Shown one piece after another: positions 1 to 64,000 of a stretch of DNA of 64,000 nt; the first letter of the stretch is position 1, and each line of letters begins with the position of its first letter. Both the position numbers and the translations under genes were made by a program. The DNA is from Paragorgia papillata (taxonomy: Eukaryota; Cnidaria; Anthozoa; Scleralcyonacea; Coralliidae). Below the pieces are notes generated by a model. The model saw only the letters and a program-made list of their open reading frames with translations, did not search any database and had not been told where the DNA came from. The DNA is taken from assembly GCA_035771165.1 (NCBI GenBank), contig JAWNZC010000100.1, positions 3,426,001 through 3,490,000 on the forward strand, written 5' to 3'.

Positions 1-175
1 CAGACTGGTGACAAGTTGTTCCAACAACCTGTTACCGCTCTGCACTTAACAAGTTGTTAACAGGTTGATGCTAACAAGATTGTAGCAGCTTCTTGAATGA
101 ACAGCATTGTTACAACTTGTTCCCAGCCTTGCTACAAGCCTGTTGCGAACACATCCTGTGATTTTTACGTGTGTA
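1..175. mobile_element. Right end of an ACACGTAAAAA-type element, cut by window edge
   Basis: The sequence is built from AACAAGTTGTT-like words and ends in TTTTTACGTGTGTA at 162-175. It matches the outer parts of the element at 48711-49625 (for example 'tgacaagttgttccaacaac' here and at 48880). The left terminus lies outside the window. It lacks the insertion carried by the 48.7 kb copy, so it acts as the empty-site reference for it. Confidence 0.7.
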
Positions 176-958
176 CAACTCTGTTCCATCACTCTCCCTT
201 CTTCTCAGTGCCTAGATCTATCCGTTTTTGTATCGGTATGTCTCTATATCCAACCGTCCCTCTCTCAGTCTGTTCATCTGTCCACTGACTTATCTGTGCA
301 TCCAACTTTATCTACTCCATCCATTTACTCACATTTCAACATTTCATCAAGTGAAGGAAGATCATCAATGCTATTAGGAGCACTTGATTGTTGACTTGGG
401 TCTACTACGCCTGACTATACAAAAATTATAGATTTCACATAAAATCACTCAATCTACTGGAAAATACCTATCAATTACGCAGTATCTCAGCCCTACACAT
501 TAGTAACATTACCGAACTCTTCACCGAACTTTTCTTGCTGTTATCATCTGACCTTGATTTTGGTAGAATGCCAAATCTAGTAGTCTTGAGAAGGTTAACA
601 AGTTCTACAATTGAGTATTGGGCATCTGGTGCAGCCGTCCATTTAGCTCCATGTCGGAATGTATACAATCTAAGTTGATGTTCCATTTTAAATAACGTTT
701 TATCTTTATTTAGTAGGCCACGTTGTGTCATTTGCGAATCAATTATAATATCCTCCGGCGGTGCCTCATTAGCAATTGTGTTCACTCTGGTTAGTTTCAG
801 AGGAGTCATATTTCCTTAATATTTTTTTTCAAAAGCATGCATGGTTTAACTAGTGGCCTCGCACCAACTAAACTAAATTAAACAAAACTACTTGATAACC
901 CTATGTCGCATTGAACCAAATAATAACAGAATTTCCCCTAAATCACCCAGCAATTCGC
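176..958. other. Unassigned sequence with an anonymous 112-codon minus-strand ORF
   Basis: No gene is recognised here. The longest open frame is 471-809 on the minus strand (112 codons). It has ordinary amino-acid composition but no motif I recognise, no visible splice partners and no repeat flanks. It may be a decayed exon or chance. Confidence 0.3.
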
Positions 959-960
959 CT

Positions 961-1623
961 TAAGGTGGCTCCATACAGTTTCTTGAAAAATGGAAAATAC
1001 AAGTTTGAGAGTCCAAAAGACGTGATTATTAAACAATTCGGAAAAAGAATAAAACTAAATGTTATGCATAGTTAAACAGTCTGACAATAAAAAACTGTTA
1101 CCAAATAAATAGCAACAGTTGTTGCTATGGCAACAATGACGTTTCAAAATGGCTCCCAATTACCTTCAAACTAATTTAATTCGAAAAAAACTTTGGTGAC
1201 CCCTAAGTTTTTTTTCATTAAAACTTTCCTTGAAGTATGAATAATCAATAGGCCGAGTTTAAAAAAATTCTGTAGCACGAAATGTTTTTAAAAACTAACA
1301 AAACATAATTTTTCCGTAAAAATAATTACTCGTTCTACAGAATTTTTTTAAAATCGGCATATTGATTACTCATACTTCAAGAAAAGTTCTAATGGAGAAA
1401 AAATTGGGGGTCACCAAAGTTTTTTTCGAATTAAATTAGTAAAGGGTAATTGGCAGCCATTTTAAAACGTCATTGTTGCCATAGCAACAACTGTTGCTAT
1501 TTATTTGGTAACAATTTTTGATTAACATTTAGTTTTATTCTTTTTCCGAATTGTTTATGCACGTGTTTTGGACTCTCAAACTTGTATTTTCCATTTTTCA
1601 AGAAACTGTGTGGAGCCACCTTA
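961..1623. mobile_element. Foldback MITE with TAAGGTGGCTCC termini, copy 1
   Basis: The two halves are long inverted repeats: the left begins TAAGGTGGCTCCATACAG and the right ends GTGTGGAGCCACCTTA, with shared arm segments such as 'aaaatggaaaatacaag' and its complement. Related copies lie at 26035-26709, 62288-62906 (both termini lost) and 32515-32885 (one arm). It has no coding capacity. Confidence 0.88.
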
Positions 1624-4080
1624 ACTTGCTATGATTATCATACAACTCCATACACTCAATCACAACATAAAAATTAGAATTACTTTCTTATAAACGTTTG
1701 TTTACACCATTGTTTGCTATAAAGGTGCTAGCTGTTACAATTACGAAACTTAGCATCCAACTTGTGCCAGAAAAAATTGCATAACATAGTGTAAGATACT
1801 CTGCAGTCCCCATGCCAGTCTTACAATGTCTTTGTTGCAGCAGCAAAATTTTTGTTGCAGCAAAGGTTGCAGTGCATGGAGTCAGGTTCTACTTTTCCCA
1901 ACAATACTGCACATGTGTAGCAGCAATGCTGCAATGGATTTCTGAAGCATTAAACCACTTGCAACAATTAATTAATTTGGCCTCCAAGAAACACTTCTGA
2001 GTGTAAAAAAAGCAGCCATGCACATGCAACTGCAAATTCAGAGCTCTGTTTAAAGCTGTTTGCTGACAAATATTTTTCATAACCATACAGTATATACATT
2101 GTATACTATGGTCATAGTGCATAATTATAGTCTGGCATAGTTCTAATTGGTACTTTGCAGTGCTTTGTTTTTTTGCATCTATAATGCACGAGGTTGGGGG
2201 CATACATTGAGCATTTGATTTTTCTTACAAATTTTCAATCAAATCCTTTCCTGTTGATTATTAATATTTGTCAAATGTTATCAAGCATTCTTATACCTGA
2301 ACCTGGATAATAATCAAATTCACAAGGGTTGGGTTCCAAAAATTGTCAAACATCCTATGTTTGCCCTGAATTTCCCACATGGGCTTAACATTGATAGGTA
2401 CATACAACTCCTAGCTAATCAGAACAATTCATGGAGTTGTTGTTACACTCAGGGGAAGTGGAGGATGCCATTTAGTGTGGGGCATTTAAATTTAAATTTA
2501 AAAATATTTATAATGCGCTAAAACTATAAATATTCTAAAGTGCAGTTTACAGTAGTAACTTAAGCATTACAAATATATTACAAAGACAATAATCCAAAAG
2601 TTCAACAAACCCCACCTAAAAATAAAAAAATAACTATGACGCATGTTTGTTATGACTGATGGCATGTTCATGGCCAATAAATCACTTTCCACAGGGGTGT
2701 TGGTGAATGCTTCCCTAGATTGAGTTTGGATTTTCAGGCATCTGAGAAGCCAACTTTCAGCTACATTGTTCAGCTATTATAAATTTAAGTGCATTAAATG
2801 CCACAAATAGATTGTTAGCTTAGTACTGCAATATTCAATTAATGTATGGATCAATTCTTCCTGTAACCATCCCCCCCCCCCATCTGGGAAACCCAGGGAC
2901 TATGCAAAATAATTGATCCTGGGGGTGGGGAATTGCTCTTTTAATTTCAGCCCTGGGGGGTAAGGGTGGGGATGTATGGATTTTCATCCAATAAGCAATG
3001 TAAACTTTGTCCAAGAGCTGTTGTCATTCATCTAAATGCATAGTTACTGATTCACTATGTGGCCAACTTATCAGAAAAATCAGTGGTTGCATGTGGGAAA
3101 ACTGCTTGATTCCAGGTGGTATAGTACACAAAATGCCAGTGATAATTGTTGTTCTATGCATTTTTTACATACTCCAGGTAGAAATATTCATCTAACATTT
3201 TTAGCCTTGCACCGGTGGGGAATTAACAAACTTCACAGTCCCGGGGGATGGGAAATTTGCTATGAACTTCATAAAAAATTACAAATCCCGATGGTGGTGG
3301 GGGGGGGGGGGGGGGAGGGGGGGGGGGGGGGGGTTGGGTTACAGGAATAATATTCTATATATTTCTATAATATTCTAAAATCAGTTTGAATGTTATAATG
3401 TATGAAAATTTTGCAGGAAAAATACACCCCACAGAATAAAACTGGGGGGGGGGGGGAGGGGTTCGTTCGCCTCCCTGGCCCATCCAACTTCCTCCACCCG
3501 TTCACACAAATTTATTTAGTGGATTGACTGACAATAGTATTGGATCATTTGCTCGCAACTTTGTGCTGCTTTTCGTGACTAAATTAATACATGCATCAGA
3601 AGCACAATCTGATCCGATTAATCAGATGGTGTGAATATTTGCCTTTTGGCTTTATACCACAACTGGAGAGTTTCCCGCCTTCTTTGACGACTTTCCAACA
3701 GGTTCCTTCTTTTGCTTTTGTACCCGATTGTACTGCAGTAGAAGCTCATTTATATCCTTCTTTTCCCGTTCACCTTAATCGAAGTCAAATTTTATAATTA
3801 TAAATAATTAATTTGACACATGCAGACCAATGAAACTGTGCTCGTTGATGGCCAGAATGTACGAAGTTTTCTTACCTCTTTCCAGCTGCCCCGCACACGC
3901 AGCACGGTAGTATTCTTTATTTTCTCGCATTTTCTTCATGCTCATTTTCCAACAGCGTTATAAACTGCGGCGAATCATCTATCAAATGCATCAATGCCTC
4001 GAAAATGGTTAATTAAATATTTAAAATAAATAGCGTGTATTCGTCATGTAGAAACCGCTGTACATAAGTATTGTTTAACC
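1624..4080. other. Intergenic, no gene seen; poly-G/poly-C tracts
   Basis: No supported gene. There are homopolymer runs at 2871-2880 (C), 3299-3333 (G, with breaks) and 3445-3460 (G). The ORFs here are short and unsupported. A possible exon-like minus-strand stretch around 3785-3960 has no recognisable motif. Confidence 0.5.
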
Positions 4081-4345
4081 AACCAATGGTTGCTAGGTTA
4101 CGAACTACGTACTTTCACTTTTCACATTTTAGACTATGTTGCAAGGTTACTAACTACGTACTTTCACTTTTCACATTTTAGACTATGTTGCTAGGTTACG
4201 AACTACGTTACTTTCACTTTTCACATTTTAGATGGTTGCTAGGTTACGAACTACGTACTTTTCACATTTTAGATGGTTGCTAGGTTACGAACTACGTACT
4301 TTCACTTTTTGAACTACGTACTTTCGGTTTTCCCCAACGAACTTC
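4078..4345. repeat. Tandem repeat with 'ggttgctaggttacgaacta' core
   Basis: A unit of roughly 50-60 bp containing GTTGCTAGGTTACGAACTACGTA, then CTTTCACTTTTCACATTTTAGAT, recurs about five times with indels. No coding capacity. Confidence 0.8.
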
Positions 4346-6718
4346 AAGTACGTACTTGTGAAACGAGTTTTCAAAACGAGTTTTCAAAATGTACTTTCAT
4401 TTACACCTCTCGGCTTCCGTATGCGAGTTAACTAAAACATGTTAAAGTAAAAAAGCGGCGTTGATTTACTCTACCTTATATATTTTTGGTAAGTTTTTGC
4501 CGGGGTATATGTATCTTTTTGGCTTCTTTATCAGCAAGTTTCGCAATCCTAAATTGAAATCATCAGGAGCGCGTTGTTTGTGGCGGCAGAGAAGGATTCG
4601 AAGGAAGGTCCTTTGAATTTTGGGTACAAAGTTCAATAAAAATAATTATGGTACACGACTGCGCTTGAACTAAAATTGCCAACATTTTGCGAATCTAGTA
4701 ATATTTCCAAATAATATTTTACATTATAATGGGCGGAAGATTATTTTCCACGGATAAAACTATCAATCCTGCAGTTTTCAAAGTTTATCGAAGACACACA
4801 AAATACATCCGAGCAATGGCAGGTAAAAAAGCGCGCGCTTTTAGGTTACGTCATAAAATATAAAATTCAAAGTGGAAACACAACGGTCAAAAGGAATTAT
4901 GAAAGCAATGTCGATATCGATGTGTTTAAAGAAGAAAATTCTATGGTAAGACACAAGCAGAAAAGCTACCAACAATCCAAAGTAAAAGAGTAAAGCAGCA
5001 CATTGAAAGAAATAAAGATCAAGATTGAACAGAGCAAGAATTAAAGGAAAGCAGAATAAAAAAACTAAAACCTCTTCAAAACTCTACACTGTTGAAATAA
5101 ACGATGATTCCCAAATACAACTCTCTTCAAATTTGCCCAATACAAGGTAAAAGAAATAACTTGTGATCTCATAGTGCACGAACTGGAGCTGTCAAATGAT
5201 CATGAGAAGGTATGCATTATTTTTGTATCTGCGCAGCAGATATATTGCTATCGTGTTGTGTGCATGTGTGTTTGTCTGTTAACTTTTTTGTGTAACCACT
5301 GACCTGCAGTGTGTGCTGTGGTGTAACAGTAACCAATGCGCGACAATTACATCCGGGACAATCGAAGCTCAGAATTGTTTGGCGTCAACGTACGAGCTGT
5401 CAGTTTGAACGATGGAAACAAGTATTCTTTAATCCCCGATCGTGTTTGCAGTCGAGGAGCAACACTATATATTTTCGAAGAAAGGCAATATTGCTGATAC
5501 AAATGGCAAGTATTTTTAACATGACTTGTAGTAAACTTGCAAGTGTGATCTACCACCGTTTTTGTCGACAAAAGGTTTTCAACACGTTTGGCGATTTATC
5601 GAGTCATGCGACTCAGGACACGTGTAAACTGTTTATGAATTAGGACCGTGGTCTTCAAGAGACAAACATATCACTCTTCGGAAGACAAACAATTCTCTTT
5701 GGAGGAAACTAATATACTGAAGCGATATTTTCGTTTCGCTGGACCAAAAACATACCAGTATATCAGAGCTAAAACTAGAAATACATGAATGCAACAACCC
5801 GTCGCCCGCTTTTATTAAATGCTTTTTTGAAGCACCCCCCACCCACCCACCCTGATTAAAATAAGCACACCTGATATAAAGCCAATATATGAAAACAAAC
5901 AGATATAAAAACAAATGATAATCCTCAAGATAATTCTGTAATTTATGGATAAGATGACTAAACTGATTTAACATATAAAAGCAAAACTTACATTTCATTA
6001 TTAAATTCTGGTTGTACAAAATATGTTTTTAGGAGGTTTCGAAAGGGATTATTTTTAACAAGCTTTAAATGGCTTCCCTATATATGCACACATGTTTTGC
6101 AAAGGCGGAATTAAAAGTCAACAGCTCAAAAATTAATACATTTACAATAGAGTCCGAGATAAAAACAATTCGGTAGAATCGGATTCTAGAAAGAAGTATT
6201 AAACAGACAACGTTTCAGTCGAAAATTTGGAAATACAGCCAAACAAATCGCCAAAGCCAATGAGTATTTAATAATAAAAGGTGCATGGAATGGCAATGAA
6301 AAACATCACGTCTACATAAGCTTATAAAGGTAGTATTGTAAGTTAGCTTTAGTTAAGCTGATTTATGGCTTGGACGAGTAAAGGGAAAGCACGAAAACGT
6401 GAAGCTGTATATTGTTTAGGTTAAGCGAAAACTTGAAAACGACAAGAATCCTATGTTAACTCTAAAATTTGACCACGGAGTGACTACAAACACTGCAGAT
6501 CGAGTTTTGTTTACCAGACGGCGTTTGGTTTCTTCAAGTTCTCTGGTTTCTCTTCAAGATATATTAAACGGGTTGTTTGTATCCTTCTTTTCTTCGTGCT
6601 CCATTTCGTTTCGTTTAAATAAACGAAAGCAAAATACTATTTGTTTGAGAGTTTATAGTTTTCTTCGTCGCTAGTGACCAGTGTCCAAATATTCTTACCG
6701 CGTGACACCGTACCAAAC

Positions 6719-6767
<49 letters not shown>

Positions 6768-7170
6768 CCCAGATTTCGTCTCCCTCACTTTTTCTACCCG
6801 CGTGTAAAGTGGGCTACACGCATGTCGAGATTAGCACTCTCACCGGCTTCCGGGCCTTCGGCCCTACGCCCGGGCTCGTGGACAATGTCAAGCGTTCGGT
6901 GAGAGTATATAAACGAACAGTTTCTCGAGAGAGAAAGACTTTTGGGTATTCAGATTCAAATAGAAACAAAGTTTCATAAATCTAGTAGACATAGTGTCTG
7001 TCAATTCTCAAGACCCGGCAACAAATTTTAACTTGATCTATTGAGAGTGTTTGTTTTATACTTTAATACTGCCAGTCAATAGTTGTATTTTTCTTCGTCC
7101 AACTCATTATGTAATTTTTTGTGTGTAGCTATAGCAGACCGAGGTATAGTATATTTTTACAAAACGTGCA
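4346..7170. other. Intergenic, no recognised gene; (TA)n at 6721-6759
   Basis: There are some exon-like open stretches: an ATG at 4731 followed by about 45 codons, and open frames across 5311-5643 and 5640-5830. None shows a family motif or consistent splice phases, so no gene is called. A (TA)n microsatellite occupies 6721-6759. Confidence 0.4.
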
Positions 7171-7817
7171 CGAGTTTACAGGGCTGGATTAACGGTCTGT
7201 TGGGCCTGTAGAGTGTTTTCATGTGACGTCATCAAAATTATAAAATACACAAAGCTGTCTCTTTTAATTTACAAGTCCTATAAAGGCTGTTTTCGCCTTG
7301 GGTGTTGAAATATTTCCAACTTTCAAAGTCCGCTCCGCGCGCGCGGGCAAAACGGACGTAATGAAAAACAGCCTTAAGGTTACGTTACACCAATGTATCG
7401 GAGATAATAAGAGCTTCAAAAGTGTGTGCGGTAGCTATAGGATTTTTTTTTCATTTCTGTTTAATCGACTACGATTCATGGTATATGCACGCAACGGTAA
7501 CTGAGTTTGCAAAAGAATGCCTTATATCTAAAAAATAACAAAAAAAAAATAGCTACCGCACACACTTTTGTAGAACAGCTAGTTGAGTTTCAATTAAAAC
7601 TATTTTTACATGATTTGATTGAAACTGTAGTTCAACAAAAGTCGCGGCGCAAAGCGAACGCGTTTTCAGAATTTTGTCAAAACAAAACAAGTTTAAATAC
7701 TTTTCAAATTTGTAAATCAATTGTCCAATTCTACAATCATTTTGCTATAAACTGTAAACAATTGAATTTGATTGCTTTTAAACTCAACGCGCAGTTGCAT
7801 TCTTCGCAAAGCACTAC

Positions 7818-8037
7818 CACAGGGAGCCCAACTCTGACGCCTCTGGTTTTGTTTTATTATATTGAGCTTGACTGAAAACCGATAAAGAGCTGTAATTTGC
7901 ATATATATGCATATATTACCAACTGTTAAGAGAAGCGCCGCGATCCCAGCTTACACAACTGTTAAGCGGCCTCGGTTTTCAGTCAAGCTCAATATAATAA
8001 AACAAAAAAAGAGGCGTCAGAGTTGGGCTCCCTGTGG
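7818..8037. repeat. Inverted repeat, ~60-bp arms
   Basis: The left arm 7818-7880 (CCACAGGGAGCCCAACTCTG...) is the reverse complement of 7973-8037 with few differences; the spacer is ~90 bp. It lies inside the hAT-like element. Confidence 0.85.
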
Positions 8038-8050
8038 CACTACTCCAACT

Positions 8051-8644
8051 TAAGGTGGCTCCCTATAGTTTCAATAAATACGCGCTATTTCATACGCTCA
8101 TTATCTAATGTTATTCACAAGTTTAAAAATGTATTAGATAAATATCAAGTAGACCCTACTATGGCAGAACTACTGCAGATACAAAATACCTACCAAAAAG
8201 TTCAATTATTTGCTGTTACCATGGTAATAATGACGTTGGAACTTTGGTATATTTTCAAATATTGCATAATTGAAGCGGCATGTCTTCAGTTTGCTTCGGT
8301 GAAATTTTTTAAAAATTACTGAGATGATAGATACTGTTGTGGAGAATATCCATGCACAAAATGAGAGAGGGTTGTATGGACAGATTTTTCGCTATAAAAA
8401 TTATCGTTTTAAAAAAGTTCTGTCTTATGAAAATTTTTTAAAATTATATATACTTTAGAAGTTTTTATAAGCTACTTATTTACAAAATTTTAGCAAAATT
8501 CACCGAAGAAAACGTCTACAATCTAACATCGATGTCGACGCGGTCATAGAATTTCGAATCGACAAGATCGCTATTTACGCATGCGTAGCGATACTATTTC
8601 TAGTCACCAGTCCCCTATTGAAATTACCGTAGGGAGCCACCTTA
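8051..8644. mobile_element. MITE with TAAGGTGGCTCC termini, second subfamily
   Basis: It begins TAAGGTGGCTCCCTATAG and ends GTAGGGAGCCACCTTA. The termini match the 961-1623 family but the interior differs, so it is a sister subfamily. No coding capacity. Confidence 0.75.
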
Positions 8645-9215
8645 AATGAACAACGTTGCAAATCTCCACCGAAACTGTCGGAAATCGATACAAATCATTC
8701 TTTAGTTACTGACAGTGTTTTTGAAACCTTTGCTAATTACTATATGTACATTCAAAGTGATATCCAAAACATTTTGAAATTAAAAGTTAACTGTTTTGGT
8801 AAAAAAGTCAGTTGCATCCATGCGAACTCAGAATTTCAGATACTCAGCGCCATTTTCGTTCCCATAGCTCCAACCGTGTTGTTTTGGCGCAAAAAAATAA
8901 GTGATTACGCTCAATACTCACACCAGTCTCTTGCTCCGGTTTTGCCGCTTACATATAAGGAGTGATGAATTATAAGTCCGAGTCGAGCTAATCAGCCTAA
9001 CAGGCTGGGGGCCCAGGACTACAGAATAATTTGATTTTTGTGTTTTGACATAATGATATTGGCAAAGAACACTTATTCACGCTATGACACATTTAGTGTT
9101 TACTATATTTATTATTAAATTTAATATTGTTGTTTGGCAAAAGAAGGGCCTTTTCTCTCGTGGGCCTGGAACTGTCGCCCAATCCGTCGCGCCTTAATCC
9201 GGCCCTGCCAGTTTA

Positions 9216-10091
9216 CCAGGTTGTCAGTCAAGACATTAAAATAGAACTTTCCGTTATAATCAAATTATAGGCCATACACTTAACTTATAGATTTTCGTTA
9301 CTCATAGGATGATACAAAATATCAACACAACATTTAGTATAGAAAATGCCGTAAGTACCAGTCTCGTGTTGGTTTTGTTTAAAAAACTGTTCCGGTGCCA
9401 AAAACAACTAGCCATGCACTATTAACGTGAAAAAGAATAATAATTATTAGTTATTTTTTAGTTTAATACGAAAGACCGTTTAACATTTGGAACGAAATAT
9501 CTATACGTCTTTCGAAACTCGTACAAAAATAGTTTTATCACTCTTGTTCTCACCTTTTCAGTTTTCGGTCGTCTGCTTTCATCTTATTAATTACCAGCTA
9601 AAACACGTCTTTTCTTCTCATCTATATAATTAACTGTATAGTTTGGAGTTTCTCCTTGGCTTAAATTAATGTGATGATTCCATCTTGTATTGGGCAATAT
9701 CCTGTCTCTTATATCTATTTATATAACATTCATGCAGTTTCAGGCTTCAGTCACTGAGCTGTGAGTTGTTTGCCAAGATCCTCTCGTGAATCAAACAGAC
9801 CAAAATGTGGACTGACGGACTGTGGCTAGACAATCGCCTATTGTTTGTGCACAGCACGACCAATCAAAACTGGGAAACCATTTAAATGCACGATTAGCAA
9901 AGCCTGACAAAATAATTCGATAAATATTTTTTTAAAACGTCACATATTTAAATTGTCAGACGTTAAAATTTTGAGAGCTTTAATACCGTAAATGTTTCGA
10001 ATATACATCTGAGTTTGTGACAAAGAGAACTCTAAAGACTATACTAAAGGTCGACCTAAAGGAATAATGACAGGAACTGTAAAAGACGCTA
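9216..10091. other. Intergenic, nothing recognised
   Basis: Low-complexity, AT-rich unique-looking DNA. I see no gene, RNA or repeat structure that I can support. Confidence 0.5.
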
Positions 10092-10780
10092 TTTATAAGT
10101 AATAACATGACTTGAGCGGCCCGAGGACTTTTACAAATCTTCCCGAGGGAAAGGAAATTTAATCGCTGATTTCCCGAAAAGTCATATTATTAGTTTGTAA
10201 TATTATGATCGCCGAGGAAAACTTTGAGAATCTTACCGACAGGAAATTTACACGGTTGATCAGAGAAGTTGTATCTAATTTTCCCGTGCATGTTGATGAG
10301 GGAAAATTTATGCAAGCGGGAAATTTAGAAGAAGACGAAAGATTTCTTTGTTAATATAATAATACCATGATCGCCTCGGATTCTTTAGTTCTCCGAGGGA
10401 AATCCTTTGTCTTCTTCTAATTTTCCCGTGCGTGTTGATGAGGGAAAATTAGAAGACAAAGAAATATTTTGTCTTCTTCTAAATTTCCCGCTTGCATATA
10501 TTTTTTCCCTCATCAACATGAACGGGAAAATTAGATGCAACTTCTCTGATCAACCGTGTAAATTTCTTGTTGTTAAGATTCTCAAGGTTTTCCTCGGCGA
10601 TCATAGTATTACAAAGTGATAACATGACTTTTCGGGAAATTAGCGATTAAATTTCCCCTTTGCCTCGGGAAGAATTGTAAAAGTTCTTGGGCCTGCGGCC
10701 CTTGCACTTTCACAAGCCTTCCCTCGGCTGCGGGAAATTTAATGGCTAATTTCCCGTAAAGTCATGTTATTACTTATAAA
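10092..10780. mobile_element. Large foldback element, ~0.69 kb
   Basis: The arms are long inverted repeats: the left starts TTTATAAGTAATAACATGAC (10092-10111) and the right ends with its exact complement (10761-10780). Inner blocks, such as the 'gatcgccgagg' segment and 'gatcagagaagtt', also recur inverted. The right arm carries extra internal material (about 10660-10730). No coding capacity. Confidence 0.85.
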
Positions 10781-10894
10781 TAACCACACCAGAGGGTGCT
10801 GCAGAAAAACGCAGTGGAGGGGGGGGGGGGGGGGGGGGTTGGGTATTCGAGAGGGCTTATATACGGCCTTAGTACTACCGGCCACAATAGTTTT

Positions 10895-11283
10895 TAAGGT
10901 GGCTCGATAGGGAAAAGCTATATGCAATCACATTTCCCCCTATAAAACGTTTCATAGCGCTAGATTCGTTCGATCTTCGTTCTAGTTCCTTGCACAGCGC
11001 TAGTGTTACTCTTGAATTTTGAAAAGCATTTGATAGTCCAAAATTCTCAGGAGGGGAGAAATCTTTGTTCTGGTGAGTTCAGAAATTCTAATTTGCATTA
11101 TATTTGCATATTACAATAAATGTGATTTGTCTAGATACACAAATGCTACAAGTGTAAAACTTTTCAATTATCAGCACTGACACTAAAGCTAGATGTATGA
11201 AAGGAACTAGAATGAGGCTACACTGCAAAACGTTTTAGGGAAAAATATAAGTTTTTATAATTTTTTCCTATCAAGCCACATTA
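10895..11283. mobile_element. Short TIR element, TAAGGTGGCTCGATAGG termini
   Basis: TAAGGTGGCTCGATAGGG at 10895 pairs with CCTATCAAGCCACATTA ending at 11283 (imperfect). It is a third variant of the TAAGGTGGCTC terminus seen at 961 and 8051. It could alternatively be the left end of the P-like element that follows, but I found no matching right end. Confidence 0.6.
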
Positions 11284-11496
11284 AACCATTCTCTGCCATT
11301 TGAAATTATTCAGCCATTGTCTCGCGAACACAATATTCAAATAAAAATGTACATATGTAGAACAAAAGAAGAACTTTATTTGTTTGTTATCTTTGCTAAT
11401 ACTTACAGGAACTGTACCTTATATATAAAGCATTTTCACCTTGATTTATATTTTCCTGATTCCATTTTAACGAAATTCTTTATAAAATAAATTTAG

Positions 11497-13416
11497 GTTC
11501 CCATTAAAGAGTCCACAGTTACTAGTGAAATGGGAAAATGCTTTTAAAAAATTTGATGCTCAAGGGGGAAAATGGACAGCCAGCTCTTCCAGCTACATTT
11601 GCAGCAAACATTTTTTAGATAATGATTACATGTTTACAAATGCACTTCTAAAGATCAGAAGTTGTCGGCTAAAATTCAGTGCTGTTCCATTAGTTTTACT
11701 AGTAAATCCACCTGCAGTTCCAGCAATGCCTGATCAAGATCCAGTGGTCACATGCCAGGGGCCTAAAGTAGACAGCCCCCCAGATAGTTCTCCCCAACCA
11801 CCAACCACTTTTCAACAAGTAAATCCACCAGCAGTTGCAATAACTCATAATCCGACAGCTGGAGGTCAGGGGCTTAAACGCATTCTCCCAGATGATTTTC
11901 TCACACCAACAAGGAAAAAATTGAAGCTCGACAACAATGTCAATCTTCCCCTTTATAGTTCTCCACCTGTAAAAGATGAAATTAAGCACAGTGGTGACAA
12001 CTCAATGCTCGACAAAATGATAAAAGAAAATAAAAAGATGAAACGGAAAATCAAAACACTGAAGCAGCAGCTGAGAAGGAAAGATAACAAAATCAAAACC
12101 ATGATGAAGCAGTTAATTTCCACACTAAAGAGAAAAATGTTAATTAAAACAGCAGAAGCAAAGTTGCTTCACAACAATTTCGATGGTGTAAAACTAGCGT
12201 TATTTACTAATGCACTAAAGAATTACAAAAAGTCATCAAGAAACAGGAGATACAGCAATCAAGTTAAAGAGTTTGCACTCACCTTACATTTTTACTCTCC
12301 AAAAGCTTACAAGTATGTGAGATCTATCATGCCGCTTCCTAACCCCTCTTTAATTCGCAAGTGGGCAAGTTCAATAAATTGTGAACCAGGATTTCTGAGT
12401 GAATCCCTTCACATTCTAGCAGAAGAATGTAAAACCAAACCTGAAAACAAAGATAGCTGTTTGGTACTGGATGCGATGGCCATACGGAAGCAAGTCGTAT
12501 GGGATGTGGCCAACATCCAATAATGGCTAGCAACGCTGGTCTAAAAGTGTGCTGTGTTACATGTGATGGCACTACGACCAACATCAGCACGCCACATTTA
12601 AATACCTTGGATGCAGTTTTGGTCAATCGTATCATTCCATGGTTACAAGATTTCAACACCCTTCCACAGGTGAAGATGTATTTGCCATTCTAGATGCGTG
12701 TCACATGCTGAAGCTTGCCAGGGGCATTTCTTGGCACAATTCATTCAAATGATGGTGAGAAAATACAGTGGCGATTTTTCCATGGCCTTCATCTTATCCA
12801 AGAGAAAGAAGGATTCAAGTTTGGCAACATATTGTCCACAAACCACATCGAGTGTGAGAAACATAAAATATATGTCAGACTAGCTGCCCAAACACTGAGA
12901 AGTTCAGTTGCCAATGCCATGGATTTCCGAAACATCATCCAGAAACAGCCAGAATTCGAAAACAGCGAAGCAACAGTGACATTCATCAGGACCATGGACA
13001 GATTGTTTGACATGCTGAATTCCAGAAACCCCCATGGAAAAGGATTCAAGCAACATTTAAGGCTAGTGGATGTTAACAAGTGGCAAGAAAGCCTTCAATC
13101 AACTGCAAAGTATCTTCTAAGTCTCAAATCCAAGGATGCAAAAGCACTAATTAAACATCGTTGGAAAACCTTTATCGTGGGGTTTGTGATAACCATCAAG
13201 TCCACATTTGAAATGGCGAAGGAGATTCTTACAATGGAAGAAATGCCATTCAAGTATGTGTTAACATACAAGTATTCCCAAGACCACATCGAGCTTCTCT
13301 TTTCTTGCATCAGGGCTAAAGGCCGAAGGCGGTTGGAATAACAATCCAAACTCTCTCCAGTTCAAATATGCTCTACGAAGAATGCTCCTTGGGAATGCTG
13401 TCACAGCATCAGAATG
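11497..13416 (+). pseudogene. P-element/THAP9-like transposase, degenerate
   Basis: This is a relic of a P-superfamily transposase, the nuclease that cuts and pastes P-type elements. Reading starts after an acceptor at 11495-11496 with 'FPLKSPQLLVKW' and 'ICSKHF', the C-terminal half of a THAP zinc finger (the CxxC start would be on an upstream exon that I cannot find). A Pro-rich linker, a Lys-rich coiled coil (around codons 165-215) and the family block 'EFALTLHFYSPKAY' follow. After 12523 the frame breaks and part of the catalytic core is missing. 'DACHMLKLARG' (about 12693) and 'SQDHIELLFSCIR' (about 13280) are conserved P-transposase blocks. A one-base shift near 13325 separates the final 'NNNPNSLQFKYALR' segment. 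At least three frame breaks make it non-functional. No bounding TIRs were found. Family assignment is confident; element limits are not. Confidence 0.88.
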
Positions 13417-14855
13417 ACAAATTTCTAATCTTAATACTATTGTATTTTGTATACATTGTCAGGTATAAATACTACCGCTCTATCGCTTCAATGTCTACGG
13501 ACACTTTCTCTATAACTCGGATGAGCCAAAACATAAGATGTTCCTGTTCTGCCGTGGTTTACTACCTGGAAAGCTGTGCGTGTAGCCCTGAGGAAAAGCC
13601 GTACGAAGTGGATGCGATTCTGCGGATATCAAAGCCGTGTGAGAAGCGCCGAGAACGATTGTTATTCATTAAATCTGATTCTACACTAGTTTATGCTTCT
13701 AAACTTTTATGTATATGTCAAAAACGTTCTTTAATAATTTTTAATAAAAATATGATGAAATTGGGCATTTGTTTTCATTTGCGTGAATTCTTACGTTACT
13801 ATTTATAGGTAGCGGTCTTTTCTTTGGAAAAATCGTCTATGTTTCGGCGGTTTCTCCGTCTGTCGGATTTGTTACTTTGTTGATATCATAACTATTGCTA
13901 CAAGAATAGTATCCGATGTATAGTATATGTCTATGAACTCTTGCAAGCAGGTCAATCTAAAGACAGTCAAGTCAGCTGAGAAACGTTCGGTGAAAAATAT
14001 ATACGAAGTGATTTCATACTTCAAAGCTGAAAGCGAATATTCTTTGATTAAAATATATTAAATCTCCGTGTTTCCAATATTCTTTTGGACATCTCACTGT
14101 CTTAAGCTTTTCAGAAAATTGCCCGAAGATAGAACTCAGAAGCATATTTTTAACATCTAAAACTGCGAAATAAGAATATCAAGTGATGGTAACGTATCAA
14201 GCGCTAATAATCGGGCGTTCCGGAATCTACGTCATAAATGTGCTAGTTCCATGCCTTTTGAAACTTTGCTTGAAACTCGGCCGTGAACCAAAATGGCGGG
14301 GATTTTCGACATTTCATCAGGGCATAGAAAATCGAGAATTCATCCAAATCAAAAAAATTTTGGGACTGAGGTCTCAACAAACCGCAGTAATTTGATGTGT
14401 TTTTTTTTAAATATTTGAGGTTAGGGGCACTTTAAATACCACAAAACACGTTTACTTAACTTAAATTTGAGCATTTTCTGATTTTGGTCTACCACTCCAG
14501 CATAAAAATTGAAGAAATTTCAAGTTTTCTTTCTGTGTTTAGTCATAGTACAGTAGATCCAGATACAAATACATTGGACGAGTGTGCTGCGTATTAAAAT
14601 TATACAAATGGAAAATACTGTGACTAACAGAGAAACGGTCTATAAACTTTGTATTGTTTGTAAAATCAAGTACGCGCCTTCGCAAAATTAAAATTTCACT
14701 CCATGATCCAATCGCTCGAGACGGGCAGAAACATTCGCTTATGGGGGACTGAATCCTACCTGCAAACCGCGCAGAGGCCTGGAACTTTTTGCCTCACTTT
14801 TGGTTTACGCGTTAGCGTTCCAGGTATCAGATTTTAACTTACATCGAGTTCACTG
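13417..14855. other. Intergenic, no supported gene
   Basis: Open frames at 13368-13808 and 14183-14395 have no recognisable motif. I see no repeats with clear ends. Confidence 0.45.
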
Positions 14856-15039
14856 GTAACGCTAAACTCCATTTCATCGCCAAGAAAAAGATAATCGATA
14901 TTTCCTTCGTACTCACTGCTAAACAAAATAACCAAATGACACATTTCATATACACTAGTCTGATATTGTAAGCGTGACAAAATTCCTGTATTCTGATTGG
15001 CTAAGAATGGCGCAATTAGCTCGTTAATTACACACTGCG

Positions 15040-15558
15040 TGGCGCAATTAACCCATTCCCGTCTGAACAGGCCAAAAATGGTTCCTTTATTGTTTTACTC
15101 TGTCTAACACCAGATGATTTTCTCATCAAAGAGAGAACCCTCAGATATTCTAGACAGCAATAGCTTAACAAGTGATTAACTCATTCCTGCCTGAACTGGC
15201 CAAAAATGGTCCCTTTATTGTTTTACTGTGTCTAACACCAGATGATTTTACTCATCAAAGAGAGAACCCTCAGACGTCCTAGGCAGCAATGAGTTAACAA
15301 GTGATTAACCCATTCCTGCCTGAGCTCGTTAAAAATGGTCCCTTTATTGTTTTACTTTGTCTAACACCAGATGATTTTACTCATCAAAGAGAGAACCCTC
15401 AGCCATCCTAGGCAGCAATTAGTTAACAAGTGATTAACCCATTCCTGCCTGAGCTCGTTAAAAATGGTCCCTTTATTGTTTTACTTTGTCTAACACCAGA
15501 TGATTTTACTCATCAAAGAGAGAACCCTCAGACATCCTAGGCAGCAATGAGTTAACGA
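15040..15558. repeat. ~127-bp tandem repeat, four copies
   Basis: The unit runs from 'taacccattcctgcctgag' through 'aacaccagatgattt' to 'cctaggcagcaatgagttaa'. It is the same array as at 46941-47325 in the CSDE1 intron (three copies there). Confidence 0.9.
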
Positions 15559-15796
15559 TAAATGGCTCTCTTTGTACCAAAATGGATAGACTTCCACTTT
15601 TCCAACGACTTATGGTGTATTATGAATTGAGAATATGAATTGAGAATATTATTTTAATATTTTTAGGTGAATACAGTGAACAAACAAACACCCTGTTATC
15701 AAGTGATGAAAAAAGACGTTTTCAAAAGCTTGGATGGGCACGACCACGTCGCATTTACAAGGTACAGTACTTGTATTTTGTTATACTCCAACTCAT

Positions 15797-16040
15797 TTTA
15801 CTCTGATAACGGGCTCCGCTTGAAACTTCAGTATTTCGTTATCAAAACTTTTCTCAGCAGTTTACCACCTTTTCACTTTGCTCTATCTAAAACACTGCCT
15901 ACACAGCACTCTACGTTTTACTCTGATGAAGGGCTCTGCTTGAAACGTCAGTATTTCGTTATTAAAACTATTCTCAGCAGTTTACCATCTTTTCACTTTG
16001 CTCTATCTAAAACACAGCCTACACAACACTCTAGGTTTTT
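15797..16040. repeat. ~121-bp tandem repeat, two copies
   Basis: The unit contains 'cgtcagtatttcgttat' and 'tcttttcactttgctctatc'. The homologous array at 47550-47900 has three to four copies. Confidence 0.85.
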
Positions 16041-16393
16041 TCGTCCTCACCTATATCGAAAGAAAACTTCTTTCTCGTCATCAGCCATCTCGGGAAATCC
16101 AAAGTTTTCTCTCAAGGCTGGTTTACACGACAAGTGTTTTTGGTATGGTACTCCTAAATTTGGGGCCCCGTGCCTAAAAATTTTCGGCACGGCACTCTTC
16201 GTTATTGGCGTGTAAATGCAAACGCTAGTGGCAGGCGGACCCAAAATTTCAAGCGGGCCGAGACCAGGTAAAAAGGTAGTCTCGGCCCGCCTGAAGCTAT
16301 GGTTCGCGTGCCATTGCCAAATAAAGTAGTCTGTTATGCCAGCGGTATCTGGTAAAACATATTCGCGGAAATTCGCGGCAAGAATCGAATACA

Positions 16394-16531
16394 ATGGCGT
16401 CTCGTGGCAAGACATGGAGTGAAGATGCAACTAATACTTTAATATCATTATGGGGGGAGGAAAGCATCCAGGTGGCGTTGGATAAATCCAAGACAACAAA
16501 ACAGTCAAGTGCAATATACAACAGTATATGG
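16394..16531 (+). CDS. Lone Myb/SANT-like DNA-binding exon (partial gene)
   Basis: The exon has an ATG in good context (ACAATGG) and 46 codons ending at a strong donor (GG|GTAAGTAAC). The protein begins MASRGKTWSEDATNTLISLW, with the spaced tryptophans (residues 8, 20 and 46) and acidic/Leu pattern of the Myb/SANT-like (MADF-type) domain used by PIF/Harbinger accessory proteins and by many host factors. I found no continuing exon before the transposon that starts at 17070, so the gene is probably truncated or interrupted. It is not part of that transposon. Family call moderate; function (DNA binding) inferred. Confidence 0.6.
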
Positions 16532-16619
16532 GTAAGTAACACAAAGTATTTAAAGTAACATTTTATCACTGAGTTTATATTTACTGATTTCTTTTGTAGA
16601 TTTCATTTTTTTTTCTTGA

Positions 16620-17060
16620 AGAAAATTCAAAAGAAACAAATATTTAATCAATATCTGTAAATCGCATACAGATTCGTCCTGATTTACATAAACTTTTTCC
16701 TCAATTTACTTAACTAAAATCACTCCAACTTGAAAAATAGTTTGAAAACATGGCTACATTTAGATGTGTCCATTAATGCATTCGCGTCATTAATGCGTGC
16801 AATAATGCGTCCGATAAAGCATTCGCAGCCGATTTGTATCTGATTTACTATGCATGGCTCACTTGCAGCTCACCTTTTAAATCAGATACAGATCGCTGCT
16901 AATGCTTTATCTATTACTTCTCACTAATAATTCATGAGCTGATTAGCCAATCAGAGAAAAATATTCGGTCATGTGTATGAGTTATGAGAAGACAATAGCT
17001 GGTTGAAAGCAACGTTAAAAGTTACACATTTCTGATAAATGATATAAAATGCTTTGTTTC
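16620..17060. repeat. Interspersed repeat shared with 60567-60855 and 38640-38800
   Basis: Blocks such as 'cctgatttacataaact' and 'cattcgcgtcattaatgcg' recur near-identically at about 60620-60790, and parts recur at 38100-38165 and 38640-38740. The interior contains inverted 'tgtatctgattta'/'aaatcagataca' pairs, so it is a foldback-type element without coding capacity. Confidence 0.75.
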
Positions 17061-17069
17061 AGTGAATGT

Positions 17070-17101
17070 CAGAGGAGGTATAAAGCCTATCCCACAATGC
17101 A
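17070..17101 (+). promoter_or_regulatory. Left TIR with embedded TATA box
   Basis: GGTATAAAGCC inside the left TIR contains TATAAAG at 17079-17085, about 95 bp upstream of the ATG (17179) of the plus-strand gene. The right TIR carries GGTATAAGGCC in the mirrored position for the minus-strand gene. That TIRs act as promoters is inference from position. Confidence 0.5.
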
Positions 17102-18169
17102 ATGCGAACACACTATATTATCAACGCTAAAGCACGCGCGATGCATTATTAATTCATGAGCTGCCGCAAGTGTCGGTCATGGAAGTACGGCGAAGTGAGT
17201 CGAGTGTATTGAAGAAAGATCAAGTAATTGTAGTCCACTGTATCGAAGAGAATTCTCACGATTATGTAATTAGTGGGGCGCAGTGTTTCACTTTATGCTG
17301 TAGTATAATTCGTTTAAGCATGATTGGGAAATTAAGGGAAAGAAGAGTAGCGATGATCTACTCGGTTGGTGGTTGGGATCTTGTTCTTCGAAGAATGAAT
17401 TATCCTGTTTGTATTCAAGTATTGTCATGTTGTGATTTTCAGGTGAATAAAGTTCTTATCTTGCAATAGTTTGTGTGTGACTAGATATTTACCGATCAGT
17501 ATTATGTTTTCTACTGAACATGTGTCACAGCCCTGGCTCAGATGCACTGACTCAAGTCAGTTTGCACAAGTTGCGTTAAGGCTGACCTGTGACCACTGAT
17601 CTCAATAAAACCTTATATATAAAGCCAAAAATTGACTCAAAGTTTATATAGATATCAGTGGCTGTGACAGGCTACATATAGCTAGTCTTAGTTAATCGAG
17701 TTTTACTTACCGAGACAAAGAACGTTCATTTGCTTCCTTATACTCCTATTCTCAAACAATAGTTCCTTGTCAAGGACAAACCATTCACGGCGGTCCTTAT
17801 CACAGAATTCAATGTCCTTACTTCAATTGTCATAAATCCGCTTGAGCCTGATGAGGAATATAGCAGTGAAAGTCTCACAGAAACCATGCCACAGTTGGAT
17901 ATTAAAGTACACAAATAGTACAATTTTTCGTGCAATTGCATCAATTTTTCTAACCCAAACAAAGTACTATTCCAACCAATTGAACCAATCATAGACTCAG
18001 ACGACGATTCAGTAGAAGACATCCAATTACTTTTCCACAATCCCTCGAACAATTCTGTTGGTGACTATGAACACACTGATGGGCCTGCTGCTGCTGCTGG
18101 TGATAATGATGACAACAATGACGATCCTGCTGGTGAATATGAACAAACTAACAATCCTGCTGCTGCTGG

Positions 18170-19220
18170 TGATAACAACGACAACAATGACAATCCTACT
18201 GGTGGTGATAACAACGACAAGAATGACAATCCTACTGGTGGTGATAACAACGACAACAATGACAATCCTACTGGTGGTGATAACAATGGCAACAATGACA
18301 ATCCTACTGGTGGTGATAACAATGGCAACAATGACAATCCTACTGGTGGTGATAACAACGACAACAATGACAATCCTGCTGGAGGTGATAACAACGACAA
18401 CAATGACAAGCCTACTGGTGGTGATAACAACGACAACAATGACAATCCTACTGGTGGTGATAACAATGGCAACAATGACAATCCTGCTGCTGGTGATAAC
18501 AACGACAACAATGACAATCCTACTGGTGGTGATAACAACGACAACAATGACAATCCTGCTGCTGGTGATAACAACGACAACAATGACAATCCTACTGGTG
18601 GTGATAACAATGGCAACAATGAACACACTAACAATCCTGCGCTGCTGCTGGTGATAACAACGACAACAATGACAATCCTGCTGGAGGTGATAACAACGAC
18701 AACAATGACAAGCCTACTGGTGGTGATAACAACGACAACAATGACAATCCTACTGGTGGTGATAACAATGGCAACAATGAACAAACTAACAATCCTGCTG
18801 CTGCTGGTGATAACAACGACAACAATGACAATCCTGCTGGAGGTGATAACAACGACAACAATGACAAGCCTACTGGTGGTGATAACAACGACAACAATGA
18901 CAATCCTACTGGTGGTGATAACAATGGCAACAATGAACAAACTAACAATCCTGCTGCTGCTGGTGATAACAACGACAACAATGACAATCCTGCTGGAGGT
19001 GATAACAACGACAACAATGACAAGCCTACTGGTGGTGATAACAACGACAACAATGACAATCCTACTGGTGGTGATAACAACGACAACAATGACAATCCTG
19101 CTGGAGGTGATAACAACGACAACAATGACAAGCCTACTGGTGGTGATAACAATGGCAACAATGACAATCCTGCTGCTGGTGATAACAACGACAACAATGA
19201 CAATCCTACTGGTGGTGATA
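18170..19220 (+). repeat. 36-bp coding minisatellite (GGDNNDNNDNPT)n
   Basis: The unit 'ggtggtgataacaacgacaa' plus 'caatgacaatcctact' is repeated about 29 times, with variants (GCTGGA for ACTGGT, GGC for GAC) arranged in higher-order blocks, notably a ~147-bp block recurring from about 18625. Both strands are open in several frames; only the plus-strand Asn/Asp frame is continuous with the HIRAN domain. Confidence 0.9.
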
Positions 19221-19809
19221 AAGACAATTTGTACTGTCAAACGTTTGCTGGAAGAGGGTCGTACTGGGAAGAGAGGTACCAGTGTGCACTGAAGAAATGC
19301 AACGAAATTATGCGTAATGATGAAGAAGTTGTAGTTCGTGTTGAATTTGAACCAGACAATGAGCAGGATAGAAATGCCATAAGATTTGATGCTTGTATAG
19401 ATGGCTTATGGCATCCTCTAGGTTATGCTGGGCTTCGAAAGATTCCCAAGTTGACCAAAGCCATCAGAATGAATGAAATACAGTCCATCTCCCTTAGCCA
19501 TTTCCAAAGTCGGTATGTTCATCAGCAAGATAAAATGATGATTACTGGCGTCTTTACCTTTGTGAAATCTTCCCCTTGGTTAAGAGACTGTGACCAGAAT
19601 AGATACAATGCAGTCTTGAACGTATGACTTTTCAGTGCATTTCATTGCAATGCAACAATCACTGCTTCGTATAAATAATGACTGTACAGTGTACATCCAA
19701 GATTTTAATGCTCACTCACTGTTTGCTCACACTTGTATCTATTGGTTGTGAATGGGCTGGGTCGAAGGAAACATGGGTGGTGTACTCTTAGTCCACTTCT
19801 TCTCTCTGT

Positions 19810-20105
19810 GGCACACAAAAATTAAACCCAGTTGGATGGGTTAGTACTTGGATGGGCCTTAGTACTTGGATGGGTGACCACCCAAGAATGAGACAGTTTT
19901 TTAAGCTTGAGCTTGAGACTCGTGCAAGTAGAGTTGTTGTTGGTTTCTCTTGTGCTTCGAGGGTTTTATTGGGTTCACTGGTTTTCCTAGATGTTAACTG
20001 TGCTCAGTGGTCTGACATGTGTTGTATGTTGGCTTGCAGGAGTGCCTTTGACTCTGCCAAGTTGATCTGTGTCCTTTGCAAAATTTCAGCCACCAGGTGC
20101 AAATA
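19810..20105 (+). mobile_element. Diverged 5S-rRNA-derived SINE
   Basis: It contains GGTTAGTACTTGGATGGG...GTGACCACC, the box C region of 5S rRNA, partly duplicated (TTAGTACTTGGATGGG occurs twice). The body matches the SINE at 52782-53151 in reverse ('cttgtgcttcgagggtttt', 'gtggtctga'). It sits in the last intron of the HIRAN gene. Confidence 0.75.
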
Positions 20106-20241
20106 AGGATGATTAGCCCCCAGTGCTTTTTGATAGTAGTGTTGAAAAACTCACATCTGAGGAAAATTACTGTATTTGTGTCAACCTCATACCCAAGAAC
20201 TTTTCTAAGTGGAGAAAACTTCCTGGGAATGAGGTTGGAAT

Positions 20242-22039
20242 TTATTGTGGTGCTACAGTGAATGGTAAATTAATTGGATCTCGATGCATGCGTTGCCTTA
20301 TGGAACCCTTATCACGTATTGGCAGGAATGACCGACCAACTGTGAAGATTGATGGAGCTTCCCTTCTGTTGATCTTGAGGTTGTGAATCCGCAAGGGATG
20401 TTGTTCTGGTTGTATATATGAGGCAACAGGTGGTGATTCATCAAATGATACATATGTCTCATCTGGGCCTTTAAACCGCTCATTTAATGTCCAATAATAA
20501 AATGACAAATCATCATCCATCTTCATAGTAAATTCTCTAAAATATAAAGATACAAGAAAATAACAAGAAAAATTAAAATATAAAAATACTTGACGTATCA
20601 GTTGTATTTGGTTAGATTAAATTAATTTTTAAGATAAACTTCATGTAATGGCAAATGCATTCCAGCTATACCTGCATATTTCTCCAGTGGTACTTGAATT
20701 CCTTCAATGTGAAAGTACAGCCAAGTTTTTGATGGCACAAGGAAAAGAAGCATTCAACATCATCTGTTGTACTGGCTCTTGGATGTTCTTCCCATCCAAT
20801 GGTTTCATTTTCACATCTTCGGTATTCCTGGCTCTCAATGTTGGTGGTTATGGCAATTAGGGTTTCTCGCCTGTTAGATAATTTCCAGCCCCCAATGTCT
20901 TTTATGCATAGTGCTTGGTACTGTAAGTATTATCAGCTCACCACTGTGCTAGTAATGTATCATAATCATACAATTTACCTGTTTATATCAATGGACGATA
21001 AGTCATAATCGGTGTTGTGCCATGGAAACAACTCACCCAGCAAATAATTGAGCATCTCATAATTGGCTTTAGATCTATTCAGTTGGGACACTCCTCTTCC
21101 ATCAGATGCTTCATGCCATCTTGCCACGATTTCTACATATTCGACCTCTGTTTTATGTCCTTTCTCATCTAAAAATTTGGCTACATGAAAAGAAAGAAGT
21201 TTCTCTGCATCAGTTCCTGACTGCTTTCGCTTGCCTACAAGAGCTGTATGGGTCAGACCAGTTTTGGGATCTCTCATATTGCCTCATCAAAAGCATCCAA
21301 GTTTAATTTTAAATAAGCACCCTCCCTTGTGTGCTTTGCTATTCGCTTCAGAATTTGGCAGTGGTCTTCCCTTTCATGGTGGATGATTCCTGTGATTGGG
21401 TCAGTCTCTGGTACATAAAGGTGGGTTGAGAAATCAATTCCTTTTTCTTTCCAAGCAGCAACAGCTTGTTGAAAGAATAGGGTACCAATGAGTGAACGAA
21501 GGCAGTCAAGAAATGATTCAGGGATGTTACGTCTGAATGTGTGTGGTGTATGACTAACAGGGACCAACATGTGACGGATGTTTTCCACAGCCTCAATCAA
21601 GTCCAAACCATTACTTTGACTCAAACAAATTGACTCAACTACTTCCCTAGGTATGGCTGGATGGGGGTGTACAGCAGTGACTTCACCATTTGTATCTGAA
21701 AGAATTATTTTCAAACAAAGAAAGTTGTTGTTAATATTATTGTTGTTGTTACTATACTATTGTTTTTATTATTATTATTAATTATTATTTAATATTATTT
21801 ATTATTAATTATTATTTAATATATTTAATATTATTTATTGTTATTATCATTATAATTATTACTATTATTTAATACTATTATTAATTACTATTATTACTAT
21901 TATTATAGTTACTATTACCATTACCATTACCACTACTATTACTATTACTATTATCATTTTCATTTTCATTGTTATTATTATAATTCTTCTTCTTCTTCTT
22001 CTTCTTCTTCTTCTTCTTCTTCTTCTTCTTCTTCTTCTT

Positions 22040-22070
<31 letters not shown>

Positions 22071-25000
22071 TAATGTAAGGAACAATTTCCCACAAACAGC
22101 AGGATTTGAGGGACTGAGACAAAATGAATTTTACAATTTGATGTTTTTTTAGAACTTGCTGTATGGGGGTACCGAATAATTATAGAAATAGTAATTATTT
22201 TCTTACCCTTAATATACTCAAACATTCTTAACAGTGATTTCTTCGACAGCTGTTTAACTGATTTTCTGGCATCATGGATGAGCTGCCAAATATGGAGGTC
22301 TTGTTTCTCCCTGAGTTCTAAGTGAACTGAATTCACCATCAGTGACCGTTCCTAAATAAATGATTATAGAGAGGTGCTGTTCTCAGTATTTCATTACTAT
22401 TACATACATAATTTGTATTGTGACAACGCCTACCTACAACTTTCAAATTCTGCCCTGTCATAGCCATTTTCACCTTGTTCACAAGTACACGCAAGCTTTT
22501 GTCAGCAAGTGATGTGTATGGAACATATTGTACTGGAACAGCGTATGGTTTCATAGTCCTTCGTTCATCAGACGCCATTGTGACGAGGACATGGGTTGCT
22601 GGAGGTTGTCTTTTTTTCTTAAACAAGTCTCGAAGGTAGGTAAGAAATTCTGGGTGTATGTGTTTGAATTGGAAAATAAATGACTTAAAACAAAAAGTAT
22701 CTGGACTTAAAAATGCAGACAGGTTCTGGATGATGTTGTGCAAGCGCTGACAATTTTCCAGAAGTTTACTAAATTCCACTACATCCCAGTTTAGCTCTTT
22801 CAGACGTTCTTCAGGTGACCCCACTTTGTCATACTTCTCCTGGTACTCTTTAAGTGAAGTTGACAGTCCAGCTTCTAGAAACCCCTTGTCCTCTATCAAC
22901 CCCAGTTGAATTCCCTGGAGAAGTGAAGATGTCTCCTTGGGGGAGGAATGCACTTTAAGGCAATGAGTTATCCCACCCTTTCTAACTGAATACTCATTGT
23001 TGAGCTGGCCAAGTTTGCCATCTCCAAGATCAACATCTCCATTCCACTCACCCCTTGCAGACTCAAATAAGGCACCCTTTACATCTGTGGATCAGCCTTT
23101 ATCCAAAACCGAGCATCTTTATGTGAGAGCACCAATCTCCTGATAGTCTCTCCCTTAAAGACAAATCAATGCAAATAGGTGAAATTATTGAGGACTACAC
23201 GAATTAGGATGCAATCAGCAGGGGTTAGAAAATATTTTGGGCCCCATTTGCCAGAATGAAAAAAAAAAAGAGAGCAACTTTTAGAATATCATATAAAGAT
23301 CTTACCTTTTGAAACGCAGTTTTTCAATCGAAACAGCGCCAACGAAAATATCTATAATTTGATCATCAACTGTCACGCTCCGAGCCAAGGGAAGAAAACT
23401 AAACGCAATGCATTGTGGGAAGAGCTTCGTACCTCCTCTGGGGTTCTGCCTTGTATGGGCTGTTTTTGGCTGGCTCAGGCAGCAATGCGTTACAACATGT
23501 ATAACATTGAACTTACACACACATGGGATGTTTATGCCATCTGCAGCTATTCCACTCCACATTTGTCCTCTGAACAGGTGGTTAAAGCGATGGCCTAGCT
23601 CTGACACCATAGTTGAATGCCATAATGCATAGTCTCTGGGCATGGTTATCTTTAAAAAACAATTTTTTTTATAACAAACAACATAACATGGAACCAGTAT
23701 AATCCTTGAGATATGAAACATTTCATACTGATACAAAATGTACACCTACTGTACAGTGTGACACCTTTCTAACCTGTTGTGAATTTTTGCATGTAAAGAA
23801 CTCGATTTGGTACTGAACCAATCCAAATGGCATGCGATTCATTTGCATTACCTGAACCATCAGGCCTTTGTTTACCAACACATTGGGCAAATTTAAACAA
23901 AAGATTACTTTTTTGGTTCTGTTATAAATTTTCCATTGCCACAAGGGACAGAGAAATGAATTTTGAGCGGTGTGATGTTATTCCTTTCCTTTCAGCAATG
24001 TCCAGGAACATGTTGTCTAGCACATCAACTATTTCATCAGTTCCCAACAAAGTAGTATCGTTTTAATCAAAATAATGAGTGCCCTGGTGCCACTTTTTTC
24101 CAGTAGCTTAGAACAACGGTACAATACTGAGTCCACAGTGTTGTCTTCTACATGAGGGACATCAGTAGAAGTAGATGGTGTGCTGTCAGAGTTCAAACTG
24201 GTTTCACATTCGTAATCAATGCCATATTCCTGCACCACTGCTTCTAATGTTCCTTTTTTTCGATCGAACAGCATGTGCTGGACAACAAATGAACATAATT
24301 TTTCTAAGTTAATATTATTTACAATACGAGTGGTCATGTTGATCTCAGATTATTTGAGAAAAGGCTCAATTTCAGTGTGCCAGACAAACCTTGTTTGTAA
24401 GTAAATTATTCATTATTGGTCTATAAACTCTATTACTATAACAGAATTCTAACAGGTTAAGGTATACAGTACTAGTATTCGGTATACATGCACTGATTAA
24501 AAATTAATTTCTTTTGAATCTTCTTTGTGAATAAACATTAGCAATATTTGTGAACGTGCAGCAATTAGCAATATTCCATGCTCTCTGACAGTGTACATAT
24601 TTACAATGATATTTATCAAAATAAGAGAATAAAGGTGGAATCGAACCGACCTCGACAAAAACGTTCACCAGAATTATTCTTAACACACTTAAAGGACATG
24701 AAATATTGCAAATAATGTGATCTTTATTACTGCTAGTGCAGAAAGTAAACGGCACCAAATTATTTTAAAAATTAGCAAAAATGTTCACCTGTTCTTTCAG
24801 ATTCTCCACATGTCTCTTTAACAAAATGAGCAGCATTTTCCCAGTAAGGATGTTGCTTTCGCAGTGAAGGCCACTCACTTTGTGTTTCTTGAAGATCTTT
24901 CTGCAACGCAATGAATCGGACAAGAGCGATATCTTCTTGCTTTGACCAAGCACCTTGCCTTACTTTGCGTTTGGCCTCGAATGATGTCGAAGCTGAAGGG

Positions 25001-25590
25001 CTTTCTCTGACCTATAGAAAACAAAATACGAAACATTGAGTACATTTTGACTTAAACTAAAACTGTTAATAGACTGTGGATTACCTTGTCATTCGAAGAA
25101 CCAACTGGAAATAAAGATCGACGGGAATATCCGTGTTCGTTTGGAGGAACTAGTCTTGTTTGCTTCTCTTTGTGCGGAGTATCTCCTGTTGAAACGTGTG
25201 GCCTCTCGTTGCCATAATACCCAAATTTCAACGGAAAATTTCGCGACGAAAACGTGGAGCCTTAAGGAGCCTTTTTATAACTTCAGACGACATAAATATC
25301 GAAGTTTACGAGTAGAACAAAAAATAGATGATTCCTCAAAAGAAGACTGCCAAGCACTGTGGTAATTTATGCACGATTTCGCAGTGTCATGTTCGAATAA
25401 TCTTACATCGATTGCAAATTCCAACGATTTTGTCCAATAGTTAGTCAGGACTGGCAAATTTAACATAATAAATTCGAAAATGATATAATTATTTATCCAC
25501 CACGCATATTTTAACCGTCCAATTTGCTTGGAGCATATCTTCATGACACAGTTTGTACAAAGCAACTGCGGTCCGCAAAGACGACGCCAT
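20242..25590 (-). pseudogene. Large transposase-like gene with Myb/SANT domain, unknown family, frame-damaged
   Basis: It reads from a start in the right TIR region (ATG at 25590, 'MASSLRTAVALYKLCHEDM'). Exons: 25085-25260; 24789-25011 with 'GAWSKQEDIALVRFIAL' and 'EWPSLRKQHPYW', a Myb/SANT-like domain; about 23780-24337; about 23310-23650 ('GINIPCVCKFNVIHVVTH', 'RQNPRGGTKLFPQCIAFSF'); about 22435-23165 ('FESARGEWNGDVDLGDG'); 22207-22351 ('VTDGEFSSLRTQGETRP'); 20979-21695 ('VHPHPAIPREVV', 'HEREDHCQILKRI', 'LTGKRKQS'-like); 20242-20536. The acidic motifs (KADP-DV, GDVDLGDG, TDGE, HERED) would suit an RNase-H-like nuclease core, but I cannot name the family. Frame breaks occur near 24060, 23935, 23103, 22280 and 21275. 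It converges on the HIRAN gene within the same TIRs, so it is the best transposase candidate. Confidence 0.65.
21735..22070. repeat. ATT/TTA-rich tract and (CTT)n microsatellite
   Basis: 21735-21990 is built of ATT/ATC-type triplets; 21987-22068 is (CTT)n. It fills the intron 21696-22206 of the minus-strand transposon gene. Confidence 0.92.
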
Positions 25591-25620
25591 CTTGTTTTAA
25601 TAATGATTTATTGGTTCCGG

Positions 25621-25652
25621 TGCATTGTGGGATGGGCCTTATACCTTCTCTG
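25621..25652 (-). promoter_or_regulatory. Right TIR, possible minus-strand promoter
   Basis: On the minus strand it reads CAGAGAAGGTATAAGGCC, with a TATA-like TATAAGG about 50 bp upstream of the ATG at 25590. Three bases differ from the left TIR. Confidence 0.45.
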
Positions 25653-25683
25653 AGTGAATGTTCATTGTGAATGCGTGATCAAT

Positions 25684-25957
25684 TATCGATAGTTATTGAT
25701 ATTTATTGATAGTTATCGATAGTTATCGATAGTTATTGATAGTTATTGATAGTTATCGATAGTTATCGATAGTTATAGATAGTTATCGATAGTTATTGAT
25801 AGTTATCGATAGTTATCGATAGTTATCGATAGTTATTGATAGTTATCGATAGTTATCGATAGTTATTGATAGTTATTGATAGTTATCGATAGTTAGTGAT
25901 AGTTATTGATAGTTATTGATAGTTATCGATAGTTATCGATAGTTAAAGATAGTTATC
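25684..25957. repeat. 10-bp satellite (AGTTATCGAT)n
   Basis: About 27 copies of AGTTATCGAT, with frequent C to T variants (AGTTATTGAT). Each perfect junction creates TATCGATA, a palindromic octamer. It begins 23 bp beyond the transposon's right target duplication. Confidence 0.95.
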
Positions 25958-26034
25958 CCACTAGTTATCACATACTAATGAACATTTTTACCCCACAATT
26001 TCCTCTCTTCAAAGCCCTGCCACTTTACGTTGTT

Positions 26035-26709
26035 TAAGGTGGCTCCATGCAGTTTCGCGAAAAATGGAAAATACAAGTTTGAGAGTCCAAAACACGTGAT
26101 TAAACAATTCGGAAAAAGAATAAAACTAAATGTTATGCATAGTTAAACAGTCTGACAATCAAAAACTGTTACCAAATAAATAGCAACAGTAGCAACAATG
26201 ACGTTTCAAAATGGCTGCCAATTACCGTTCAAACTAATTTAATTCTGAAAAAACTTTGGTGACCCCAAATATTTTTTTCTTTAAAACTTTTCTTGAAGTA
26301 TTAGTAATCAATAGCCCGATTTAAAAAAAATTCTGTAGAACGAATTCTTTTAAAAATTAACAACCATGTTTTTTCCGGGGGAAAAATTATTCGTTTTACA
26401 GAATTTTTTTAAAATCGGCCTATTGATTACTCATACTTCAAGAAAAGTTTTAATGAAAAAAAAATTGGGGGTCACCAAAGTTTTTTTCCGAATTAAATTA
26501 GTTTGAACGGTAATTGGCACCCATTTTGAAACGTCATTGTTGCCATAGCAACAACTGTTGCTATTTATTTGGTAACAGTTTTTGATTGTCAGACTGTTTA
26601 ACTATGCATAACGTTTAGTTTTATTGTTTTTCGGAATTGTTTATGTACGTGTTTTGGACTCTCAAACTTGTATTTTCCATTTTTCAAGAAACTGTGTGGA
26701 GCCACCTTA
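26035..26709. mobile_element. Foldback MITE, TAAGGTGGCTCC family, copy 2
   Basis: It has full-length inverted arms with both termini intact; homologous to 961-1623. Confidence 0.88.
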
Positions 26710-26821
26710 AGACAGTTGGATAAAGCATATAACGCGTCTCTTGGAACAATGAATTTTGGGTGTGTCAACGTATAAGTGTGCTGTTGGGGCGCTGTCAGAT
26801 TGCTGCTCATACTTTATCTAT

Positions 26822-27511
26822 GGGCGCTTTCCTTTTGAGCAATCCAAATCCAGATTTCAAAATCGGATTTTCGATTTACTGTTCCATTTTCCAAAAGCTG
26901 AAAAATAATTCGAATCTAGTGAATCGGTAGGCGAACGTGGATTTTATCTCAATCAAGATTGCGATTTTTCGTTCCTTTTGTAATTAACTTTTCTGACCGC
27001 TGACCACGGCAATTGTGAAGTCGGCTCGTGAGGTAAAATGGCGGGAAAAGAACAAGGTGAGTACTTCTAGACGATGAATTTTATTAGTCTACAGTCCAAA
27101 TACCATTGTTGTTGTCAATTAGCCAGTAGAGACTAATAGCTAAGATGCCCCCTTGTTATTTTTTAACTTTGTAGGAACACCTACAGTACGTTTGTTACTA
27201 CAGGATATTTGTCTGAAAAGATTTGCGAGAATCGAAATTGTGGCCATCCTTTTTCTGCATCAAGTAAAGGTCTACATTGCAAAGATAATGGAGCATGCTC
27301 GTTTTATTCAACGGACGAATATTCCAAGCCTGAGGAAAATGACAATGGACTTCGTCTGAAGCCATTTCTCTTGGCCGCCATTTTCCAGCATTTGCGCCCG
27401 CGTCAGGTTCACAAGCTGACCAGCGCAGCAAGTCCGTTCCATTTATTAACAAAACCTGAAAAATCCAAATCTCAAAAATCTGGATTTGGATTGCTCAAAA
27501 GGAAAGCGCCC
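26822..27511. mobile_element. TIR element carrying a two-exon ORF (Pack-type candidate)
   Basis: GGGCGCTTTCCTTTTGAGCA at 26822 is the exact complement of the right end at 27492-27511, continuing into ~36-bp TIRs. The shorter copy at 63020-63394 lacks about 320 bp of interior. The element ends ten bases from a CSDE1 splice donor. Confidence 0.8.
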
Positions 27512-27541
27512 TATTACGTACATTACGATCTTGAACTGTGA
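27038..27541 (+). CDS. Captured two-exon ORF with paired cysteines, unknown
   Basis: Exon 1 at 27038-27056 (MAGKEQ, donor AAG|GTGAGT) joins in phase to exon 2 at 27204-27541 (acceptor CTACAG). The joined frame gives 118 residues, including 'EKICENRNCGHPF' and 'LHCKDNGACSFYS', two Cys pairs plus His that could bind zinc. The C-terminus runs through the right TIR into the antisense of a CSDE1 exon, so the true 3' end is doubtful. I do not recognise the family. It is likely a captured gene fragment. Confidence 0.4.
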
Positions 27542-28771
27542 ATTGGACATCATCTCCCAGTAACAAGTCACCAATATCACCATTAAACTCGCTGTAGTGA
27601 AAAAATATCTACAAGGAGAAAATAGTGTCTAAATAAAATATTCATAGATATTTCCCAAGTCTTCTGAAGACATCTTGCATGGCTAAGATGCTACCATTTG
27701 CGATCAACCGTTAGGCGTGACAGTTCAAACGCATTTGTTTACGTTTCAAACGTGCAAGTTTAGCAGGAAAATTTTGACGTTTTAAAGTGCATATAACCCC
27801 CGCATTTTTTATCATCTAAATACGTTCTACCTTTGGCAAATAGTTGAACAACGAAATATTTTTGAGATTGGAGCAAGCTTTATTGCTTTAATAGAGATTT
27901 TTGTTTTCAAAATGGTAATGAGATGACGCCAAAGTAGTCATCATTATCTATACAATATTTATTTGCAGGAGTGACATGACCCAATTCTTCCATTAATGGT
28001 GTGTTTGAACAACATGTTCCATATTGTAGGAGGTTTTCCACAAAAATTCTCGGGTAGTTTATCTTGCCAAAAAGAGAAAGAAAGCCAAATGCCTGCATAG
28101 ACGTCATCTCATTACCGTACTAGAAATGCGAATAGCCAAAAAACATTGAAGAATAGCTCTAAATCAAAAAAATATTTCACTGAACAACTGTTTGCTCTAT
28201 GTAGAAGGTATTCAGATGAAGAAAAAAATTGGGTTTACACGCACTTTAACAATAGCTTGATGAATCACCCGCCACTTTTTGACAGGTGATTGATTGGGGT
28301 ATTGTTGAAACGTCAAATTTTCCAGATAAACTTGCACGTTTGAAACGTAAACAAATGCGTTTGAACTCTCACGCCTAACGGTTGATCGCAAATGGTAGAT
28401 TCTTCAAAGTTTAGGCTTGGTAACTTTGTCAACTAACCTCACTGACTTTGTCTGCCCTTTCAATAAATCCAAAATATTCTCTCAATGAACAGACAATGCC
28501 ATGAACCACGTTAGGTGGAGCTGCTTCTACCAACAATAACTCAACTGCTGAAACACATCCATTCCTTAATATAAACAAAACATAAGATAATCAACTGTAA
28601 TACAACAACAACAGCAGCGACAATAGCAGCAGCAACAATAGCAGCAATAACAACAACAGCAGCAGCAGCAGCAACAACAGCAGCAACAACAACACCACCA
28701 CCACCAGCAACAACAGCAACACCACCACCACCACCAGCAACAGCAGCAGGAACGACAACAGCAGCAACAAT

Positions 28772-28805
<34 letters not shown>

Positions 28806-28824
28806 GCAGCAACAGCAACAACAG

Positions 28825-28862
<38 letters not shown>

Positions 28863-28926
28863 GCAGCAGCAACAACAGCAGCAGCAACAACAACACCACC
28901 ACCACCACCACCACCAGCAACAACAA

Positions 28927-28961
<35 letters not shown>

Positions 28962-28992
28962 GCAGCTACAACAGCAGCAGCAGCTACAACAG

Positions 28993-29024
<32 letters not shown>

Positions 29025-29350
29025 CCACCACCAGCAACAGCAACAGCAGCAACAACAACAACAACAGCAGCAGCAGCAGCAAAAACAGCAGCAGCAACAA
29101 CAGCAGCAACAACAACAGCAGCAGCAGCAGCAGAAACAGCAACAGCAGCATCAGCTCAGCATCAACACCAGCAGCAACAACAACAGCAGCAGCAGCAGAA
29201 ACAACAGCAACAGCAGCAGCAGAAACAACAGCAACAGCTCAACAGTAACACCACCACCACCACCAACAACAACAACAGCAGCAACAGAAGCACAAACAGC
29301 AACAATAACAGCAACAGCAGCAACAACAACAACAACACCACCACCAACAC

Positions 29351-29382
<32 letters not shown>

Positions 29383-29735
29383 ATAACACCACCACCACCA
29401 CCAACACCAACACAAACAACAACAACACCAACACAAACAACAACGATAAACAAACATGTACACACCTCTTGTTTTCCAAAACAAAAAATGACACTAGGTC
29501 ACCTTTGTGTAGTTGATTATTTGCAACAATATCAGAATAAGAAAATGGCAGAAAAAACGATTCCTTTTAAAGAAAAACAAGAAACACTCTTAGAGTAGAA
29601 CAACTAAAATAGGATAGGATATATCCTATGCGCCAAGAAACATTTGGATGAGAGCCAAAACAGTCGAGAACAAATTACACCATTGACTTGATAACTGACA
29701 CGTCCCGCATCAGAATCACTACCACGAGATGATGG
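27522..29735 (-). CDS. CSDE1-like: Partial second copy of CSDE1: four consecutive exons, open and in phase
   Basis: Exons in transcript order: 29679-29735 ('GSDSDAGRVSYQVNG'), 29466-29563 ('HKGDLVSFFVLENKR'), 28438-28564 ('EYFGFIERADKVSE') and 27522-27608 ('[14 protein letters not shown]'). All GT-AG sites and phases (0, 0, 2, 0) agree. They match the segment of CSDE1 between the first and second canonical cold-shock domains plus CSD2, including both RNA-binding motifs (FGFI, FFHY). The last exon differs only at a few synonymous sites from exon 63404-63490 of the main gene. I see no CSD1 exon upstream (29.74-30.5 kb) and no intact following exon downstream; only the displaced fragment at 14.86-16.11 kb continues the series. 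It lies just past the main gene's stop, same strand, as a tandem duplicate. Expression is unknown; an assembly haplotig is an alternative. Confidence 0.85.
27691..28397. mobile_element. Foldback element in the CSDE1-copy intron
   Basis: CTACCATTTGCGATCAACCG (27691) is the inverse of the end at 28378-28397, with TIRs of ~70 bp that include 'aaacgtgcaagttta' and its complement. The same left end is present at 63928-64000. Confidence 0.82.
28607..29455. repeat. (CAG/CAA/CAC)n microsatellite, ~850 bp
   Basis: Irregular CAG, CAA and CAC triplets fill nearly all of the 901-bp intron between exons 29466 and 28564. On the transcribed strand it is CTG/TTG/GTG. The poly-Gln/poly-Leu open frames are by-products. 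Confidence 0.95.
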
Positions 29736-30076
29736 CTTAAAAATATAAAAGTGATATTAATGTACAGCTTTTACAGCACAAAGCAATTGACCTAAGCAAG
29801 TAGTCATTCAGTTCTTCCATCAATCAGTCAGTGTGTATACAGGGGGTCCCAAAAAAATGCCCCCCCCATCCATTTATGAGGTGCACCCATTGAACTCTAA
29901 AAAGACTGGAACGATAACTCAGGGGGGGATTTTGAAGCTAGTGCCAGTCCCTTTGCAGGTAGCTCCCGTGCTTCAAGTTACTTAATTTTCATCCTGCCAT
30001 ATATTTTGTTTGGGACGATACCAAATTACTCCAAAACAACGGATTGAAATACATTGTTTTATACGTATGTTTTTAG

Positions 30077-30475
30077 AAATAGCATTGGCTTCAATTTGAT
30101 GTATAGTATAAGTTTCCTCGTTATTTTAAACTTTTTAAAATGTAGTAAATGTTCGACCATATTTCGCTGGGAAATAACACTAAGAAACTTGTTGTAGTTT
30201 TTCGGAGTTATGAGCAGAAATACTTAACGCTGAACGTTGGGCTATATATGAAACTGAAGCTATTGAAAAATGCTATTTGGTATAGAAACGTCAAGACTTT
30301 AGCTAAAAGGGAAATAATTAAAAAATATAAAAACACCTGCCATTTTGTAACGTTCGGCAAACAAAATGGTAGTTGTTTTTATATATTTTTTATAACATTT
30401 AAAGATTTTTGGCTTCATCCAATCATAGGGCCTGACTTATGGAGTTAGCGTTCCAGTTTACTTTAATAGAGTTCA
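30077..30475. repeat. Interspersed element shared with 52380-53265
   Basis: It is near-identical to 52380-52680 and 53180-53265. The 52-53 kb copy additionally holds a second inverted arm and a SINE. An anonymous 99-codon plus ORF (30149-30448) is part of the element. Confidence 0.8.
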
Positions 30476-30557
30476 ATGCTTCGGGTACACTGCTATTGTG
30501 GCAGATCAACAAAACATGAGATAAAATACGTGCAGTTCACAGTTTCAAACAGTGAAG

Positions 30558-30804
30558 TTAGGACTCGTCACATTCGTCGGTTGAAGAGCAGTCGTCAGAA
30601 TGGTTGGCTGCATCAAGCGCTCGATTGTGATTGAAACCAAGGGTGCCATCTGGACCTGAAGGCTGACGAATGACATAGAATCTACAAAAGATGAAGTAGG
30701 AAAATGAAGAACTGATGACCGAACAGACAGGAACATGAAGGGAACTGATAAATGAATGGATGAATGTGAACAGACACAGAAATATTGAGAAAACTGGTGA
30801 ATAA

Positions 30805-30853
<49 letters not shown>

Positions 30854-30857
30854 ATAA

Positions 30858-30921
<64 letters not shown>

Positions 30922-31164
30922 GAACATGAAGGGAACTGAAAAATGAATGGATGAATGAACAGACACAGAAATATGAAGAAAACTGGTGAATAAACAGACA
31001 AACAGACAGACAGAATAAACAGACACACAGACAGACAAACAGACAGGAACATGAAGGGAACTGATAAATGAATGAATGGATGAATGAACAGACACAGAAA
31101 TATGAAAACTGGTGAATAAACAGACAGACAGACAGACAGACAGACCGACAGACAGACAGAATAA

Positions 31165-31234
<70 letters not shown>

Positions 31235-31484
31235 TAAACAGACAGACTAAACAGACAGATAGACAGACAGAATAAACAGACAGACAGACAGATAGACAGA
31301 ATAAACAGACAGATAGACAGAATAAACAGACAGACAGACAGATAGACAGAATAAACAGACAGACAGACAGACAGAAGAATAAACAGACAGACAGAATAAA
31401 CAGACAGACAGACCGACAGACAGACAGAGAGACAGACAGAATAAACAGACAGAGAGACAGAGACAGACAGACAGACAGACAGGC

Positions 31485-31519
<35 letters not shown>

Positions 31520-31523
31520 ATAA

Positions 31524-31556
<33 letters not shown>

Positions 31557-34500
31557 ATAAACAGACAGACAGAATAAACAGACAGACAGACATAATAAAC
31601 AGACAGACAGACAGACAGAATAAACAGAGACAGAATAAACAGACAGACCGACAGACAGAATAAACAGACAGACCGACAGACAGACAGAATAAACAAACAG
31701 ACCGACAGACAGACAGAATAAACAGACAGACCGACAGACAGAATAAACAGACAGACCGACAGACAGAATAAACAGACAGACAGACAGAGACAGACAGAAT
31801 AAACAGACAGACCGACAGACAGACAGAATAAACAGACAGACCGACAGACAGAATAAACAGACAGACAGACAGAGACAGACAGAATAAACAGACAGACCGA
31901 CAGACAGAATAAACAGACAGACCGACAGACAGACTAAAACATGAAACAAGAACGAACAGAAAACTAAAACAAGGAACAGAAATATGAAGACAACTGACGA
32001 ACGAACGGACAAACAGACAGAAAAAACCTGTAAGATTTGAATAATTTATTAAATGGTCCATAGTCAATTGAACAATAAGTTGGGGGTTTTTGCCCATCGA
32101 TCTACCAGCTGAACTCTTTCCTGTCCTAATAAGTCTTTAGTATTTTATTCTGGCTAACGCCAGACGATTTTATTCACCTCTGGGAAAGCCCTCGGACAGG
32201 AATGAGTTATAAACTATCTCTCTAACTCTTTCCTGTCCGAATTGGTCTTTAGTATTTTATTCTGGCTAACGCCAGACGATTTTATTCACCTCTGGGGAAG
32301 CCCTCGGACAGGAATGAGATTATAAACTATATCTCTAAGTGTCTATGATATGAAACATTTGTTTTAATGTATAGAAGACCATGGTAGTAGGAACACTGAA
32401 TGAAAATTTCAAGAGAATCTGATGTATCGTTCACTCGAGTTATGATGTCTCAAAGTTTGCCATGGCTAGTTCGCTTTCGGAGAATTAAGTTGCCCTCGGT
32501 AACAATAGGGAGCTTAAGCTGGCTCCATACAGTTTCTTGAAAAATGGAAAATACAAGTTTGAGAGTCCAAAACGCGTGCATAAACAATTCGGGAAAAGAT
32601 TAAAACTAAATGTTATGCATAGTAAAACTAAATGTTATGCATAGTAAAACTAAATGTTATGCATAGTAAAACTAAATGTTATATATGCATAGCTAAACAG
32701 TCTGACAATAAAAAACTGTTAACCAAATAAATAGCAACAGTTTGTTGCTATGGCAACAATGACGTTTTAAAATGGCTGCCAATTACCCTTCAAACTAATT
32801 TAAATCGAAAAAAAACTTTGGTGACCCCCAATTTTTTTTCATTAAAACTTTTCTTGAAGTATGAGTAATCAATAGGCCGATTTAAGGAATGACAGGAATG
32901 AGTTAAGGCATTTGAAAAACTGAACAATATCTTACTTCGCATTCTGGTCTTCTCCAGACTGACCCAGACTCCTCCGCACCAGACGACCAAGCCGTTCAGG
33001 TCTTTGCGTCTCACTAAAACACACAAAACAAAGCATTTAATACAGCTCTACTTAGAGGGTGTTTATATGGAGGTGAGTGACAGGGGCCCATCTTGGCAGC
33101 GCGTGGGCACCTGTGGTGGACTCGAAAGACGCGCGGGGGACTGTGGCAGGGGATTTAAAAAAAAAAAACGAAAAACGGAAGCGGGAAAAAAGGCGGGGAA
33201 AAACGGGGGGAAAGGGGGGGGGGCGGGGAGAGAGAGGAAAAAATATAAGGGATGAAACCACTGATCTCGAAATAATAGACTGGATAGTGCAACCTATTGT
33301 CCACTGGTTCATAAAATGAAGCCAGCTAAACAAAAGAAATCCGTAATTACTAAGGGACCAAACAAGCTGAAAAATGTCTTTCTGTCTTCTTAAAACGTCT
33401 TCTGTACCAAAAAATACTATTGAACTATATTTTCTTTCAAAGATTCAGCATCTCATTCAACAAAATGTTTATATCGGTGCCAGAATACGCTAGAAAGACC
33501 ATCACTTGGTCCCTTAGTAATAGGTGACTTCCGGCTTCATTTTGTAAACAATAGATGCTTAATCCAGTCTATTATTTCGAGATCAGTGGATGAAACACCA
33601 AACGTTCAACGTGGAATGCGTTCCGCAAGTAGCCAGGACATCTCGTATCGTCGGGACTCGGGAGCCACCGTTAGAATACTGAAACCGACTGAAACTCAGA
33701 GTCAGATGAATGTGCAATAAATCAATAATCCTGAGACTTCCCGCTTTATCCGAAAAGCTTATCGTAGGATTTCGTAGCTATCCGAAGTGTCAACGACGAT
33801 GTAGTGCCCTAGCTACTTGCGGAACACATCTCCCGAAAATACGGTATGTAATTTAGCTGCAAAATCACGGCTAAAAGTTGAGATTTTGCATCATTTTGAT
33901 TTATATTTTGATAAATGAATCATTATCACAACTACTTCGCTCAATTGTCTTACAATTTGAATACCTATAGGCGCTTAAAACGATGTTCAAAACAAGGAAG
34001 AATTCGTGTTTCATCCCTTTATTATTTTCCTAAACACACCAACGATCGAGTGTGCCACAGTCCCCCGAGATGATTTTTATTGTGTTTACATGACTGAACG
34101 GCTAGCTCGCCTAGCCGGGCTGGCTTGCTTGTTGTGCTAATTGCGTAATTTATCAGTACTGGTAAGACACGAAGTCTCATTGTTTTAAAATATGAACTGT
34201 ACATGAACAAGCAGAACTTGTGAATTGTTTTAAAACGTCGAAAAAAAGCTGATAAAAACAAATTTTGTCGCGTGTATGAAGCTTTTAATGCAAGCCCGGG
34301 TAGCCAGATGAATTATCTTTCTCAAGTAATATTTGATAGCTTCTACAGTGGTTTATTTCTCGAGAAAACATTCGGAGATTATAATACATACAAAAAAAAA
34401 AAAAATTCATAATAGCGGCCGCTATGATTTGGACATGTTCGGTATTTCGCTTTTTTAAGAAAACTAAAGCTATTTGGTCGGATAAACTGTACGTATGTTG

Positions 34501-37500
34501 TAGCCAGATGAATTATCTTTCTTCCAGTATATTTGATAGCTTCTACAGTGGTTTATTTCTCGAGAAAACATTCGGAGAAGACAGATTATAATACATACGG
34601 AGAAAAAAATTCATAATAGCGGCCGCTATTATGATTTGGACATGTTCGGTATTTCGCTTTTTTTAGGGAAACTAAGCTATTTGGTTGGATAAACTGTACG
34701 TAATGTTGTAGCAAGGTGAATTATCTTTCTGCCAATATATTTTATAACTTCTCAGTGGATTATTTCTGGAGAAAACGTTCGGAGTAGACTCCTCTTCTCT
34801 GTGGAAGCCATTTTTGTTTTTGCATCACATGACAAATCTTGCAAAGTCAGCATATTATCGTCCCGGCAAAGCGGGACGGAGTGTTTACATGAGAAAAATT
34901 GTCTTGGATTTGCCGGGATCCCGGTTGAGAAAACCGGGATCCCGCTTTGCCGTGACGGGATGAAAAACGTCCCGGCAAACATCTTTCCATATAAACGGAA
35001 CGGGATAAACATGCATGGTGAGATCCCGGCAAACGTCCCGTCCCGCCTCCCATGTAAACAGCCCCTTACACACACAGAGCTTATAGTCGAGATTCGATCA
35101 GTTGATAGACAAGTCTTGCAGCCATAAAGCAATGAAAAGTAAGAAATTAAGACTTGTACGTTACGTTTTCGTATGTTTTTGCTGTACAAGCTGTCCGTAA
35201 GTTAAACTCAGAGGAAAAACTCTGAACTCCAGACGGGACTCGAACCCACAACCTTCCAAATGCCATCCCGACGCTCTCACCATTGAGCATGCGACTTGTA
35301 GCCCAACAAGTACTTGTGACACACGTACGGTTCGACTAGTTCCCAGGCGTATAAATATCGAAAAACAACCTTGGTCTATCATCTGAGTTCCAGTGGCTCA
35401 GACCCCGTTTACACGATGCCGGTAGAATTTGAAAACGGAACAAAATGCCGGTGTGTAAATACAAAAAGTCTTGCGTTTACACGGTGCCGGTATAATATAA
35501 TGACGGATTAGCATGCGACTATTCTCTTCCAATGAGAATTGAGAAGACTTTGTGAATACTGCTGACCCGAATACTGTGGTCGTATATATCGTGATTACCG
35601 TCATCAAACTGTTACGGCACGGGCGTTTACACGATACCGGTTAGTGTTCCATTTTCATTTCATGCCGTCAAGGAACCCGTCTTCGTTTTGTGCCGCTTTC
35701 ATGTCATTTTTGTGCCGGTATCGTGTAAACGCAAGGCCTAAACGGCATGATTTTGTTCCGTTTTCAAATTGTACCGGCATCGTGTAAACGGGGTCTCAAT
35801 GGTGAGAGCGTCCGGCTGGCATTTGGGAAGACTGGGGAGAGGCTGGAAACGAGAAGGCCTAGCAACATTCATAAAAAGGTCCTGCCCAGAATCGTTCTGG
35901 CCCTTCGAGTGTTCCTGGGATCTAGCGTAGCGACAGTATATTATATAAAAAGCACAAGGACGTCTGCGAAGATCTTACCAAAGATCTTGGCGATCGAAAG
36001 AAGGAAATTATGGAATATATTTCAATTGGAGCTCGAAATGAAAATTTAACTGTTTAACTTTCAACTTTTGGCGGTTGCAGAAGGAAAGCTAGTGATAAGA
36101 AAGCTAGGCCAGTGAACCTTCGTCGATCCGAGGTGAGTAGGCTTGTATTATTTTAATTATGCAGATGGAATAGTAAGTGTCGGGAAACACTTAGGACGTC
36201 ATAACATCACAATTCTTCCTCAATAAACAACTGAGCTGTAAAGTGAAAGTGTTTACGAATTTTGCTGGACCTTCCCCAGCGGGTCCGTTCGGATCACTTC
36301 CGAAACGTGTCAACCGAGGAAGGCCTAGAAACTAGGCTAGGTTCGAGTCCCGTCTGGAGCTCAGAGTTTTTTCTCTGAGTTTTAAAGTGCCTATGTCATC
36401 CTCAGGGACTTTACATATTTATACTAATTGGAACATTCTGAGAAGATTTCTAATATATCTTCTCAGGCGAAAATTTCATCTTCATAGATTTTTTTGCCGT
36501 TAAAGTTGACGGAAGTGACGTCGAAAGAGGAATTTGTCTATATGAAAACCACTTTACAGATTCCTCTTTCGACGTCACTTCCGTCAACTTTAACGGAAAA
36601 AAGTCCATGAAGATGAAATTTTCGCCTGAGAAGATATATTACAAATCTTCTCAGAGTGTTCCAATTAGTATAAATATGTAAAGTCCCTGAGGATGACATA
36701 GGCAATTTAACTTACGACAGCTTGTACAGCAAAAACAAATGGAAAAGATATTTAACAGTTATACCATGAGCTCGAGTTGTATATGAGCTCATAGCCAACG
36801 AGGCGCTTGTTTTATTATACAGCCAAGCATTGTACAAGAGGCAAAATTACAGCGAAATGTTTGAAACAACAAACTTCCGGCATAGGTAACTAATACTTCC
36901 GCCATGCGTAATGATGCATTCACAATTCACATAGAGTTTCTCGCTGAGCTATTCGGTAAACAGCTTCGAAATGTTGCATAAATGAGTAATGTTGCTCGAG
37001 AGGCAAAAAAATGTGTTAAGCAGATCAACAAAAAGATTAAAAGGTGCCTTTATGAAGTCAAAAGGTGGGTCAGTTGTTTATATTAGCGTTGCTGTAGTGA
37101 AAAAGGTTTTGATTTCATGCAAAAATGAAACTGAAACACCTTCGGCAGTGAAACTAAATTACTTAGTAGGTTGTTCTTGAAAAATAACATGCTTGTTACT
37201 ACTCCAAATGCTTATCTAAATATAAAAAAAAAAGTCTCTTTACTGGTAATTTCCTACGAAATGTGTGTTCTAAGCTTGATTTTAACCGTGAGTTTCTTTG
37301 TTTGGCAATAAATTAATATCAACCCGTTAATTTAGTCGGATTTTTGAAGTAAAAAGACGTAATTTTTAGGTGAATTTTACATTTGACATGCTAAATTGTG
37401 TATTTGTTAATGTATTTTTACACAATATTGTTTTTTTATACATTGGTTTGAGGGTGTTGATGTTTTTCTGTATAAAAATCGGGCAATTTCAACTCTTTTC

Positions 37501-40500
37501 GGCAGTTTAAAAAAACATGCCTCCATCTTGTTTTTCCTCTACTAGCAGGATATGAGCTGATAGCCTGGTAGTAGGGAACCAATCAGATTACGCAAAAGCT
37601 CATATCCGATAGCATGCTATATAACATTTAACAAATAGATTCCATTTTGCCGTTGTCTGTTTCAGTTATAGATGCACAGATGACGTCACAACGTGGTAAG
37701 AACAAAAAAGTGGCCCACGAGACGCAGTCGAGTGGGTCACTGATGTTCTTACCACGTTTGTGACGTCTTCTGTGCATCTATAACTGAACAGACAACAAAA
37801 AAATGGAATCTATTTGTTTTATACAATAAAAGTTTAAAAGGTTTTTGTCGAAACTCTTGCCGGATTTTGGGGCATGAAAAAGGAAAAAAGCAAGTCAGCT
37901 GACGTGATCTGACGTGACCATGCGTCTGTCCTCTAATAGATCATGGGCAACAACCAATGAAAACACGCATAGCAACCAGGGTATTGTATAATAAAACTTA
38001 CCTCACTAAACGAATTCTAGATGCGCTCAGCTTTCCACTACGTGTGTTCTGAACGATACAGAACTCCACTGCGTCCCCAGCCTTGAAAGAAATTTTCTCA
38101 AACTCATTAATAATTCACGAGCTAATTAGCCAATCAAAGAAAAAATATTTGGTCGTGTGCATGAGTTTTGAAACCCAATAAAGGGCGCGCAAACTGAATT
38201 TATAATTAAGAAATCAGATAATAAACGACACAAACAAAGAACCGTTTATAACCACATTTCTTAATTATAAATTCAACGTGAAACTATTATCTATAAATCT
38301 AATATGCACCAATATCACCAAGTCCCTCTACTATAATTGACGATTGAGAAGCTATTTCATAAACTCGTGTATCGTGTTTTACCAGGGGTTTGCAAACACT
38401 AGAGAACAACAAAAATCACTCAGCTGCCTATTACCTCGTAATTTGCAATGTTCTCTCGTGTTTGTAAAACATTCGAAAACAATAAAAATCACTTGGCTTG
38501 CAGCCTCGTGATTTTCATTATTCTCTCATGTTTTACAAACACTCGAGATCAATGAAAATTACTCGGTTAACGGTCTCGTGATTTTCATTGTCCTCTCGTG
38601 TTTGTAACCCCTGGTAAAACACTCCCACTCGTTTTATGAAATATTACTTCAAAAACTTGAGGAAAATTCAAAAGAAATTAAAGTTTAATCAGTGTCTTTA
38701 TACGTGATAAAGATACCTCCTGATTTACATAAACTTTAGCTTTGATTTTCTCGGCTTAGACAAGGTTATTTTTCAAACTTACTACGCCAATGAACTTACC
38801 AAGTGGTTCGTTTTTGAAGCCGTTCAATAAACTCGCAGTTCGTGTTTTATCAGATATAAAAACGCTCGGCTTCGCCTCGTGTCTTTATATCTGATAAAAC
38901 ACTCCTGCTCGTTTATTAAACAGTACATAGGCCCCGTTCACACTATACCGGATAGGTTTTCGTGCCGGCACGAAAACCTATCGGGTATAGTGTGAACAGA
39001 CGGCATAATTATGTGCCGTTTCGTGCCGAATACGATATAACCCCGTGATCCAACCAATCACCACGCTCTATTCTATTAATATACTTCCGAAACGATTTCG
39101 ATCTCCGTTCACACTGGAGCTGAAACGGCACAAAAAGCTATCCGATACAAGATGTACCTCTTTCGAGATCGGAGCGGCGCAATGGCGTGCCGGCACAGAA
39201 ATTGTGCTGGAACAGGCGTTTAGGGTGTGAACAGAAGACCTATCCGGTATGGTTTTCGTGCCGGCACAAAAGCTATCCGGTATAGTGTGAACGGGGCCTT
39301 AGTTCACGAGATCCTTGGGTTTTTTTGATGTACCGCGGTTGTTTATTTTGAATAGTTACTCCCGACAAGTTAATTGCCCCGGGCTAATATATAGAACTCG
39401 CGATCAAGCTCTCGGCAACGCCCTCCGTGGCTCAGTGGTCAGAGCATTGCACTAGAATCGCAAGGTCGTGGCTTCAATTCCTGCCGGAAGGCCTGTGTAG
39501 TTGCATTTTTCGCAACTGGTCCCGGTTTGGTCTTAAAATGTATAGTATTCTACACTCGAATTTTCCTTCACCCAAAATCCTTAGAACATGCTATATGTAA
39601 TCGAGTGAAATGCCCAATATCACTTATAATATACCCAATTCTCTCCTGGCATTACCACCTTATTATATATACAGAACTCGCGATCAAGCTCTCGGCAACG
39701 CCCTCCGTGGCTCAGTGGTCAGAGCATTGCACTAGAATCGCAAGGTCGTGGGTTCAATTCCTGCCGGAAGGCCTGTGTAGTTGCATTTTTCGCAACTGGT
39801 CCCGGTTTGGTCTTAAAATGTATATATTCTACACTCGAATTTTCCTTCACCCAAAATCCTTAGAACATGCTATGTAATCGAGTGAAATGCCCAATATCAC
39901 TTATAATATAATATATATTAGCCGGGGGCAATTAACTTGATTTATGCATGGTTGGGAAAATAAGCTTTAATCCATGGTCACTAAGCCATTTATCATCGTG
40001 ACCGAAGTGTTTTTAGACAATCTCTATGATAATGAACTCAGTAGCTCAGTTTTCTTAGGGGCCGTTTACATGGACAAACGTTGTCCCTGGTAGAAGGGTC
40101 ACCCTGCCCCCCGAGCTACCCTGAGGGAGCATTGCCAGAAATACGCGACATCCGATTGCGCAACACCCCGTCGGGACCAGTGTGGCTCATTGAACTCGCA
40201 CAATTTGTATATGAAATTATATAGGGCGCGCGTATTGTTTGAAATAGACAAAGAAGATGTACTGTTTCTCGAAATGCGAAATCAGATCTTATTGAGGTTA
40301 ATGTTGAAGAATATCATGGACTAAAAAATTGAGCGCTATTGGCAAATTTTCGGTTGTCCCTCAGAAAATATATAAAATCGTGTTGGTTCTCTATGGTTTA
40401 GTCTGTGTTAGTACGAATTAAACTCCTAGTTACATATTTAAAACCGCTCGTGAAGTCGTAACATCCACAAAATCAAACATGCGAAATCGGTTTATGTGAG

Positions 40501-43500
40501 TTCAATGTCTGAGGTTGCTGGTTCAAGTAATAGCTTAACATTTTACCCTACTTTCGCTTGTCCATTTCGCTGTTATATTATATAAAGCATAATATGACCA
40601 ACAAACTTCTGGGTCGACAATCGAAACATCCACGTTTTAAAATTGCCATAACTCCGCGATATTCTGCAGTATCGCAACTCTTTTGGTACTGAATTGATGC
40701 TTTTTGTCTGCTTGTTTTATTTACCATGGTTTGAAAATCGACGCACGCATTATTTTAGACATATTTGCCGCTGAGTTATAGGTTTTGAACTACTTTTGGA
40801 CCATCCTAAGGAAGCCAAAGCCAGACGAGGGGCAGCGGGATATCGGGAATTTGCCAGATCGTATATCAGGAAATATTCCGATTACTCATGCGCTGCACGT
40901 AAAACGCTGACAAAGACACGTATGTCTTGCAGACTCAAATGTCGCGTATTTCTGGCTATGAGCCAACTTTGTGTTCATTTTACTTAGTCTCGACAGCGAG
41001 CGTTTGCATGGGGAATTTCATACTTGTCTCGGGTAGCAGGGTCACCCTGGGGGTAGGGTCACCCTCTTTGCGAGGTAGGGTTACCCTAGGGGGCGAGATA
41101 AAGTTGACTCGCTTACCCGAGGCAAAACTGCGAAACAAAATGGCGGCAGAAAGTGAAATAATTGATAGAGCAGCAAATACGAAGCGGAAAAAATGGTCTT
41201 GGTCTCCAACAATAGTTTAAAACCTGATAATTGGCCTGAAGAAGTATAAAAGCTTCTGTCAGTTTAATTCTATCGTTTAATTCTAACAGTACAGTTACAG
41301 TTTCTTCCCGACGATCGGCTATCCTAAATTAGATGCATTAAACTATACCCAGTCCTCCAGGCTTAAACCGATTCAGAAGTCATAATCTAATTCCTCATGT
41401 AAACACACGACAAAGTTGTCTCGAGGGGTAGGGTGTCCCTCTTACCCAAGCCAACTTTTAGTCCATGTAAACGGCCCCTAAGGCAACCTCGGTGATCTTG
41501 AACTTAGTTACGTCGGTTTCGGTCACTAACCTACATTAAAACACGATCAAGTCGGATTTCTTTGTTTTTTTTGCGGGATTTATATCCCATAAATCCCACA
41601 TTATAAATTCATAGGGTGCCTACTACAATTATCTCGTATGGTAACGCCGGTAGCGCCCACATACGGGAAGGAGAGCAAGGGTTTGCTTTTCGCTCCACGT
41701 AGTTCACGAGAGGAAGGCAAACCATTGAAAATCATCAAAATCTGTTGGTTGAGTCAGCAATTTATTACGCTGAACGTTGAGCATAAAATGTGGGATTAAT
41801 ACGGCATCAATACGCATGCCCAATGCTGTAATGATAGATCTGGTACTAATTATTCATACTAATTATTCAAACAAGCTTGTAGAAGTCCGTGTATGTGTTC
41901 AATGAACCTTTACGTACTTCTCAAGTTGTTTAATAAACTACTATTCAAAGGTTGCTTTGGAGTCTTATTATTTCATAAAATCCCGTTAACATTTGACATA
42001 GCAATGTCCTTCGACACTCGGTAAATGCTATCTTTTAGAAAACCTTCTTCAATCGTGTTTTAAGTCGGATAAATACCTCGAACGTCGGCTTTAAGCAAGA
42101 TTAATTTATTATCGAGTCGGTTTTCTTTGTTCATTCCGAGGTCTTTATATCGCATAAAGACCTTGAATAATAATTAGATACGAAATGAAGAAAAAAACAA
42201 GGAAAATCTTTGTCCAAACTGGAAAAAATAGACAAAACTCTGTTGGAAAACCTCCTCAATAATAAATTAAGTCAGATAAATCCCTCGAACGTCGGCATGT
42301 ATGCGATATAAAGCCCTCGGACGCTGCGCGTCCTCGGGTCTTTATATAGCATACATCCCTCGTTCTCGGGATTTATCTATTACTAAATCCCTCGGGCCTT
42401 GGGATTGTATCTGGCTTAAAGCCTCCGTTCTCGGTATTTATCCTATACTAAAAAAATAATTCAAATGTGCCACCACTTGCTACACGATCTGCAGCTAGTT
42501 AGGGGCAACCAAAATGTGACATCATCATCAATATTTTAAACCTAAATGGTATTTGTTTACCATAATGGAAAGAGTCTCGTCTTCAATTTCACTCGTGTGG
42601 AAGAAAAGATTTTTCGCTTCGTCAGTTTCATAAGCTATAAAGCCGTACTACAATGAAAAGAAAAAAATGAATATTTTTACAAGTGTAGGATTGACTAGAC
42701 TAACTTTATTTATACTGGATAACTCTATCCGTCATATCTAAACTGTTCTCTCTAGATGTCCACTAAGAACCATCCTTCATTGATCCAGTGTTACTACAGA
42801 AGGAAACCAGAGTAAACTAAACTAACTTTATTAATACTGGATAACTCTATCAGTCATATCTAAACTGTTCTCTCTAGAGGTCCAGTAAGGACCATCCTTC
42901 ATTGATCCAGTGTTACTACAGAAGGAAACCAGAGTAGACTAAACTAACTTTATTTATACTGGATAACTCTATCAGTCATATCTCAACTGTTCTCTCTAGA
43001 GGTCCAGTAAGGACCATCCTTCATTGATCCAGTGTTACTACAGAAGGAAACCAGAATAGACTAAACTAACTTTATTTATACTGGATAACTCTATCAGTCA
43101 TATCTAAACTGTTCTCTCTAGAGGTCTAGTAAGGACCATCCTTCATTGATCCAGTGTTACTACAGAAGGAAACCAGAGTAGACTAAACTAACTTTATTTA
43201 TACTGGATAACTCTATCAGTCATATCTAAACTATTCTCTCTAGAGGTCCAGTAAGGACTATTCTTCATTGATCCAGTGTTACTACAGAAGAAAACCAGAG
43301 TAAACTAAACTAACTTTATTTATACTGGATAACTCTATCAGTTATATCTAAACTGTTCTCTCTAGAGGTCCAGTAAAGACCATCCTTCATTGATCCAGTG
43401 TTACTACAGAAGAAAACCAGAGTAAACTAAACTCACTTTATTTATACTGGATAACTCTATCAGTTATATCTAAACTGTTCTCTCTAGAGGTCCAGTAAGG

Positions 43501-46500
43501 ACCATCCTTCATTGATTCAGTGTTACTACAGAAGGAAACTGGAGTAAACTAAACTAACTTTATTTATACTGGATAACTGTATCAGTCATATCTAAACTGT
43601 TCTCTCTAGAGGTCCAGTAAGAACCATCCTTCATTGATCCAGTGTTACTACAGAAGGAAACCAGAGTAAACTAAACTAACTTTATTTATACTGGATAACT
43701 CTATCAGTTATATCTAAACTGTTCTCTCTAGAGGTCCAGTAAAGACCATCCTTCATTGATCCAGTGTTACTACAGAAGAAAACCAGAGTAAACTAAACTA
43801 ACTTTATTTATACTGGATAACTCTATCAGTTATATCTAAACTGTTCTCTCTAGAGGTCCAGTAAGGACCATCCTTCATTGATTCAGTGTTACTACAGAAG
43901 GAAACTGGAGTAAACTAAACTAACTTTATTTATACTGGATAACTGTATCAGTCATATCTAAACTGTTCTCTCTAGAGGTCCAGTAAGAACCATCCTTCAT
44001 TGATCCAGTGTTACTACAGAAGGAAACCAGAGTAAACTAAACTAACTTTATTTATACTGGATAACTCTATCAGTCATATCTAAACTGTTCTCTCTAGAGG
44101 TCCAGTAAGAACCATCCTTCATTGATCCAGTGTTACTACAGAAGGAAACTGGAGTAAACTAAACTAACTTTATTTATACTGGATAACTGTATCAGTCATA
44201 TCTAAACTGTTCTCTCTAGACGTGCAGTAAGAACCATCCTTCATTGATCCAGTGTTACTACAGAAGGAAACTGGAGTAAACTAAACTAACTTTATTTATA
44301 CTGGATAACTGTATCAGTCATATCTAAACTGTTCTCTCTAGAGGTCCAGTAAGAACCATCCTTCATTGATCCAGTGTCACTACAGAAGGAAACCAGAGTA
44401 AACTAAACTAACTTTATTTATACTGGATAACTCTATCAGTCATATCTAAACTGTTCTCTCTAGAGGTCCAGTAAGGATCATCCTTCATTGATCCAGTGTT
44501 ACTACAGAAGGAAACCAGAGTAAACTAAACTAACTTTATTTATACTGGATAACTCTATCAGTCATATCTAAACTGTTCTCTCTAGAGGTTCAGTAAATCT
44601 CAATAAACAACGTACATCTCCTTTGACAGACTCAACACACGCCTTCAATCGCTCGCGCTTGGCAGTGATCTCGACAGCAAACTTTTTATCTGAGGTTTCT
44701 AAGCAACCAACGCGGAATTGGACCTAAAATAAGATAAAGAAATTCATAACATCAAAACATATATTAATACTGTGATAGTACCATCAACACTACAAAAACC
44801 ACCATTCAGAATTACCACCTCCACCATTATCTTCACTCGTTTCACCATCACTTTCACCATCATGTCCATTACTACCATAATCATCACCTTCATCATCACT
44901 ATTACTATCACCACCACCACCACCATCACCTTCAGATCACCACCATCAACATCACTACCATCACCACCATAATCATCACTACCATTATCACCTTCAGCAT
45001 CACCACCATCAACATCACTACCATCACCACCATAATCATCACTACCATTATCACCTTCAGCATCACCACCATCATCACCACCTCATTCATCATCATCACC
45101 ATCAACATCACCACCATTATCACCACCATAATCATCACTACCATTATCACCTTCATCATCATCATCATCACCACAATCATCATCATCATCACCACCATAA
45201 TCATCACCATAATCATCACTACCATTATCACCTTCAACATCACCACCATCATCATCACTACCATTATTACCACCATCATCATCACTACCATTATCACCTT
45301 CAACATCACCACCATCACTACCACCATCATCGTCACTACCATTATCACCACCATCACTACCACCACCACATCGTCCTTACAGTTAGTCCTACAACCATGT
45401 ATACCTTCTCTCCACACTGCAAAACAGTTTTCTTATCGAACAGACCAGTAATGCCGTACGGAATAACAGACATAGCATCATCTCCATCTTCCTCCTCATC
45501 TTCCTCTCCGTCATTCTCATCAGACTTCTCCACATACTCAATCAAGCCTTGATATCGCAGTTGCTAAAAACATAACCATATCAAAGATAACATTTCAAAC
45601 CATCACATACACAACAATGACACTCGGATACAATTATATCTTCTTGTACCTGTGGATCAGCGCGACGCAAAGGACGAAGAATCCTGCCTTCGTAAGCTTC
45701 AGAGATGACAGTCTAGGAAAGCAAGACAATGTATTATTGTAATACTAAGCTTGTGGTAGACTATGAATATTTTTAGTTTTATGAATCTTATCTCATCACT
45801 TCACTTCACTTCCCTTCACCTCACCTCACTTCACTCCCCTCCCCTTCACTTCACTCCCCTTCACCTCACTTCCCTTCACCTCGCGTCACTTCCCTTCACT
45901 TCACTCCACTTCCCTTCACCTCACTTCCCTTCCCTTCACCTCACTCCACTTCCCTTCACCTCACTTCACTTCCCTTCACCTCACTCCACTTTCCTCCACT
46001 TTCCTTCACTTCCCTTCACCTCACTTCACTTTCCTTCACTTCACCTCACTTCACTTCACTTCACTCCCCTTCCCCTCACCTCACCTCACTCCACTTCCCT
46101 TCCCTTCACTTCACTTCCCTTCACCTCACTTCCCTTCATTTCACTTCCCTTCACTTCACTTCCCCTCACCTCCCTTCATCTCACTTCACTTCACTTCCCT
46201 TCCCTTCACCTCACTTCACTTCCCTCACTTCACTTCCCTTCCCCTCACTTCACTTCCCTTCCCTTCACCTCCCCTCCCCTCACCTCACTTCACTTCACCT
46301 CACTTCACTTCACTTCACCTCACTTCCCTTCACCTCACTTCACCTCCCCTCCCCTCACTTCACTTCACTTCCCTTCCCTTCACCTCCCCTCACCTCACTT
46401 CACTTCCCTTCACCTCCCCTCACCTCACTTCACTTCACTTCCCTTCCCTTCACCTCACTTCACTTCACTCCACTTCACTCCACTCCATTTCACCTCACTC

Positions 46501-49500
46501 CACTCCACTTCACTCCACTCCACTTCACTTCACTTCACTGCACTTCACCTCACTCCACTTCACTTCACTCCACTCCACTTCACTTCACTCCACTTCACTG
46601 CACTCCACTTCACTGCACTCCACCTCACTTCACTTCGCTTCACTTCACTTCACTCCACTTCACTTACAATTACCTCTTGCGGGATAGAACCGCTGGCCAG
46701 CTTAACCAACTTCTCAGCTGCAACTTTGCCTCCTTTAGAAGTAACGCTAAACTCCATTTCGTCGCCAAGAAAAAGGTCATCGATACTTCCCTCGTACTCA
46801 CTGCAAAACAAAATAACCAAATGACACAGTCTTGTCAGCAGTCTTGTTTCCATATTTATAACAAGCGTGACAAAATTCCTGCATTCTGATTGGTTTAGAA
46901 GAGCGCAATTAGATCGTTAATTACACACTGCGCAGCGCAATTAACCCATTCCTGCCTGAGCTGGCCAAAAACGGTTCCTTTATTGTTTTACTGTGTCTAA
47001 CACCAGATGATTTTACTCATCAAAGAGAGAACCCTCAGACATCCTAGGCAGCAATGAGTTAACAAGTGATTAACCCATTCCTGCCTGAGTTGGCCAAAAA
47101 TAGTTCCTTTATTGTTTTACTCTGTCTAACACCAGATGATTTTACTCATCAAAGAGAGAACCCTCAGACATCCTAGGCAGCAATGAGTTAACAAGTGATT
47201 AACCCATTCCTGCCTGAGCTGGTCAAAAATGGTCCCTTTATTGTTTTACTCTGTCTAACACCAGATGAATTTACTCATCAAAGAGAGAACCCTCAGACAT
47301 CCTAGGCAGCAATGAGTTAACGATAAGTGAAGCCTTTGTACTAAAATAGACAGATTTCCACTTTTCCAACAACTTGTGGTGTATTATGAATTGAGAATAT
47401 TATTTTAATATTTTTAGGTGAATACAGCGAACAAACAAACACCCTGTTATCAAGTGATGAAAAAAGACGTTTTCAAAATCTTGGGTGGGTAAGAAGCGTC
47501 GCATTCGCAAGGTACAGTACTTATATATATTTTGTCATGTATACTACAACTCATTTTACTCCGATGAAGGACAGTCTGCTTGAAACGTCAGTATTTCGTT
47601 ATCAAAACTATTCTCAGCAGTTTACCATCTTTTCACTTTGCTCTATCTAAAACACTGCCTACACAACAATCTAGTTTTTACTCTGATGAAGGACTCTGCT
47701 TGAAACGTCAGTATTTCGTTATTAAAACTATTCTCAACAGTATACCATCTTTTCACTTTGCTCTATCTAAAACACAGCCTACACAACACTCTAGTTTTTA
47801 CTCTGATGAAGGACTCTGCTTGAAACGTCAGTATTTCGTTATTTAAACTATTCTCAGCAGTTTAGCATCTTTTCACTTTGCCCTATCTAAAACACTACCT
47901 ACACAACACTCTATTCCCCCCCCCCCCCGCCCGCTCACCTATATCGAAAGAAAACTTCTTTCTCATGATCAGCCATCTCGAGAAATCCAAAGTTTTCCTT
48001 CAGTGTAGCTACAAAGCCCTGGAGAAAAAATAGAATGGTGTTGTCAAAACAACAATGATCCTTTGTTGATAACAACAAGAACAACAACGACAACAACAAC
48101 AACAACAACAACAACAACGACGACGACAACGACGACGACAACGACGACAACGACGGCGACAACAACAACAACAACAACAACGACGACAACAACAATAACG
48201 ACGACGACGACAACAACAACAATAACAACAACAACAACAACAACGATGACGACGACGACAACGACGACGACGACAACGACGACGGCGACGACAACAACGA
48301 CAACGACGACGACGGCGACGACAACAACAACAACAACAAGACGACAACCACAACAGCAGCAACAACATAAACAACGACGACGACGACGACAACAACAACA
48401 ACGACGACGATGACAACAACGACGACGACGACGACAACAACAAGACGACAACCACAACAGCAGCAACAACATAAACAACAACGACGACGACGACGACAAC
48501 AACAACAACAACACGACAACCACAACAGCAGCAACAACATAACAACAACAACAACAACAACACAACCACAACAACAGCAGCAACAACAGCAGTAGCAACA
48601 ACAACAACAACAAATGTTGTTGTTTAGTCTAGGACATCATCAACTCTCCTTCACTAGCTCTTCTTAGACCCAGCACTTAAATAACGGCGCTTCAAACATA
48701 TGTTAAATACTACACACGTAAAAACGCGCAAGCTGTTACATGCCTGCAAGCAAGTTGTTACAAGGCTTCAACAGGCTGTCACCATCATGTGTTCGCACTG
48801 GCTGTCCCAGTCTGTTAACATGTCTGTAACAGGTTGTTGACAACTTGTAACAAGGCTGATGACTCCAACAGACTGATGACAAGTTGTTCCAACAACCTGT
48901 TACCGCTCTGCACTCAACAAGTTGTTAACAGATTGATGCTGACAAGGTTGTAGCAGCTTCTTGAATGAACAGCATTGTTACAACCTGTTAAAATGCACAT
49001 AAACCCAATACAGTTTTCAGTTTTCTGTATATAGGACGCAAAAAGAGCTGATAAGTTCTTTTACAGTTTTTGATTTGGTCCATTCATTCCAGAGATATCT
49101 CGCTTTAAACATAGCTATTTAAATGAAAAAGCCGCAAATTATAGAGGATTGCGGCGAGACACCTATGACGTCATTTAAGTCAAAAATCAAATTTAATTTG
49201 ACGTCATCGGCTACACTAGCCGTGTTTGAGCAACCGTAAACAGCACACCTATCTGGCATTACTATAATCATTAAGCTGCAACTTGGAAAACTTCGTGCGT
49301 ACACGGCTAGTGACAGAGCGATCAGAGTTGACGTTTCTTAAATGACGTCACGCCTTGTCGGTTCCAGGCCCTATTTTGATCATATAATATTTGCGGCAAT
49401 TTTTCGCGGGACGTTCAAATTGGAGCATTTTGCCGATGTTTGAAGCAAGATATCTCCGAAACGAATGGACCAAATCAAAAACTGTAAAATAACTCATCAG

Positions 49501-52500
49501 TTCTTTCGTCGTGATCTATACAAACAAATAAAAACTGTGTAGGGTTTATATGCACTTTAACAGCCTTGCTACAAGCCTGTTGCGAACACATCCTGTTGAC
49601 AAGCTGTGAGATTTTTACGTGTGTACCTCTAAGTTTTAAGAATTTCGAAATTTCTAATGGCGGAGAAATCGAGAAAAGGGAAAATTGAAATGACGTCTTC
49701 CACCTACAGCCGGCTAACAAACTAAAAACATTGATTACTTACAAAGTGTTTCATCTCACTGTTCCGCTTGACCACAGTAATATTCACAGCCATCTGATGC
49801 GAGGTCCTTTCACTCTTTGAAATCTGAAACTCAACCTGAAAATAGAGAGGTTGGTTTGGCTTGAAGTGGAAATATTTCGCAAAGGATACTGTCGTTTGCA
49901 CCTACACGCGCAAAAACGCACAAGTTGTTCACGGTTGTTAACAGGCGTGAACAATGTTGTGCTGCACCTCGTTAACAATGTTGTGCTGCACCTCGTGAAC
50001 AATGTTGTGCTGCACCTCGTGAACAATGTTGTGCTGCACCCCGTGAACAATGTTGTGCTGCACCCCGTGAACAATGTTGTGCTGCACCCCGTGAACAATG
50101 TTGTGCTGCACCCCGTGAACAATGTTGTGCTGCTTGCCGTGAACAATGTTGTGCTGCACCCCGTGAACAATGCTGTGCTGCACCCCGTGAGCAATGTTGT
50201 GCTGCACCCCGTGAGCAATGTTGTGCTGCACCCCGTGAACAATGTTGTGCTGCTTGCCGTGAACAATGTTGTGCTGCACCCCGTCAACAATGTTGTGCTG
50301 CACCTCGTGAACAATGTTGTGCTGCACCCCGTGAACAATGTTGTGCTGCACCCCGTGAACAATGTTGTGCTGCTTGCCGTGAACAATGTTGTGCTGCACC
50401 CCGTGAACAATGCTGTGCTGCACCCCGTGAGCAATGTTGTGCTGCACCCCGTGAGCAATGTTGTGCTGCACCTCGTGAACAATGTTGTGCTGCACCCCGT
50501 GAACAATGTTGTGCTGCACCCCGTGAACCATGTTGTGCTGCACCTCGTGAACAATGTTGTGCTGCACATCGTGAACAATGTTGTGCTGCACCTCGTGAAC
50601 AATGTTGTCCTGCACCTCGTGAACAATGTTGTCCTGCACCTCGTGAACAATGCTGTCGTGCACCTCGTGAACAATGTTGTGCTGCACCCCGTGAACAATG
50701 TTGTGCTGCACCTCGTGAACAATGTTGTGCTGAACCCCGTGAACAATGTTGTGCTGCACCTCGTGAACAATGTTGTGCTGCACCTCGTGAACAATGTTGT
50801 GCTGCACCCCTTGAACAACGTTGTGCTGCACCCCGTGAACAATGTTGCGCTGCACCCCGTGAACAAGTTTTCAACAAGTTGTTCACTTATAGTTCTACAT
50901 CTCACGGATAAATCAACAGTCATGAACAAGTTGTTCCGACAGCACATTTTTTTCTAGCCATCAACGTTGTTCGCACATGATACAACATGTTGTAACAGCA
51001 TGATGAAGTAACAACGATGGACAACAATGTCACAACAATTGTTAACATGACTGGTGTATCAACACGTCCTTCGGTTTGTTTCAACATGCGTGAACAACGG
51101 TTGTTGTTTCATCAAGCAGTAACAACTTGTTGAAAGAATGATGAACAATATTGTTAATTCATCAAGGTTGTTCACACATGATAACAACGTTGTTACAGCA
51201 TTGTTCAGGCAACAATGCTGTAACAACTTGTGAGATTTTTACGCGTGTAAGTGGAAACACCGCCCGTCGAAATATGTTCAAAAGTTAACCGTTTTGAAAT
51301 TGACACCGTGTGATTGGCAAGACGTGATTGGCCAAGAGCACAAAGATGTACGTATCGATGGGAAACAAGTGCTGTAAAAGTTACATAATTTTTGTAACTA
51401 GTTTCAGTTACAGTTACATCATTAGAAAAGTAACTAGTTACTGATAAAAGTTACAATGAAAAGAAAGTAACTACAATCTGAGAATAATTCATTGGGACAC
51501 TAAAGCATCAATTAGCTTCCTTCTTGCTTATTTCACTATCGTGGGATAAATAACGTTGCTTTACCCCTCCCCACCCCCCACCAATCAATGTTGATTTCCA
51601 GGGGATACTTCTGAGGCCTAGAAAACAAAAATTCTGTCGCAACGTTGATCGGAGGGGGAAGGGGAGGGCACATTTTAAAGTTAAATCGCGTGCGCACATA
51701 AGTCACTTGACATACGCTGTGTCCGAATGTAATTATTCCACGATTGTAGTTACAGTTACAAAGTAACTCCAAATATTTTGTAACTAGTTACAAAGTTACA
51801 TTCCTTTGTCCATGTTGCTAGAATCAACAAAGAAATTACTGGTTTTTAGATGCCAGTACCATAATTATGTTTTTACAGCTAAATATGGTTGTCACTAAGC
51901 AGAAATAGTCAAATTGTATATAATGTATCTTTATTATTATATCAAAACCATTTTTGATCAAGAAAGAATGACATCCTCAACTGAATATTAGTAACTATAC
52001 TAGTCACATTTTTTAACCAAATATTGTAACTAGTTACAGTTCTTTAAAAAAGTAACTAGTTATAGTTACAGTTACTTCTTCAGAAAAAGTAACTAGTTTC
52101 AGTAACAGTTACTTAAAAATGTAACTAGTTACTTTGTTATATACCAAAGGCTTTCGTTTGCCAATAATGAAATCCTATTGGTCAAATCATGGTCACGTGT
52201 TGTTCAACAAACTCAATGTTTCTTTTTGCTGAGGGAAACAGTGCAATGTTTCCCTCTGACGTCGCTTTAATCATGCGTTGTTCACGTGAATACACGATTA
52301 TTGCATCAGATCAAGAACTTTGGACTCTTCTGGCATTTTGAAAACAAGAGGTTGTTTCGAGCTTGTTTGGTACGAAATAGTCCATTGGCTTCAATTTGAT
52401 GTATAGTATAAATTTCTTTGTTATTTTAAACTTTGTAAAATGTAGTAAATGTTCGACCATATTTCACCGAGAAATAACACTAAGATACTTGTTGTAGTTT

Positions 52501-55500
52501 TTCTGAGTTTTGAGCTGAAATACTTAACGCTGAACGTTGGGCTGTATATGAAACTGAAGCTATTGAAAAATGCTATTTGGTATAGAAACTTCAAGACTTT
52601 ACCTAAAAGGGAAATAACTAAAAAATATAAAAACAACTGCCATTTTGTAACGTTCAGCAAACAAAATGGCAGTTGTTTTTATATTTTTTAATTATTTCCC
52701 TTTTAGCTAAAGTCTTGAAGTTTCTATACCAAATATCAATAGCTTCAGTTTCATATACAGCCCAACGTTCAGCGTTAAGTAAAGGTAAAGGTCTTTAATT
52801 AGAATACATCAAACGTGTATCTTTACAATCAAATTACTCCTAAGGATTTTTCAATGTGGCCGTGTCGAGGCATATCAAAGGCGCTTTAAGCAGCCGCCAT
52901 ACGACACAGTTCAGACCACGGATCCCAGCTAAGCCCTATGTGTTGATTTTACGGAGGGAGGAAAACCGGAGAACCCGGCGAAAAACCCTCGAAGCACAGG
53001 AGAGACCAACTAAACTCTACTCACATGAGTGCCAAGCTCGAGAATGGGGTTGTTCCCAGTTGGTCACCCATCCAAGTACTAACCCCGTCTAACCGGGCTT
53101 AACTATTGGTGAGAGGCAGCGCCCTAACAGCACATGCCATCCGTGCTCCCCAAGTATTTCAGCTCAAAACTCAGAAAAACTAACATTTAAAGATTTTTGG
53201 CTTCATCCATTCATAGGGCTTGACTTATGGAGTTAGCGTTCCAGTTTACTTAGAGTTCAATGTCTTTACCTGATCCCCAAACTTCGGCATTGTCCTCGGA
53301 TCAGCGTCTGGCGGGATGAAGGGAAGGAAGGTCATCTCATCTCTGATGTAAGCAACAATCAAACCAGATTCACTGTCCCTGTAAGAATATTGATAAAGGA
53401 AAGGTTAATGATGTAGTCCTTGTAGCACCAGCACACGTCCTTTTCCAATCATTTTACTCACTTCTCACGATCACCTTTCCTTGGACTGCGGCCCATCCAC
53501 AGCAAAGGCTCACGGTCAACTTTTCCTGTGTGGCGCTCTTCTGATATTGCCTACAAGGAAGATGAATACAATCTTATATGGCTGAGCTGTTTCCCTTGCT
53601 TCCGCTGCTCTGTTTGTTCGTTCGTTCGTTCCGTCCTTCCTTCTTTCTTTCTTTCTTTCTTTCTTTCCTTCCTCCCTCCCTCCCTCCCTCCCTCCCTCCG
53701 TCCGTCCGTCCGTCCGTCCGTCCGTCCGTCCGTCCGTCCGTCCGTCCGTCCGTGCGTCCGTGCGTCCTTCCTTCCTTCCCTCCCTCGTTCGTTCCGTCCT
53801 TCCTTCCCGCCCTCCTTCCTTCCTTCCTTCCTCCCTCCCTCCCTCCCTCCCTCCCTCCCTCCTCCCTCCCTCCCTCCCTCCCTCCCTCCCTCCCTCCCTC
53901 CCTCCCTCCCTCCCTCCCTCCCTCCCTCCCTCCCTCCCTCCCTCCCTCCCTCCCTCCCTCCCTCCCTCCCTCCCTCCCTCCCTTCCCTCCCTCTCCCTCC
54001 CTCCCTCCCTCCCTCCCTCCCTCCCTCCCTCCTCCCTCCCTCCCCCTCCCTCCCTAACTTACCTTAAGATTGATGCTTCCTCGTGGTAAAACTCGAACAC
54101 GTATAGCATGAAGCCGCTTTGAACCCTGATCCTACAGCGAAATTAGAAGTAGAGACGGAGAGAGAGTAAAATTAAAATAATATTGATATTCAATTGCGCA
54201 AATACAACTTTACATATTCCAAGTTCAACAAAAACAATATTTAACAAAATTTAGAAAACTTTACAGACCTCAACTACGGTGAATTCCACCTCATCCGAAA
54301 AATTAATCTCTTGCTCCTAAACAAACGGAGGAGGACAAAAAGTCAATTGACAGAATGACTAATTTTTTAATCTAGTATAAATTAAGATTAACGTGGTATA
54401 AATTAGCATTCACGTAGCATAAATTAGCATTGTGGTATAAATTAGCATTAATGTAGTATAGATTAGAATTAATGTGGTATAAATTAGCATTAATGTAGTA
54501 TAGATTAGCATTAATGTGTATAAATTAGCATTAATGTGGCATAAATTAGAATTGTGGTAAAATTAGCATTAATGTGGCATAAATTAGCATTAATATCGCA
54601 TAAATTAGCATTAATGTGTATAAATTAGCATCAACATGGCATAAATTAGCATTAATGTTGAATAAATTACCGAATCAATTAATTCACTAAAGTGAAAGAA
54701 AAGTCTGGCATCTCTGTCACAACATTGAATGAAACCAAAACCATCTTTTAACAACGACACAAAACCCTAAAACAAAAAAAAACAAACTTTCATACTCAAT
54801 TTTCATACACTGATGTATTCTGTCAGTTCTAAGCTCTAAAGCACGGGTGGCGTGTGCTCGTTACGTCATGGCAATTCTCAGTCATGCTTTAATAGTGATG
54901 CTTTAATTTCATTAAAGTTAAAGTGCTTATGAAACGAAAATTAAGTTTGTCTTATTTGAAAGTACTTTTAAAATGACAAAGTAACATATTTTGCTGTTTT
55001 TTGTTTCCTTGCTTCGTTTTTGAGATATTTTAGTTTGTTTGATATGTGAAACTAACCAGTGACATCACAACGTGCATAATGACTTACTGGGAAAGGTTAT
55101 ATATCTTTGCTATTACTAAACGGAATCAGTTGAAAATGTATATTTTCGTTGTTGTAAGGGAAAAAACACACACACACACACACAATTCCTTCGAAGTGAT
55201 TCCGTTTGATAATAGCAAAGATATACAACCTTTCCCGATAAGTCATTACCGGGAAAGGCACGTTGTGACGTCACTGCTTAGTTTCACTTATAAAACAAAC
55301 TGTGATATCTTAAAAACAAAGCAAGGAAACAAAAAACTGCAAAATACGTTACTTTGTAATTTTAAAAGTACTTATATTTCTTTAACCATTCATCATTTTT
55401 CAACCAAATGTTAGAGAACTGTAGAAGTACTCACTGTTTCCCTGACATTACAGCCATTAATTGATTCAACTTCTTTGATCAGATAAATTTCTGTGGCCCT

Positions 55501-58500
55501 TTTGAGAGAATCACGTCGATCTATATTTGGAAAACAACATTCTTATATTCCAGTTAAACCAAACATACGTGCATTTCTTGGAGATGATGGTGGTGGTGAT
55601 GGTGGTGGTGATGATGGTGGTGATGGTAAGGATGGTGGTGATGATGGTGGTAATGATAATGGTGGTGGTGATGATGGTGGTGGTGGTGGTGGTGATGATG
55701 GTGGTGATGGTAAGGATGGTGGTGGTGATGGTGGTGGTGATGATGGTGGTGATGATGGTGGTGATGATGGTGGTGGTGATGGTGGTGGTGGTAATGATAA
55801 TGGTGGTGGTGATGATGATGGTGGTGATAATGGTGGTGGTGGTAGTGATGGTGGTGATGATGGTGATGATGGTGGTGATGGTAAGGATGGTGGTGATGAT
55901 GGTGGTGGTGATGATGGTGATGATAATGGTGATGCACCGCAGCAGTTCATATAAGACCTTTTTTGGTGGTGATGATGATGGTGGTGATGATGGTGGTGGT
56001 GATGATGGTGGTGGTGGTGGTGATGGTGATGATTATGATGGTGGTGGTGATGATGATGATGGTGGTGATGGTAATGATGGTGGTGATGGTAATGATGATG
56101 ATGGTAACGATGGTGATGGTAATGGTGAAGGTGATGGTAATGATGGTGGTGATGGTAATGATGATGATGATGGTGATGATGATGGTGATGATGATGGTGG
56201 TGATGATGATGGTGGTAATTGTGATGGTGATGGTAATGATGATGGTGATGGTAACGATGATGGTGATGGTAATGGTGGTGATGATGATGGTAATGATGAT
56301 GATGATGGTGATGATGATGGTAATGATGATGATGGTGATGATGATGGTAATGATGATGATGGTGATGATGATGGTGATGATGATGGTAATGATGGTGATG
56401 ATGATGGTGATGGTAATGATGATGGTGATGATGATGATGATGATGGTAATGATGGTGATGATGATGATGGTAATGATGATGGTAATGATGATGATGGTAA
56501 TGATGATGATGGTAATGATGATGATGGTAATGATGATTATGGTGATGATGATGGTAATGATGATGATGGTGATGATGATGGTAATGATGATGATGGTGAT
56601 GATGATGGTGATGATGATGGTGATGATGATGGTGATGATGATGGTAATGATGATGATGATGGTAATGATGGTGATGATGATGGTAATGATGATGATGCCG
56701 ATGGTAACGATGATGGTGATGGTAATGATGATGATGGTGGTAATGATGATGGTGGTAACGATGATGGTGATGGTAATGATGATGATGGTGGTAATGATGA
56801 TGGTGGTGATGTTGGTAATGATGATGGTGATGGTAATGATGCTGATGGTAACGATGATGGTGATGGTAATGATGATGGTGGTAATAATGGAAGGAGCTAT
56901 TTCATTACCAGTTGCAATTTTAAATCCGATCACATCACCAGCCAGAATAGTAAACTCTCCCATAACATCCTTTTCACCGTACGGTAGATCAGAAGATCCA
57001 TCACTTGTGCTGTAGATCACTCTCCCATTCAGCGGTTCCTGTCTCTTGGTTCGACTAAACACCTTCTCTACTGTCCCTTGAAATGTATCTCCACTGATGT
57101 CTTCAAACTTAACGGTGCCTTCCGGAAGATGCTCGACAGAAACTGCCACTTCCTTGCCCTGTAGTTGTTGAACAGTTTAGAGTAGAGAAATACATGATAT
57201 AGTAAGGGGTTGTTTATATGGAGGCGAGCCATCCCGGGTACCCGAGCTAGCCCGCTTTGCCGAGATGATTTTCATTGTGTTTACACGAGAAGGGCTAGTT
57301 CGTAGACACGCGTAAAAATCTCGCAAGTTGTTACAGCATTGTTGCCTGAACAATGCTGTAACAACTTGTTGACATATGTGAACAACATTGATAAATGAAC
57401 AACATTGTTCATCATTGTTTCAACAAGTTGTTACAGCTTGATGAAACAACAACCGTTGTTCACGCATGTTGTAACAACCGAAGAACGTGTTGATACATCA
57501 ACCATGTTCACCATTGTTGTAACATTGTTGTTCATCGTTGTTATTTCGTCGTGCTGTTACAACATGTTGTATCATGTGCGAACAATTTGCTGAAATTTTT
57601 GAAAAATTTGCTGTTGGAACAACTTGTTCATGACTGTTGACTTATCCGTGAACAAGTTGTTCGAACCATACGTGAACAACTTGTTGACAACTTGTTCACG
57701 GCGAGCAGCACAACATTGTTCACGCCTGTTGACAACCGTGAACAAGTTGTGCGTTTTTACGCGTGTAGCCGGGCTGGGATTGCTTGTTGTGCTAATTGCG
57801 TAATTTATCAGTTCTGGTAAGACACGAAGTCTCATTGTTTTAAATATGAACTGTACATGAACAAGCAGAACTTGTGTTCAGAATTGTTAATACGGCGAAA
57901 AAAGCTGATAAAAACAAATTTTGTCGCGTGTACGGAGCTTTTAATGCCAGCCCAGGTAGGCGAGCCAGACCGGTCAATCGTGTTTACATGGGAAAAAAAC
58001 AGCCCGGGTAACCGAGAGCTCGGTCTCACAAAGCGATATCTCGGCTAGGTGGGCTGGCTCGGCTCTCGTATAAACACAAGATGAAAATTAACAAGAAATA
58101 ATAGCACAAGCACGATCTCGGCAAAGCGGGTTAGCCCAGGTACCCGGACTGACTTGCTTCCATATTATTAGAAATGAACGAGCAAGGAAAAGAATGAATG
58201 GGAAAAGGAAGGAGAATAAAAGAAAGATTGGGGAGGACAACAGAAGGGAGTGAAAGGCAAGACAAAGGATGAAAAGTGAAGGGAAAAAGATAAGATACTA
58301 GCAATGCATTTGCGTTCAAGCGTTTAGCGAATAACTAGTTGTTTTCGAGTTTTGAAACAAACGTTGTCCAATGACAACTATACGTTTAACAGATCAAATC
58401 AATAACGAATAGGGAGTGTAACTTTCCATCGTGAATACTTGTCATCGTTCTTTTCACACGGTAGCGTTTGCTTGGATTAACTTGTCTTTGGCTTAATTGT

Positions 58501-61500
58501 GAGAATCGAAATGATCAGCGAACGCAGATCGTCTGATACGGGTAGTTCACTTCGATATGACCTGCCGAACGCATTTGTTTTGTATTCCATGTTTGCCGTG
58601 GGCCGTGAGAAAATATCAACGCAACGTTGAAACTTGAAACGGAAGCAATAACAACGGAAGGTTACACCCCCTATTTGTTATTGATTTGATCTGTCAATGT
58701 GTGCCCCCAATTAGCTATAATATATAGCTAAATACATCGACACTTAAATAAAGTAATTCATTATTCAAACGTATAGTTGTCATTGGACAACGTTTGTTTG
58801 AAAACTCGAAAACAACCAAGTACCATAAGATTAGATAAGGCAAGAAAATACAAGACGAAAAACCTAATTTCTCATTTTAAAGGCCATACTATTATTGACA
58901 ACATACATCTTGGAAATCTGCCAGTATATTTTTTCACTACAAAATCACCGCTGAGAGCTTTTCTGCAGCTAAGGCCGATGGAAGTGAGGTATCAGCTTAC
59001 CGTAACCAGCCCGCATGCGTTTTTTCACCGTTTTTTCACCGTTTTTTCATTTTTTTCATTATTTAAGATTTTTTGCAATATCCATGGTGTTTTCTCATCG
59101 GATAATATTAGTAATCCTTCTAGATCCTTCTATTTCATTAAATAAATGGGGCATTCTGTTCAACGAATACGAACAACAAATGTAAGCCCTCGGGAGACAC
59201 TATTTCGGGTGGTCAGCGGTCAAAGTTGTGTCCACGCGAGATGCAATCTCGAGCCCATAGTCACCCCCTTTTTGGTCAGCGGGAGAGCGCGGGGGAGACT
59301 CTGGGGAAATTGGATTGATTCTCTGTTTTGATTGGCTCATTTAAATTTATTGAATTCATCGATTCAAAACATACAGATTGTAAAATAATGAAAGTCAAAT
59401 ATATTGCTTAATTCAATAAACATATATATATACTGTATCTTCAAATTTAGACGCCTCATTTACATCTCTCTTTGTTTAATATATCTGGGTCTCAGTCACA
59501 ATAAAGTTTAAAAGACTTAAGACGAATTTCGAACAAATTAATGTCGCAATGAACAAAACAAACCCTGGTGGGATTTGTCATTATATTTGATGTATAAATG
59601 TAAAACAATTTAAACAACGAAAAGGCATATTTAAGACAATTAAAGAAGGAATCAGCCTTCGCACTCGTATTAAAAGGCTTGTGATCGTCTGATCGAGGAC
59701 GATATTGGCGTCGTGAATTGATAGTTTAGTAAGTTTACCTTGGATTTCAAGAACGTATATGTCAAGTGCCACCACCAGCAGTGTCAGTCTCTCTCCGACA
59801 ATTTTAACGTGCATTTGATCTGCATTTTTAATATGCAGGATTCTCACAAATATAGTATTTGCGATTTCAAACAAATATAATGAACACAACGCACATCAGC
59901 TGAGGCTACGATCATGCGCTTAACAACCGGAACCCCTCATTTCAGGGGTAATTAAATCCAATTTCCCCAGGGTCTCCCCCGCGCTCTCCCGCTGACCAAA
60001 AAGGTGGTGACTATGGGCTCGAGATTGCGCGAGATGGCGATCCGAAATCGGTAATAAGTGATCTGAATTCTTATCATTTTAATTGTATTTCATATCATTT
60101 TTAATAAAATCCAGTGTATCTCATCTGCTTAGAAATCGGGGACAATAACAACTTGTATTTATTTATATATTTAGTATATCAACAGATGCTTTAAATAATT
60201 CACATTTCTATTTAAATTAAAATAACAATAAACATTTTATGTATTGGTACTGAGGGTAACAGTTTGTTTTCCCGAAGTTGCCTTAATACATAATCGGACA
60301 TGCTCGACCTCATCAGAACATTACTGAGTTGACTGAAGAAAATAATGAATAATGAATAATGAAAAAATGCCTCACGTATATATTTTTTCCTAGTTACGGT
60401 AAGCTGATACCTCACTTCCATCGGCCTAATCATTTGTTTATCGGATGTATTTTGAAAACTTTCAACAATTGTCGACGTTTGTGGGCGTGGCGGCGATTCG
60501 AATTTTTAACTCCATTCCACACTTCGGTGGGTTCGGTAATAGTACTTCTAAAATTTCATGAAGACAATTCAAAATAAATGAATATTTAATCAATACCTGT
60601 AAATCGTATACAGACTCGTCCTGATTTACATAAACTATTTCCTCAATTTACTCAGCTAAAATCACTCCAACTTGAAAAATAGTTTGAAAACATGGCTATT
60701 TAGATGTGTCCATTAATGCATTCGCGTCATTAATGCGTCCAATAATGCGTCCGATAAAGCATTCGCAGCCGATCTGTATCTGATTTACTACGGCTCGCTT
60801 GCAGCTCACCTTGTAAATCAGATACAGATCACGGCTCATGCTTTATCTATTACTTAACAGTTATACCATGAGCTCGAGTAGTATACGATTCGAGTAATAT
60901 ACCATTCGCTCTCGTTGTATATGCGCCGAGTTGGCTATTAGTTCGTATACAACGAGAGCGAATGGTATAACTGTTTTATTATATAGCCAAGCACTGTACA
61001 AGAGACAAAATTAGAGCGAAATGTTTCAAACGGCAAACTTCCGGCATAGGCAACTAATACTTCCGCCATGCGTAATGATGTATTCACATAGAGTTTCTCG
61101 CTGAGCTGTTCGGTAAACATCTTTGAAATGTTGCATAAATGTTGCTCGAGAGGCAAAAAATGTGTTAAGCAGATCAACAAAAAAGATTAAAAGGTACCTT
61201 TATGAAGTGAAAAGGTGGGTCAGTTGTTTATATTAGCGTTGCTGTCGTGGAAAAGGTTTTGATTTCATGCAAAAATTAAACTGAAACACCTTCGGCAGTG
61301 AAACTAAATTACTTAATAGTTGGTTGTTTTTGAAAAAGAACACGCTTTTTACTACTCCAAATGCTTATCAAAATAAAAAAAAGTCTCTTTACTGGTGATC
61401 TCCTACGAAATGTGTGTTGTAAGCTTGATTTTAACCGTGAGTTTCTTTGTTTGGCAACAAATTAATATCAACCCGCTAATTTAGTCGTGTTTTTGAAGTA

Positions 61501-63490
61501 AAAAGACGTAATTTTTTAGGTGAATTTTACCATTAAACATGCTAAATTGTGTATTTGTTAATGTATTTTAACACAATGTTGTTTTTTTATACATTGGTTT
61601 GAGGGTGTTGATGTTTTTCTGTATAAAAATCCGTCAATTTCAACTCTTTTCGTCAGTTTAAAAAAAAAATGCCGCCATCTTGTTTTTCCTCTACTAGCAG
61701 GATATGAGCTGATAGCCTAGTAGTAGGAAACCAATCAGATTACGCAAAAGCTCATATCCGATAGCATGCTATATAATAAAGATAGTTATTTAGTATAAGT
61801 AATTTAGTTTCACTGCCGAAGGTGTTTCAGTTTCATTTTTGCATGAAATCAAAACCTTTTTCACGACAGCAACGCTAATATAAACAACTGACCCACCTTT
61901 TGACTTCATAAAGGTACCTTTTAATCTTTTTTTGTTGATCTGCTTGACACATTTTTTGCCTCTCGAGCAACATTTATACAATATTTCGAAGCTGTTTACC
62001 GAACAGCTCAGCGAGAAACTCTATGTGAATGCATCATTACGCATGGCGGAAGTATTAAGTTGCCTATGCCGGAAGTTTGTTGTTTCAAACATTTCGCTGT
62101 AATTTTGTCTCTTGTACAGTGCTTGGCTATATATCATAATTATTCGCTCTCGTTGTATACGAACTAATAGCCAACTCGGCGAAGCGCCTCGTTGGCTATG
62201 AGCTCATATACAACTCGAGCTCATGGTATAACTGTTAGTTATCCCACTAGTTATCACATTCTAATCAACATTTTTACCCTACAATTTGAAAAATGGAAAA
62301 TACAACTTTGAGAGTCCAAAACACGTGATTAAACAATTCGGAAAAAGAATAAAACTAAATGTTATGCATAGTTAAACAGTCTGACAATCAAAAACTGTTA
62401 CCAAATAAATAGCAACAGTTGTTGCTATGGCAACAATGACGTTTCAAAATGGCTGCCAATTACCCTTCAAACTAGTTTAATTCAGAAAAAACTTTAGTGA
62501 CCCCCAATTTTTTTTTTCTTTAAAACTTTTCTTGAAGTATTTGTAATCAATAGGCCGATTTTAAAAAAATTCTGTAGAACGAATTTTTTTAAAAATTAAC
62601 AAACATGATTTTTCCGGGGAAAAAATTATTCGTTCTACAGAATTTTTTTAAAATCGGCCTATTGATTACTCATACTTCAAGAAAAGTTTTAATGAAAAAA
62701 AAATTGGGGGTCACCAAAGTTTTTTTCGAATTAAATTAGTTTGAAGGGTAATTGGCAGCCATTTTGAAACGTCATTGTTGCCATAGCAACAACTGTTGCT
62801 ATTTATTTGGTAACAGTTTTTGATTGTCAGACTGTTTAATTATGCACAACATTTAGTTTTATTCTTTTTCCGAATTGTTTAATCACGTGTTTTGAACTCT
62901 CAAACTAAGACAATTGGATAAAGGATTTAACGCATCTCTTGGAACAATGAATTTTGGGTGTGTTATGGGATAAGTGTGCTGTTCGGGCGATGTCAGATTG
63001 CTGCTCATGCTTTATCTATGGACGCTTTCCCTTTGAGCAACCCAAATCCAGATTTCAAAATCGGATTTTCAATTTACTGTTCCGTTTTCCAAAATCTGAA
63101 AAATGATTCGAATCTAGTGAATCGGTAGGCGAACGTGGATTTTTCGGATTTTATCTCAATCCAGATTGCGATTTTTCGTTCCTTTTGCAATTAACTTTTC
63201 TGAACGCTGACCACGGCAATTGTGAAGTCGGCTCGTGAGGTAAAATGGCGGAAAAAGAAACATTTTCCAGCATTTGCGCCCGCGTCAGGTTCACAAGCTG
63301 ACCAGCGCAGCACGTCCGTTCCATTTATTAACAAAATCTGAAAAATCCAAATTTCAAAAATCTGGATTTGGATTGCTCAAAAGGAAAGCGCGCCATTACG
63401 TACATTGCGATCTTGAACTGTGAATTGGACATCATCTCCCAGTAACAGGTCACCAATATCACCATTAAACTCGCTGTAGTGAAAAAATAT
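30558..63490 (-). CDS. CSDE1: Cold shock domain-containing protein E1 (UNR orthologue), 5' end outside window
   Basis: Cytoplasmic RNA-binding protein that controls translation and stability of bound mRNAs through repeated cold-shock domains. Exons in transcript order: 63404-63490, 56909-57158, 55435-55520, 54671-54766, 54269-54316, 54063-54131, 53462-53550, 53270-53378, 49743-49835, 47939-48018, 46674-46800, 45650-45712, 45405-45563, 44616-44723, 42561-42647, 38002-38081, 32936-33013, 30558-30681 (stop at 30558-30560). All junctions are GT-AG and phases close exactly, giving 610 residues. Canonical CSD motifs: FFHY (residues 3-6), FGFI with FFHF (about 150-165), FGFL with FFRY (about 319-334), YGFI with LFFHT (about 489-507), alternating with divergent CSDs. 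An acidic loop ([16 protein letters not shown]) lies at about 412-428 and the SUZ-C motif [12 protein letters not shown] near 574-585. The human protein is 798 residues, so about 190 N-terminal residues lie upstream. Identification is secure. Confidence 0.97.
30785..31945. repeat. (CAGA)n-based array in the last CSDE1 intron
   Basis: From 31120 it is (ACAG)n, with a higher-order unit 'aataaacagacagaccgaca' repeated many times. At 30700-31115 a ~160-bp unit ('gaacatgaagggaactga', 'cagacacagaaatat') is repeated about three times. The antisense open frame of 484 codons (Ser/Val/Cys/Leu-rich) is a by-product running into the true last exon. Confidence 0.95.
32108..32330. repeat. ~110-bp direct repeat, two copies
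   Basis: 'aactctttcctgtcc' through 'ggacaggaatgag' occurs at about 32112 and 32224; it resembles the composition of the 'attcctgcctgag' arrays at 15.0 and 46.9 kb. Confidence 0.85.
32515..32885. mobile_element. Half copy of TAAGGTGGCTCC MITE with internal 22-bp repeat
   Basis: Only the left arm is present (TAAGCTGGCTCCATACAG). Inside, 'taaaactaaatgttatgcat' is tandemly repeated about four times (32602-32690). It ends about 50 bp from exon 32936-33013. Confidence 0.8.
33253..33596. mobile_element. Foldback element
   Basis: 'ctgatctcgaaataatagac' at 33263 is inverted at 33568-33587, and 'ttcataaaatgaagcc' has an inverse near 33531. No coding capacity. Confidence 0.7.
34040..34290. repeat. Copy of the element at 57206-58166, without its nested insertion
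   Basis: 'gtgctaattgcgtaatttat' to 'gctgataaaaacaaatttt' matches 57789-57923. At 34107-34116 the sequence is uninterrupted where the 57 kb copy holds the 461-bp ACACGCG element. Confidence 0.75.
34300..34760. repeat. ~200-bp tandem repeat, 2.3 copies
   Basis: The unit 'agccagatgaattatctttc' through 'ataatagcggccgctat' to 'ataaactgtacgta' occurs at about 34303 and 34502, and partly at 34713. Confidence 0.9.
34845..35068. repeat. CCGG-rich inverted repeat cluster
   Basis: 'gatcccggttgagaaaaccg' and neighbouring TCCCGGCAAA/TTTGCCGGGA words form several short hairpins, ending 'catgtaaacagcccctta', a terminus style shared with 40056-41480. Confidence 0.55.
35182..35395 (-). mobile_element. tRNA-derived SINE
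   Basis: The minus strand reads 'gctcaatggtgagagcg' (A box) and 'ggttcgagtcccg' (B box) with tRNA-like spacing, followed by a unique tail ('tcagagtttttcctctgag'). The cloverleaf is imperfect, so a SINE is preferred over a real tRNA. Confidence 0.75.
35401..35795. mobile_element. 395-bp MITE inserted in a SINE, TSD TCA
   Basis: Termini GACCCCGTTTACACGATGCC (35401) and its complement (to 35795). The SINE sequence resumes with a 3-bp duplication, TCA at 35398-35400 and 35796-35798. The interior is rich in 'tgccggt' hairpins. Confidence 0.88.
36386..36705. mobile_element. 320-bp palindromic MITE inserted in the same SINE, TSD TTTAA
   Basis: The arms are almost fully complementary (AGTGCCTATGTCATCC... 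to GGATGACATAGGCAAT). It is flanked by TTTAA at 36381-36385 and 36706-36710; the uninterrupted SINE at 35.2 kb has one TTTAA. TTAA-type targets are typical of piggyBac-related MITEs. Confidence 0.85.
36751..37628. mobile_element. One-armed copy of the 60855-62237 foldback element
   Basis: It begins 'acagttataccatgagctcg' and follows the 60.9-61.8 kb sequence through 'agctcatatccgatagcatg'. The second arm is missing and replaced at its end by the palindrome at 37631. Confidence 0.82.
37631..37818. repeat. 188-bp near-perfect palindrome
   Basis: 'caaatagattccattt' to 'ttatagatgcacagatgacg' is inverted on the other side of a short loop at about 37715. Arms of ~80 bp. Confidence 0.85.
38095..38930. 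repeat. Foldback-type interspersed repeats in CSDE1 intron
   Basis: It has repeated 'ctcgtgattttcattgttct'-like phrases at 38400-38640 and blocks shared with 16.6-17.0 and 60.6-60.8 kb. No gene is seen. Confidence 0.6.
38931..39298. mobile_element. 368-bp MITE, GGCCCCGTTCACAC termini
   Basis: GGCCCCGTTCACACTATACC at 38931 is the inverse of the end at 39279-39298. The interior has repeated 'gtgccggcac' hairpins. It resembles the 35401 MITE in terminus style. Confidence 0.88.
39397..39915 (+). mobile_element. tRNA-derived SINE, two tandem copies
   Basis: TGGCTCAGTGGTCAGAGC (A box) and GGTTCAATTCC (B box; GCTTCAATTCC in copy 1) occur in copies about 271 bp apart (starting near 39397 and 39668), each with the body 'gcaactggtcccggtttgg'. 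Confidence 0.8.
40056..41480. mobile_element. 1.43 kb element, TAGGGGCCGTTTACATGGA termini
   Basis: TAGGGGCCGTTTACATGGA (40056-40074) is the exact inverse of 41462-41480. The interior has repeated 'agggtcaccct' palindromes (40105, 41038-41090). ORFs 40796-40987 and 40927-41220 have no recognised motif. Confidence 0.85.
41481..42560. other. CSDE1 intron sequence with dispersed short repeats
   Basis: 'tcgaacgtcggc', 'ctcgggtctttatat' and 'gggatttat' phrases recur in both orientations, suggesting decayed foldback DNA. No gene is seen. Confidence 0.45.
42688..44598. repeat. ~121-bp satellite, about 16 copies, filling a CSDE1 intron
   Basis: The unit includes 'tttatttatactggataact', 'gttctctctagaggtccag' and 'cattgatccagtgttactac'. 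Variants (GG/AA, CCAGAG/CTGGAG) alternate in a partly regular higher-order order. It occupies nearly the whole intron 42648-44615 and ends about 18 bp from the donor of exon 44616-44723. Confidence 0.96.
44798..45368. repeat. (CAC/CAT)n microsatellite filling a CSDE1 intron
   Basis: Irregular CAC, CAT and ACC triplets with a higher-order unit ('attatcaccttcagcatcac'). It fills most of intron 44724-45404. Confidence 0.95.
45793..46672. repeat. (CTTCA/CCTCA)n polypyrimidine-rich array, ~880 bp
   Basis: Pentamers CTTCA, CCTCA, CTCCA and CCCTT alternate over almost all of intron 45713-46673, reaching within about five bases of the donor of exon 46674-46800. The transcribed RNA is purine-rich (TGAAG/TGAGG). 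The 353-codon plus-strand ORF is a by-product. Confidence 0.96.
46941..47325. repeat. ~127-bp tandem repeat, three copies
   Basis: The same unit as 15040-15558 ('attcctgcctgagctggcc' to 'cctaggcagcaatgagttaa'), in intron 46801-47938. Confidence 0.92.
47550..47905. repeat. ~121-bp tandem repeat, about three copies
   Basis: The unit contains 'gaaacgtcagtatttcgtta'; homologous to 15797-16040. It is followed by a poly-C run (47917-47928). Confidence 0.9.
48071..48616. repeat. (AAC/GAC)n microsatellite in CSDE1 intron
   Basis: AAC and GAC triplets with embedded 'accacaacagcagcaacaac' units. Transcript sense is GTT/GTC. Poly-Thr, poly-Val and poly-Cys frames are by-products. Confidence 0.95.
48711..49625. 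mobile_element. ACACGTAAAAA-type element, copy with nested MITE
   Basis: Perfect 14-bp TIR TACACACGTAAAAA at 48711 and its complement at 49612-49625. The body consists of AACAAGTTGTT/GTTACAAG words. A second element (about 48992-49560) is inserted in the middle. Confidence 0.85.
48992..49560. mobile_element. Nested palindromic MITE with TTAA-like flanks
   Basis: 'AATGCACATAAACCC' on the left pairs with 'GGGTTTATATGCACTT' on the right. Inner arms ('gatttggtccattc', 'gaatggaccaaatc') are also inverted. TTAA stands next to each end (about 48988 and 49558). It is absent from the homologous sequence at 100-125. Confidence 0.8.
49903..51249. mobile_element. ACACGCGTAAAAA-type element with a 24-bp array inside
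   Basis: TACACGCGCAAAAA (49903) and TTTTTACGCGTGTA (51236-51249) form the TIR. The interior is a 24-bp array (49947-50868) followed by 380 bp of AACAACGTTGTT-like palindromic words. Confidence 0.8.
49947..50868. repeat. 24-bp tandem repeat, about 38 copies
   Basis: The unit 'gaacaatgttgtgctgcacc' plus 'ccgt' has few variants (CTTGCC for CACCCC). Because 24 is a multiple of three, long frames stay open on both strands (368 codons plus, 387, 305 and 200 codons minus). I treat all as by-products: no start context, no splice partner, and the array sits between CSDE1 exons. Confidence 0.97.
51400..52145. repeat. Clusters of AAGTAACTAGTTAC
   Basis: The palindrome GTAACTAGTTAC and half-sites recur at 51405-51480, 51745-51800 and 52005-52140, with unrelated sequence between. 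It looks like a short-motif element broken by insertions. Confidence 0.7.
52380..53265. mobile_element. Foldback element with a SINE inserted in its right arm
   Basis: The left arm 52385-52680 is inverted from 52640 to 52781 and continues at 53152-53190 after the SINE. The left part matches 30077-30475. Confidence 0.82.
52782..53151 (-). mobile_element. 5S-rRNA-derived SINE with TSD AAGTA
   Basis: The minus strand contains 'agttaagcccggttagac' (A-box region) and 'ttagtacttggatgggtga' (IE and box C of 5S rRNA), so the head is 5S-like and polymerase III promoted. The body runs on to a (TTTACC)-rich tail. The host foldback arm resumes exactly after a 5-bp duplication, AAGTA at 52777-52781 and 53152-53156. 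Confidence 0.88.
53609..54057. repeat. (CCTC)n/(CCGT)n microsatellite making up an intron
   Basis: TTTC, then CCTC, CCGT and again CCTC tetramers. It fills almost all of the 512-bp intron 53551-54062. The transcript is (GGGA)n, starting about five bases after the 5' splice site. Confidence 0.97.
54368..54668. repeat. ~23-bp AT-rich minisatellite, about 13 copies
   Basis: The unit 'tataaattagcattaatgtg' with indels fills intron 54317-54670, up to the donor of exon 54671-54766. Confidence 0.92.
54918..55390. mobile_element. Foldback MITE with (CA)n loop
   Basis: 'gcttcgtttttgagatattt' and 'aatagcaaagatata' blocks are inverted around (CA)n at 55164-55180. It lies in CSDE1 intron 54767-55434. 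Confidence 0.82.
55586..56893. repeat. (GGT/GAT)n microsatellite filling a CSDE1 intron
   Basis: GGT, GAT and AAT triplets over 1.3 kb, broken only at 55934-55966. It occupies nearly all of intron 55521-56908. The poly-Gly/Asp, poly-Met/Val, poly-His and poly-Ile frames are by-products; the Ile frame runs into the true exon 56909-57158. Confidence 0.97.
57206..58166. mobile_element. Foldback element hosting a nested ACACGCG element
   Basis: The left end 'ttgtttatatggaggcgagc', then 'ctagcccgctttgccgaga', is inverted at 58107-58166. Nested at 57306-57766 is another element. Confidence 0.8.
57306..57766. mobile_element. 461-bp ACACGCGTAAAAA element with empty site at 34.1 kb
   Basis: ACACGCGTAAAAA (57306-57318) and TTTTTACGCGTGT (57754-57766) bound it. 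The interior is AACAAGTTGTT-type palindromic words. TAG stands at both junctions, suggesting a short duplication. Confidence 0.87.
58338..58817. mobile_element. Foldback element
   Basis: 'acgttgtccaatgacaacta' at about 58362 is inverted near 58773, and 'gatcaaatcaataacgaata' is inverted near 58672. No coding capacity. Confidence 0.8.
58972..60428. mobile_element. 1.46 kb foldback element
   Basis: 'taaggccgatggaagtgagg' at 58971 is inverted at 60407-60426, and a 60-bp block at 59247-59313 (agagcgcgggggagactctg) is inverted at 59959-60022. The 102-codon minus ORF at 59581-59889 is unrecognised. Confidence 0.8.
60855..62237. mobile_element. 1.38 kb foldback element, TAACAGTTATACCATGAGCTC termini
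   Basis: TAACAGTTATACCATGAGCT at 60855 is inverted at 62218-62237. Arms of ~400 bp (61000-61330 against 61790-62110) surround an AT-rich centre. The single-arm relative is at 36751-37628. Confidence 0.88.
62288..62906. mobile_element. TAAGGTGGCTCC MITE with both termini deleted
   Basis: The arms match 26035-26709 but the outer ~30 bp of each end are missing, so it joins directly to the flanks shared with 25.96 and 26.71 kb. Confidence 0.85.
63020..63394. mobile_element. Short form of the 26822-27511 TIR element
   Basis: It has the same ends (GGACGCTTTCCCTTTGAGCA ... GGAAAGCGCGCC) and the same outer sequence, but an internal ~320-bp deletion joins exon 1 of the cargo ORF to the end of exon 2. 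Confidence 0.8.
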
Positions 63491-63568
63491 CTAGGAGCAG
63501 AAAATAGTGTCTAAATAAAACATTCATAGATATTTTCCAAGTCTTCTGAAGACATCTTCCATGACTAA

Positions 63569-63917
63569 AGCCCCGCACAGACGACCAAGTTTTCCTTGAC
63601 AAGTTTTATTTGTTCGTGTGTACAACACAAATTGACAAGTGTTTTCTTGACAAGGAGCCTTGTTCAAAAGCTGGTCACGCCAGCTTTTGAACAAGGAAAT
63701 TTGTTTGTGTGTATAGTCGTCAAGGAAAACTTGACAAGATCATCTCTTAAGCTTATTACGCGTTCATTGCCGTCAAGGAAAACTTGTCCAACCGTACACA
63801 CGAGCAATTATAACTTGTCAAGGAAAATTGTTGGGGAAAAACGTGTTCATCGTACACACGAGCAAGGAAAGCTACCAAGGAACTTGTCAAGGAAAACTTG
63901 GTCGTCTGTGCGGGGCT
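63569..63917. mobile_element. 349-bp MITE with TSD TAA, absent from the paralogous site
   Basis: AGCCCCGCACAGACGACCAA at 63569 is the inverse of the end at 63898-63917. It is flanked by TAA (63566-63568, 63918-63920). The duplicate at 27681-27690 has a single TAA and no insert. TAA duplications are typical of PIF/Harbinger MITEs. Confidence 0.92.
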
Positions 63918-64000
63918 TAAGATACTACCATTTGCGATCAACCGGTTAGGCGTGACTTCAAACGCGTTTAGTTTTAAACGTGCAAGTTCAACTGAATATT

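Follow-up and report, generated by a model that had tools for sequence, protein, structure and literature searches.

The window analysed here, 64,000 nucleotides of the genome of Paragorgia papillata (C100:3426001-3490000), contains a two-gene element of 8,583 bp at 17070-25652, in which a HIRAN gene on the plus strand and a transposase gene on the minus strand converge between inverted ends (Table 1). The preliminary description of this DNA had proposed 32-bp terminal inverted repeats (TIRs) bounded by a perfect 9-bp duplication, and both were borne out: the TIRs are identical at 29 of 32 inverted positions (100 shuffles gave a mean of 0.00 matches), and AGTGAATGT directly flanks both of them on the outside. 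By itself this 9-mer is not significant, at least two matches being present in 33 of 100 shuffles, and it is its position that is telling. In a chance test of TIR identity the best of 200,000 random pairs also reached 29/32, probably through unmasked simple repeats, and for that reason the significance of the TIRs rests on the shuffle test and on their recurrence. The description had further stated that the element holds nothing other than its two genes; the convergent genes stand, but a third TIR-like end, a minisatellite and a conserved 87-aa open stretch also lie within it. For the third end, neither a partner nor a matching duplication was found. A shorter element of 17070-23440 bordered by this internal end was considered and rejected, as the flank outside it differs from AGTGAATGT, and 17070-25652 was preferred because the copies and empty sites described below support it.

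Table 1. Features of the two-gene element in the window, and the diverged elements found elsewhere in the genome.
Feature	Position	Strand	Remarks
Target-site duplication (TSD), left copy	17061..17069	.	AGTGAATGT; single copy at 3/4 fetched paralogous empty sites
Left TIR, 32 bp	17070..17101	+	weaker gapped similarity on to ~52 bp
Putative 5' exon of HIRAN gene	17179..17439	+	87-aa open stretch; conserved in diverged family
HIRAN gene, main exon	17750..19624	+	start approximate
36-bp minisatellite, 28.4 copies	18163..19221	+	inside HIRAN gene; encodes Asn/Asp/Gly-rich repeats
HIRAN domain proper, 132 aa	19229..19624	+	motif FEPDNxxDRNAIRFD; predicted fold of relative P0021
Transposase gene, ~10 exons	20242..25293	-	degenerate; exon borders read by eye
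Transposase exons, 5' half	25293-25085 (break), 25011-24789, 24303-23774 (breaks), 23649-23517, 23369-23306	-	read by eye
Transposase exons, remaining	23153-22434 (break), 22351-22207 (break), 21695-20979 (break), 20870-20672, 20535-20242	-
Myb/SANT-like exon	24789..25011	-	2/20 relatives match Myb_DNA-bind_4, E up to 0.1
Exon with first catalytic Asp, helical insertion, RNase H strands	22434..23153	-	homology to P0001
Exon with second catalytic Asp (VTDGEF)	22207..22351	-
Exon with catalytic Glu (TTDDVECFF)	20672..20870	-
Third TIR-like end	23404..23440	-	inside transposase gene; 27/32 to left TIR; unexplained
Right TIR, 32 bp	25621..25652	-	pairs with left TIR
TSD, right copy	25653..25661	.	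perfect duplicate of AGTGAATGT
Diverged elements L041-L043	C100:1105555, C145:597221, C408:796525		TIR match and HIRAN

The window copy of the element is broken. When its transposase gene is read by eye, one stop and six or more frame shifts have to be bridged, and in the HIRAN gene there is a stop around 17916 and the frame changes around 18640. The Myb/SANT-like and transposase-like regions attributed to the minus-strand gene have held up, and conservation and predicted structure point to a transposase of the DDE type whose catalytic core resembles that of the P element and which has a Myb/SANT-like domain at its front. Its relatives are uncharacterized proteins of nemertean, mussel, lancelet, anemone, coral, brittle star and sponge, those of nemertean and mussel matching over 100% of the queried part; there was no real relative among PDB sequences. 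A Pfam scan of 20 relatives matched 11 families at E up to 0.1, the main recurrent domain match being PF21787 (TNP-like_RNaseH_N; 12 of the 20, best E 1.3e-4), which was also present in the window read-through at E 0.0013. Nine of these relatives have letters in the Myb-like region, as does a tenth in part. The best structural match of the transposase model among the families compared was P transposase, with an alignment covering residues 133-565 of 6p5a, and in the model a helical insertion of ~130 residues follows the first catalytic Asp. Foldseek alone was uninformative for both predicted models, transposase and HIRAN.

The HIRAN identity of the second protein, likewise proposed at the outset, is sub-threshold by sequence (16.7 bits against a Pfam cut-off of 24.7) and is backed by the predicted fold of a 243-aa relative, P0021, which supports the presence of a HIRAN fold; the N-terminal part of the main exon, with frames read by eye, is also similar to P0021. 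The 87-aa stretch upstream is probably the 5' exon of the same gene, judging from its conservation: 43 of 87 residues are identical to the diverged family, with pS 0.91 and pN 0.30, and no Pfam family matched it above cut-off. In this stretch as in the HIRAN core, the changes between families fall mostly at silent sites. PDB sequences held no real relative of the HIRAN protein, and the viral contigs scanned held no relative of it or of the transposase. Compared with HLTF/Rad5, to whose HIRAN it has ~14% identity, the HIRAN here forms a short free-standing protein within a transposon, with no helicase or RING parts seen. Its motif EPxNxxDxNAI presumably retains one of the asparagines NN90,91 of HLTF.

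The search of the species' own genome (617.9 Mb, 473 contigs) yielded at least 40 matches to a query of the left end plus 20 bp of flanking sequence, and at least 40 to the right end. Paired TIRs 5-10 kb apart, by which the preliminary description had proposed that the element be recognised elsewhere, did occur, and numbered 16 among the matches listed, the window's included; most were segmental duplicates, and the remaining end pairs were spaced at 4.7 kb or more than 10 kb. Among the best 40 of 1650 candidates, the left flank was present at 27 places at 93-100% identity, again with the window's included; the match extends over 203 or more of 210 bases at 25 of them and over ~145 at the other two. 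Copies L002-L008 (L001 is the window) have ~0.5 to 1.5 kb of left flank in common in the 1.5 kb compared, and nine copies (L017-L034) align with the window far beyond the element, sharing kilobases of flank; L021, for example, does so in several blocks within 5661-18093, and the match of L028 covers 25896 to 30389 and resumes piecewise at 7201, continuing into the following copy. Window ~5500-30400 is itself a large dispersed, partly tandem segmental repeat, one copy of which joins 30389 to 7201, with the next copy 23 kb away. Since copies align to the window so far outside the element, the neighbourhood reads as a large segmental repeat with one old insertion. The view of the near-identical copies as independent insertions was ruled out by their common flanks, and segmental duplication is the right account of most of them. 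Exon 20979-21695 is split into frames of ~160 and 102 codons in many close copies, including the window; it is a single frame of 250-259 codons in the copies on C440, C284 and C359, and of 219 codons in the flank-sharing copy on C273. Three copies, on C440, C359 and C3, look like separate insertions, because their left-end matches begin exactly at the first TIR base. The C3 copy keeps its left end in a different flank, CATGGTGAG, and has a rearranged interior; no right end was found for it. The rearranged sequence resumes exactly at window position 23441, just past the internal TIR-like end.

At 11 places among the matches listed, the left flank is represented by its final 80-88 bp alone, at 89-98% identity. 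Four of these were fetched. In three, a single AGTGAATGT is followed at once by the right flank; in the fourth, the 9-mer differs at one position and 4 bp are inserted immediately to its left. The places with a single AGTGAATGT are paralogous empty sites, by which a real insertion is demonstrated and its ends and 9-bp duplication are fixed. The insertion target consisted of a small repeat (16984-17069) and then a TTATCGATAG tandem array (25662-25957), and matched no Rfam family at gathering score.

A mobile element family had been claimed for this pair of genes, and it was found in more diverged sequence. Five HIRAN places have 56-59% identity to that of the window, three of them ~1.1-1.2 kb inside 55-bp TIR matches, and these three (L041, L042 and L043) proved to be complete elements of 8093, 8092 and 8191 bp with ends matching at 28/32. 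Their TSDs are perfect, 9 bp long and all different (GGGTGTGAC, GTCCAGCCT and GGGTTTGCT), and in each the HIRAN and transposase genes occupy opposite strands and converge. Their main aligned blocks are 95-99% identical among the three, and the longer of the pieces that align with the window copy match it at ~70-78% of nucleotides. The HIRAN frame of L041 is without a stop, and its transposase exons, aligned to the nemertean relative, contain none save in a probable intron ahead of the last exon; L042 and L043 carry breaks. A 9-bp TSD was present in all four insertions read at both ends. The convergent pair also lies at C91:688900 and C408:1083360, where HIRAN identity is only 34% and 28%; ends were read in the three 56-59% copies, and these two places are known from the gene pair. 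At the level of sequence comparison, the inverted ends, the 9-bp duplication, insertion into once-empty sites and the paired convergent genes of the diverged family are established, and the element has the hallmarks of a DNA transposon: inverted ends, a target duplication, an empty site, and recurrence with independent duplications.

How regularly the two genes keep company was counted in both directions, from 52 HIRAN places (59 rows less 7 fragments) and 64 transposase places (from 82 rows, those omitted being further or short fragments), each number a lower bound. When one exon was searched, a convergent transposase exon lay within 16 kb of HIRAN at 28 of 31 close places and, in the diverged groups, at 4 of 5, 2 of 5 and 6 of 11; with a second exon and direct reading by eye these became 30/31, 4/5, 3/5 and 7/11, or 44 of the 52 HIRAN places, the close ones counting mostly as one insertion. 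Seven of the 21 diverged HIRAN places had no transposase exon (C130, C87:538922, C261, C234, C252, C72 and C215). Conversely, a HIRAN partner was present at 40 of the 64 transposase places, and many of the 24 with none detectable are diverged or fragmentary, while some are open for more than 200 codons (C187:238324, C175:74419 and C150:3340754). By these counts the pair is old, but transposase lineages without a detectable HIRAN exist.

These observations are probably best explained by a cut-and-paste transposon of an apparently undescribed lineage, with a Myb-DDE transposase and a HIRAN protein. The Myb-like domain would bind the inverted ends, and the DDE core would cut them and join them to the target at positions staggered by 9 bp. 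The HIRAN protein would be an accessory factor holding the single-stranded ends, or the branched intermediates of repair, that excision leaves behind, and may protect the cut ends or steer donor-gap repair so that the element is restored. PMC10983969 reports that Drosophila P transposase leaves a 17-nt stagger when it cleaves its ends, and PMC4666394 that the purified HIRAN domain of HLTF binds single-stranded DNA and forks, not duplex, the mutant NN90,91AA showing no binding; from these precedents we infer that HIRAN could act on single-stranded tails or repair junctions. Taken by itself, the role of HIRAN as a handler of ends or repair intermediates is drawn by analogy and is advanced tentatively, as somewhat short of an even chance.

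That the HIRAN gene is instead a passenger, captured and carried between the ends with no part in transposition, is in keeping with the 24 of 64 transposase places without a detectable partner and with the expanded minisatellite and breaks of the window gene, but seems rather unlikely given that the pair recurs, always converging, at HIRAN identities ranging from 99% to 28% and that the core and upstream stretch vary mostly at silent sites between families. The HIRAN protein might also be a regulator, repressing the element or counteracting host silencing rather than handling DNA ends; its gene is separate and convergent, regulatory partners occur in other two-gene transposons, and the 87-aa stretch belongs to no known family. 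This we consider unlikely, as the scans of the proteins showed no regulatory domain and HLTF HIRAN is known to bind single-stranded DNA and forks (PMC4666394). Still more doubtful is a HIRAN protein that serves as a targeting subunit, reading forks or 3' single-stranded ends and steering the paired transposase-end complex there. Were this so, transposition would be coupled to replication and copy number would rise; Tn7-like transposons have a fork-reading subunit, of which HIRAN would be a eukaryotic, independently evolved functional counterpart, and the element would offer a ready-made test of the preference for replicating DNA that P-type elements are said to have.

An undescribed lineage also has to be set against an ordinary P element that acquired a neighbour gene. 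The likeness to the P superfamily is that of a DDE transposase with a P-like RNase H core, and the structural match to P transposase, the recurrence of PF21787 in 12 of 20 relatives and a true P element ~4 kb away all speak for it. In place of the THAP domain of the P/THAP9 superfamily (Drosophila P, zebrafish Pdre2) there is, however, a Myb/SANT-like front domain; no THAP was found in the window read-through or, with E allowed up to 0.1, in the 20 relatives, of which nine and part of a tenth cover this region. Tnp_P_element and the GTP-binding TNP-like_GBD (PF21788) were absent from the 11 families matched; the structural alignment, however, spans 133-565 of 6p5a. Two further differences are the helices inserted into the model's RNase H fold and the second, HIRAN gene. 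The TSD is 9 bp in 4/4 insertions, against 8 bp in Drosophila P and zebrafish Pdre2, and the TIRs begin CAGAG, against CATAC in Pdre2 (PMC10983969). The element would work in the manner of a P-type cut-and-paste transposon. Because THAP and an 8-bp TSD were both looked for and neither was found, the element was not filed under the P superfamily, and we regard an ordinary P element as very unlikely. The neighbouring P element is a remnant at 11525-13341 (+), left of the HIRAN element in the same segmental repeat; it matches PF12017, PF21787, PF21788 and PF21789, with PF12017 and PF21788 strong and THAP weak, and a profile comparison of the HIRAN-element transposase family with part of it was negative (Prob 0.1).

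Duplications of 9 bp are typical of Mutator-like elements, and no Mutator transposase family was found in the 20 relatives by Pfam at E up to 0.1, a weak test made by sequence profiles. Dada elements, as described in PMC3706591, have animals among their hosts, are 4.7-11 kb long, mostly with introns, and encode a DDE transposase with a DxxH motif; the element here is like them in host, size range, introns and DDE transposase with DxxH, but Dada TSDs are 6-7 bp, not 9, CCCC and CCHC zinc fingers are present in Dada, and the small repeat that forms the target here matches no Rfam family at gathering score. KolobokP is likewise an animal DNA transposon in which a second DNA-acting protein accompanies the transposase; it differs from the inverted ends and HIRAN of our element in its long terminal direct repeats and its His-Me nuclease (PMC9587614). 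PIF/Harbinger elements have two genes, one of them Myb-like, but a TSD of 3 bp rather than 9 (PMC2213677), and the Myb-like region here sits in the transposase itself. In the literature searched, which included few subscription journals and excluded Repbase, no description of a P-like transposase paired with HIRAN was found. To our knowledge, no named superfamily has this pairing. The recurrence of the pair as an artefact of segmental duplication, with no mobile family behind it, would suit the flanks that most close copies share with the window, but is refuted for the family by three diverged copies with three different perfect TSDs and opposed by the empty sites and the exact left-end starts on C3, C359 and C440, leaving it a negligible probability.

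As the transposase relatives across animal records stand as uncharacterized proteins, a wide animal transposon lineage seems to be unannotated. A transposon equipped with a protein of its own for binding ends or forks would provide a two-protein test system for donor breaks and replication, and the architecture of a Myb domain with a P core bears on the divergence of the P, RAG/Transib and hAT transposases. Among the minor features of the window, 19840-19890 (+) looks like 5S rRNA by eye, with no Rfam match at gathering score, and the open stretch at 57149-55947 (-) resembles what we take to be the cold-shock-domain exon of a CSDE1-like host gene. The same pair of tandem arrays, of 129-bp and 120-bp units, is present twice (15047-16039 and 46940-47913), and there are two tRNA-Ser (AGA) genes, at 39421-39493 and 39701-39773.
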